Shown here in pieces: positions 1-41,370 of a stretch of DNA of 41,370 nucleotides. Location: positions 1 to 41,370 of the forward strand of contig CANGXD010000021.1 of the NCBI GenBank assembly GCA_947457545.1, in the 5' to 3' direction. The position numbers and the translations under genes were made by a program. This DNA comes from Gemmatimonadaceae bacterium. Lineage in GTDB: Bacteria > Gemmatimonadota > Gemmatimonadetes > Gemmatimonadales > Gemmatimonadaceae. Under the pieces are notes generated by a model that saw only the letters and a list, made by a program, of their open reading frames with translations, was not told the DNA's origin and searched no databases. Each line of letters begins with the position of its first letter. The stretch's first letter is position 1.

Positions 1-144
1 ATCACCTGCTGTTGTTTGGTCTCGTCCAAGACGTTGCTCATGACGGGAAACGTCCCTCTCGGAACGTCCCGCCGGGCTACGCCTCAGCTCGCCTGTGGTG
101 GCCGGTTTTCAGGTGTCCACTGGTGGCCGGATTTGGGTGTCCAC
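1..144. mobile_element. Probable IS21-family terminal end (partial)
   Basis: Two consecutive units of about 24 bp, at 97-120 and 122-144, share GGTGGCCGG, a short AT-rich spacer and GGTGTCCAC. Multiple terminal repeats that end in TGTCCA and carry GGCCGG blocks are typical of IS21-family ends; this is from memory of the family, not a search. Reading resumes into integrase coding sequence at about 150, so the end abuts a gene it has truncated. No istA or istB coding sequence is visible; the rest of the element would lie left of the window. Confidence 0.5.
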
Positions 145-1436
145 CGAGGGCCCTGCGGCCCGATCCTCCGAACGATGTGTTTCTATGGGACAAAGAGACG
201 AGGGGATTCGGCGTCAGGCTCAAGGCCAGCGGCTCGCGCTCGTTCGTGCTGTCGTACTACGCTCCCGGGCTACATCAGAAGCGCCGACGGCTGACGATCG
301 GCGCATACGGCCCATTCACGGTTGATGAGGCGCGGAAGAAAGCGATGGAGCTCTTGGCGCGCATCGCCAATGGCGAAGATCCCGCGATGAAGGCAGCGGA
401 CGATCGCCGGGCGGTTCGCGACGAAACGGTCGCAACACTCTTCCCACTGTACCTGCAGGACGGGATCGACCTTCGCCGCGCTCGCACCCTCGACAATTAC
501 GAGACACTCGGTCGACTTCACATTCTGCCAGCGCTCGGGCATCTCCCTGTGGCTCGGGTGACCAGCAAGGATGTGACGGACCTTCATCGCTCGATGCGGG
601 CGAATCCGACCAATGCGAACCGAGTCCTCCAGCTCATCAAGGCGTTCTTTTACTGGCTGGAGCGCCGCGAGCTGTTCAGGGGCGTCAATCCCGCCACTAA
701 GACCGAGCGATATCCAGAGAGGCTCCGAGAGCGGTTCCTGACGGTGGAGGAAACGGCGCGGCTCGGGGAGGCACTACGTATCGCTGAGACGCGGGGGCTC
801 CCCCCCGCCCCGCAACACCGAAAGCCAAGTGGAAGCAAGCGCGTTCGTAATCCCGGCATGTTTTCGGCCGAGGCACGCCCCGCCAACTCAACAGCAGTTG
901 CTGCTCTCCGCCTCCTGATCCTCACAGGATGGCGCGAAAAGGAAGCGCTTACCCTTCGCTGGGATGCCGTCAACTTCGACAACAGCACCGCGACGCTCGA
1001 AGACACCAAAGCCGGACGAAGCGTCCGCTCGCTATCCGCTACCGCTCTAGAGCTAATCGCCACGCAGCCTCGGGTTGCAGGCTCAGACTTCGTATTCCCC
1101 GGCAGGGTTGCGAGCAAGCCTCTACAGGAGATCCAGCGGCTTTGGTACGCCGTGCGCCATGCGTCCGGATTGGACGATGTCCGGCTACATGACCTTCGCC
1201 ACAGCGTGGCATCTACGGCAGCAGCGCAAGGCCACTCGCTCTACCTCATTGGCAAGTTGCTGGGCCACAAAGACCTTCGCAGCACGGCCCGCTATGCTCA
1301 CCTTGCGGATGATGCACGGAAGGCCATGGCCGACAGCGTCGGCGGGGCAATCAGCTCGGCACTCGCCACTAACGGACAAGTGAAAGCAGAACTAGACCAG
1401 AAGCTGCGAGCGAATCCTGTCCTGCGGCGCGCCTGA
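12..1436 (+). CDS. P4-type tyrosine recombinase/integrase, 5' end replaced
   Basis: This is a site-specific recombinase that would cut and rejoin attachment sites of the island. Genuine family sequence begins only at about nt 150 (ALRPDPPNDVFLWD), where the DUF4102-like arm-binding domain starts. The preceding 46 codons read through the IS21-like terminal repeats and are not integrase sequence. A SAM-like core-binding domain follows at about residues 130-225. The catalytic domain has Arg in LTGWREKEALTLRW (about residue 307), HDLRHS (about 393-398), LLGHKDL (about 416-422) and the nucleophile Tyr428 in ARYAHL. All core catalytic residues seem intact. The normal start codon and first roughly 10-15 residues appear lost, so expression now depends on the IS end or a fortuitous start. 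The family call is firm; activity is uncertain. Confidence 0.8.
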   Translation: MFGLVQDVAHDGKRPSRNVPPGYASARLWWPVFRCPLVAGFGCPPRALRPDPPNDVFLWDKETRGFGVRLKASGSRSFVLSYYAPGLHQKRRRLTIGAYGPFTVDEARKKAMELLARIANGEDPAMKAADDRRAVRDETVATLFPLYLQDGIDLRRARTLDNYETLGRLHILPALGHLPVARVTSKDVTDLHRSMRANPTNANRVLQLIKAFFYWLERRELFRGVNPATKTERYPERLRERFLTVEETARLGEALRIAETRGLPPAPQHRKPSGSKRVRNPGMFSAEARPANSTAVAALRLLILTGWREKEALTLRWDAVNFDNSTATLEDTKAGRSVRSLSATALELIATQPRVAGSDFVFPGRVASKPLQEIQRLWYAVRHASGLDDVRLHDLRHSVASTAAAQGHSLYLIGKLLGHKDLRSTARYAHLADDARKAMADSVGGAISSALATNGQVKAELDQKLRANPVLRRA

Positions 1437-1449
1437 CCTAGGTCGCAGG

Positions 1450-2358
1450 CTAACTCATCCATCCGACTGGCAGATAGAGCGCCCGAATACGGAGGTCGAG
1501 GGCGTCTGCCAGCTCTCGTTCGTCTTCCCAGGTGATGTGATTGTACTGGCGGGTGTCGAAATGAGCTCCACCGATCTGGTCCTTCCTGCAGGTCCAAATG
1601 ACCGGCCTTCCAAGACCAAGTGCGAAACCCGCCTCGAAATAGACTCCACCGCGGTGGTGGGTAAAGTCGGCAACTACCATCGCCGATCGCCGAATCTCTG
1701 CAATGATTCGATCATCGATCTTATCGTTGTGCTGCTCCGTATCCACTCGATGAGCACTGTAGTATCCGCTACGCTCAATGCCCGGCGCTACGCCGATCGT
1801 CCACGCGTCGTTCAAGCTCTGATCGAAGGACATCGCGACGAAGACCCGACGGGACTCGATCGGATTCCGCCGGAGCGCCTCTGCACGCTGCCAGCCTTCG
1901 ATGGTCAGAACTAACGAGTTCGGGCGCAGCAAGCCCAGCTCTTCCGCAAAGCGCAGAAGGCCCTCCACCTCGACGTGATCTCTCGCTTCGATAAGCGGCC
2001 AATCGAGATGCGAGTTGAACCGGATAACGCTCAAATAGTTTGTTCCAGCCCGGGATGCCAACAGCGATAGGAGTCGATCGATCTTCTCTCCTATCGTGGC
2101 AGGTGGTCTCGACTGCGCCAAAATCACCGGAACGGTTTCAGCGTCGAGAATGAGATGCTGGCGGCGCTCAGATGAAACGCGGGTAGCGTGACTCAGCCTG
2201 CTACGAAGATCGGCATCTTCCGACGGTAAGCCGATGAGAAACACGCGATCGACACTGTATCGACCGCAAGCCGGACATTGAACTCCCACCAAGTCACGAT
2301 GTACGTCATCGATGGGTGCTTCACTGCATTGCGCTGTACAGAGAGGGCAAGCTGGCAC
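1450..2358 (-). CDS. Zinc-ribbon protein with nucleoside-deoxyribosyltransferase/TIR-like domain
   Basis: The N-terminus has two CxxC knuckles (Cys4/Cys7 and Cys28/Cys31), a likely zinc ribbon. A middle helical region (about 60-165) is unrecognised. The C-terminal domain (about 170-290) has VFVAMSF (172-178), a basic/acidic DKIDD stretch (212-216) and VVADFTHHRGGVYFEAGFALG with Asp231 and Glu242. That layout matches the nucleoside 2-deoxyribosyltransferase fold, where the Glu is catalytic; related TIR-like domains act as NAD- or nucleotide-cleaving effectors in bacterial immunity. The start is GTG with AGGTG five bases upstream. It is the last gene of the hsdM-hsdS-hsdR-ORF168 run, 63 nt after ORF168, so it may be an effector or sensor companion of the restriction system. 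The biological role is inferred. Confidence 0.7.
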   Translation of the reverse strand: MPACPLCTAQCSEAPIDDVHRDLVGVQCPACGRYSVDRVFLIGLPSEDADLRSRLSHATRVSSERRQHLILDAETVPVILAQSRPPATIGEKIDRLLSLLASRAGTNYLSVIRFNSHLDWPLIEARDHVEVEGLLRFAEELGLLRPNSLVLTIEGWQRAEALRRNPIESRRVFVAMSFDQSLNDAWTIGVAPGIERSGYYSAHRVDTEQHNDKIDDRIIAEIRRSAMVVADFTHHRGGVYFEAGFALGLGRPVIWTCRKDQIGGAHFDTRQYNHITWEDERELADALDLRIRALYLPVGWMS

Positions 2359-2421
2359 AGTTCACCTACAAGAAGTGTCGTTGAGCATCGAAGTCGCGTG
2401 ATTAGGCAGCCGATCGCCCGG

Positions 2422-2928
2422 CTAGAAGCCAAGGCGGAACTGAGATGCGATATCGCCCGCCGTCGTTCCGATGGTGTCCCGTGCGACCGCATCGTAGTCT
2501 TCGGCCACCATCTCAATCTCTCGCACTACCGTCCCCTCACCTGTCAGACATTCGGCCACAGGGCTCCGCGTGAGTACTCCACTCCAGTACTGAGTGGCGC
2601 TACTTGTAATTGTGCTCTGATCGGGCCAGTCTCTGCGTGCTTGCCCTAGCCACGCCCAATCAACATGGAGAACCGACTGACTGGGTGAGACAGACACCTC
2701 GTAGAGTCTCTGAGCACGATCACGGGCAGCCCAACGCCGAGCATCCCTCTCCTGCACGAACAAGAACAACGCGCCACGCCGAGCAGGTGCCGACGATGGT
2801 CTGACTCGCTCAAAGATCTCCTCGACCTCTATCTCAGGCGGCTTCAGTGAGTCGAAGAACGCGACACTAGGCGTGACGATCGAACCGACCGGTCGCTCGA
2901 AAGGATCTACCCGATAGTAGTTCTGCAT
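2422..2928 (-). CDS. Unrecognised 168-aa protein in the type I R-M operon
   Basis: I do not recognise this protein. It begins 11 nt after the hsdR stop, with AGGA nine bases before its ATG, so it is almost surely co-transcribed with hsdMSR. It is soluble-looking with no signal peptide or membrane segment. The N-terminus (YYRVDPFERPVG), the stretch RRGALFLFVQERDARRWA (about 50-67) and LYEVSVSPSQSVLHVDWAWL (about 74-93) resemble, faintly, the DUF2441/ADP-ribosyltransferase-like pattern of a short strand, an F-x-E-like acidic turn and a Y-E-V strand. I give that low weight. Position between hsdR and the deoxyribosyltransferase-like gene suggests a defence role. Confidence 0.65.
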   Translation of the reverse strand: MQNYYRVDPFERPVGSIVTPSVAFFDSLKPPEIEVEEIFERVRPSSAPARRGALFLFVQERDARRWAARDRAQRLYEVSVSPSQSVLHVDWAWLGQARRDWPDQSTITSSATQYWSGVLTRSPVAECLTGEGTVVREIEMVAEDYDAVARDTIGTTAGDIASQFRLGF

Positions 2929-2939
2929 TTGGACTAATC

Positions 2940-5282
2940 CTAGGCGACTCGTTGACTTGAGTAGAGAAACTGCTGGAAGCCAGCAAAAACACGTCCGATT
3001 TCCTCAGCACGGCCGAGATCAGCGATCGCGTCAGCTATCGAGTTGTTGTAGCGAAGCCTGAGCAACGGTGTGAGCTTCTCCTGATCGAGCTCCTCCACCC
3101 CTTCCCGTACATAGTGCGACAACACAAAGTCGAGAAAGACCTTTTGCTTGCTGTTGAAATGGGTGCTAATGACCACCTTCGCCATGGCCGCCCGGTCCTG
3201 CCGAGTGACTGGGGGGAGTGCATAGGCCACGTGCGCCAAGACGTCGAAGAGATCGCTCCTCTCCGCGTCGATGATCTTCTGCATTTCGGCGAGCTGTTCA
3301 CGGCCGAAGCCCTTCTCGGCGAGCCCCTCCAACAGCTTCTTGCGGGTATCGGGCGCGCTCCAGATGGCCCGGAGCTCCGCCTCGTCTTTGAAGAACGCGG
3401 GCAGCTTCCCGAATAGCATCTCCAAGAACTGCTGTGCCGACATAGGCGTCCCGTCCGGGTGCCAGAAGCTGGTGGCGATCATATGCTGGATCGTCCGCTC
3501 CTTACCGTCGGCGAGCTTCACCTTGATGCGCTGTTGCTTGACCGGAGGTTCGCCCCCTCCGGGGGGATCGACCTCGTAGGGAGGCCCAGGCGGCTCTCCC
3601 CAGCCCTTCGGCTTCTTTGGCTCCTTGGGCTCCGGTTCAAGCGGCTCGCCATCCCACTCGGGATCACTGAAGTGGTGATGGGCCTTCACGAAGTCATAGA
3701 TCGTGAAGTAGTCCTTGCCGTCGTACAGCCGCGTGCCGCGCCCGATGATCTGTTTGAACTCGATCATGGAGTTGATGGGCCGCATCAGCACGATGTTGCG
3801 GATGTTCCGGGCGTCCACTCCAGTTGAGAGCTTCTGCGACGTGGTCAGTATGGTCGGGATAGACTTCTCGTTGTCCTGAAAGTCACGGAGGTGCTGCTCG
3901 CCGAGTGCGCCATCATTGGCCGTCACCCGCTGACAGTAGTTCGGATCGGTCGAGGCCTTCATCTGGTTGATGAGATCCCGCACGGCGAGTGCGTGATCCT
4001 GCGTGGCGCAGAACACCAGCGTCTTCTCCTGCTGGTTGATCTGGTCCATGAAGATCTTCACGCGGTGGGCTTCGCGCTCCTTGATCTCGATGATCTTGTT
4101 GAAGTCCCCTTCCGCGAACCGGTCCCCCGCCTCGATCTCCCCTTCGACGACGGTATCATCGGGTGTGTAGACGTACTCGTCGAGCGTCGTCGAGATCTGC
4201 TTGACCTTGAACGGGGTCAAAAAGCCATCGTTGATGCCGTCTTTCAGCGAGTAGACGTAGACCGGCTCCCCGAAATACGCATAGGTATCTGCGTTGTCCT
4301 GCCGCTTCGGGGTCGCCGTGAGGCCTAGTTGAACGGCTGGAGCGAAGTATTCGAGTATTCCGCGCCAGTTGCCCTCATCGTTCGCCCCGCCCCTATGGCA
4401 CTCGTCGATGATGATGAGATCGAAGAAGTCGGGCGGGTACGAGCCAAAATGCGGCGACCGGTTCCCGTCCGTCGGCTTTCCGCTCATGAACGTCTGAAAG
4501 ATCGTGAAGAACAGGCTGCCGTTCTTCGGAACCTTCCCCTTCTTCGCAATGTCGGCGGGATCAATGCGAACTAATGCGTCTTCGGGAAAGGCGGAGAACG
4601 CATTATACGCCTGATTGGCGAGGATATTCCGATCCGCGAGAAACAGGATACGCGGCCGACGCTCCGGCTCGCGGCTCAGATTCCACCGGCTCTGGAACAG
4701 CTTCCACGCGATCTGGAAGGCGATGAACGTCTTGCCGGTACCGGTCGCCAGCGTGAGCAGGATGCGCTGCTTCTCTTCGGCGATTGCCTGCAGGACGCGT
4801 TCGACGGCGATATCTTGGTAGTAGCGGCTTGGATGGGAACCGCCCTTGTCTTCGAACGGTACCTCGGCAAATCGATCTCGCCAGGCGTTCGCGACGGCGA
4901 ACGTGTGCGACCAGAGCTCCTCCGGAGTGGGGTAGCTGGTGATCGCCCCTTCCTTCCCTGTCTGCATGTCGATGGCGTAGATGCCCTGCCCGTTGGTCGC
5001 GTAAGCAAAACGCACCGCCATCTTGGTCGAGTAGTCCTTGGCCTGACCGACACCTGCGGTAAGTGGCTTACCCCACGCCTTCGCCTCTACCACGCCGAGC
5101 TTCTGGTTGCGATAGACAAGGACATAATCAGCCGACATCGCCTTGCCACGCCGCCCAAGTCCTTCGATGCGCCCGGGCGTTATCGCATACTCTCGCTGAA
5201 TCTTGCTGCCATCGACGACGCCCCACCCCGCCGCTTTCAGCGCAGGGTCGATGTGCTCGGCTCTGGTTTCGGCTTCGTTCAT
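2940..5282 (-). CDS. hsdR: Type I restriction enzyme, R (motor/nuclease) subunit
   Basis: HsdR gives the type I complex its ATP-driven DNA translocation and cleavage of unmodified DNA. The N-terminal nuclease domain shows the PD-(D/E)xK pattern with Asp52 and Glu66-x-Lys68 (GVVEAKAWG). The SF2 helicase motor has Walker A ATGTGKT (179-185), DECH box (293-296), motif III-like TATPKR (322-327) and a late IGRGTRL motif. A proline/glycine-rich linker separates the motor from the C-terminal helical domain that contacts the methylase. At 780 residues it is a normal length for the shorter HsdR class. It starts 7 nt after hsdS ends. No disabling mutation is visible. Confidence 0.95.
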   Translation of the reverse strand: MNEAETRAEHIDPALKAAGWGVVDGSKIQREYAITPGRIEGLGRRGKAMSADYVLVYRNQKLGVVEAKAWGKPLTAGVGQAKDYSTKMAVRFAYATNGQGIYAIDMQTGKEGAITSYPTPEELWSHTFAVANAWRDRFAEVPFEDKGGSHPSRYYQDIAVERVLQAIAEEKQRILLTLATGTGKTFIAFQIAWKLFQSRWNLSREPERRPRILFLADRNILANQAYNAFSAFPEDALVRIDPADIAKKGKVPKNGSLFFTIFQTFMSGKPTDGNRSPHFGSYPPDFFDLIIIDECHRGGANDEGNWRGILEYFAPAVQLGLTATPKRQDNADTYAYFGEPVYVYSLKDGINDGFLTPFKVKQISTTLDEYVYTPDDTVVEGEIEAGDRFAEGDFNKIIEIKEREAHRVKIFMDQINQQEKTLVFCATQDHALAVRDLINQMKASTDPNYCQRVTANDGALGEQHLRDFQDNEKSIPTILTTSQKLSTGVDARNIRNIVLMRPINSMIEFKQIIGRGTRLYDGKDYFTIYDFVKAHHHFSDPEWDGEPLEPEPKEPKKPKGWGEPPGPPYEVDPPGGGEPPVKQQRIKVKLADGKERTIQHMIATSFWHPDGTPMSAQQFLEMLFGKLPAFFKDEAELRAIWSAPDTRKKLLEGLAEKGFGREQLAEMQKIIDAERSDLFDVLAHVAYALPPVTRQDRAAMAKVVISTHFNSKQKVFLDFVLSHYVREGVEELDQEKLTPLLRLRYNNSIADAIADLGRAEEIGRVFAGFQQFLYSSQRVA

Positions 5283-5289
5283 CGACGGA

Positions 5290-6426
5290 TCACAGTTGGC
5301 CGCTGAATGCGTTGTGGAGTAGCGACATCTTTAGCGCCTCCAGCGCCGTGATCTTCTCCTCGAAGATGCTGGCAAGCTGTTCAGTTTCATCAAAAAACCG
5401 TTCAAGGTTCGCGACGATCTGCTGCTGCTCGACGAGTGAGGGCATTGCGATCTCAAAATCGCGGACTTGAGCTAGCGAAAGATTCTGCTGTGCAGCCCCA
5501 CCTCTAAACTGCTCGATCTGCTCCAGCACCACGCCGGTTTCGAGCGCCTTTAGCACGAATGCCCTCAACAATCCAGGATTGGGATTTAGTCGAATAATGG
5601 CCAGAGCCTGATTCGTGTTCGCAGGAAGAATGTCGTCCGTGACCAAGGCTGTACGTCCAAGCGCTCCTGCAATCGAAAAGAGAATGTCGCCAGCTGCGAG
5701 CTGAGAACGAGCAAGGTCAGCGTGACATTCAGGCGAGATATGCGCGAACTTCTCCCGAATGAATCGGCCCGTTTTCGTGATAGACTCAACTTTCACGAAG
5801 TTGATGCCGTCGTCGATGAATGCGTGGCCGACTGATGTTGGAGTCGTGCCTTTAGTCACCTTGTCAGCGAGGTCGCCGAGCCTCGCAACTGGCCAGTCAT
5901 GGCCCGTGAAAGCGGCATTGAGGTGGCTTTTGAAGAGGGCAGTCGTGTTCCGAAGGTTCTGTTCGGCGTTAGCCTTTGCGGTGGCGATGCCCTCGAACGC
6001 TTCGTCGAGGATGCGGACGATGCGTTGCTGTTGGGCAATTGGGGGGAACCCAATCTCCAGTTCCTTCAACTGCCGATAGTGCCTCGCGTAACCAAGCGAC
6101 TTGATTTCAACTGCCATCAACGCGTAGTAGAAGAAGCGCGGATCTAGGCAAGACTTCGGCTTAAGAATCTTGACGCCATCGGCACCAAGCACGAAGTCGA
6201 AGTCCACGTACTTCAGCGCTCTCGTATGATCGCCGAATAGGACCACCGGACCCTGAACGCGGAAAAGATCTGCACTGTTGTTCCAGTATCCGTTAACAAG
6301 TCCTTCTTCCTGAGACACGATAGGAAATGCACCGTTCTCCAAAAAGTCTCGACGCTGGATCCTGTTCGTGTATGTCACTCGTTCGATACAGTCCTCGAAC
6401 GGCCGACGCTCCCAGCCTCCGCTCAC
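5290..6426 (-). CDS. hsdS: Type I restriction-modification specificity subunit
   Basis: HsdS recognises the bipartite target sequence for both methylation and restriction. It has the classic two-repeat plan: target recognition domain 1 (about 1-125), the central conserved helix (AQQQRIVRILDEAFEGIATA, about 131-150), recognition domain 2 (about 178-330, starting WPVARLGDLADKV) and a second conserved helix (EQQQIVANLERFFDETEQLA) at the C-terminus. It starts with GTG overlapping the hsdM stop by 4 nt (GTGA), indicating translational coupling. Length (378 aa) is normal. The recognised DNA sequence cannot be predicted from inspection. Confidence 0.93.
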   Translation of the reverse strand: MSGGWERRPFEDCIERVTYTNRIQRRDFLENGAFPIVSQEEGLVNGYWNNSADLFRVQGPVVLFGDHTRALKYVDFDFVLGADGVKILKPKSCLDPRFFYYALMAVEIKSLGYARHYRQLKELEIGFPPIAQQQRIVRILDEAFEGIATAKANAEQNLRNTTALFKSHLNAAFTGHDWPVARLGDLADKVTKGTTPTSVGHAFIDDGINFVKVESITKTGRFIREKFAHISPECHADLARSQLAAGDILFSIAGALGRTALVTDDILPANTNQALAIIRLNPNPGLLRAFVLKALETGVVLEQIEQFRGGAAQQNLSLAQVRDFEIAMPSLVEQQQIVANLERFFDETEQLASIFEEKITALEALKMSLLHNAFSGQL

Positions 6427-7880
6427 AATAGCGCCCGAATACTGGCAAGAACATCCGCGCTCTCCGCATCGAGAACCACGATCTCATCCAAGATTTCCTC
6501 GGGGCTACGGTGCGTGACTACTTCGCCTCCGTTTGGATTCTTCAGCGACAAATCAAAGGTGGCCTGATCGACGTCCTGTACAGCGACCCTCCACGACTTC
6601 GGCGACTCGGCCTTTGACGCCTGTAGATCCACGAATTCTGCGAGGTCTGCATCGTTGAGCGGGTTCGTCTTTCCCATGCTGCGCCCAGGGTCGAGCTGGT
6701 AATACCAGATCTTCCGCGTCGGTGACCCCTTCTCAAAAAACAGCACCACTGTTTTCACACCAGCGCCGATGAAGGTGCCTCTAGGACAGTCAAGAATCGT
6801 GTGAAGATTGCAGCTCTCCAGCAGGCTCTTTCGGAGGCTTACCGAGGCATTGTCGGTGTTTGACAGGAAAGTGTTCTTGATGACCACCGCCCCGCGCCCT
6901 CCGGCCCTGAGCAGCTTGATGAAATGCTGCAGGAACAGGTATGCGGTCTCGCCCGTGCGAATGGGGAAGTTTTGCTGCACCTCCGGCCGCTCCTTCCCAC
7001 CAAAGGGGGGATTGGCCAGGACGATGTCGTAACGGTCCTTCTCCTGCACATCCGCGAGGTTCTTCGTGAGCGTGTTCGTGTGCAGGATGTTTGGCGCTTC
7101 GATGCCATGCAGGATCATGTTCATGATCGCGATGACGTAGGCGAGCGACTTCTTCTCCTTGCCGTAGAACGTTCGCTCCTGCAGCGTCCGGTCCTGCGCC
7201 GTGGTACGCTTGGGGTGCGTCGTCTTGAGGTAGTCGTACGCCTCGCACAAGAAGCCCGCTGAGCCACATGCACCGTCGTAGATTCGCTCGCCGATTTCCG
7301 GCTTCACCACCTGAATCATGGCACGAATGAGCGGACGCGGCGTGTAATACTCGCCGCCATTCCGCCCGGCATTGCCCATGTTCTTGATCTTGGCTTCGTA
7401 CAGGTGCGAGAGCTCATGCTTCTCGGCCTGCGAGCGGAAGCGGAGTTCGTCGACGTGATCGATGATCTCTCGGAGGTTGTAGCCGCTTTGGATCTTGTTT
7501 TTGATCTCGCCGAAGATCTCGCCGATCTTGTACTCGATCGTGTTCGGCCCACTGGCCCGCTGCTTGAAGGCGTGCAGGTACGGAATGAGCTTCCGGTCCA
7601 CGAAGTCACGCAGGTCGTCGCCCGTCAACGCCTTGTTGTGGTCGAGCTTCCCGTCCTTGCCCTTGGGAGCGGCCCAAACTTCCCATCGGTACGGCTGGTC
7701 GAGGATGTATGTGTACTTCTTCCCCTCCAGCGCCGCTTCGTCGGCCCGGTCCTGCTCAAGTCCGTCGAGGTACTTGAGGAAGAGCAGCCACGACGTCTGC
7801 TCAGTATAGTCGAGCTCGGTTGTGCACCCAGCCTCCTTCCAGAGCACGTCGTCGATATTTCTGAATGCTTGTTCAAACAT
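6423..7880 (-). CDS. hsdM: Type I restriction-modification methyltransferase subunit
   Basis: HsdM transfers a methyl group from S-adenosylmethionine to adenine N6 within the HsdS target. An N-terminal HsdM_N helical domain (about 5-130) precedes the SAM-dependent methylase fold. The SAM-binding motif is DGACGSAGF (202-210) and the catalytic motif IV is NPPF (290-293) in LANPPFGGKE. The gene is the first of a five-gene minus-strand run. No convincing Shine-Dalgarno or promoter was found upstream in 7881-8144. Confidence 0.95.
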   Translation of the reverse strand: MFEQAFRNIDDVLWKEAGCTTELDYTEQTSWLLFLKYLDGLEQDRADEAALEGKKYTYILDQPYRWEVWAAPKGKDGKLDHNKALTGDDLRDFVDRKLIPYLHAFKQRASGPNTIEYKIGEIFGEIKNKIQSGYNLREIIDHVDELRFRSQAEKHELSHLYEAKIKNMGNAGRNGGEYYTPRPLIRAMIQVVKPEIGERIYDGACGSAGFLCEAYDYLKTTHPKRTTAQDRTLQERTFYGKEKKSLAYVIAIMNMILHGIEAPNILHTNTLTKNLADVQEKDRYDIVLANPPFGGKERPEVQQNFPIRTGETAYLFLQHFIKLLRAGGRGAVVIKNTFLSNTDNASVSLRKSLLESCNLHTILDCPRGTFIGAGVKTVVLFFEKGSPTRKIWYYQLDPGRSMGKTNPLNDADLAEFVDLQASKAESPKSWRVAVQDVDQATFDLSLKNPNGGEVVTHRSPEEILDEIVVLDAESADVLASIRALL

Positions 7881-8144
7881 TGGGGTTGTCGCTCATTCTG
7901 GTGGTGACGGGTCAGCGGGACAGGTGCGGCTAGCGCAGGAACTCCGGGATATGATCGCCTCCAGCGGCCCGGGTCGGTAGGGAGGGGGGCCGATTCGGTT
8001 GCAGGTATCGCGACGGTTGGTCGAACCCAATTGACTTGCCCGTGCGGGTGGCGAAGCGTTCTAGGCTGGCGCGCTGGGCTGCCCGTCTTCACGATTACGA
8101 GGGCCATCCAGTTATCGCAATCCTGAGTCCGTATTGCTTGCCGG

Positions 8145-8501
8145 TTGAACTACTCATCGCCAGAGGTTCTCGTGCTCCATCCGTTTGCAATTGACGTCCT
8201 GTCTCGGGACAATGACAATATTGCTGGGGTCTCTTGGGGCTTCTCCATCTGGGTAGCATTGCGTAAGACGGGCCGCTACTCGGTTGGAGCTACCTGCACT
8301 ACGAACGAGCCACCCACTCCGCGATTCCGCATCCATTACCCGCTGAAAACTGGGGCAGAAGTCTGGGACGCCATCAATGATCTCTATTCGTCAATCGATG
8401 AGAACGAACCAGCGCTTGAGCTCGAGGATTGGCGAGAGGTGGTGAGCGTCCTTACAACGCACGACCCGTTGCTGGCAGCGCAAGTGTGGGACGCTGCCTA
8501 G
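8145..8501 (+). CDS. Hypothetical protein, divergent from hsdM
   Basis: I do not recognise this protein. It is a small (109-118 aa) acidic soluble sequence with regular alternating hydrophobicity (GFSIWVALRKTGRYSVGATC) and a helical C-terminus (WDAINDLYSSI, WREVVSVLTTHDPLLAAQVW), so it looks like a real folded protein. The longest frame begins at TTG 8145, but GTG at 8172 has AGAGG five bases upstream and is the better start. A 7-bp hairpin (8524-8541) follows the stop. It is transcribed divergently from hsdM and might be island cargo. Confidence 0.5.
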   Translation: MNYSSPEVLVLHPFAIDVLSRDNDNIAGVSWGFSIWVALRKTGRYSVGATCTTNEPPTPRFRIHYPLKTGAEVWDAINDLYSSIDENEPALELEDWREVVSVLTTHDPLLAAQVWDAA

Positions 8502-8523
8502 GCCGACCTGACGGAGGTTGAGC

Positions 8524-8541
8524 GGGATGCAGAAGCATCCC
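8524..8541 (+). terminator. Possible weak terminator hairpin after the 8145 gene
   Basis: GGGATGC, loop AGAA, GCATCCC form a 7-bp stem 22 nt past the stop codon. It is followed by a C-run and CTTCG rather than a U-tract, so intrinsic termination is doubtful. Confidence 0.3.
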
Positions 8542-9260
8542 CCCCTTCGTGAGGCTTACCGACTGCAACGGAATCGGCGGTGTCTCGTGCCGAACACCCA
8601 ACACTCCTAATGCGCGACGCCTCGACTACTTCTCAGAAATCCGAAGCCACGCCTGAGAAGTTTCCGAGCGATCAGCAGGTAGGGCGTGCGTCGCCCTGAA
8701 GGAAGCGCGCAGAGTGGTTGGCCGAGATGGAAGCCTTCAGCCTTTAAGTCGTCGCTCCGACAGCCGTTGGCAGAGCCACCGAAGGCGCTCAAGGCCTAGG
8801 GGGTCAATAATCGACCGGCGACGGGGCCGTGGCGCCGCTGGTGGACGACGATGGAAGCATCGCTGGCCCCCCAGAACCGGACAAGCTGGATGGAGAAAAG
8901 CACGTGAGTTCGAACGGTGCGTGGCCGACACGTGTCTCTCTAGCGGAATATCAACGCTTACCAGTTCGGACTGGTGGCCCCCTCTGCCCCATACGCGCTA
9001 CGACTGGCAGGTTCAAACAGCCACCCGGGGGCCAGCATCGAATGCACTGCTGTCTAGTTGGTGCTGCTCGCATAGGTCGAGGGCAGCGCTATACGATCCC
9101 CGTTTTGCACTCCGGCGGAGCGTGTAGGCTCACGGGGCCCGTCCGGTCGTTGCCTCTATTGACGCGATGAACTCACGGAGACCTGAAAAATTGGGTGAGC
9201 TGTGCGGCAGTGCTACCTCCGCGCCGTCAGCATGTGAGCGCGCACCTAACGGCGAGGAAA

Positions 9261-9316
9261 GGGAGTAAAGGGAGGAAAGGAATCTATCGTGCGGCTCGTT
9301 TCCTCCCTTTCCTCCC
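9261..9316. repeat. Purine/pyrimidine-rich inverted repeat (18-bp arms, 20-nt loop)
   Basis: The left arm 9261-9278 (GGGAGTAAAGGGAGGAAA) pairs with the right arm 9299-9316 at 17 of 18 positions. The left arm is all purine except one T, the right arm all pyrimidine, and each arm is built from GGGAGGAAA-like units. It lies 14 nt beyond the 3' end of the DUF3987 gene. There is no U-tract. It could be an RNA hairpin ending the replication operon or a DNA site such as an origin or nick site. Confidence 0.7.
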
Positions 9317-9330
9317 GTTGTGATCAGCGG

Positions 9331-10710
9331 TCACGCCTCGCGCTGAAGGTGTCGGGCGTGGGTCCAGCGTTCTTGCGGTCGTCCATTCGTAGCGCGCTTA
9401 GCCATGGACGCGAGTCCACTGCTAGAAAGTGCGCCGAGTGCTGCATCGATCTGTTTTGCACTCACGGCATTGCTACCCACGACTCCCTCTCGGATATCGC
9501 TACGGGAAAGTCCCATAGCCCCCGCACTCTCAAGCGCCACGAGCAGCCTTTCAGCCAGCGGAGAGCGCACCACCCCGTCCGCGTAGATGAATCGCCACGA
9601 GTCGGCAGCATAATGCCACACGGCTAAAGCGGCATCGAGATGACGAACCTCAATAACCGAAATACCGTCTAGCAGCGTGAGCAGCATGGCGAGACGCAGC
9701 ACGTAAGGTGCCCCACGTTCCAGCAGCGCCCGAATCACCGGGCTCGCGTCATCGACGACCGCGAGGCTTGGATATTCCACCTCCCAGCGATCCCTTGCTT
9801 CAGCACTGAGTACGACCTTTTCAATCCCGCTCGTTGCTGCAATGCTTTTGCGAATCGCAGCCACCACCTCAGACACGGCTTCAGGATCGGGTTCAGTGGG
9901 TTGTGCGAGTAGATGCGCGCGGGTGGACCAGATCGGGAGAAAGCGGTTCGCGAGGCCGTTCAGCACGGAAGCATGCCCCAGCAGCTTGCATAATTCAGAT
10001 TTGGTGATCGCCCCGACGATCGCGATATGCGGCGCCGTCGAGCACTGTGGATCACGCTTCACCATGCTGCGGAGGTCCATACCGTCCCATGCGTCCCGAA
10101 GAATGGCGCTCAAGCGATTCCCCTCGCGCGCCATCGCTTCCAGCGCGCCGCCCATTTCGCCTTCCTTGACCAACAGGCGCTTGTCGAGGACGCCGGGATC
10201 ACCGGCCCGTATCACCTTGCCCGAGTTCTCGTCTTTCGCCAACGGCGTGGGGTCACGGACCTCGGCGATCAATCCCTCAGCCGAAGACAGCCCGCTTACC
10301 ACTCTCGTCGCAGAAAAGTTGTCGTCAAGCAAGCGTGCGAGCCGACTCCCACCAACGCTGAGCGCCGTACCTTTGCGTCCCGCGCCCGTAGGACCCACGA
10401 GCAGCACAAAGACACGGGCGTGATGATCGGTGTTCCCGATGTTCATCCACGGGCCACGACCGATGATCGAGCCACACAACGCAAGCGCAGTCACGTAGAC
10501 ACTGACCGGTGCCGCTTCGGTATGGGGCGCCATGAGCCTCACGTACGCACCCACCGACCCATACAGATGCGCGGGATCAAAAGTCGGCGTCGTGATCGGC
10601 GAAGCGTTGACGGAATGTTCAACTGCTTCACGCTTAGACACCATGGACGGCGAGCGCGCGCGTTCCGCGTCGATTGGCGCCGTCGGTGGCTCCGGGGTTC
10701 GCGTCTTCAT
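9331..10710 (-). CDS. DUF3987-type replication ATPase of a mobile element
   Basis: DUF3987 proteins are P-loop ATPases found beside Prim-Pol primases in plasmids, prophages and integrative elements, where they are thought to act as replicative helicase or initiator. The phosphate-binding loop reads VGPTGAGRKGT (about 105-115), the GRKGT variant seen in this group. A downstream acidic segment (LLVKEGEMGGALEAM) and the helical LTLLDGISVIEVRHLDAALAVW region near the C-terminus are typical. A winged-helix-like tail follows. The start at 10710 makes an ATGA overlap with the primase stop; the open frame extends to 10797, but that extension overlaps the primase. 459 aa. Confidence 0.75.
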   Translation of the reverse strand: MKTRTPEPPTAPIDAERARSPSMVSKREAVEHSVNASPITTPTFDPAHLYGSVGAYVRLMAPHTEAAPVSVYVTALALCGSIIGRGPWMNIGNTDHHARVFVLLVGPTGAGRKGTALSVGGSRLARLLDDNFSATRVVSGLSSAEGLIAEVRDPTPLAKDENSGKVIRAGDPGVLDKRLLVKEGEMGGALEAMAREGNRLSAILRDAWDGMDLRSMVKRDPQCSTAPHIAIVGAITKSELCKLLGHASVLNGLANRFLPIWSTRAHLLAQPTEPDPEAVSEVVAAIRKSIAATSGIEKVVLSAEARDRWEVEYPSLAVVDDASPVIRALLERGAPYVLRLAMLLTLLDGISVIEVRHLDAALAVWHYAADSWRFIYADGVVRSPLAERLLVALESAGAMGLSRSDIREGVVGSNAVSAKQIDAALGALSSSGLASMAKRATNGRPQERWTHARHLQREA

Positions 10711-11633
10711 GAAGCCCGCCGTGCAGACCAGCCTGCAGACCGCGCATGATGGAATACCGACGCGAGTGTGATCGCCGTAGGGCGAAACGCAATCCACGCT
10801 GAGCGGTTAACCTGCTCGTCAAACTTGCGAGAGCCCGCCGACCAAGCGTCCCAGATACCACGCGCTGATGGGTGCCCCGTGTACTTCAACGCCAGTCCAA
10901 CGTCGCGCCATGTCTGGTAGTCGTCCGGATCGATGAACCGCAACGCATCGAGCGTGCAGACCGGGTCGAAGGTGTGAGCACGTGGTGCGCCTGAGGATCC
11001 ATTCGCCACCTTGGGCCCCAGGCGAGCCGCATCGAGTCGCCGGATCTCTTCCGCGATTACGAACGGCATGTCCGATAGCGCACAGTCGGCGGGCGAGCGG
11101 GCTTCGCACCACTCGTACACAATCCCCTTCGGATGGATGGAGGGCGGCGCGACGAACAGCCCGCGCCCCGTCTTCACTTCCAATCCCGCACCGATTTCAT
11201 CTTCAAACACGTTGCGCACCGGACGATCAGCGATGTCCACGGGCACGCGCACGATACGATTGATACCGCGACTTGAGCGATACGCCCAGGTGGGCGCCCA
11301 TGTCGCCGCCATACTTTCGATCCTCTCATTGGCCGACGGGGTGTCCCCCTCGATTAACCCGAGGCGTAGTACACCACCGAGCCGCACGCCGATGTTGGCG
11401 TCTGGCCACCGCTCCCACCAAGCGCTGACTTGTTCCGGATGTGTCGAGGCCCGATGGAATCCGCCGAGGGTACCGATCTCGGAGTCGGTGTCGCGTCCCT
11501 CTTTCCATAGCGTCCCGTCGTGCTTGAGCCGCCCGACCATTGCTCTCTTGGTGCGCGGTGCGCAAGGGAACACTGGGAGTCCGAACTCGCTCGATAGCGA
11601 CAGCGCCGCCCATCCTAAGGGTGAGAGGGTCAT
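10707..11633 (-). CDS. Prim-Pol primase/polymerase with PriCT-2 domain
   Basis: This protein would prime replication of the element. The Prim-Pol domain spans about 5-190: GLPVFPC near the N-terminus, IGVRLGG, the acidic site LIEGD (Glu95, Asp97), the SRGINRI segment (about 121-127) and GLEVKTGRGLFVAPPSIHP (150-168). A PriCT-2 domain (about 225-285; DPDDYQTWRDVGLALKYTG, GIWDAWSAGS) follows. The usual hDhD is IEGD here, and the usual His of SGGxHxY is Asn125, so the metal and nucleotide sites deviate. It overlaps the upstream PC4 gene and the downstream DUF3987 gene by ATGA junctions, so the three are translationally coupled. Confidence 0.8.
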   Translation of the reverse strand: MTLSPLGWAALSLSSEFGLPVFPCAPRTKRAMVGRLKHDGTLWKEGRDTDSEIGTLGGFHRASTHPEQVSAWWERWPDANIGVRLGGVLRLGLIEGDTPSANERIESMAATWAPTWAYRSSRGINRIVRVPVDIADRPVRNVFEDEIGAGLEVKTGRGLFVAPPSIHPKGIVYEWCEARSPADCALSDMPFVIAEEIRRLDAARLGPKVANGSSGAPRAHTFDPVCTLDALRFIDPDDYQTWRDVGLALKYTGHPSARGIWDAWSAGSRKFDEQVNRSAWIAFRPTAITLASVFHHARSAGWSARRAS

Positions 11634-11932
11634 CGGGTCCCCTCCTGCGCTTTGGAGAACACGTCCGCGCGATCAAGCGCCGCCGCTACGCCTTCCGCTA
11701 GGTCGGCGAGTTCGTTGCGACGAATCGCGAGGCCCTTGTCCTTGGTCGGCCACCATTGCCCGGACGTGTCACGCGTCCAGATGCGCAAACTCAGGAAGTG
11801 GCGGCCGTTGTACTCTGTCCACGTGATGCGGAGTTCCTCACGGTCGCCACGCAACGCCGTCGCGAGTCGCTCGCCCCTCTCGAAGGGTGCGGTGCGATGA
11901 GACGCGGCGGGAGTGGCGTTTCCGGCGCGCAC
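11630..11932 (-). CDS. PC4/Sub1-like single-stranded-DNA-binding protein
   Basis: The C-terminal 65 residues fit the PC4 (PF02229) pattern: strands ITWTEYNGRHFLSLRIWTRD, then a short turn, PTKDKGLAIRRNELADLAEGVAAAL. The family binds ssDNA as a dimer. Encoded just before the Prim-Pol primase with a 4-nt ATGA overlap, it is probably the ssDNA-binding partner of the replication module. The first 30 residues look disordered. No tail like that of bacterial SSB is present. Confidence 0.75.
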   Translation of the reverse strand: MRAGNATPAASHRTAPFERGERLATALRGDREELRITWTEYNGRHFLSLRIWTRDTSGQWWPTKDKGLAIRRNELADLAEGVAAALDRADVFSKAQEGTR

Positions 11933-11958
11933 CTGTTCGGCATGGGCGCGCAGATCGA

Positions 11959-12052
11959 TTGCGGGCTTGTTGATTCGCTCTTACATTTTTTATCAGGTGT
12001 AGGATGGTTTCGCCGCGCGCCCCGACTGAACCTCGGGGCGCGTGTGTTTTTC
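11959..12052 (+). ncRNA. Candidate short plus-strand RNA (promoter-like element to terminator)
   Basis: A strong terminator hairpin with no plus-strand gene in front of it ends a roughly 60-nt stretch. The stem is CGCGCCCCGA (12016-12025) pairing with TCGGGGCGCG (12033-12042), loop of 7, followed by TGTGTTTTT. Upstream, TTGCGG (11959-11964), a 17-bp spacer and TACATT (11982-11987) resemble a sigma-70 promoter, predicting a start near 11994. It lies antisense in the gap between the HTH and PC4 genes. A copy-control antisense RNA is one reading; this is inference. Confidence 0.35.
12016..12052 (+). terminator. Rho-independent terminator in the replication module
   Basis: A perfect 10-bp GC-rich stem with a 7-nt loop is followed by a T-rich tail on the plus strand. 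Genes on both sides run on the minus strand, so it does not end any called gene. Confidence 0.65.
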
Positions 12053-12061
12053 CTGAGTAAC

Positions 12062-12364
12062 TCAGCCCTTGCCCGGCCTGAGCACGTGCGTTGACGGGTC
12101 GCAAGTCGAACGACGACGCGTCAAGGATGACTGCCATTCGCGGAGGGCATCCTCCGGATAGCGCACGGAGGCGCCCACTCGCACAAAGGGGGGCCCGTCA
12201 CCCCTAATGCGCATTTTTGCGAGGGTGGAGCGTGCTGTTCCGGTCAAGTCCGCGACCTCCCGGTCCGACAAGAACTTTACGAGGTTGGCTGGAGCCGCAT
12301 TTTGCATAGTGAGTGGGCTAGGGAGACGAACAGGTCGCAGCGTAGGCGTTCCTTTCCGATCCAT
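12062..12364 (-). CDS. AlpA/excisionase-type helix-turn-helix protein
   Basis: A compact MerR/excisionase-like winged HTH covers FLSDREVADLTGTARSTLAK (about 30-50), and MRIRGDGPPFVRVGASVRYPEDALREW completes the wing and last helix. Proteins of this type regulate excision or replication of integrative elements. It is the first gene of the minus-strand replication module, 129 nt before the PC4 gene, and the closest element gene to tRNA-Gly. The start could be 12364 or Met20 at 12307; neither has a clear Shine-Dalgarno. Confidence 0.75.
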   Translation of the reverse strand: MDRKGTPTLRPVRLPSPLTMQNAAPANLVKFLSDREVADLTGTARSTLAKMRIRGDGPPFVRVGASVRYPEDALREWQSSLTRRRSTCDPSTHVLRPGKG

Positions 12365-12533
12365 CCGGTGACCCCCCCGTCCAGCGCAAGTCCCTGTTTC
12401 ACCTAGATTTCGTCACGATGGACGACAGCCTTTTTCTCGATGCCGGTCAGATGAGCGACTCGCCGATCTGAAGCCGAAACATCGTCGCGTGTATCCGAGC
12501 GGCGGCGACACCTTGGTCGCGAACCAGCGCAGA

Positions 12534-12597
12534 GAAACGGCGCCACAATAGGCGTTGGCCGCGCGAAACGGCGCCGAGTGGTTACCGGATGGTTACC
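12534..12597. repeat. Short direct repeats next to tRNA-Gly, possible integrase arm sites
   Basis: GAAACGGCGCC occurs at 12534-12544 and 12565-12575 (31-bp period), and GGTTACC at 12580-12586 and 12591-12597 (11-bp period, about one helical turn). They lie between the HTH gene and tRNA-Gly. Phased short repeats near a tRNA attachment site can be recombinase or excisionase arm sites. The function is not proven. Confidence 0.35.
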
Positions 12598-12623
12598 CAC
12601 TGGCTTTAGAGCACATCGAACGA

Positions 12624-12660
12624 ACAAAGCCCCGCAACGGAAACCGTTGCGGGGCTTTGT
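12624..12660 (-). terminator. Terminator of tRNA-Gly
   Basis: A perfect 17-bp inverted repeat with a 3-nt loop (ACAAAGCCCCGCAACGG / CCGTTGCGGGGCTTTGT) begins 11 nt past the tRNA 3' end. It is symmetric with A/T flanks and could act in both directions. Confidence 0.85.
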
Positions 12661-12670
12661 ATTACGTCAG

Positions 12671-12743
<73 letters not shown>

Positions 12744-12822
12744 GAAGTGGGCACCAGCGTCCCGGCACCCAACAGGTAGTCTAGCAACCCGCCAGAAGGC
12801 TCGAAAGGGGCGCCCGCAACAC

Positions 12823-14097
12823 TTACCCGCCCCCTTCCACCCAATCGGCCGGCAACCGGCGCGACGCGAAGTACAACAGCGTCGCCGCCAACAGGTAAAA
12901 GCTCAGCCCGTAGTAAATCGCGTACCGCATCGACTCGGCCCCATACCGGGGCGCCAACAAGTCGCTCACGAAGCCGAACACCCAGAGCCCCACCGCGAGC
13001 CCCAGCAGGTTGTTCACGAGCAGAAAGAGTGCGCTGGTCGTGCTGCGCATGTTGGCCGGCGCCAAATGCTGCACGGCGTTCACCACCGGCCCCAGCCACG
13101 CCAGGTTGAGACCGATGGGCACCACGAACAGCAGCCACGCGACCACCAGACTCGTGCTGTTCATCGCCGTCAGAAAGAACGGCAACCCCACCAGATAGCA
13201 CACCGCCGGCACGAGCGCATATGCTCGCCGGTTGGTGGCGCCGAGTCGGTCGGAGAGCGCGCCGCCCAGCCAGATACCGGCCATTCCGCCAAGAAGCTGC
13301 AGCGAACCGTAGAACAGCGACGTCTGCGCCAGCGTGAGCTGGAGGCTGCGCATGAAGAACGACGGCAACCAGAACGCCACGCCGTAGCCGCAGATGCTCG
13401 AGCTGGCGGCACCGAATGCCAGTAACCAGAACGTCGGCTTGGGGAGCACGGTGCGCACGACGTCGGCGAAGCGCGGCGCCACCGGTTTTTCGGTGGCATG
13501 GCCCACGCTATCGAACGCACCGCGTACCGGATCTTTCACCACCCACTTGAACAGCGGTGCCAGCAGTACGCCGGCGGCGCCCACGGCCACAAAGGCGAAG
13601 CGCCAGTCGATGTACGCCGCCATGAGGCCGCCGAACAGCGTCCCCAACGCCGACCCTAACGGGATGCCAAACGAATACGCGGCCAACGCACGCGCCCGCT
13701 GCGCCGGCGGGAAATAATCGCCCACCAGCGAGTAGGCGGGCGCTACGCCGCCGGCTTCACCAAAGCCGACACCCAGTCGCGCCAGGAACAGCGACCAGAA
13801 TCCGGTGGCGGCGCCGCACAACATGGTGAAGCCGCTCCAGAGCGCCAGCGCCACCGTGATGATCCAGGTGCGACGCATGCGGTCGGCGGCCCACGCGACT
13901 GGCACCGCGACCGTGGAGTACAACATCGCGAACGCGAGCCCCCCCATGAGGCCGAGCTCGGTGTCGCTTAGCCCCAGGTCGCGCTTGATGGGCTCCTTGA
14001 GAATGCCAAGGATTTGTCGGTCGAGAAAATTGAACGTGTACGTGAGCGTGAGCATCGCCAATACGGCATAGCGATACCCCGGCCGCTTCTCGTTCAC
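12823..14097 (-). CDS. MFS transporter, spinster-like
   Basis: A twelve-helix major facilitator. The N-terminus NFLDRQILGILKEPIKRDLGLSDTELGLMGG is the hallmark of the spinster-type group, whose characterised members export lipids such as sphingosine-1-phosphate; bacterial substrates are mostly unknown. The loop motif ADRMRR (about 70) follows helix 2, and FGEAGGVAPAYSLVGDYFPPAQRARALA contains the signature between helices 4 and 5. The GTG start overlaps the nitroreductase stop by 4 nt (GTGA), so the two form an operon with the nitroreductase first. 424 aa, normal length. Confidence 0.88.
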   Translation of the reverse strand: MNEKRPGYRYAVLAMLTLTYTFNFLDRQILGILKEPIKRDLGLSDTELGLMGGLAFAMLYSTVAVPVAWAADRMRRTWIITVALALWSGFTMLCGAATGFWSLFLARLGVGFGEAGGVAPAYSLVGDYFPPAQRARALAAYSFGIPLGSALGTLFGGLMAAYIDWRFAFVAVGAAGVLLAPLFKWVVKDPVRGAFDSVGHATEKPVAPRFADVVRTVLPKPTFWLLAFGAASSSICGYGVAFWLPSFFMRSLQLTLAQTSLFYGSLQLLGGMAGIWLGGALSDRLGATNRRAYALVPAVCYLVGLPFFLTAMNSTSLVVAWLLFVVPIGLNLAWLGPVVNAVQHLAPANMRSTTSALFLLVNNLLGLAVGLWVFGFVSDLLAPRYGAESMRYAIYYGLSFYLLAATLLYFASRRLPADWVEGGG

Positions 14098-14654
14098 GCG
14101 ACCCAGTGCGTGACTTCGGCCGCGGCGCGGCGCGCCTTGGGCTCGGGCACTTCGGCGGGGGTGCCCACCGTGAGCACGGCCACGATGCGCTCACCCTCGG
14201 GCACCCCCACCGCCGACCGCGCGGCGGGATCGTCCATGATCGCGCCCGAACGGATATGCGTGCCGAGTCCGAGTTCGACGGCGGCGAGGCAGAGGTTCTG
14301 CGTGGCCATCATCGTCGACGCGTAATCTTCTTCGCGAATTTCCGGGTTCTCATTGAGCGTCATCGCGACGATGACCATGCACGGCTGCGCGCGGTGTTCG
14401 TCGCTCGTCGCCTTGCGAATGGACTCGGCGTGCGCTTCGTCGGTGGCCTTCTTGGCCTTGCGGTTGCCGAGGGCGAGGCCGTAGCCGGCGCGCGCTTCGG
14501 GACCGAGGACGTAGAAGCGCCACGGATTGGTGAGGCGGTGGATTGGGGCCAGCGTGGCCGCCTGAATGATCTGCTCGAGCTCTTCGCGCGTGGGGGGGCG
14601 GTCGGTGAACTTGCGCACGGAGCGGCGCGCGGCAATGGCGTCGGTGATGTTCAT
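14094..14654 (-). CDS. Nitroreductase-family flavoprotein
   Basis: An FMN-dependent oxidoreductase. The start MNITDAIAARRSVRKFTDRPP shows the N-terminal RRSVRxF FMN-phosphate site; APIHRLTNPWRFYVL supplies further FMN contacts, and ASTMMATQNLCLAAVELGLGTHI (central) with GVPEGERIVAVLTVG is the usual C-terminal half. 186 aa. The open frame extends upstream to 14780, but homology-like sequence starts at ATG 14654. Substrate unknown. Co-transcribed with the MFS gene; divergent from the exonuclease gene 124 nt away. Confidence 0.88.
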   Translation of the reverse strand: MNITDAIAARRSVRKFTDRPPTREELEQIIQAATLAPIHRLTNPWRFYVLGPEARAGYGLALGNRKAKKATDEAHAESIRKATSDEHRAQPCMVIVAMTLNENPEIREEDYASTMMATQNLCLAAVELGLGTHIRSGAIMDDPAARSAVGVPEGERIVAVLTVGTPAEVPEPKARRAAAEVTHWVA

Positions 14655-14778
14655 GAGAGCAGGTCGGGAGCAGGTCGGGAGCAGTGTCGTCACATGGGGA
14701 GCACCGGCCAGGGGCCGGTACCGCTGCTGCAACATAAGCGCTCCGGGACGATCTGCGACATGACGGCTAGATTGCGGC

Positions 14779-15666
14779 ATGACTCTCCCGCACCTGCTCG
14801 TCGTGGATGCCCAATCGTTGGCCGGTCGCGCCGCCCATGTCGCGGCCGGTGATGTGGTGAACGGCGTGCGCCTCTGGTGTCAGATGGCGCGCGGCGCCGC
14901 GCTCGACATTGGCGCGACGCATCTGGTGGCGGCGTGGGACCACGACGGTCCCACCTTTCGTCACGCGCTGTATGCCCAGTACAAGCACCGGCGCACGGGT
15001 TCGATGCGTGCGCGCATTGCGCCCATTCGCGACGGGGTGGAAGCGACGGGCATGACGAGCATCAGCGTCGACACGTTCGAAGGCGACGACTGCGTGGCGA
15101 CGATCATGGCGCGCTTTCGCGACGAGGCGCGCGTGACGGTGCTGTCGAACGATTCCGATCTGTTGCAGTTCGTGTCGGAAGGCGTGGACGTGGCGACGTA
15201 CGTGGGCGTGGGGAAAGGCACCAACGGCGCGCGCATCAAGACGTGGACCGAAGCCGACGTACTCGACCGCTTTGGCGTGGCCCCGGTGAACCTGCCGGCG
15301 TTCAAGGCGCTGTGCGGTGAAGAAGGCGACGACATTCCCGGCGTGCGCAACGTGGGGAAAGGCACCGCGGTGAAGTTGCTGCGCCGTTGGCAGTCCATCG
15401 AAAAAGCGCTCGAGGCCAGCGAATTCGTGAGCCATCGCGACGACACCGCGAAGCTGGCGGGGCAACACGAGCATGTGCGGCTCATGCTGCAGCTCACCAC
15501 AATTTCGCAGCAGGCACCTATTCCGGCGCTTGCGCTGTCGCAGTGTGAACTGGTGCGCATTGCGTGGCCGCAGGGATCCGCGGCGCGGGCTACCGCGAAA
15601 GACACCGGGGTGACGAACCATGTGGCCGCGGGCCCGGGTTTGGAGGATGTGCCCTTCCCCGAGTGA
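14779..15666 (+). CDS. FEN-type 5'-3' exonuclease (PolI N-domain-like)
   Basis: It resembles the 5'-nuclease domain of DNA polymerase I as a stand-alone protein, likely removing flaps or RNA primers. Metal-site acidic residues are visible: VVDAQS near the N-terminus, AAWDHDGPTFRH, FEGDDCVATIMAR (about 110-122) and VLSNDSDLLQFV (about 131-142). The helix-hairpin-helix is EEGDDIPGVRNVGKGTAVKLLRRW (about 190). 295 aa matches this family. The C-terminal 30 residues look disordered. Confidence 0.9.
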   Translation: MTLPHLLVVDAQSLAGRAAHVAAGDVVNGVRLWCQMARGAALDIGATHLVAAWDHDGPTFRHALYAQYKHRRTGSMRARIAPIRDGVEATGMTSISVDTFEGDDCVATIMARFRDEARVTVLSNDSDLLQFVSEGVDVATYVGVGKGTNGARIKTWTEADVLDRFGVAPVNLPAFKALCGEEGDDIPGVRNVGKGTAVKLLRRWQSIEKALEASEFVSHRDDTAKLAGQHEHVRLMLQLTTISQQAPIPALALSQCELVRIAWPQGSAARATAKDTGVTNHVAAGPGLEDVPFPE

Positions 15667-15732
15667 CCCTCGTGCACGCGCCGGGGTATCTTTCGGACAA
15701 CACGAAGAGACACCCTGCCCTTGGAGGCATGC

Positions 15733-15894
15733 ATGAAGAAGCTCAAGACCGGAGCGGTTCCGGATTTTTCCCGCAAGAAACCGGTGGCCGGTGGTAAGCC
15801 TGTCGCGTCGGGAGAACAGGCGTATGTGCCTGACCCGCGGCAGAAGCAGGCCGCGCCGACCAAGTCGAAGAACGGCGGTCGTCGCGGGACCTGA
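15733..15894 (+). CDS. Small basic protein (53 aa)
   Basis: ATG 15733 has a strong GGAGG (15723-15727) five bases upstream. The product starts MKKLKTGAVPDFSRKK and ends KSKNGGRRGT: Lys/Arg-rich, Pro/Gly-rich, probably disordered and possibly nucleic-acid- or ribosome-binding. A strong terminator follows 19 nt later, which supports a real transcript. No family recognised. Confidence 0.65.
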   Translation: MKKLKTGAVPDFSRKKPVAGGKPVASGEQAYVPDPRQKQAAPTKSKNGGRRGT

Positions 15895-15912
15895 TAGGCA
15901 TGACCGGAACGC

Positions 15913-15945
15913 AAAACGGCCCCCGAAATTCGGGGGCCGTTTTTG
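15913..15945 (+). terminator. Rho-independent terminator
   Basis: AAAACGGCCCCCG and CGGGGGCCGTTTT pair over 13 bp with a 5-nt loop and run into TTTTTG. It ends the 53-aa gene transcript. Confidence 0.92.
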
Positions 15946-15972
15946 TGTTGCGTAACCATCTGCTCTGAAACA

Positions 15973-16005
15973 AGAGCCACAGATCGGGATTGAACCGATG
16001 ACCGC
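15973..16005. repeat. attL-like copy of the tRNA-Thr 3' end
   Basis: 33 bp identical to 18496-18528, i.e. the discriminator, acceptor and T-arm part of tRNA-Thr(CGT). The identity stops abruptly at both ends. It is the distal attachment site of the mini-island. Confidence 0.9.
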
Positions 16006-16172
16006 TTCAATCCCAAACCCCGGCGCTTTCGTCGATGTTGTTGCTGTACAAGAGCCTACGCCGTACGTGCTGAACCCGCAAGGGGATCGAACAGGTAAGA
16101 TTTCCGCAGCGCAAACCGTCCCGGAAGTGTCCCCGCGCCGCGTGCAATGGGACGTGGAGAGTCAAGACCTTC

Positions 16173-16409
16173 ATGAACACAATTGCAAGCGGAACTGACT
16201 GGGAAAACTCATTGGGTTTTCCCGAGCGAAATGTCGTGATCAGCCCTCGGAGAATAGCGTCATACAAGATGCCGACCCCGTACGACTCGGTCTATAAGAG
16301 GGAAGAGCCTGGTGGGAACAAGCGCTGGGTGAGGATTCCCAAGGAAAGCTTGATCAACAACGCCTACAGCGAATTTTCACGTACCGGTCAAGGGTGCCAG
16401 CTGCCATGA
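16173..16409 (+). CDS. Hypothetical 78-aa protein of the mini-island
   Basis: An unrecognised soluble protein with polar, aromatic-rich sequence (KMPTPYDSVYKREEPGGNKRW). Its stop overlaps the next gene's start as ATGA, suggesting a two-gene operon. An 8-bp hairpin (GGGAAAAC/GTTTTCCC, 16201-16223) lies within the coding part. The first codons are uncertain; it could also be a decayed remnant of a longer gene. Confidence 0.4.
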   Translation: MNTIASGTDWENSLGFPERNVVISPRRIASYKMPTPYDSVYKREEPGGNKRWVRIPKESLINNAYSEFSRTGQGCQLP

Positions 16410-16864
16410 AAGCAACTATCGTAGCATTCCTCGCTTGCTCAGTTTTCGCCTCTTTGTTCGAATCCGTTTCCTCGCTCCCGACAGCTACTCGGAATAGAGG
16501 TGTGAACGTGTGCGATATTCAACCAAAGACAAATCGAGACATGCTCATTTACTACGCGAAGGGTTTCGCTTCTGACACTTCAAGCACGAGTTGGCGTTCA
16601 TCTCTGGGTATCCCTCTCGTGCCAGATAGTGGCATCACCGTCCATCTTGACTCGCTCGCGTGCGTCACAGCGGCAGCGTCTTATCGCGCCTTTCGTGTTA
16701 ACTCCGGAGGTGGGGATTTTCCTCTTGAGGTGTACTTGGCGCGGATCGGTTCAACTGGATACTACTTTGGTACGTCCTTCTATAGCCCGATGAGAGACGT
16801 GACAGAGTATATCGTCTTTAACAGTCAGCTCGGCGTCGTCAGCGTCCGTCGGTACTTGGAATGA
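16406..16864 (+). CDS. Hypothetical secreted protein of the mini-island
   Basis: Start at ATG 16406, coupled to the preceding stop (ATGA). Residues 1-26 are a signal peptide (MKATIVAFLACSVFASLFES then a small-residue cleavage region). The mature part of about 125 residues has two cysteines (VCDIQP and LACVTAA), which could form a disulfide, and alternating beta-like strands (GITVHLDSL, FPLEVYLARIG, YIVFNSQLGVVSVRRYLE). No family recognised. Base composition is lower in GC than the flanking chromosome, consistent with transfer. Confidence 0.55.
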   Translation: MKATIVAFLACSVFASLFESVSSLPTATRNRGVNVCDIQPKTNRDMLIYYAKGFASDTSSTSWRSSLGIPLVPDSGITVHLDSLACVTAAASYRAFRVNSGGGDFPLEVYLARIGSTGYYFGTSFYSPMRDVTEYIVFNSQLGVVSVRRYLE

Positions 16865-17381
16865 CGAGCCGCAGTTTCGTCGCTCATCTTGGCTTCTGAA
16901 TAGTGGCTCGAGGTTGTTCCTTCCCTCTGTCACGTCGCGAACGCATGAGCAGGTCGAGCTTTGCAGAACACCGGACCGAGGCAGTGGCCCTCGGTCTGGT
17001 ATGCTGCTGGCCGCGACGAGATGGGCCTTCTGGTGAGCGAATAATCTGCGAACGTTCACTTGTATAGACTGTAGTGGTGTGAACGATAAGAAGTGCGAAT
17101 TCAGCGACGCCGCGAACAGGCTGCCTAGCGCCATGACTATCTTCCGGCCTTCTGAACAACGCTGTTAATCCCTAGCAGTCGATCCACCTGCCGTACTCGG
17201 TCGTGCGGATTGGTAGTCTCACGCAGGATCTCAACCACTGGATATACGCGCTCCGCGCAGTACTCGGGCACGGAGAGAGCGGCGGTCGCGCGCCCCCCGT
17301 GCGATCGGGCTTGCAGGATCTCGCGGACGGCGGCGAGCACCTCCGCATCGCGCGGGGCACTCGCGGGAGCGGCAGACCGCC
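16865..17381. other. Mini-island stretch with no firm gene
   Basis: About 500 nt between the secreted protein and the integrase. Only one possible gene is seen, on the minus strand at 17137-17403. The rest shows no family signature and could hold the integrase promoter. Confidence 0.4.
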
Positions 17382-17403
17382 GTGCTGAATGCTGGGCCGA
17401 CAC
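17137..17403 (-). CDS. Possible 88-aa protein divergent from the mini-island integrase
   Basis: A predicted helical, charged protein (RDAEVLAAVREILQARS, VEILRETTNPHDRVRQVDRLLG). It starts with GTG inside the first codons of the integrase, a 22-nt divergent overlap. A directionality factor would be expected about here, but no HTH is recognisable. It could be a chance frame. Confidence 0.3.
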   Translation of the reverse strand: MSAQHSARRSAAPASAPRDAEVLAAVREILQARSHGGRATAALSVPEYCAERVYPVVEILRETTNPHDRVRQVDRLLGINSVVQKAGR

Positions 17404-18482
17404 TCAGCGTGCGGGGGCTCTGGGATGCGTATCGCGCGGCCGAGTTCTCGCCGGAGGTCGGTCACGGCCTGCGGGAGGCCACACAGAAGTCGTACACCCA
17501 GCACTTTCGTCGCTTCGAACTGTTTATCGGTCGCGATCGTCTCGCCGAGACCATCAAAGTCCCTGAGCTCGCCGAACTGAAACGGCAGGATCTCGAGGCA
17601 GGCCGTGCGCTGAACCAGATCAAGCAGACACTGAACGTCGTGCGCACCGTATTCCGCTGGGGCGTCGAGCAAGAGCTGATGCTGCGGTCCCCGCTGGCGC
17701 TTATGCGATGGAAGTCGCGCAAAGACGAACCGAAACCGCTGGAGCCCGACGAGTACACGGCGGACGAGAGCGAGCGCATCCTCGCCGCGTTGGACAAGAC
17801 GGACACTCGCCAGTGGAAGGCATGGGTGTTCGTGATGCTGGCCGCTCACTACGGCCAACGTGCCAACGCCGTGCTCCACCTCCGGTGGTAGGACATCGAT
17901 TGGGAGACGGGGATCATCCGGTGGCCGGGACGCTTCCAGAAGCAGGGGCGCGATCTCGTGCGCCCGATCCTGTGGGAGGCGTATTCGGCACTGCTCACGG
18001 CGCAGCAGGAGCGGGAGCGCGCCGCCGGCTTCCGTCGCCTGAAGCACCACAAGAGCGCCCACAGCACACGCGAGCGACTTGAGTCCGCCGACTGGGTCCT
18101 ATTCGCTGAGCGGGATCGCGCCAAGCCGATGTCGTACCAGTCCCTGCATTACCACATCTGCCAGGCAGAGATCCGCGCGAAGGTGGACGCGAAGCCGTAC
18201 CGGAAGGCGCACGGGCTCCGGCGCATGTTGCTCGGCAAGGTGCTCGAAGAGACCGGAGACCGGGCCTTGGCGTTGGAGGTCATTGGCGACCGCGATCTCT
18301 CGCAGCTGGCGAGCTACGACCGGCGCATCGATGTGCGGACGGCCGCTGCGCTCCGGCAGGTCAGCATCGAAGGGCAGATGGAAGCCAGTGCGAAACTGTC
18401 CCCGAAACGTCCCGACGTCCCCGAAAACGAAACGGCCCCCGGAGGACCGGAGGCCGTAACTTCAAACGTGGAGGCAACTTAG
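17382..18482 (+). pseudogene. Tyrosine recombinase with in-frame amber stop
   Basis: One continuous reading frame of 366 sense and stop codons encodes a phage-type integrase, but codon 170 (17889-17891) is TAG. Homology continues in the same frame: LHLRW, stop, DIDWETGIIRWPG. A single change from GAG or CAG would explain it. The N-terminal core-binding domain (about 10-110) is intact. Catalytic Arg is in YGQRANAVLHLRW just before the stop; HGLRRML supplies His-x-x-Arg and SYDRR the Tyr. The box normally reading G-H is VIGDRDLSQLA, so His is Asp. A possible downstream restart at 17958 lacks the first Arg. It ends 13 nt before the attachment repeat at tRNA-Thr. Confidence 0.85.
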
Positions 18483-18495
18483 AAATGCAACGCTC

Positions 18496-18528
18496 AGAGC
18501 CACAGATCGGGATTGAACCGATGACCGC
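18496..18528. repeat. attR copy within tRNA-Thr
   Basis: Perfect 33-bp match to 15973-16005. It covers the T-arm and acceptor 3' strand of tRNA-Thr plus two bases beyond, so integration left the tRNA intact. Confidence 0.9.
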
Positions 18529-18569
18529 CCGATTACGAATCGGGTGCTCTACCACTGAGCTACTGTGGC
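18498..18569 (-). tRNA. tRNA-Thr(CGT)
   Basis: Acceptor GCCACAG/CTGTGGC, anticodon loop TTCGTAA giving CGT, T-arm GGTTCAATCC, discriminator U. CCA not encoded. It is the integration target of the mini-island. Confidence 0.96.
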
Positions 18570-18618
18570 GGTCGAAATCACGGTGAGGTGCCGTGTCCTG
18601 CTATACAGCGGTAAACAG

Positions 18619-18700
18619 TGCCCTCGCACGGACTCGAACCGTGACGCCGTTAAGCACTACCACCTCAAAGTAGCGTGTCTACCAATTCCACCACGAGGGC
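18619..18700 (-). tRNA. tRNA-Leu(GAG)
   Basis: Class II tRNA of 82 nt with a long variable arm. Acceptor GCCCTCG/CGAGGGC, anticodon loop TTGAGGT giving GAG, discriminator A. Confidence 0.94.
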
Positions 18701-18784
18701 GCACTGCACCTGCATCCTGCTTGTACCAGCTGTGTCTGTGCGGAGACTCCACCTACACCTGCATCCCAAACTTCCGCACGACAA

Positions 18785-18859
18785 CGGGAGCGACGGGGCT
18801 CGAACCCGCGACCTCTCGAGTGACAGTCGAGTGCTCTAACCAAACTGAGCTACGCCCCC
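18785..18859 (-). tRNA. tRNA-Asp(GTC)
   Basis: Acceptor GGGGGCG/CGCTCCC with one G-U pair, anticodon loop CTGTCAC giving GTC, discriminator G as expected for aspartate. Confidence 0.95.
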
Positions 18860-18888
18860 AACAACACCTGCACCTGCATTCCGAACGA

Positions 18889-18960
18889 TAGCTCCAACGG
18901 GAATCGAACCCGTCTCTCAACCTTGAAAGGGTCGTGTCCTAACCGATAGACGATGGAGCC
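18889..18960 (-). tRNA. tRNA-Glu(TTC)
   Basis: Acceptor GGCTCCA/TGGAGCT with a G1-U72 wobble, anticodon loop CTTTCAA giving TTC, discriminator A. Confidence 0.94.
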
Positions 18961-19005
18961 GTTGGAACCACTGCCCTGCTTACTACACCTACGAAAACAC
19001 ACCCA

Positions 19006-19078
19006 TAGCGGTAACGGGATTCGAACCCGTGTTCCAGCCTTGAGAGGGCTGTGTCCTAGTCCCCTAGACGATACCGCC
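19006..19078 (-). tRNA. tRNA-Glu(CTC)
   Basis: Acceptor GGCGGTA/TACCGCT with a G1-U72 wobble as in the neighbouring tRNA-Glu, anticodon loop CTCTCAA giving CTC. Its first five bases form part of a large palindrome (19074-19111). Confidence 0.94.
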
Positions 19079-19111
19079 GAGGCTACGCGCCAAGGCGCGT
19101 AGCCTCGGCGG
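19074..19111 (-). repeat. Perfect 18-bp palindrome at the 5' end of tRNA-Glu(CTC)
   Basis: CCGCCGAGGCTACGCGCC, AA, then its exact complement. The lower-coordinate arm includes the first five bases of the mature tRNA. In a precursor RNA the leader would pair with the acceptor 5' strand. No U-tract follows, so it is not a standard terminator. Confidence 0.85.
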
Positions 19112-19229
19112 ACCTGCTATTTCCTGTCGCGATCACTGATCGTGATCGCTCCTCTCTCGCTGCTTTCCGAACCGTTCGTACCGGGACAGATACTCGGGAC
19201 CCAGAACTCAGGACTCATGACTGCAGTTA

Positions 19230-19302
19230 CAGGCCCGGAGGGAATCGAACCCCCAACCGCCGGTTTTGGAGACCGGTGCTCTACCAATTGAGCTACGGAC
19301 CT
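19230..19302 (-). tRNA. tRNA-Trp(CCA)
   Basis: Acceptor AGGTCCG/CGGGCCT, anticodon loop CTCCAAA giving CCA, discriminator G. Confidence 0.95.
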
Positions 19303-19345
19303 CCGGAGAGCGGCGACATCATCGCTGCTCGCCAGTGCGACTCAG

Positions 19346-19420
19346 GGTGACCGACGGGAATTGAACCCGCAACCCCCGGAACCACAATCCGGTGCTCTAA
19401 CCGATTGAGCTACGGCCACC
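19346..19420 (-). tRNA. tRNA-His(GTG)
   Basis: Acceptor GTGGCCG/CGGTCAC with the encoded extra G(-1) opposite C73, the histidine identity element; anticodon loop TTGTGGT giving GTG. Confidence 0.96.
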
Positions 19421-19557
19421 ATGCACAAACGGGTAACGATCCAGAACCGCGTTTGTTTCTCCCTGCCGCCGCACTGAAATTCGGTGCGGAGTTACTCGGG
19501 AGACGCCAAGGGTAACCGGTCAGAACACCGATTTCAAGTGGCGACCTCGTTCTTTTT

Positions 19558-20130
19558 TCAGTCCTTCGCGCGATCGAGGTACTCACCCGTGTTCGGGTTG
19601 ACGCGCACGCGCGTCCCCTGCTCCACGAATTCCGGCACGTTCACCACGACGCCGTTCTCCAGCTTCGCCGGCTTCGACGATGCCGTCTTCGTGGCCCCGC
19701 GCACGACCGGCGCCGTATCCACGATCTCGAACACCATCGAATTCGGCAGCTGAATGCCGATGGGACGGCCGTTGTAGTACTCGGCCAGAATCTTGAGCCC
19801 CGCCTGCATCCACGGCGCCGAATCGCCCAACGACTCTTCGTCGAGCTCGATCTGGTCGTAGTTCTCCGCGTTCATGAAGTGGTACGAATCACCACCCTGG
19901 TACATGAACTCGAGCTCGTGCGTTTCCATGTCCGCCTTCACGATCGTGTCGGCCGCCCGGAAACGATGCTCGAAGTTCGAACCGGTGCGCAGGTTCTTGA
20001 GCTTCGCCTGCACCATCGCGCGGAGGTTACCCGGCGTATGGTGACGGAATTCGACGACTCGGCACGGATCGCCTTCGAAGACGAGCACCATACCACGACG
20101 GATCTGCGTAGCGGAGAAAGCCATATTCAC
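19558..20130 (-). CDS. efp: Elongation factor P
   Basis: EF-P binds stalled ribosomes between P and E sites and helps form peptide bonds at polyproline stretches. Three beta-barrel domains are present: the KOW-like N-domain (about 1-65), the OB domain (about 68-130, HELEFMYQGGDSYHFMNAENYDQIEL) and the C-terminal OB domain ending VRVNPNTGEYLDRAKD. The loop that carries the modified Lys34 in E. coli reads TPGNLRA, with Asn33 at the tip, so Lys/Arg modification is not possible there. The longest frame starts with GTG at 20130; ATG at 20124 (MAFSATQ) is equally likely. It lies upstream of the tRNA cluster on the same strand. Confidence 0.94.
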   Translation of the reverse strand: MNMAFSATQIRRGMVLVFEGDPCRVVEFRHHTPGNLRAMVQAKLKNLRTGSNFEHRFRAADTIVKADMETHELEFMYQGGDSYHFMNAENYDQIELDEESLGDSAPWMQAGLKILAEYYNGRPIGIQLPNSMVFEIVDTAPVVRGATKTASSKPAKLENGVVVNVPEFVEQGTRVRVNPNTGEYLDRAKD

Positions 20131-20274
20131 GACACCTGCAAGCAGGGAAAGAACGCGGAACTGCGCGAGGGATCTGCCGGGGCCGGCGCCCGACTACGAC
20201 GCCGCGGCCACCCACAAATCCGGTACAGCCTCAAAACGTAACCGACCTGATCGCTCGCTGGAAGTGACCCCGTC

Positions 20275-21057
20275 TCAGGGATTGGCAAATGCGCGCAGTG
20301 CCGGCTCCATGGCCGCCCACACCGTCGCCGCCACCACCTTCGAGCCCTCCTCGTTGGGATGGATCCCGTCCCCCTGATTGAGCCGCGACACCCCCGCCAC
20401 ACGGTCCAGCAGGAACGGCCACAGCGGCACGCCGGTGGCCTCCGCCGCCCGCACGTAGGTCGCGTGAAAGCGCGTCGTGTAGTCCTTCCCGAAATTGGGC
20501 GGCGCCTCCATCTGCACCAACGCCAGCTTCGCCTCAGGACGCGTCCGCCGCACCGTCTCCACCAGCTTCACGATGTTCGCGTACGTCGTGTCCGGGTCGA
20601 CCCCGCGGAGCCCGTCGTTGGCCCCCACCTCGAGCACGACGAGCGAGGCCGGCTGGTCGAGCACCCACGCCGCCCGCCGCAGCGCCCCGGCCGAGGTCTC
20701 GCCACTGAGCCCCGCGTTCACGATACGCACCTTGAGCCCCGCCGAATCGGCCTTCGCCTGCAGCAACGCCGGATACGCACGCTCCGGGTCGAGCCCGAGC
20801 CCCGCCGTGAGGCTCGTGCCCAGCATGACCACCCGCGCGACCGTTCCCGCGGCTGACGGTGTATTCTCACCAGCGGGGGCGCCCGACGCCGCCACATTGC
20901 CTGAATCTCCAGCGACAGCCGAACCGTTGGTTCCGGAGTTGGCCGCGGCATCCCCGCGGCCGGTGCACGCGCCCAGCAGGGCCGCGCACGCCAGGACCAG
21001 CGCGCCCGGACGACGCCAGCTCCGACGCACTCCCCTCTCTCTCTTCTGCAATCGCAT
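20275..21057 (-). CDS. tesA: TesA-like SGNH esterase/thioesterase lipoprotein
   Basis: An SGNH-hydrolase acting on acyl esters or thioesters. All four blocks are visible: GTSLTAGLG (block I with nucleophile Ser), NAGLSGETSAG (Gly block II), VVLEVGANDGLRG (Asn block III) and DGIHPNEEGS (Asp/His block V). The N-terminus after ATG 21057 is a basic lipoprotein signal (GALVLACAALLGAC), so the mature enzyme is lipid-anchored outside the cytoplasm, followed by a Gly/Ser/Ala linker. It is divergent from a YbbA/YbbP-like ABC transporter, the same arrangement as E. coli tesA-ybbAP. Its start codon overlaps that of the ABC gene within GCATGC. Confidence 0.87.
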   Translation of the reverse strand: MRLQKRERGVRRSWRRPGALVLACAALLGACTGRGDAAANSGTNGSAVAGDSGNVAASGAPAGENTPSAAGTVARVVMLGTSLTAGLGLDPERAYPALLQAKADSAGLKVRIVNAGLSGETSAGALRRAAWVLDQPASLVVLEVGANDGLRGVDPDTTYANIVKLVETVRRTRPEAKLALVQMEAPPNFGKDYTTRFHATYVRAAEATGVPLWPFLLDRVAGVSRLNQGDGIHPNEEGSKVVAATVWAAMEPALRAFANP

Positions 21058-21799
21058 GCTCGTTGCCCGTGGGTTGACCAAAGAGTATCTCAGCGGCACT
21101 CAGCCGCTGACGGTGCTGCGTGATGTGACCTTCGACGTGCCAGCCGGCGCGTTTGTTTCCATCGTCGGCCCCTCCGGCAGCGGAAAGACCACGTTACTCG
21201 GCCTGCTCGCCGGACTCGATACCCCGTCGCGCGGCACAGTGTCCCTCGACGGCGTCGACTTCGGCAGCCTCGACGAGGACGCCCGCGCGAAACTGCGTGG
21301 TGCGAAAGTTGGGTTCGTCTTCCAAAGCTTTCAATTGATCCCCACGCTCACGGCCCTCGAAAATGTGCAGGTGCCGCTCGAACTCGCCGGCGTGGTGGGG
21401 ACGCGCGACGCCGCGGCCCGAGCCCGCGACCTGCTGACGCGCGTGGGGCTCGGCGACCGGCTCGACCACTTTCCGCAACAGCTCTCCGGTGGCGAGCAGC
21501 AACGCGTGGCGCTGGCGCGCGCGTTCGTGAACGAACCCAAAATTCTCTTTGCCGACGAACCCACCGGTAACCTCGACGGCACCACCGGCGAGCGCATCGT
21601 GGAGTTGCTGCAGGCGCTCAACCGCGAACGCGGCTGCACCATCGTGCTCGTCACGCACGACGCTGCCCTCGCCGCGCGCACGCAGCGCACCATTCGCCTG
21701 CGCGACGGGGTCATCGTCGAAGACGTGCATCATGTGCACGACACGCGGCCCGCCGACGATCAGCGCCGCGAGCCGCATCCCGAACCCGCCACCGCATGA
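21056..21799 (+). CDS. ybbA: ABC transporter ATP-binding protein, YbbA/LolD-like
   Basis: The ATPase of a MacB/LolCDE-type mechanotransmission ABC system. Walker A GPSGSGKTT is at about residues 40-48, Q-loop VFQSFQL, signature LSGGEQQRVALARA, Walker B ILFADEPTGNLD and H-loop LVTHD. 247 aa; the His/Asp-rich C-tail is atypical but harmless. The ATG at 21056 is chosen because family sequence starts there (MLVARGLTKEY). It is coupled to the permease by an ATGA overlap. Together with the divergent TesA-like gene it reproduces the tesA-ybbA-ybbP neighbourhood. Confidence 0.93.
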   Translation: MLVARGLTKEYLSGTQPLTVLRDVTFDVPAGAFVSIVGPSGSGKTTLLGLLAGLDTPSRGTVSLDGVDFGSLDEDARAKLRGAKVGFVFQSFQLIPTLTALENVQVPLELAGVVGTRDAAARARDLLTRVGLGDRLDHFPQQLSGGEQQRVALARAFVNEPKILFADEPTGNLDGTTGERIVELLQALNRERGCTIVLVTHDAALAARTQRTIRLRDGVIVEDVHHVHDTRPADDQRREPHPEPATA

Positions 21800-24597
21800 C
21801 CGCGCAGGCTCTGCTCCGCCTCGCGTGGCGCGAAAGCCGCACCGCGCGGCGTCGGCTCGCGTTGTACATGTCAAGTATTGCGTTCGGTGTGGCCGCACTC
21901 GTGGCCATCGATTCGTTCGCGGGCAATGTGACGCGTTCCATCCGCGACCAGTCGCGCACCCTGTTGGGCGGCGACATGGCGCTCTCGGCGCGCGCGACAT
22001 TTCCGGCGGTGGTGGACACGCTCGTCGACTCGCTGCGCAACGCCGGGGTACCGTCGTCGCGCGTGACCACGTTTGCCTCCATGGCGCTGGCCGATCCGTC
22101 GGGAAACACGCGCCTCGTTCAGGTACGCGCGGTCTCGCCGGGGTACCCGTTCTACGGCGCCATCGAAACCGATCCGGCCAATGGCTGGTCGCGCGTGCAC
22201 GACGACAGCGTGGTGTTCGTCGACGCGTCACTGCTCATTGCGCTCGAGGCATCGGTGGGTGACCGCCTCAAGCTTGGACAGCAGACGTTCATCATTGGCG
22301 GTACGCTGCGCAATGTGCCCGGCGACGCCGGCATTGCGTCGGTGATCGGGCCACGCGTGTACGTCTCCGACAAGTGGCTCGCCAAGATGGCGCTGCTGTC
22401 GTTCGGCAGTCGCGCCGAATACGAAACGGTGCTGCGACTCTCCGCGACGCAGGGTACACCGAAGAACGCCGCGCAGATCGCGAAGGCGCTCCGCCGCCGC
22501 ATCGATCCGGTGGAAGCCGCGCGCATTGAAGCGCAGGAAGCGTCGGGGAGGCGCGCGAGTGCCGGCCCGGGGGGCGAAGGGGACGAACCGCCGCGCGATA
22601 CGCTCAGCGTTCAGGCACCGGTGGTCGCGACGGACAGCGCAGCCGCTGGCGCCGCCGCAACGGCCGCAACGGCCGCAACAGCCACAACGGCTGGCGGCAG
22701 ACCGCCCGCCACGCTCGCCCCACCCAAGACCCGCGTACGCGTGCGTACGGTCGCCGATACGGAGCGCGACTTCACCGAAGCCGTCGCACGACTCGCCGAC
22801 TTCCTCAGCATCATCGGCCTCATTGCGCTGCTGCTTGGCGGCATCGGTGTGGCCAGCGGCGTCAATGCTTTCGTCTCCGCCAAGATCGACACGGTGGCGG
22901 TGCTGCGCTGCCTTGGGGCCACAAGCCGACAGGTGCTCGCGCTGTACATCGTGCAGGCCGGTGCCATGGGCCTCGTTGGTGCCAGTGCCGGTGCCGCGTT
23001 GGGCGTCGCCATTCAGTTTCTGCTGCCCCGTGTGATGGGCGAGTTCCTCCCCGTCGACGTCATCATCCAGCTCGAGCCGCGCCCGTTGTTGCTGGGGCTC
23101 GCGACGGGCGTGTGGGTATCGCTGGTGTTTGCGTTGCGCCCGTTGCTCGCGCTGCGCCGTGTGTCGCCGTTGCAGGCCATTCGCCGTAACGCCGACCCCG
23201 CATCGCTGCCGAGCGAATGGAAAGATCCCGCGCGTCTGGTGGTCGATGCGCTGCTCGTGTCGAGCATTGTGGGCATCGTGCTGTCGCGTATTGAATCGGT
23301 GCGTGACGGACTCGCGATGACCGGCGGCATCATTGGCGTGGTGCTGGTGCTGTGGGTTGCCGCGACGGCGCTCATTGCGGTGGCGCGTCGTTCCACGCGG
23401 CCGTCGTGGCCGTTCCCGTTGCGTCAAGGCATTGCCAACCTGCACCGCCCCGCCAATCAGACGCGCGCCGTCACGCTGGCGCTTGGCTTTGGTGCGTTCC
23501 TGCTGAGCACCGTGTACCTCGTGCAGGCCAATCTGTTGGGGCGCGTGCAAACCACCGCCGACGCCGCGGCCGGCAATCTGCTGCTCTTCGATGTGCAGGA
23601 TGATCAGGCTGCGCCGCTCGACTCCATGTTGCGCGCGCGCCAGCATCCCATCGTACAGCAGACGCCCATTGTCACCATGCGCGTGGATGCCATCAACGGC
23701 GTCACGGTGGCCAAGCTCCAGGCCGACACCACGGTGCAACGTGCCGGCTGGGCGTTGCGCCGCGAGTATCGTTCGACCTACCGACAGGAGATGCAACCGT
23801 CGGAGAAGCTGCTGACGGGGACATGGTTTACCGACTCGGCCGCTCGTCGCACCGCCCGCGCGGCGAACCCTGACCTCCCCTATTTCGTGTCGCTCGAGCG
23901 GAGTCTTGCCGAGCAACTCAGCGTGAAGCTGGGCGACACGATCACGTGGAATGTGCAGGGCGTGCCCGTGGTCACGGTGCTCACGAGTACCCGCGAAGTG
24001 AACTGGGGCCGTTTCGAGGCCAACTTCTTTGCGGTGTTCGAACCGGCCGCGCTGCGCCGTGCTCCTCAGCAGTACGTGATCGTGGCCAACGTCCCGCCCG
24101 GTGAGGCGCTCGCCGCCATGCAACGCGACGTCGTACGTCGGTACCCCAACGTGTCGAGCCTCGACCTGACGCTGGTCAAACAAACCATCGGCTCGATCAT
24201 CGATCGCGTCACGCTCGCCATCCGCTTCCTCGGCCTCTTCTCGTTGGCCATGGGGGTCCCCGTGCTGTTCAGCGCTGTGGCCGCCACGCGTCGTGCACGA
24301 CTGCGCGAAGGGGTCCTGTTGCGCACGCTGGGGGCGTCGCGGGCGCAGGTCGCGCGCGTATTGCTCGCGGAGTATGGTGCCCTCGGCGCCTTGGGGGCGC
24401 TCACGGGCATGCTGCTGTCGTTCGGTGGCGCGTGGGCGATTGCGCGCTTTGTCTTCGACGATCCGTTCGATCCGGCCATTGGCCCCACGCTGCTTATTGC
24501 GGTGGGGATGCTGCTGCTCACGATGACGATTGGCCTGCTTACGTCGCGCGATGTGTATCGCGAGACGCCGATGATGGCGATTCGCGAACCAGGCTGA
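21796..24597 (+). CDS. ybbP: ABC transporter permease, YbbP/FtsX-family
   Basis: A 933-aa permease with two FtsX domains. A first membrane helix (about 25-45) is followed by a large periplasmic domain (MacB-PCD-like), then three helices (LSIIGLIALLLGGIGVASG, about 335-355 onward), further helices (VDALLVSSIVGIVLS; GIIGVVLVLWVAATALIAVA), a second periplasmic domain (about 590-800) and a final three-helix FtsX set ending near the C-terminus. A low-complexity Ala/Thr run at about 22,650-22,692 comes from a 9-bp tandem repeat (GCCGCAACG). Substrate unknown; E. coli YbbAP extracts hydrophobic molecules from the membrane. Confidence 0.9.
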   Translation: MTAQALLRLAWRESRTARRRLALYMSSIAFGVAALVAIDSFAGNVTRSIRDQSRTLLGGDMALSARATFPAVVDTLVDSLRNAGVPSSRVTTFASMALADPSGNTRLVQVRAVSPGYPFYGAIETDPANGWSRVHDDSVVFVDASLLIALEASVGDRLKLGQQTFIIGGTLRNVPGDAGIASVIGPRVYVSDKWLAKMALLSFGSRAEYETVLRLSATQGTPKNAAQIAKALRRRIDPVEAARIEAQEASGRRASAGPGGEGDEPPRDTLSVQAPVVATDSAAAGAAATAATAATATTAGGRPPATLAPPKTRVRVRTVADTERDFTEAVARLADFLSIIGLIALLLGGIGVASGVNAFVSAKIDTVAVLRCLGATSRQVLALYIVQAGAMGLVGASAGAALGVAIQFLLPRVMGEFLPVDVIIQLEPRPLLLGLATGVWVSLVFALRPLLALRRVSPLQAIRRNADPASLPSEWKDPARLVVDALLVSSIVGIVLSRIESVRDGLAMTGGIIGVVLVLWVAATALIAVARRSTRPSWPFPLRQGIANLHRPANQTRAVTLALGFGAFLLSTVYLVQANLLGRVQTTADAAAGNLLLFDVQDDQAAPLDSMLRARQHPIVQQTPIVTMRVDAINGVTVAKLQADTTVQRAGWALRREYRSTYRQEMQPSEKLLTGTWFTDSAARRTARAANPDLPYFVSLERSLAEQLSVKLGDTITWNVQGVPVVTVLTSTREVNWGRFEANFFAVFEPAALRRAPQQYVIVANVPPGEALAAMQRDVVRRYPNVSSLDLTLVKQTIGSIIDRVTLAIRFLGLFSLAMGVPVLFSAVAATRRARLREGVLLRTLGASRAQVARVLLAEYGALGALGALTGMLLSFGGAWAIARFVFDDPFDPAIGPTLLIAVGMLLLTMTIGLLTSRDVYRETPMMAIREPG

Positions 24598-24612
24598 GCA
24601 CCGCGACCGGAG

Positions 24613-25500
24613 TCAGCGTGTGGGAATGACGCCGAAGGCGAACGGTTTTCCGCCTTGCACGGCGACCCACACGCGAACTCCCGACATTCCCTGCAAGGCG
24701 GTCGGCAACGGCACGCGCTTGATGCCGCTGCCGTCGGTAAGGCGCAGCGATCCGTCGGGGAGCAGCGTGCCGTCATACGCCGGCACACCATCGGCCGCGC
24801 GAACGAAATAGTCCGACACCACCACGTCGCGCGGGGTGAGGCGCACGCCGCGCACGACGACTTCGCTCCCTACGAGCTTGGACATGCCGGTGGTGGCCAT
24901 GCCGCTCAACGAGGTCGTGGTGGTGCCGGTACGCAGCACCACGACGCGGGCGGGTTCTTCTCCCTGCCAGACCAATTGCCCGCGCACGGTATCGCTGCGC
25001 GCACGATCGGCGCCGTTCGTGGCGCCGGCAAGCTGTGCGGCGAACGCGCGGGCCATGGAATCACCACGGGCCTGGGCGCGGCGCGACATGGCCGAACCGG
25101 CCGATTGCGACACCGCGAGCGCAGCGCGTTGCACGGCGCTATCGACAGCCGTGGAAGCGGGCCCCTTGGTGTCGGGCACGAGACTTCCCGCACCTCCACT
25201 TGGCAGGGTGCCCCCCAGCGAATCGCGCAGCGCCTTCGCGATTTCCTCCTGCGCCTCGCGCTTCATGGCGTCGAACCGCTCCGGTGTCCATTCCGCCTGC
25301 GCCAGGAGCGAATCCCCACGCAGCGCGAGGGTATCCAACCCCTCGACGTCGCCTTTGACGGTAACGCTGCCGTCGCTGAGCCCGCCGCAGGCCGTCAACG
25401 CTCCGAGCGCGACAGCGGCGAGCACACGACCCGGCACAAGGGACAACTGCGGGGCGCCGCCACGCGGCGGCCTGAGCGAAACGAGGTGACGAAAGCGCAT
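24613..25500 (-). CDS. Hypothetical lipoprotein
   Basis: From ATG 25500, a signal peptide with lipobox VALGALTACGG gives a lipid-anchored protein. The middle is helical and Ala/Ser-rich; the C-terminal half is beta-rich (QLVWQGEEPARVVVLRTGTT, VVVRGVRLTPRDVVVSDYFV, VRVWVAVQGGKPFAFGVIP). No family recognised. It is convergent with the permease gene, 15 nt apart. The reading frame continues to 25551, but the signal peptide argues for 25500. Confidence 0.7.
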   Translation of the reverse strand: MRFRHLVSLRPPRGGAPQLSLVPGRVLAAVALGALTACGGLSDGSVTVKGDVEGLDTLALRGDSLLAQAEWTPERFDAMKREAQEEIAKALRDSLGGTLPSGGAGSLVPDTKGPASTAVDSAVQRAALAVSQSAGSAMSRRAQARGDSMARAFAAQLAGATNGADRARSDTVRGQLVWQGEEPARVVVLRTGTTTTSLSGMATTGMSKLVGSEVVVRGVRLTPRDVVVSDYFVRAADGVPAYDGTLLPDGSLRLTDGSGIKRVPLPTALQGMSGVRVWVAVQGGKPFAFGVIPTR

Positions 25501-25720
25501 AATCGTGAAGCTACGGTCAGAGTGCATGACGTCAACGCACAACCGTGGCATATTGCAAGAGAGGTGCGCGTTTCGTCGGCGCCCCGGCTGGGATGAACCG
25601 CTCCCGTTCGCCTACAGCCGCGGCACGCCATACCGTGATCCACCTTGCATACCCGTTACAGCCCCGGCACAGATCGCCTCACGGCGGTGACCTCCGCCCC
25701 AACGGCGCGTCAACCAACGC

Positions 25721-27268
25721 ATGCCTGACTTTTCTACGAACGACATCTCCTCGCGCTTCTGCCCTGAGGGATGGATGCAGGACAACGACCGCGGGTTGGC
25801 ACTCGCGGCCGACGGAGACTGGGGCGAGGCGTGTGAAGCCTTTGCCGCAGCCGCCGATGCCCTTGCACGTTCGTTGCCGTCGGCCCGGGGCAATCACGAG
25901 CCGTTGGCGCTGATCCTGAGCAATCTGGCGCAGGCCAACTTCCGGGCCGGTCGCCCTGACGAGGCGCTGCAGCATGCGCAGCGGGTCTGCGCCCTGCGTG
26001 TGGCCATTGCTGGCGAAGACGCGATGCCAGTGGCGCGCGCCCGCATGGACCTCGCCGTCCTGCTGGCATCGCGCGGTCGCGTGGACGAGGCGCGCTCGCT
26101 CGTACAGCGCGCCATTTACGCCGTCGAACATCATGTCGGTGAAAACGACGCGCGCCTGGCCATCGTGCTCGAGAATGCCGCGCGGATTGCGTTGGCCGCC
26201 GGGTCGCCCGCGAATGCCGAACCGCTGCTCATCCGACTGCACGCCCTGCTCGGCGCACACGACATGAGCACCACGCGCGCCGAGCAGCTGTTGGCCCGCG
26301 TCGCGACGGCGCGCTCACGTCAGCAGCTCCACGCGGCCGCGGAGACGGTGGTCCCCGCTGCCGAAGCGCCAGTCGAGGAAATCGAGATGCTCGAGGCCCA
26401 GGCGGCGGAGACACCCGTCGCCACGGTGGCAATCGAGACGCCGGAATCGCAGCCGGCCTTCGAAGACGATTTGGCCTCGAGGGTGTACGCGCACGCGTCG
26501 ATCGAAGCGCACGAGGAATGGGACGATCAGCCGCTGCGCGACGCAGTGGCGGTGACCGATGTGCTCTTGCGGACCACGCCCAGCGGTGTGCCGATCATTC
26601 CGGTGAGCACGCCGATCGAGCCGCCCCTGCTCATTACCGAAGAGACGGGCGACCTCGCCGACCTTCCGGACCCCTTCGACGCCTTCGCGAACTTTTCGTT
26701 CGACCTCGCGGACAATGCGCCGGCCGCGTACGTCCCGGAGCCGGTGCCGGTGGCCGCCCCCTTCGAGGAGCCCCTCGACTCCCTGGATCTGCCGCTCGCG
26801 ACCCCGCTTTCGATTCGTGCCGAAGCGGAACCCATCGACCTCCCCGTGGTCGACAGCGGCTTGATGCTGGACTTCACCGTGGCGCACGGGGTGGTCGATG
26901 AGATGGAGGAGGCGCCGTTGCTGCAGGCACCGCCCGTGTCCTCGCCTATCCCCGACGCGCTCCCGGAGATGCCGAGTGTCATCGAGCCGCCGACCGTGAG
27001 TGCCGAACCGACGACGATCGTGTCGTCGGGCTCCACGAAGGGAATCGCACCGATGGCCGACATGGTAGGCACGGCCCCGCCGCTTGCGGCGCCTGCTCCA
27101 TCGCCACAGTCGGCGCTGCCGGAGCGGCCAACGCGCCGCACCGCAGAGGAGCGCGTCGTGATGCCGGCAGGCGCCAAAGAAAAATCCGGCTCCGGCAAGC
27201 TCGTCGCGATCGTCGCGGGCGCGCTCGCGGCCGCCGGTGGCGCCGCCGCGTTCTTCCTGCGCAAGTAA
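25721..27268 (+). CDS. TPR protein with acidic linker and C-terminal membrane anchor
   Basis: Three to four tetratricopeptide-type helix pairs occupy about residues 19-200 (LALAADGDWGEACEAF, LSNLAQANFRAGRPDEAL, LAVLLASRGRVDEARSL, NAARIALAAGSPANAEPL). A long acidic, Pro-rich disordered segment (about 215-480) follows, then a single C-terminal membrane helix KLVAIVAGALAAAGGAAAFF ending in RK, so the protein is probably tail-anchored with the TPRs in the cytoplasm. GAGGG-like SD before ATG 25775 (Met19) suggests that as the true start. A scaffold role is plausible; partner unknown. Confidence 0.7.
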   Translation: MPDFSTNDISSRFCPEGWMQDNDRGLALAADGDWGEACEAFAAAADALARSLPSARGNHEPLALILSNLAQANFRAGRPDEALQHAQRVCALRVAIAGEDAMPVARARMDLAVLLASRGRVDEARSLVQRAIYAVEHHVGENDARLAIVLENAARIALAAGSPANAEPLLIRLHALLGAHDMSTTRAEQLLARVATARSRQQLHAAAETVVPAAEAPVEEIEMLEAQAAETPVATVAIETPESQPAFEDDLASRVYAHASIEAHEEWDDQPLRDAVAVTDVLLRTTPSGVPIIPVSTPIEPPLLITEETGDLADLPDPFDAFANFSFDLADNAPAAYVPEPVPVAAPFEEPLDSLDLPLATPLSIRAEAEPIDLPVVDSGLMLDFTVAHGVVDEMEEAPLLQAPPVSSPIPDALPEMPSVIEPPTVSAEPTTIVSSGSTKGIAPMADMVGTAPPLAAPAPSPQSALPERPTRRTAEERVVMPAGAKEKSGSGKLVAIVAGALAAAGGAAAFFLRK

Positions 27269-27325
27269 ACCGCACCGCCTGCTGCCATTCCACCGCGCCG
27301 CTCGCAGCGAGCGGTAGCGCGACGG

Positions 27326-27547
27326 TCAGTTCTTGTGGCGAAAGGTGATGCGTCCGCGGGCGAGGTCGTACGGCGACACCTCGACGGTCACGCGGTCCCC
27401 GGCCAACACGCGAATACGATTGCGACGCATATTTCCCGCGAGCGTCGTGAGCACTTCGTGACCGCTCGGTACCGTCACCCGAAATGTGGCACTCGGCAAT
27501 ACTTCGGTGACCGTCCCTTCGAGTTCAATCGCGTCCTGCTTCCCCAT
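27326..27547 (-). CDS. infA: Translation initiation factor IF-1
   Basis: IF-1 blocks the ribosomal A site during initiation. The 73-aa sequence is a single OB fold: [24 protein letters not shown], then [39 protein letters not shown], all standard. An AAAGGAGG (27560-27567) lies 12 nt upstream of the ATG, an unusually long spacing. The reading frame continues upstream to 27601, but that part is not IF-1. It is divergent from the SDR gene rather than in a ribosomal-protein operon. Confidence 0.97.
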
Positions 27548-27653
27548 GTGTGAGTCGATCCTCCTTTCGGCGGGAACCGGCCCGGGAATCGTGCCGGCCA
27601 TGACGGGAAAAAAGATATGAAAATCTCCTCAAGAGGCCAGCGGCGGCGCGTGC

Positions 27654-28538
27654 ATGTCCGGTAACACTCTTCTCGTAGGTCCAGGGTGGCTCGGCGCACC
27701 GGCCGCCACGGCGATTGCGCAGGCCCACTCGTCGACCGTGTTCACCCTGTCGCGCAGCGATCGCGAGGCCCCGCCGGGATGCACCGCAGTCACCGGCGAT
27801 ATCACGCGCGGCAGCGAAGATCGTGCGCTGTTGCAGGCGCTTCCGGCGACGGTGGCGCAGATCGTGGTGTGCGTCGCACCGTCGAGCGCCCGCGGCGACA
27901 GCTATGACGTGTACCCGGCCGCCGCGCGTGGTGTAGCGCAGCTTGCCGAGGCGCTCGACACACGTGCCGTGGTGTACGTGTCGAGTACCGGCATCTACGA
28001 CAGGCAGGACGGCAGCGCCGTAGACGAACGCACACTCATCGTGCCCACCAACGATCGCGTTCAGGCACTCATGGACGCCGAACTCGCCATCATGTCGGCG
28101 GCAACGCCTGCGCGGGCCGTGACGGTGTTGCGGGCGGCGGGGCTCTATGGGCCCGGACGCGATCCGCAGCGTCGCTTTGCCGCCGCGCTCACGCCGCCAG
28201 ACACGTGGTGCAATTTCTCGTGGCGCGACGATGTCATTGCCGCCATCGCGCATGTCATGACCATGCCGGCCACCGGTCGCGGTGCGTTGTTCAATTGCAC
28301 CGACAACACACCCGTTCAGGCGCGTGACATTACCCAGGCGCTCACGGGACAGTGGCCGGAGCCAGCGGCCTCGTCGTCCGACGCGACGCAAAGCGGCGCC
28401 GTACGCAGCGGCCGCAGCAATCAGCGCATCAGCAGCGAGGCCTTGTTGCAGACCGGCTTTGTGCCGGGGGTGCGGGACATTTTTGAGGGGCTGCGCCAGC
28501 TTGGCCACGCGCTCCCCGGCTTGGAGACACGCTCGTGA
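27654..28538 (+). CDS. SDR-family epimerase/dehydratase-like protein (YeeZ-like)
   Basis: An extended SDR with NAD(P)-binding TLLVGPGWLGAPAA at the N-terminus, the central VVYVSSTGIYD strand (about 104-114), LRAAGLYGPGRDP (about 160) and a C-terminal substrate half. The classic YxxxK is not evident, as in YeeZ-type proteins, so catalytic function is uncertain. The stop overlaps the next gene's GTG start by 4 nt. Confidence 0.8.
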   Translation: MSGNTLLVGPGWLGAPAATAIAQAHSSTVFTLSRSDREAPPGCTAVTGDITRGSEDRALLQALPATVAQIVVCVAPSSARGDSYDVYPAAARGVAQLAEALDTRAVVYVSSTGIYDRQDGSAVDERTLIVPTNDRVQALMDAELAIMSAATPARAVTVLRAAGLYGPGRDPQRRFAAALTPPDTWCNFSWRDDVIAAIAHVMTMPATGRGALFNCTDNTPVQARDITQALTGQWPEPAASSSDATQSGAVRSGRSNQRISSEALLQTGFVPGVRDIFEGLRQLGHALPGLETRS

Positions 28539-28957
28539 GCGACAGTACGCAACCCTACGGCCCAAACACGGCCGCCATCCGCGCGTTCCTCGTGCGCTTC
28601 GCAGGACTCGGCACGCACGACCGGGCCGCGGTGGTCGCGCAGTATGCGGCGCGCGTGAATGCGCGGGGGTATCACGCCGCCGAATCGGCCCTCGCCACCG
28701 CGATAGAGCGCAGCGGCCGCGAGCCACTGCAGCAGGCGCTGAGCGGACCGCTGTTGCAGTTGGTTCGGCGCGCGGATGTACCCCAAACGACAGAGCCCAC
28801 CGAGGAGAATGCGCTCGATGGACTCGATCCGGTGGCAGAGCCCGCGTTGGCGGCGCTCCTAGCGTTATTGGTGCGCGACCTGCTCGACGACGCGCAAATG
28901 GAGCAGTTGTACGGCGCCTTCAGCGGTGCGATCGGATTGAGCGACCTGCCCCGCTGA
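28535..28957 (+). CDS. Hypothetical helical protein
   Basis: 140 aa, translationally coupled to the SDR gene (GTGA overlap). Strongly helical (IRAFLVRFAGL, AESALATAIERSG, PALAALLALLVRDLLDDAQMEQLYGAF). No domain recognised. No signal peptide. Confidence 0.7.
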   Translation: MSDSTQPYGPNTAAIRAFLVRFAGLGTHDRAAVVAQYAARVNARGYHAAESALATAIERSGREPLQQALSGPLLQLVRRADVPQTTEPTEENALDGLDPVAEPALAALLALLVRDLLDDAQMEQLYGAFSGAIGLSDLPR

Positions 28958-28975
28958 TGCACGCCCGCGCGCCGC

Positions 28976-29386
28976 TTACGAGACGGTATCGGCGCGCGGT
29001 TCCGCGGCGAGCGTGAAGCGCGGGATGACGGCGAGAAAGCTCGAGCCGTCGTCCCGTACGAAGCGGTAAGTGCCTTCCATCCAGCCGTTGGGCGCCTTGA
29101 GCACGCAAAACGAGCGGTACTCGTGAATTTGGCCGGGCAGCAGATGCGGCTGTTCGCCCACGACCCCTTCGCCCTCGACGACCGTGTCGCCAACCGATTC
29201 GTCGTGAATGAGCCAGCGGCGCGTCCGAAGCTGCGCCGCCTGGTCGCCCACATTCTCGATACGGATGTGATAGGCGAACACGAACTGTGCGAGGAGCGGA
29301 TTGGACCGTTCACGCAGATACGACGGGCGCACCGTAATGCGGATGCCCGACGTCATGCGATAGTAAAAGGGCGCGCGATCGCTCAT
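28976..29386 (-). CDS. apaG: ApaG domain protein
   Basis: The ApaG beta-sandwich: ITVRPSYLRERSNP, QFVFAYHIRIENVGDQAAQLRTRRWLIHD, VVGEQPHLLPGQIHEYRSFCVLKAPNGWMEGTYRF. The family is tied to cobalt/magnesium tolerance and Ap4A metabolism, but the molecular role is unclear. It starts one base inside the upstream stop (TGATG), as last gene of the hpd-hmgA operon. Confidence 0.9.
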   Translation of the reverse strand: MSDRAPFYYRMTSGIRITVRPSYLRERSNPLLAQFVFAYHIRIENVGDQAAQLRTRRWLIHDESVGDTVVEGEGVVGEQPHLLPGQIHEYRSFCVLKAPNGWMEGTYRFVRDDGSSFLAVIPRFTLAAEPRADTVS

Positions 29387-31074
29387 CAGAAGCGTCCAGT
29401 GGGCGATGTGGTGGAACCAGGCACGAGCGACAACGACACAGGGGAACTCTCGATACCGACACGGTTGACGGCCGAGACGGTGACCTTGGTGGCCGCCAGT
29501 TCACGAGGAATCGGCCACCGGTCGGTCGCCCCCGGCAATATCATGGTAATCCATGCGGTGTCCGTTCGCAGCCTCACGACCCACTGCCACGGGGCGGTCC
29601 GTCCCGGCGCGCCCAGGCGGAGCTGCGTGGACTCGCGCCCCCGCTGGAGCAGCGGTGCCGGGGTCGCCGGCGGCGTATTGGGGAGCCACGGCGAGGCGGG
29701 CGGGAGCGCGGCCGCCGCGTACGGCCCCTCCAGCAATGTGTCGTTCATCTCGGCCTGGTTTTTCAGGAACGAGGTCATGCTGAAGTGCACGTTCCCGCTG
29801 GCGCCCGGCTGGAGGCGCGTGAGGCGGATCTGCTCGAGCAGGTCGCTGACCGGAAACGCCGTCGACCCGCGGCCGCCGGCCAGCGACGTGAAGTTGCCGG
29901 GCCAGAGGTGGCGCTGCAGGACGTTCTCGCCGGCCCACCAGTCGAGCAGCACAGGATACGACTGCGCCACCTTGGTCGTGGGCCAGTAGAGTTGCGGCGT
30001 GAAGTAATCCACCCACCCTTCGCGCAACCACTTCCGCGCGTCGGCATAGAGCTTCTCGTAGGCGTCGAAGCCCTTGATCTGGGCCGGGTAGCCCGGTCGC
30101 CAGATACCGAACGGGCTGATGCCGAACCGCACCCACGGCTTGGCCTTGTGCACCGCCTCGTCGAGCTCGCGGACGAGCGTGTTCACGTTGTCGCGGCGCC
30201 AGTCGGCCTTGTCGAGCGTGCCGCCGGCTTTGCGATAGCGCGCGTAGCTCGTGGCATCGGGAAAGGGCAATACGCGGCCGCGCCGGTCGTTCTCGGGATA
30301 CGGGTAGAAGTAGTCGTCGAGGTGAATGCCGTCCACGTCATAGCGCTTCACGACGTCCACCACCACGCGTACGGTGCGCGCGCGCACCGCCTTCTCCCCC
30401 GGATCCATCCACAGATAGGGGCCGTATTTCTTGACGAGCGACGGGTTGGTGCGACGCAAATGCGACGCGGCCGCCGGCGACTTGCCCCTCACGAAACCGG
30501 CGCGATACGGATTGAACCAGGCATGCAGTTCGATGCCGCGCGCATGCGCCTCTTCGATGGCAAAGGCCAGCGGGTCCCAGAAGGGCTCAGGGCGTTTGCC
30601 CTGTGTCCCGGTGAGAAACTCGGACCACGGTTCGAGGGTCGACGCATAAAGCGCGTCGGCCGCGGGACGCACCTGAAAGATCACGGCGTTGAGCTTGAGC
30701 GCCTGCGCCCGATCGAAAATGGCGCGCAGCTCCGCCTGCTGCTCGGCCGTGCTCAGCGTGCGCTTGGAGGGCCAATCCATGTTGCCGACCGTCGCGACCC
30801 ACACGCCGCGGAACTCGCGCAACATGGGCGGGGCATCGGCGGACGCCACCGGCCTCTGGCGCGGCGCCGGCGTCGCACGCTGTGGCGTCGCACGCTGTGG
30901 CGGCGTACGGCGGGCGGCCGTGGTGTCGAGGCGTCCACCGGCCGTATCGCGGTTGGGCACGGCTGCGGTCGGGCGCTCAGGCACTGCCGGTACGATAGGG
31001 GTGAGCTGGCGTCCACACCCCAACGCCGATGCCAGCACCAGCACGCCGGCCGCCGTCCTGCGCACCGACGTCAC
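29386..31074 (-). CDS. GHL10-type glycoside-hydrolase-like lipoprotein
   Basis: A family PF02638 (GHL10, formerly DUF187) protein, a TIM-barrel thought to act on cell-wall or polysaccharide material. The N-terminus is a lipoprotein signal (VLVLASALGC), then a Thr/Pro/Arg-rich linker carrying a 15-bp tandem repeat (30869-30898). The barrel starts at REFRGVWVATVGNMDWPS, with FQVRPAADALY, IELHAWFNPYR, VDGIHLDDYFYPYP and DYFTPQLYWP as family hallmarks. A C-terminal domain with WITMILPGATDRW ends the protein. GTG start overlapping the aminotransferase stop by 4 nt. Confidence 0.9.
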   Translation of the reverse strand: MTSVRRTAAGVLVLASALGCGRQLTPIVPAVPERPTAAVPNRDTAGGRLDTTAARRTPPQRATPQRATPAPRQRPVASADAPPMLREFRGVWVATVGNMDWPSKRTLSTAEQQAELRAIFDRAQALKLNAVIFQVRPAADALYASTLEPWSEFLTGTQGKRPEPFWDPLAFAIEEAHARGIELHAWFNPYRAGFVRGKSPAAASHLRRTNPSLVKKYGPYLWMDPGEKAVRARTVRVVVDVVKRYDVDGIHLDDYFYPYPENDRRGRVLPFPDATSYARYRKAGGTLDKADWRRDNVNTLVRELDEAVHKAKPWVRFGISPFGIWRPGYPAQIKGFDAYEKLYADARKWLREGWVDYFTPQLYWPTTKVAQSYPVLLDWWAGENVLQRHLWPGNFTSLAGGRGSTAFPVSDLLEQIRLTRLQPGASGNVHFSMTSFLKNQAEMNDTLLEGPYAAAALPPASPWLPNTPPATPAPLLQRGRESTQLRLGAPGRTAPWQWVVRLRTDTAWITMILPGATDRWPIPRELAATKVTVSAVNRVGIESSPVSLSLVPGSTTSPTGRF

Positions 31075-32291
31075 GCTTGGACCATCTCCGGCGCGCCCGC
31101 GGAGCGCGGCGACGACGCCGTTGTCATGGCCGTCAACACCAGTCCCGCGCGTCGCGCGGCTTCGGCGATGCGCGCCCCGCTCTGAATGAACGAGATGCGG
31201 AAGAATCCCTCGCCGCCGGCGCCAAAGCCGGAGCCCGGCATGGCGATGACGCCCTGCTCTTCACGCAGCCGGTCGCAGAACTCCGCACTCGCGATCCCCT
31301 CCGGCAACGGAATCCACAGATACATCGTCGCCTTGGGCACGTCGCACGCGAATCCGTTGGCGCGGAACGCCGCGACCGCTGCGTTACGCCGTTCGGTGAA
31401 CACGGCCAGATTTTGCGGCACGAACTCCGCCCAGCTCTCGATGGCGGCCACACCGGCCGCCTGAATGCCCATGTACTGCCCGGTGTCCGTGAACGACTTC
31501 ACCTTGGTGAGCGCGCCGGCAATCTCGGGCTTGGCCACCGCCCACCCGCAGCGCCAGCCGGTCATGTTGTACGTCTTCGACAACGAGTGGAACTCGATGG
31601 CCACGTCGCGAGCGCCATCGATCTCGAAGATGCTCGGCGGCACATAGCCGTCGAAGCCCATTTCGGAGTACGCGTTGTCGTACACCAGCAGGATGTCGCG
31701 CTCCCGACAGGTGTGCACGACCTGCTCGAGATACTCGCGCGGCGCGATCGCCGCGGTGGGGTTGTTGGGATAATTGAGATACAACACGCGCGTGCGATCG
31801 AGCACGTCGACGGGGATTTCGTCGAGATCCACGAGGAAGTTCGTGCGCGGCCGCAGGGCGTACACGTACGGCGTGGCGTCGCTCATGAGCGTCCCGCCGA
31901 GATACGCCTGATACGCGGGGTCGGGGATGATCGCCACATCGCCGGCGCCAAGATACGCAAACGCCACGTGCGCGAGCCCTTCCTTGCTCCCGAGCAACGG
32001 CACGATCTCCGTCATCGGGTCGACGCGCTGACCGAAGCGCGTCTGCATCCACGCGCTGATGGCTTCGCGGTACGGTACATGGCCAAGACCAAATCCGTAG
32101 CGCTGCATGGCCGGCACTTCGGCAGCCTGCTGCAGCGCCGACACGGCTTTGGGCGGTGGCGGCAAGTCGGCGTCGCCGGCCCCGAGATCGATGACGTCGA
32201 CCCCGGCGGCAATCAACGCCTTCTTGCGCGCCGGGATGTGCGCCAGCGGGTACACGGGAAACGCACTGAAGCGCTGCGAAAAACGAGGCAT
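31071..32291 (-). CDS. PLP-dependent aminotransferase, class I/II
   Basis: A fold-type I aminotransferase. PLP lysine is in SLSKTYNMTGWRCGW, the carboxylate Arg in GFFRISF, the PLP-phosphate and ring contacts in LGSKEGLAH, YPNNPT and VYDNAYSEM. The sequence is most like the LL-diaminopimelate aminotransferase/aromatic-aminotransferase branch. In an operon with 4-hydroxyphenylpyruvate dioxygenase and homogentisate dioxygenase, a tyrosine aminotransferase role is the natural guess but cannot be proved from sequence alone. Confidence 0.9.
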   Translation of the reverse strand: MPRFSQRFSAFPVYPLAHIPARKKALIAAGVDVIDLGAGDADLPPPPKAVSALQQAAEVPAMQRYGFGLGHVPYREAISAWMQTRFGQRVDPMTEIVPLLGSKEGLAHVAFAYLGAGDVAIIPDPAYQAYLGGTLMSDATPYVYALRPRTNFLVDLDEIPVDVLDRTRVLYLNYPNNPTAAIAPREYLEQVVHTCRERDILLVYDNAYSEMGFDGYVPPSIFEIDGARDVAIEFHSLSKTYNMTGWRCGWAVAKPEIAGALTKVKSFTDTGQYMGIQAAGVAAIESWAEFVPQNLAVFTERRNAAVAAFRANGFACDVPKATMYLWIPLPEGIASAEFCDRLREEQGVIAMPGSGFGAGGEGFFRISFIQSGARIAEAARRAGLVLTAMTTASSPRSAGAPEMVQA

Positions 32292-32319
32292 GACGGAAAG
32301 GACGAGTGCGTAGCGGCGT

Positions 32320-32340
32320 GGCGCCCTGAATCAGGGCGCC
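32320..32340 (-). promoter_or_regulatory. Hairpin across the hmgA stop codon
   Basis: GGCGCCCTG, AAT, CAGGGCGCC form a perfect 9-bp stem that includes the hmgA stop codon (32331-32333), 29 nt before the aminotransferase start. No U-tract follows, so it may slow or stabilise rather than terminate. Confidence 0.4.
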
Positions 32341-33524
32341 GGCGGACTGAACTGCGCGTGCTGCGCGTCAATCCAGCTCTGGTGATAGCGCGGATCTTCG
32401 ATGGCCACGGCCGCCTTGGCGATCTTGAGCGGGCGGAAGCTGTCCATCATGACCGCAAGTTCGTTCGTGTACTTGGCGCCGATGCTCGCTTCCGCGCGCC
32501 CCGGATGCGGGCCGTGCGGCAAGCCGTCGGGATGATGCGTGATGGAGCCGTACTCGATGCCCTTGCGCGACATGAATTCGCTGGAGGCATAGAAGAGCAC
32601 TTCGTCAGAATCGACGTTGCTGTGGTTGTACGGCGCCGGTACTGCTTCCGGATCGAAATCGTACGGCCGCGGGCAGAACGAGCAGATCACGAAGCCATCG
32701 CCCTGAAACGTCTGGTGCACCGGCGGCGGCTGGTGAATGCGTCCCACGATGGGCTCGAAGTCGTGGATATTGAACGCCCACGGATAGAAGTATCCATCCC
32801 ATCCTACGACATCGAACGGATGGTGATCGAGCACCAGTTCGTTGAGCGCGTCGTACTGCTTCACGAGAATGGGGAAGTCCCCCTTCTCGTCGCGCGGCTC
32901 GAGCTGCTGCGGACGCCGGATGTCGCGCTCGGAGTACGGCGCGCCTTCGAGCAGCTGCCCGAACTCGTTGCGATAGCGTTTGGGAAAGCGCACATGGCCG
33001 CGGCTCTCCATGACGAGGAACTTGTTCGGTCCCTTGCTCGTGTCGAGGCGCCAGCGGTGCGTGATGTTGCGATGGATGACGACGTAGTCACCCGGCTTGT
33101 ACGGCAGGTCGCCGAAGACCGACTCGAGCACGCCGTGCCCTTCCACCACGTACACCACTTCATCCGCCTGCGAGTTGCGGTAGAAGTGCGTGTCGGTCAC
33201 ATCGGGCTCCACGTACAGCATGCCGATGTCGCTGTTGAAGAGCAGCGGCAACCGATCGAGCGTGGGCGACCCACCCTGCTTCACGCGTGACGTGAGAAAG
33301 TGGCGGTGGCGCAGCGACGTGTCGGTGTCCTCTTCCCAGCGCAAATCACACACCTTCCGCGCCGACTTGACGGTCGTGGGCGGATGCGTGTGATAGAGCA
33401 GCGACGACGTGCCGACAAACCCTTCGTGCCCCATGAGCTCTTCGGCGTACAGGCCGCCGTCGGGACGACGAAAGACGATGTGCCGCTTGCGCGGAATGGT
33501 GCCAAGCTGGTGGTAGATGGGCAT
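32331..33524 (-). CDS. hmgA: Homogentisate 1,2-dioxygenase
   Basis: It opens the homogentisate ring to maleylacetoacetate using Fe(II) and O2. A cupin fold with family motifs: ADEVVYVVEGHGVLESVFGDLPY, GDYVVIHRNITHRW, DGYFYPWAFNIHDFEP, GDGFVICSFCPRPYDF, and the iron-binding NHSNVDSDEVLFYASSEF with downstream ITHHPDGLPHGPHPG. 397 aa, normal for the bacterial type. 7 nt after hpd, so one operon. Confidence 0.95.
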   Translation of the reverse strand: MPIYHQLGTIPRKRHIVFRRPDGGLYAEELMGHEGFVGTSSLLYHTHPPTTVKSARKVCDLRWEEDTDTSLRHRHFLTSRVKQGGSPTLDRLPLLFNSDIGMLYVEPDVTDTHFYRNSQADEVVYVVEGHGVLESVFGDLPYKPGDYVVIHRNITHRWRLDTSKGPNKFLVMESRGHVRFPKRYRNEFGQLLEGAPYSERDIRRPQQLEPRDEKGDFPILVKQYDALNELVLDHHPFDVVGWDGYFYPWAFNIHDFEPIVGRIHQPPPVHQTFQGDGFVICSFCPRPYDFDPEAVPAPYNHSNVDSDEVLFYASSEFMSRKGIEYGSITHHPDGLPHGPHPGRAEASIGAKYTNELAVMMDSFRPLKIAKAAVAIEDPRYHQSWIDAQHAQFSPPAP

Positions 33525-33531
33525 GATCGTC

Positions 33532-34662
33532 TCAGAGGTTGCCGCGCAGTTCCTGCTCGCGCTCGATGCTTTCGAAGAGGGCCCGGAAGTTGCCTTTGCC
33601 GAAGCTCGTCGCGCCCTTTCGCTGAATGATCTCGAAGAACAGCGTGGGGCGATCCTCCACCGGCTTCGTGAAGATCTGCAGCAGGTATCCGTCCGGGTCG
33701 CGGTCCACGAGAATGCCGAGCTTCGCGAGCTCGTCGACCGGTTCGTCGATCTGCCCCACGCGCTCCTGCAATTCGTCGTAGTACGAGGTGGGCACCGACA
33801 GGAACTCGACGCCCCGCTCCTTCAACGCCGTCACCGTGGCCAGGATATCATCGGTCGCCAACGCGAGGTGCTGGGCACCCGGTCCCCCGTAGAAGTCGAG
33901 ATATTCTTCGATCTGCGACTTCTTCTTGCCCGACGCGGGCTCGTTGATGGGGAACTTGATCTTGTCGTTGCCGTTGGCCATGACCTTCGACATGAGCGAC
34001 GAGTATTCGGTGCTGATGTCGGCGTCGTCGAAGGTGATGAGATTGCGGAAGCCGAGCACGTCGCCGTAGTACGCGACCCAGCGGTTCATCTGCCCGAGTT
34101 CGACGTTGCCCACGCAATGGTCGATGTACTTGAGTCCCACGTCGGCCGGCTGATAGTGCGGCGTGACGGGCTTGAAGCCGGGCAGGAACAGGCCGCGATA
34201 GTTGCGGCGCTCGACGAGCGTGTGAATCGTGTCGCCGTACGTACCAATCGCGGCCATCACGATTTCGCCGTCGTCGTCTTTCACGACGTGCGGTTCCTGA
34301 ATGCCGATCGCGCCACGCGCAATAGCGGTCTCGTAGGCGAGACGCGCGTCGTCGACCCAGAGCGCGTAGTCCTTTACGCCGTCGCCATGACGGTGCACGT
34401 GGTCGGCAATGGGTGACGTGGGGGACAGCGCCGTCGTGAGCACCAGGCGAATCTTGCCCTGCTGCATGAGATAGCTGGCGCGGTCGCGCACGCCGGTCTC
34501 GGGGCCGCGGTAGCCGACGAGCGAATAGCCGAAGGCCGCGCGGTAATAGAGACTCGCCTGCTTGGCATTGCCGACGTAGAACTCTACGTAGTCGGTGCCG
34601 TTGATGGGGAAAGCGTCCTGCTCGACGCCCGCTTCGGGGATGGTCAACGTGGCCATGGGCAC
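33532..34662 (-). CDS. hpd: 4-hydroxyphenylpyruvate dioxygenase
   Basis: It converts 4-hydroxyphenylpyruvate to homogentisate, the entry to this degradation route. Two vicinal-oxygen-chelate domains: the N-domain (about 15-160) and the catalytic C-domain with iron ligands His in KYIDHCVGN, His in GAQHLALATDD and Glu in LFFEIIQRKG. The C-terminal FGKGNFRALFESIEREQ helix gates the site. First frame codon is GTG (34662), but ATG at 34656 (MATLTIP) has AGGTG in good position and is preferred. It heads the hpd-hmgA-aminotransferase-GHL10-apaG operon. Confidence 0.96.
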   Translation of the reverse strand: MPMATLTIPEAGVEQDAFPINGTDYVEFYVGNAKQASLYYRAAFGYSLVGYRGPETGVRDRASYLMQQGKIRLVLTTALSPTSPIADHVHRHGDGVKDYALWVDDARLAYETAIARGAIGIQEPHVVKDDDGEIVMAAIGTYGDTIHTLVERRNYRGLFLPGFKPVTPHYQPADVGLKYIDHCVGNVELGQMNRWVAYYGDVLGFRNLITFDDADISTEYSSLMSKVMANGNDKIKFPINEPASGKKKSQIEEYLDFYGGPGAQHLALATDDILATVTALKERGVEFLSVPTSYYDELQERVGQIDEPVDELAKLGILVDRDPDGYLLQIFTKPVEDRPTLFFEIIQRKGATSFGKGNFRALFESIEREQELRGNL

Positions 34663-34821
34663 ACCTGTGGTAGGAAGATGAAAGGAGGTAGACGGAACAC
34701 CACCTGCTTCATCTCAGATGTGCGAACGCGGCAGCGCGCCGATCCAGGCGCGCTCCCGTTGGTCCTCCGAAGGCGGGGTGAGGAACATATCCGAAAGATA
34801 GCGAAGGACGCCGTCCCCTGG

Positions 34822-35148
34822 TTACTGCTTGGCGATGATCCGGTCCTTGATCTTTTCGTACAGCGCCGCACTCAGGATGTTCTTCTGGACCAGCTGGGCC
34901 TTGTTGGCATAGGGGCGGCCACCCACGATTTTGGCGGCGAAGGCCTTCCCGATGCCCGGGATCCCCTCCAACTCGGCCGGCGTCGCCCGGTTGATGTCGA
35001 TCAGCCCGCCAGCGACCGCCGCGGCAGCCGCAGGCTGCACCTTGGCGGGGACGGTGGGCTTGGGCTGTGCGCCCAAGGTGATGGCAGCCAGCGCCACCAG
35101 CGGCAGCGAACGCATTGCAGACGTCAACGCAGAACGGATCGAGATCAT
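34822..35148 (-). CDS. ComEA-like helix-hairpin-helix protein, exported
   Basis: A signal peptide (ALTSAMRSLPLVALAAITLGAQ) is followed by an Ala/Pro linker and two HhH motifs (DINRATPAELEGIPGIGKAFAAKIV and AQLVQKNILSAALYEKIKDRI). ComEA-type proteins bind DNA in the periplasm during natural transformation, though many short versions have no proven role. It follows the acetoacetyl-CoA synthetase gene. The reading frame continues upstream to 35223; ATG 35148 best fits the signal peptide. Confidence 0.8.
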   Translation of the reverse strand: MISIRSALTSAMRSLPLVALAAITLGAQPKPTVPAKVQPAAAAAVAGGLIDINRATPAELEGIPGIGKAFAAKIVGGRPYANKAQLVQKNILSAALYEKIKDRIIAKQ

Positions 35149-35167
35149 GGCAGGCGTGAGTGAAGGG

Positions 35168-37219
35168 TCAACTGCGCAGTTCCGGCAGATTCCGGAACAG
35201 CTCCAACGCGGCTGGATTGGCAAGGGCGTCGATGTTCTTCACCGGACGGCCGTGAATGACTTCGCGCACCGCAAGTTCGGTGATCTTCCCGCTGATCGTT
35301 CGCGGGATATCCGACACGGCCACGATGACTTTGGGCACATGATGCGGGCTCGTGTACTCCCGAATGCGCGTACGGATGGCCCGCTGAAAGTCGTCCGTCA
35401 GCGCGACGCCGTCACGCAGGCGCACAAACAGCACAATGCGCGAATCGGTGCCGCCGCCTGTGCCATGCGCCTGCTCCACCACGAGTGATTCGAGCACGCC
35501 GGGGATCTGCTCCACCTGCCGGTAGATCTCGGCCGTGCCAATACGAACCCCGCCCGGGTTTAGCGTCGCGTCACTGCGCCCGTGAATGATCATCCCGTCG
35601 TGTTCGGTGAGCTCGGCCCAATCGCCATGTCGCCACACGCCGGGTATCTGCTCGAAGTACGCCGCGCGATAGAGCGCCCCATCGGGGTCGTTCCAGAACG
35701 CCACCGGCATGCTGGGAAATGGCTTCGTGCACACCAGCTCACCGGGCGCACCGCGCAGCGGCGTGCCGTCGTCACCAAAGATGTCGACGGCCATGCCAAG
35801 GCCGCGCATCTGCAGCTCGCCACGATAGACAGGGCCCGTGGGATCGCCGAGCGCGAAGCAACTGACGATGTCGGTGCCACCGCTGATGCTCGAGAGCCGC
35901 ACCCGTTCGCCGATGGCGCGTGCCACGTAGTCGTAGCTGTGGGCGGCGAGCGGACTGCCGGTAGAAAGGATGGCGCGCAGCGACGGCAACGGCGCCACCT
36001 CACGGGGCACGACGCCTTCCTTCTCGCACATGGCGAGATACTTGGCGCTTGTCCCGAAAACGGACACCTGCTCCTCGTGCGCCATGCGCCAGAGAATCGT
36101 GGCGTCGGGGGCGAGCGGTGCGCCGTCGTACAGCACCAGCGTGGCCCCTACCGCCAGTCCAGACACGAGCCAGTTCCACATCATCCATCCGCAGGTGGTG
36201 AAGTAGAAGAGCACATCGTTCTCGTGCAGGTCCGTGTGGAGCGCCAGTTCCTTCCAGTGCTGCAACAGGGTACCGCCGGCGCCGTGCACCATGCACTTGG
36301 GCAGTCCCGTTGTGCCGCTCGAGTAGAGGATGTACAACGGATGATCGAACGGGAGCCGCACGAATGCCGGTTCGCGGACCTTTGCATGCGCGGCGAGCAC
36401 GGTGTCGAAACGCTGCGCGTGGGGCATGCCCGGCAGGGCGCTTGCTACATCGAGCGTGCTGTCGACATATGGCACCACCCACACCGCCCGCAGCTGCGGC
36501 AACGCCTGCACGATTTCGCGCAGGCGCGGTACGCAATCGATCTGCTTCCCCGCGTACCAGTATCCGTCGGCGGCCACGAGCACCGTGGGCGCAATCTGGC
36601 CGAAGCGGTCGAGTACCCCCTTGGTCCCGAAGTCAGGGGAGCAACTCGACCAGGTGGCGCCGAGTGAGGCCGCGGCGAGCATCACGACCACCGCCTCCGG
36701 CAGATTGGGAAGCCAGCCCGCCACCCGATCTCCAACACCGACGCCTTGGGCCGCGAGCGCGGTGGCGCACTGTGCCACGCGCACCGCGAGCTCCGCGAAC
36801 GTGATCCGCTGCTGCGCGCCGTGCTCGTTCCACGACACCAGCGCCGGTGCGTCGTCGCGACGGCGCAGCAGCTGTTCGGCGAAGTTGAGACGCGTGTCGG
36901 TAAACCATCGCGGCCCTTCCCAACCGGTCGCGCTCTGGTGCGGCGGTCGCATGACCGCGCCGTCGGTGAGCACTGCCGTCCACGGCGCCTCGGGGGTTCC
37001 CGGCCCATCGGCGGCAATGCCCGCCGCGCGCCAGACCTCGGCCCAGAACGCTTCGGGGTGCTCGACCGACCAGCGCTGCAACGTATGCGCATCGTGCACC
37101 CTGGGCGGCACGACCCCACGCGCCACGAGACCGGTGCGAAACGCCGTCAGCCGCGCCGACCCGACGTCGTATGCGGTGGGCGTCCAGATGGCGGCCCCAC
37201 CAACCGGCTCAGTCGACAT
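35168..37219 (-). CDS. aacS: Acetoacetyl-CoA synthetase
   Basis: It activates acetoacetate with ATP and CoA to acetoacetyl-CoA. AMP-forming family motifs: [20 protein letters not shown] (A3), [48 protein letters not shown] (A7-A8) and [14 protein letters not shown] with the C-terminal catalytic Lys. Length 683 and the N-terminal ACAS_N-like domain fit the family. Acetoacetate is a product of the neighbouring tyrosine pathway. It overlaps the preceding small gene by 11 nt. Confidence 0.93.
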
Positions 37220-37568
37220 GCTTCACTTCTTCCCGCGCGAGCATGACGGCATGACACGATGGACCATGCGCTTCACAGTACCAGCCATGTCGATCATGGA
37301 AGACCAGATGCGGCGCGTCGTTGGGACGCGGACGCACGCGCACCAGATGTTCGACGCCCGTGCGCGGCCCCACGATGGCCTTCGCGTCGAGCACATCGAC
37401 CACCGGCTTGACCGGAAAGAGGTCAAGCTGCGGTGGCGCAATGTGCGAGAGCGCATCGGTGGTCGATGCCTTGCGCGGCGCCTTGACGGCGCGTTTGGGG
37501 GTGGTCACCGGCGGGGAGTGACGCGCGGCAGGAACCGAATGTTCGGGAACATGCTCAATGGTCGCCAA
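37209..37568 (-). CDS. Hypothetical small protein in the acyl-activation operon
   Basis: About 119 aa, in the gap between two AMP-ligase genes and overlapping both. The N-terminal half is Pro/Lys-rich and probably disordered; the C-terminal part HLVFHDRHGWYCEAHGPSCHAVML has two Cys and several His that could bind metal. The start is uncertain: TTG 37568 has GAAGGA upstream; longer frames reach 37640 but run far into the upstream gene. No family recognised. Confidence 0.6.
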   Translation of the reverse strand: MATIEHVPEHSVPAARHSPPVTTPKRAVKAPRKASTTDALSHIAPPQLDLFPVKPVVDVLDAKAIVGPRTGVEHLVRVRPRPNDAPHLVFHDRHGWYCEAHGPSCHAVMLAREEVKHVD

Positions 37569-39186
37569 CGCGGGCGTCCTTCGCCAGCGGGTGCGCGTTC
37601 GTGCGCGCGTTGGGGTGCGCGCCGGGCGGCTCCACGGCACGAGCGACGGCCACGAGCCGTGCGGCGGCCACGCGGTCGACCTTGCCGTTGGCCAAGGTGG
37701 GGAGCTGCTCTACAAACGTGAGCTCACGAGGAATTTTGTAGCCCGCCAGCCGTGCGCGCAGCGCCGCCAGAATGCCATGCCGATCCCGGTGCCCGGGCAG
37801 CGCGACCACCAGCGCGTGCCCTACTTCCCCCCACGTGTCGTCGGCGACGCCTGTGACCAACGCCGCATCGACTCCCGGGCAGTCGAGCAGCGCGGCCTCC
37901 ACCTCACCGGGATAGACGTTTTCGCCGCCCGAAATGAACATCTCGCGGCGCCGACCGCGCAGCCGATAGAGTCCGTCTGCGTCCACGGCTGCGAGATCGC
38001 CGGTTTGCAGCCAGCCGTCGGCAGTAAACGCATTGGCCGTCTCGTCCGGCGACGGGAAGTACCCGCCGAACAGTTGCGGCCCACGCAGTTGGAGCTCGCC
38101 AGTTTCGCCAACGCCGGCAGTGGTGCCGTCGGTGCCGACGAGGCGCACGGACAGACGCGGCAGCGGCCGCCCCACGGTGTCCGGGAACTCGCGTGCAATC
38201 TCGTCGGTCGTGGTGAAGCAATTGGGGCCGCACTCGGTGAGGCCATACGCATCGCGAATACGGTAGCCAGCTTCACGTACCGCACGCTGCAGCGACGGCG
38301 CACAGTGGGCGCCGCCGGAGATGAAGGTGCGGAGTAAGGGCACCGGGCGCCCCCAGTCGGGTGCCCGCCGTAGCCACTCCAGTTGCGTCGGGACGACAAA
38401 GACCATCGTGACGCGATGCCGCTCAAGCAGTTCGAGCATCGTCGCCGCGTGAAAGGGACCGAGAATCACGACGGTTCCGCCGCAGTACCAGAGCGGCGTG
38501 GCAAAGACGTGCCACCCACTGGTATGAAAAAACGGGGTGGCCACGGCGCCGCAATCGTGCGCGCTCAACGCCCACCCGTCTATCGTATCGATCGCGTTGA
38601 ACACGAGCTGCCGGTGCGGCACCATGACTCCCTTGGGCGCGCCGTTACTCCCGGACGTATAGAGCAGCATGGTGGGGTGCAGCGGCGTGATGGCGTGTGC
38701 AACGGTAGCCGCCGACGAACGCGTGCCTGCCGATATCGTTTCGAGCAACGCCGGTACATCGCCATCGAGATCGACCCACCGCGCCGCATTGCGCGCGTCG
38801 TCGTTGAGCGCGCGGAAGGCGTGCTCACCGAAAATCACGGTGGGGGTGGCATCGCTGAGCACGCGAGACAGCTCCACCGCCGACAGACGCCAATTGAGAG
38901 GCACTAGTACGGCGCCGCGGCGGATGCACGCCAGGAACAGCGGCACGAACGCATACCGGTTGTGCGCGAGCACCGCGACACGATCGCCGAGCACGACACC
39001 GAGTTGCGTGAGCAACTGCGCATAGCGCTCCGCGTCCGCATGCACGTCGGCATAGCTGTACGACTGCCCCGTGCCGGCGTCGATGACCGCGGTGCGCGCT
39101 GGAGCCACGTCGGCCCAATGCGCGATGGAGTCGTACAGCGCCCCCTGCGGCGAAGGCATGCCGGTATCCATAGGCTTTTCCGTCAT
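37555..39186 (-). CDS. Acyl-CoA synthetase (AMP-forming)
   Basis: An ANL-superfamily acyl-CoA ligase: LLYTSGSNGAPKGVMVPH (A3 loop), FFHTSGWHVFATPLW, DAYGLTECGPNCF (A5), GELQLRGPQLFGGYFPSPDETANAF, DGWLQTGDLAAVDADGLYRLRGR and FVEQLPTLANGKVDR with the terminal Lys. Similar to medium/long-chain or 3-methylmercaptopropionyl-type ligases; the substrate cannot be read from sequence. Met at 39186 is chosen since the frame upstream overlaps the KAS III-like gene; it begins 10 nt after that stop. Confidence 0.88.
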   Translation of the reverse strand: MTEKPMDTGMPSPQGALYDSIAHWADVAPARTAVIDAGTGQSYSYADVHADAERYAQLLTQLGVVLGDRVAVLAHNRYAFVPLFLACIRRGAVLVPLNWRLSAVELSRVLSDATPTVIFGEHAFRALNDDARNAARWVDLDGDVPALLETISAGTRSSAATVAHAITPLHPTMLLYTSGSNGAPKGVMVPHRQLVFNAIDTIDGWALSAHDCGAVATPFFHTSGWHVFATPLWYCGGTVVILGPFHAATMLELLERHRVTMVFVVPTQLEWLRRAPDWGRPVPLLRTFISGGAHCAPSLQRAVREAGYRIRDAYGLTECGPNCFTTTDEIAREFPDTVGRPLPRLSVRLVGTDGTTAGVGETGELQLRGPQLFGGYFPSPDETANAFTADGWLQTGDLAAVDADGLYRLRGRRREMFISGGENVYPGEVEAALLDCPGVDAALVTGVADDTWGEVGHALVVALPGHRDRHGILAALRARLAGYKIPRELTFVEQLPTLANGKVDRVAAARLVAVARAVEPPGAHPNARTNAHPLAKDARVGDH

Positions 39187-39196
39187 GGTACGCGAC

Positions 39197-40255
39197 TCAC
39201 TCTGCCGCCTGGCGCGCGGTGGTGTGCCAGCGCAGTGCGATCGCGCCCATGGCCAGTCCGACGCCATGCTCGACGCCGAGCACCAGCGCGCCATCGGACA
39301 ATCGCCCGGAACGCGCGAGGTCGTCCAACGCTATCGGCAGTCCGGCGGCACCGGTATAGCCGTGCCGGTCGCGCACGTTGTGCACGCGGTCGGTGGCGAT
39401 GCCAGCGGCCTGCAGCCCTTCGTCGACCGCGCTGTTGGCGAACTGCGACCAGAGCAGCCACTGCACCTCGTCGGCGGTGGCGTGTGCGCCGGTGAGCACC
39501 TGCGACGTGAGCGCGTGCCACGCCTGCTCGTCGAGCGCGCCGGGAAACTGTGCGGTGACGCGCAGGGTGTTCTGCAAGCCCGCTTCGAGGACCGCCTTCG
39601 TGATGGGCGTCCGCGCGCCACCGGCAAAGATCCCCATGTCATGACTGCGGCGACCGTCGGTCACGAGCGCGGTGGCAAGCACGCCATCCATTGGCTCACC
39701 GGGCACCGACTCGAACGCTTCGAGCAGTACGGCCCCTGCACCATCGGCGACCACACACACCGTGCGGTGGTCGTGCACGTCGAGATACCGGGACATCGCC
39801 GAGACGCCCACCACGAGCACCCGTGTATAGCGCATATCGGCACGCAGATATGTCCATGCCAGATCGACGGCCGCGACGAAGCCGGCCCCCCCGGCGTTCA
39901 CGTCGAACGCGACCGCATGCGACATGGCGAGACGTCCCTGCACCACGACGGCCGTCGACGGGGTGACGAACTCCGGCGTGTCCGTTGCGACGACGAGCAG
40001 GTCGATCTGCGCGGGCTGCAGCTGCGCCGCCTCGAGCGCGGCATGGGCCGCCGCTTCGGCCAAGTCGGCGGTGCTCTCATCGAAGGCACACCAGCGACGC
40101 TCCACGATGTCGCCCGCGTCGTCAGCCAATGCGTCCAGCGGTTCCCCCAGCATGGCGGCAACCTCGGCATTCGTGATCACCCGCGACGGCAGCGCGCTCC
40201 CGGTGCCGGTGATCCTGACGCGACGGGGTCCCGTCATACGCTCTTCGATGTGCAT
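39197..40255 (-). CDS. KAS III (FabH)-like protein lacking the catalytic triad
   Basis: The thiolase fold of ketoacyl-ACP synthase III is clear: ITGTGSALPSRVITNAEV, ERRWCAFDESTADLAEAA, LLVVATDTPEFVTPSTA, FDVNAGGAGFVAAVDLAWTYL, RTVCVVADGAGAVLLE, and GYTGAAGLPIALDDLARSG. Yet the Cys of the usual NAACSGF is Gly123, the His of HQAN is Gln271 and the Asn of GNTSAAS is Tyr300. So normal condensing chemistry is not expected. The reading frame is clean and the gene is tightly packed before an acyl-CoA synthetase. It may be a partner subunit, as PqsB is for PqsC. Starts at 40255 or 40237 are possible. Confidence 0.85.
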   Translation of the reverse strand: MHIEERMTGPRRVRITGTGSALPSRVITNAEVAAMLGEPLDALADDAGDIVERRWCAFDESTADLAEAAAHAALEAAQLQPAQIDLLVVATDTPEFVTPSTAVVVQGRLAMSHAVAFDVNAGGAGFVAAVDLAWTYLRADMRYTRVLVVGVSAMSRYLDVHDHRTVCVVADGAGAVLLEAFESVPGEPMDGVLATALVTDGRRSHDMGIFAGGARTPITKAVLEAGLQNTLRVTAQFPGALDEQAWHALTSQVLTGAHATADEVQWLLWSQFANSAVDEGLQAAGIATDRVHNVRDRHGYTGAAGLPIALDDLARSGRLSDGALVLGVEHGVGLAMGAIALRWHTTARQAAE

Positions 40256-40293
40256 CGGGGGCAGGTCGGATGCGAAAAAGTCACACGGGTGCA

Positions 40294-40323
40294 GCAGAAG
40301 GCGCGACGGCAGAAGGCGCGACG
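40294..40323. repeat. 15-bp perfect tandem duplication
   Basis: GCAGAAGGCGCGACG is repeated twice back to back, in the intergenic space between the divergent KAS III-like and LysM genes. It could be a regulator-binding pair or a replication-slippage product. Confidence 0.75.
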
Positions 40324-40408
40324 GCACGCGGCGCACGGACGTCCGAGGCAAAAGCGTCGCGACGAGCACAGGGTTCCACGGTGGACCCTCCTGCCGGTAG
40401 CTTGCAGT

Positions 40409-41218
40409 ATGGGCTCCACCGGGGTGACGAAAGAATGGCTGACGGCTGCCGCGCCGCCAGTGCGTCGGCAGCGCTCGCTCTGGGTGCGCGTGCTGGTCGC
40501 CCTGACGTCCACGACGGCGCTGCTGGCCACGGCCGCCCTGGTCGCGGCGGCGGCGATCATTCCGCCGGTAGGCGCTCGACGGACCGCTCGCGAGGCCGCC
40601 CTGCGAGAGGTCCAGTCGTCGATGAGCGACGGCGAGCGCGTGGTGGCGCAGGCGTTTGCGTCGCAGCGTCGCTGGACGGACATGTGGCGCGAGTCCTTCG
40701 GCGTCGTGGTGGCGACGGACCGCCGGCTGCTGTACGTGGGCGCGCCCCCTACCCCGTTACTGCGTCCGCGCGACGACGGACCGTTGGAGCTGCTGGTCGA
40801 GAGCTATCCGTACGACGCCGCGTTCACGCTCGATCCGCGCACGATCTTTCGTGGCCGCGGACGCGGACTCGTGCTCCGCACCCCGGTCGCGCAGGTGGAC
40901 TTCATCGTGGACGATGCGTCGTGGGCGGATGCACAGCGGGTGGCGCGGGCCAGTGCGGAGGCGCGTGGCGTCGTGACGCGGGAACAGCAGGCGCTCGACC
41001 GGACCATTCAGGCGGCGCCGCGGCGCGCCGAAGAGTACATGCCCTACGTGGTACGCCGCGGCGAAACACTCACCGGCCTCGCCGCACGATTCCGTACGAC
41101 CCCGGACGTGTTGCGACAGCTCAATCGCTTGCAAACCGACGCGATTCAGGCGGGGCAACGACTACGGGTGCCGAAGGTCGCGCCAGACAACGCGCCACCG
41201 CCGACACCCGAGTTGTAA
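40409..41218 (+). CDS. Membrane-anchored LysM-domain protein
   Basis: Starts MGSTGVTKEW at ATG 40409. One N-terminal membrane helix (about 28-50, LWVRVLVALTSTTALLATAALVA) anchors it. The middle domain (about 60-195) is unrecognised, with a PH-like beta pattern (ESFGVVVATDRRLLYVG). The C-terminus is a LysM motif, YVVRRGETLTGLAARFRTTPDVLRQLNRL...IQAGQRLRVP, which binds peptidoglycan. 269 aa. The same frame is open upstream to 39071, but that part is antisense to the KAS III gene. Confidence 0.8.
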   Translation: MGSTGVTKEWLTAAAPPVRRQRSLWVRVLVALTSTTALLATAALVAAAAIIPPVGARRTAREAALREVQSSMSDGERVVAQAFASQRRWTDMWRESFGVVVATDRRLLYVGAPPTPLLRPRDDGPLELLVESYPYDAAFTLDPRTIFRGRGRGLVLRTPVAQVDFIVDDASWADAQRVARASAEARGVVTREQQALDRTIQAAPRRAEEYMPYVVRRGETLTGLAARFRTTPDVLRQLNRLQTDAIQAGQRLRVPKVAPDNAPPPTPEL

Positions 41219-41220
41219 CG

Positions 41221-41234
41221 CGGGCGAACGCCCG
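41221..41234. terminator. Small hairpin between convergent genes
   Basis: CGGGC, GAAC, GCCCG form a 5-bp stem between the LysM stop and the convergent synthase stop. No U-tract, so weak. Confidence 0.3.
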
Positions 41235-41237
41235 GAC

Positions 41238-41370
41238 TTACTGTCCGAGGACGATCGCAAACACGAGCGGGGCGACGATGCTCGCGTCGGACTCGATGAT
41301 GAACTTGGGCGTATCGATGGCCAGCTTGCCCCACGTGATCTTCTCGTTGGGCACCGCGCCCGAGTACGAG
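41238..41370 (-). CDS. Deoxyhypusine synthase homologue (C-terminal 44 residues)
   Basis: The partial frame reads SYSGAVPNEKITWGKLAID and ends FAIVLGQ. It matches the C-terminal NAD/active-site end of deoxyhypusine synthase, where WGK carries the catalytic Lys and DASIVAPLVFA the following helix. Bacterial homologues are thought to act in polyamine (for example homospermidine) metabolism rather than on EF-P or eIF5A; not decidable here. The rest lies beyond the window. Confidence 0.85.
   Translation of the reverse strand, partial: SYSGAVPNEKITWGKLAIDTPKFIIESDASIVAPLVFAIVLGQ

What the first reader, a model, noticed from the sequence alone, without database searches (positions are those of the whole stretch)
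1450..7880. Type I R-M operon with an NDT/TIR-like zinc-ribbon companion
hsdM, hsdS and hsdR are followed in the same tight run by an unrecognised 168-aa protein and a protein combining two CxxC motifs with a nucleoside-deoxyribosyltransferase/TIR-like domain (Glu242 kept). This could be a composite defence system in which nucleotide- or NAD-depleting activity backs up restriction. The fold families are known; this pairing is what seems unusual.
Basis: partly seen in the sequence, partly recalled or inferred. Interest (0 to 1): 0.75.

Follow-up and report, generated by a model that had tools for sequence, protein, structure and literature searches.

The report
Restriction operon carrying a suicide-type effector
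On a mobile DNA element, an ordinary bacterial restriction-modification operon is followed by a rare small gene of unknown role and by a member of a widespread, little-studied protein family that looks like an infection sensor joined to an NAD- or nucleotide-cleaving enzyme; relatives of this gene seem to have joined restriction loci several separate times, so the pairing is not unique and deserves a direct test.

Summary
In detail: hsdM-hsdS-hsdR (EcoAI family), a 168-aa ORF and a 302-aa protein form one tight minus-strand run; two CxxC pairs and Glu242 are there. A five-gene system is not supported: ORF168 has one intact relative in the genomes searched, away from hsd genes, and the four closest hsdR relatives (71-78%) lack both extra genes in the DNA held. 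The run is cargo of a ~15-kb element in tRNA-Gly. The 302-aa protein belongs to a large family (523 confirmed loci): zinc-ribbon front module plus TIR/nucleoside-deoxyribosyltransferase-like domain. Two relatives carry DUF4145 (HEPN class) behind the same front module, so it looks like an abortive-infection sensor with exchangeable toxins. It has no fixed partner, but lies in or beside complete type I R-M loci in 7 of the 80 closest relatives (six phyla; about 0.25 expected from hsdM density in the window's phylum; no matched control), by several separate acquisitions. Most likely it is a self-sufficient NAD/nucleotide glycosidase that backs up restriction; a PrrC-like guard remains possible. 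New variant of a known kind. No structure could be predicted and no activity was tested.

The parts
6423..7880 (-). hsdM, type I DNA adenine methyltransferase subunit
   Evidence: PF02384 E 1.5e-61, PF12161 E 8.7e-9; PADLOC MTase_I 2e-162
5290..6426 (-). hsdS, specificity subunit (two Methylase_S stretches)
   Evidence: PF01420 E 9.1e-23; PADLOC Specificity_I 8.4e-56
2940..5282 (-). hsdR, restriction/translocase subunit, EcoAI family
   Evidence: NF046051 827 bits over cut-off 550; PF04851, PF08463
2422..2928 (-). ORF168, rare accessory gene of unknown fold, related to phrog_5663
   Evidence: no Pfam or NCBIfam match, PADLOC best E 0.057; phrog_5663 E 4.8e-6; one intact homologue in G238, 32% identity, E 1.8e-19; a relic with an in-frame stop in G040
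1450..2358 (-). 302-aa zinc-ribbon plus TIR/NDT-like protein (called TIR302 here)
   Evidence: PF05014 E 3.8e-6, below gathering score; PADLOC PDLC00733 E 5.1e-11; 65-member family alignment A3
1855..2358 (-). TIR302 residues 1-168: zinc-ribbon motif (C4, C7, C28, C31) and presumed sensor part; also found joined to DUF4145
   Evidence: HMM of this part matches L013 at 2.4e-17 and L014 at 1.7e-20; both carry DUF4145
1453..1854 (-). TIR302 residues 169-302: TIR/NDT-like domain
   Evidence: invariant D231, V239, Y240, E242, A243, G244, F267, D268, W277 in A3; aligns to Rcl/DNPH1 and NDT over the Glu motif
1633..1635 (-). codon of Glu242, the presumed catalytic glutamate
   Evidence: aligned with the Glu of Rcl (GVGYELG) and of NDT 2a0k (GTAFEVG); coordinate counted from the GTG start
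12..1436 (+). tyrosine integrase of the carrier element; the frame runs to the contig end, so its N-terminus is unsure; an IS21-type IstB gene lies next to it on contig C144
   Evidence: PF00589 E 9.8e-22, Arm-DNA-bind_3 from profile position 19; L201
9331..10797 (-). DUF3987 gene of the element
   Evidence: PF13148 E 7.2e-13
10707..11633 (-). Prim-Pol primase of the element
   Evidence: PF09250 E 4.1e-23, PF08707 E 6.5e-14
12669..12714 (.). 46-bp attachment repeat at the 3' end of tRNA-Gly (tRNA 12670-12743, minus strand); exact second copy at contig C144:2722-2767
1..12714 (.). the part of the ~15.3-kb integrative element that lies in this window
   Evidence: relatives G062 and G058 align only from 12666/12669 rightwards; C144 overlaps window 1-149 and continues past the 46-bp repeat into DNA adjacent to the tRNA in G058

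Best explanation
The locus is a standard type I (EcoAI-family) hsdMSR operon, carried with two accessory genes on a ~15-kb integrative element in tRNA-Gly. TIR302 is most likely a self-sufficient abortive-infection protein: its zinc-ribbon front module senses infection (inferred), and its TIR/NDT-like domain, through Glu242, then breaks an N-glycosidic bond of NAD+ or of (deoxy)nucleotides (inferred from family), stopping the cell before phage that escape restriction can spread. Its place behind hsdR gives co-expression and co-transfer with restriction: a second layer, not an obligate subunit (inferred). ORF168 is an unrelated, lineage-specific piece of mobile cargo. Shown: gene order, families, element and its empty site in a relative, module swap with DUF4145, recurrence beside R-M. 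Not shown: enzymatic activity, trigger, back-up role.
For: Family and residues: (PF05014 in 64 of 65 members at E<=0.01; CBASS TIR-effector model in 65 of 65 at E<=0.001). Module swap: three ORFs match the front module without the TIR/NDT part; two (L013, L014) end in DUF4145, the third (L089) has its two halves in different frames. DUF4145 is HEPN-class, and NDT and DUF4145 both occur behind AbiJ-type front modules (PMC3710099, passages). No fixed partner: 32 of 80 loci have no same-strand ORF of 80 aa or more within 120 bp, and in the other 48 the neighbours vary. R-M context: complete M, S and R in 7 of 80 genome loci (L031, L040, L053, L058, L086, L088, L092), same-strand and within 120 bp in 4 (L031, L053, L058, L092); about 0.25 HsdM expected in 1.15 Mb of flanks at 0.2 per Mb. 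Separate acquisitions: 7 changes for 8 R-M rows, at least 6 forced by well-supported branches. Mobile carrier. hsdMSR without the extras in close relatives.
Against: PF05014 falls just under its cut-off for the window protein, and no solved structure matches by sequence better than E 0.0084. The HsdM density comes from the window's phylum only, uses an assumed mean genome size of 3.85 Mb and ignores clustering of defence genes: at ten times that density 7 or more loci has P 0.016; no matched control family was run. 73 of 80 relatives have no complete type I R-M in the DNA held, though many loci are short (both flanks over 4 kb in 45 of 80, 5 of them R-M). The motif round E242 was itself the search pattern for the genome and viral loci, so its presence there is not independent; it also holds in the five plasmid relatives of A1, found by tblastn. 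The R-M label is not significantly clustered on the tree (81 of 500 shuffles as low). One search's neighbours are mechanical ORFs, some spurious.
Confidence: 0.6

Rival explanations
1. PrrC-like guard: TIR302 binds the Hsd complex, is kept latent by it, and is released when a phage or plasmid anti-restriction protein disables restriction.
For: PrrC is embedded in a type IC hsd operon, sequestered in the enzyme and released when T4 infects (PMC3874165 and PMC2610378, passages). TIR302 relatives sit between hsdM and hsdS (L031) or between hsdS and hsdR (L053, with one 588-aa gene before hsdR, and L092). Repeated separate acquisition and excess over hsdM density.
Against: 73 of 80 relatives have no complete type I R-M in the DNA held, so the protein cannot generally need an Hsd partner in cis; R-M-linked members do not form one clade and lie beside HsdR proteins of different length. 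Five other HsdM_N loci in the same genome, but only one TIR302. No physical evidence.
Confidence: 0.2
2. Chance packing: defence genes accumulate behind the integrase of mobile elements and the R-M neighbour has no functional meaning. (This concerns the pairing only; TIR302 could still be a stand-alone effector, so it overlaps with the best explanation.)
For: The cluster lies in an integrative element; close hsdMSR relatives lack it, and G330 has a RAMA protein (GIY-YIG match just under its cut-off) and other genes behind hsdR; ORF168 was seen beside hsd nowhere else.
Against: 7 loci against 0.25 expected from R-M density; same-strand tight placement in 4 of 80 loci. In the neighbour clustering, HsdS and HsdR clusters (6 bacterial loci each) were the most frequent that I recognised as defence, level with a sensor-kinase-like cluster (6, named by eye); clusters were not annotated systematically.
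Confidence: 0.35
3. ORF168 and TIR302 form a functional pair, such as effector and immunity or sensor, inserted together behind hsdR.
For: Adjacent, same strand, 63-nt gap; possible ribosome-binding sites before both.
Against: The intact ORF168 relative in G238 and the relic in G040 have no TIR302 relative listed nearby, and no ORF168 was found in the other loci of the TIR302 family (L003-L128, phmmer E<=1e-3).
Confidence: 0.12
4. The C-terminal domain is an ordinary nucleotide-salvage NDT/DNPH1-type enzyme unrelated to defence.
For: The closest curated and solved matches are PF05014, Rcl/DNPH1 and NDT.
Against: Joined zinc-ribbon front module, shared with DUF4145 proteins; relatives in viral contigs and plasmids; match of all 65 members to a CBASS effector model.
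Confidence: 0.08

Closest known systems
EcoprrI/PrrC (type IC R-M with embedded anticodon nuclease)
   Same: Suicide-type effector encoded in a type I hsd operon; some relatives of TIR302 lie between hsdM and hsdS or between hsdS and hsdR
   Different: PrrC is an anticodon nuclease with an ABC NTPase domain, invariably linked to type IC R-M according to PMC2610378 (passages); TIR302 is a zinc-ribbon TIR/NDT-like protein, mostly not R-M-linked, behind an EcoAI-family operon
Immunity-suicide coupling in R-M loci (Makarova et al. 2012, PMC3506569, passages)
   Same: The general idea of toxin domains carried by R-M loci and displacing one another
   Different: The passage names HEPN, Sir2, ParB and REase domains; 'TIR' and 'deoxyribosyltransferase' do not occur in the main text
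AbiJ-NTD-type proteins (PMC3710099, passages)
   Same: Front module followed by exchangeable toxin domains, including nucleoside 2-deoxyribosyltransferase and DUF4145
   Different: The front module here is a CxxC zinc-ribbon motif plus an uncharacterised part; Pfam gave no significant match for it in the window protein
CBASS TIR effectors (PADLOC PDLC00733)
   Same: C-terminal domain matches in all 65 members scanned
   Different: The match covers only the C-terminal part (186-285 of the window protein); none of the five genes is a CD-NTase
Swarozyc / DUF4062 TIR-like NADases (PMC13174449, preprint, passages)
   Same: TIR-like domain distantly similar to TIR and NDT, with an auxiliary sensing domain, acting in abortive infection
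   Different: PF13271 matched 1 of 65 family members and not the window protein

Membership tests
Type I restriction-modification, EcoAI family | hsdM, hsdS and hsdR with the proper domains, one operon | tested here: met
   NF046051 827 bits over cut-off 550
Type I restriction-modification, EcoAI family | restriction and methylation activity | not testable with these tools
   needs expression
PrrC-type guard effector | gene embedded in a type I hsd operon | tested here: inconclusive
   in the window it follows hsdR and ORF168; inside the hsd operon in L031, L053 and L092
PrrC-type guard effector | ABC-NTPase plus anticodon-nuclease protein | tested here: not met
   no such Pfam match to TIR302 or ORF168
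PrrC-type guard effector | silenced by Hsd and released by an anti-restriction factor | not testable with these tools
   needs co-purification and phage assays
Nucleoside 2-deoxyribosyltransferase (PF05014) | score over the gathering cut-off | tested here: not met
   27.5 against 28.8 bits for the window protein; 64 of 65 members match at E<=0.01, cut-offs of the others not shown
Nucleoside 2-deoxyribosyltransferase (PF05014) | conserved Glu in the motif that holds the active-site glutamate | tested here: met
   E242 in GVYFEAG aligns to the Glu of Rcl and NDT
TIR domain NADase | match to a curated TIR family model | tested here: inconclusive
   no Pfam TIR model for the window protein; CAP12-PCTIR_TIR in 1 of 65; PADLOC CBASS TIR effector in 65 of 65
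TIR domain NADase | TIR fold and NAD+ hydrolysis | not testable with these tools
CBASS | CD-NTase cyclase beside the effector | tested here: not met
   none among the eight window proteins scanned with Pfam, the flanking genes included; the rest of the window was not scanned
DUF4062 / Swarozyc | PF13271 domain | tested here: not met
   no match in the window protein
   neither gene in 20 hsdR regions of 16 other genomes; no ORF168 outside the window's own DNA in the loci held

The most novel reading that the evidence does not exclude
Zinc-ribbon TIR/NDT glycosidases are a recurrent, independently acquired guard layer of type I R-M systems (seen in or beside R-M loci in six phyla, tight and same-strand in three): the Hsd complex holds them silent, and its inactivation by phage anti-restriction proteins frees them to destroy NAD+ or nucleotides, a PrrC-like logic with a different chemistry.
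Probability: 0.2. Interest if true: 0.75.

Novelty: new variant of a known kind. Interest (0 to 1): 0.5.

Why it matters
Coupling of restriction to cell suicide has one well-worked example, PrrC. A second effector class, with a TIR/NDT-like domain in place of an anticodon nuclease and separately recruited to hsd loci in several phyla, would make that coupling testable as a general rule and would give a function to a family with hundreds of loci. The front module shared with a second, unrelated toxin domain also points to a common, unknown trigger.

Tried and rejected
Fold searches were therefore not run.

ORF168: Pfam, NCBIfam, PADLOC, PDB sequences (best E 0.45), phage records with it and with its G238 homologue, plasmids and viral contigs with the protein and with a two-row alignment gave no convincing relative; a Rhodococcus plasmid matches the G238 homologue weakly (E 2e-3). 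Of the 12 of 394 genomes at E<=0.01 only the window's own and G238 convince; the rest look like noise, except the G040 relic, which returned at 4.7e-10 with a profile. phrog_5663 itself was found in 1 of 295 genomes of the class, G238. By eye ORF168 recalls ADP-ribosyltransferase-like proteins; this is recalled, came from no call and could not be tested.

Retron-Eco1-type NDT effector: considered from memory; neither PADLOC nor the PDB sequence search returned it, and the papers were seen as a listing only.

One R-M-dedicated TIR302 lineage: rejected, 7 changes for 8 rows. A wHTH in the middle of TIR302: only E 0.18, not claimed.

Rows dropped: one search kept the best 80 of 523 confirmed loci, so each count out of 80 is a best-hit sample. 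A3 left out 49 of 113 loci (chose 66 by CxxC near the start, length and removal of near-copies; 64 of these were aligned with the window protein). The tree used 103 of 119 rows, leaving out near-copies and short rows. Large N6-methylase matches in L032, L050, L072, L076 and L094 were not counted as type I R-M because no HsdS or HsdR was found there. L007 (an HsdR match beside a distant TIR-like protein) is not among the 80.
Full report
OBSERVATION. The five genes exist at the stated places on the minus strand, with gaps of -4, 7, 11 and 63 nt. HsdR is of the EcoAI family (NF046051, 827 bits, cut-off 550); HsdM and HsdS match their Pfam families strongly. The 302-aa protein (TIR302) has the two CxxC pairs and Glu242. 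ORF168 is notable in length but not beyond what shuffled sequence can give; its reality rests on one homologue (G238, 32% identity, E 1.8e-19).

WHERE IT SITS. In the two same-genus genomes that match best, the window's DNA from 11900 to 14100 aligns only from 12666 (G062, 95%) and 12669 (G058, 94%) rightwards, that is from the 3' end of a tRNA-Gly gene. Contig C144 of the same genome overlaps the first 149 bases of the window exactly, carries an IS21-type IstB gene and an exact 46-bp copy of the tRNA end, and then continues into DNA that in G058 lies directly beside the unbroken tRNA. So the cluster is cargo of an integrative element of about 15.3 kb with integrase, Prim-Pol, DUF3987 and a PC4-like protein. 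The tRNA end is also repeated 1.5 to 13 kb from the tRNA in G055, G069 and G070, which suggests other insertions there; the stretches read (L201-L208) hold none of the five genes.

THE OPERON WITHOUT THE EXTRAS. A search of 295 genomes of the class found hsdR relatives at E<=1e-80 in 17 genomes, the window's own included. I read 20 regions from the 16 others, several cut by contig ends. None contains ORF168 or a TIR302 relative by tblastn, nor a TIR302 relative by profile. G191 (78% identity) has complete hsdM-hsdS-hsdR; G382 (74%) has hsdS and hsdR, with hsdM running to the edge of the stretch and about 2.4 kb of DNA behind hsdR; G368 (71%) starts inside hsdR; G330 (75%, on two contigs) has a RAMA protein and other genes behind hsdR. 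The slot behind hsdR therefore varies.

ORF168. No relative in Pfam, NCBIfam, plasmids or phage records; phrog_5663 at 4.8e-6. Within the window's family it is in 1 of 179 genomes, its own. Among 394 genomes of the class there is one convincing relative, G238, in a stretch with an OLD-type ATPase and a UvrD-like helicase; I saw no hsd gene there. A profile of the two, run on 395 genomes of the phylum, found one more, a relic with an in-frame stop in G040, also without an hsd gene in the listing round it. It is best read as rare mobile cargo.

TIR302 AND ITS FAMILY. A profile scan of one genome per species (84,980 species) gave 552 stretches with the motif, 523 confirmed relatives, best 80 kept; these 80 carry about twenty phylum labels. 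There are 33 loci in viral contigs and 17 plasmid records, most of them partial matches. In the 65-member alignment C4, C7, C28, C31, D231 and E242 are invariant. The motif round E242 was the search pattern for genome and viral loci, but the five plasmid relatives of alignment A1, found by tblastn, also keep it. PF05014 matches 64 of 65 and a CBASS TIR-effector model 65 of 65; in the PDB the best sequence matches are Rcl/DNPH1 (E 0.0084) and a nucleoside deoxyribosyltransferase (0.042), aligned over the Glu motif and neither strong. A profile of residues 1-168 also matches two Rhizobium/Paracoccus plasmid proteins (2.4e-17 and 1.7e-20) that end in DUF4145 instead. DUF4145 is described as HEPN-class, and NDT and DUF4145 are both described behind AbiJ-type front modules (PMC3710099, passages). 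The plain reading is a sensor with exchangeable toxin ends.

HOW OFTEN WITH R-M. In the 80 genome loci complete hsdM, hsdS and hsdR were found in 7 (L031 Bacteroidota, L040 Clostridia, L053 and L092 Elusimicrobia, L058 Omnitrophota, L086 Gammaproteobacteria, L088 Gemmatimonadota). In four the gene is same-strand and within 120 bp of the next: between hsdM and hsdS (L031), between hsdS and hsdR (L092; L053, with one more gene before hsdR), or behind hsdR (L058). In L040 and L086 other genes intervene, and in L088 it converges on hsdR. HsdM_N has 78 matches in 101 genomes of the window's phylum (47 genomes with any), about 0.2 per Mb with an assumed mean genome size of 3.85 Mb, so about 0.25 would be expected in the 1.15 Mb of flanks. 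Poisson P for 7 or more is 1e-8 at that density, 4e-4 at five times it and 0.016 at ten times it. The excess is well above R-M density but could still reflect general clustering of defence genes; I had no matched control family. On a 103-row tree the 8 R-M-linked members (the window's included) need 7 label changes, at least 6 forced by supported branches; the label is not significantly clustered (81 of 500 shuffles as low): many separate associations, not one dedicated lineage. In the window's own genome six HsdM_N loci exist and only one TIR302. In its family 6 of 179 genomes match TIR302 at E<=1e-3, of which only the own gene and a fragment with an in-frame stop in G084 are close.

MECHANISM. 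Most likely a single-protein abortive-infection device: sensor in front, glycosidase behind, acting on NAD+ or nucleotides. Related logic is reported for DUF4062 TIR-like NADases, where an auxiliary domain binds a phage portal and the TIR-like domain then hydrolyses NAD+ (PMC13174449, preprint, passages). The guard reading follows PrrC, which is embedded in the EcoprrI operon and released when T4 infects (PMC3874165 and PMC2610378, passages). Makarova et al. 2012 proposed such coupling for many R-M systems and name HEPN, Sir2, ParB and REase domains; 'TIR' and 'deoxyribosyltransferase' do not occur in that paper's main text (PMC3506569, passages). My ten paper searches listed no report that I could recognise as a zinc-ribbon TIR/NDT protein in hsd operons. 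Apart from the five papers named here, read in passages, I saw listings only; one search matched 1,908 papers and listed 6; and the library lacks most subscription journals. This is weak evidence of novelty.

VERDICT. Observation confirmed; composite five-gene system not supported; TIR302 as an R-M-associated, repeatedly recruited effector supported as a pattern, its function untested. The confidences of the rival readings overlap, because chance packing speaks of the pairing and not of what TIR302 is. New variant of a known kind, interest 0.5.

Noticed in passing
window 1-12714 with contig C144 (L201) 1-2767: Integrative element of about 15.3 kb in tRNA-Gly with exact 46-bp repeats at both ends; an IS21-type IstB gene lies beside the integrase, whose N-terminal end is unsure.
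   Followed up: partly
L204, L205, L206 (G055, G070, G069): The same tRNA-Gly has extra 44-46-bp copies of its 3' end 1.5-13 kb away in other genomes of the genus, so it looks like an insertion hotspot.
   Followed up: partly
L013:10037-11233 and L014:10121-11236: The TIR302 front module is joined to DUF4145 in Rhizobium and Paracoccus plasmid proteins: an effector swap.
   Followed up: partly
L140:4690-10898 (G238): The only intact ORF168 relative lies in a stretch with an OLD-type ATPase and a UvrD-like helicase (a Gabija-like pair by recalled resemblance) and a DUF6946 gene.
   Followed up: no
genome G000, contigs C80, C25, C52, C42, C65: Five further HsdM_N matches in the same 4.6-Mb genome; six in all, the most of the 101 genomes searched.
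   Followed up: no
L053:7805-8758: A Schlafen/AlbA_2-domain gene sits in the Elusimicrobia hsd run just before hsdS, another accessory gene in such an operon.
   Followed up: no
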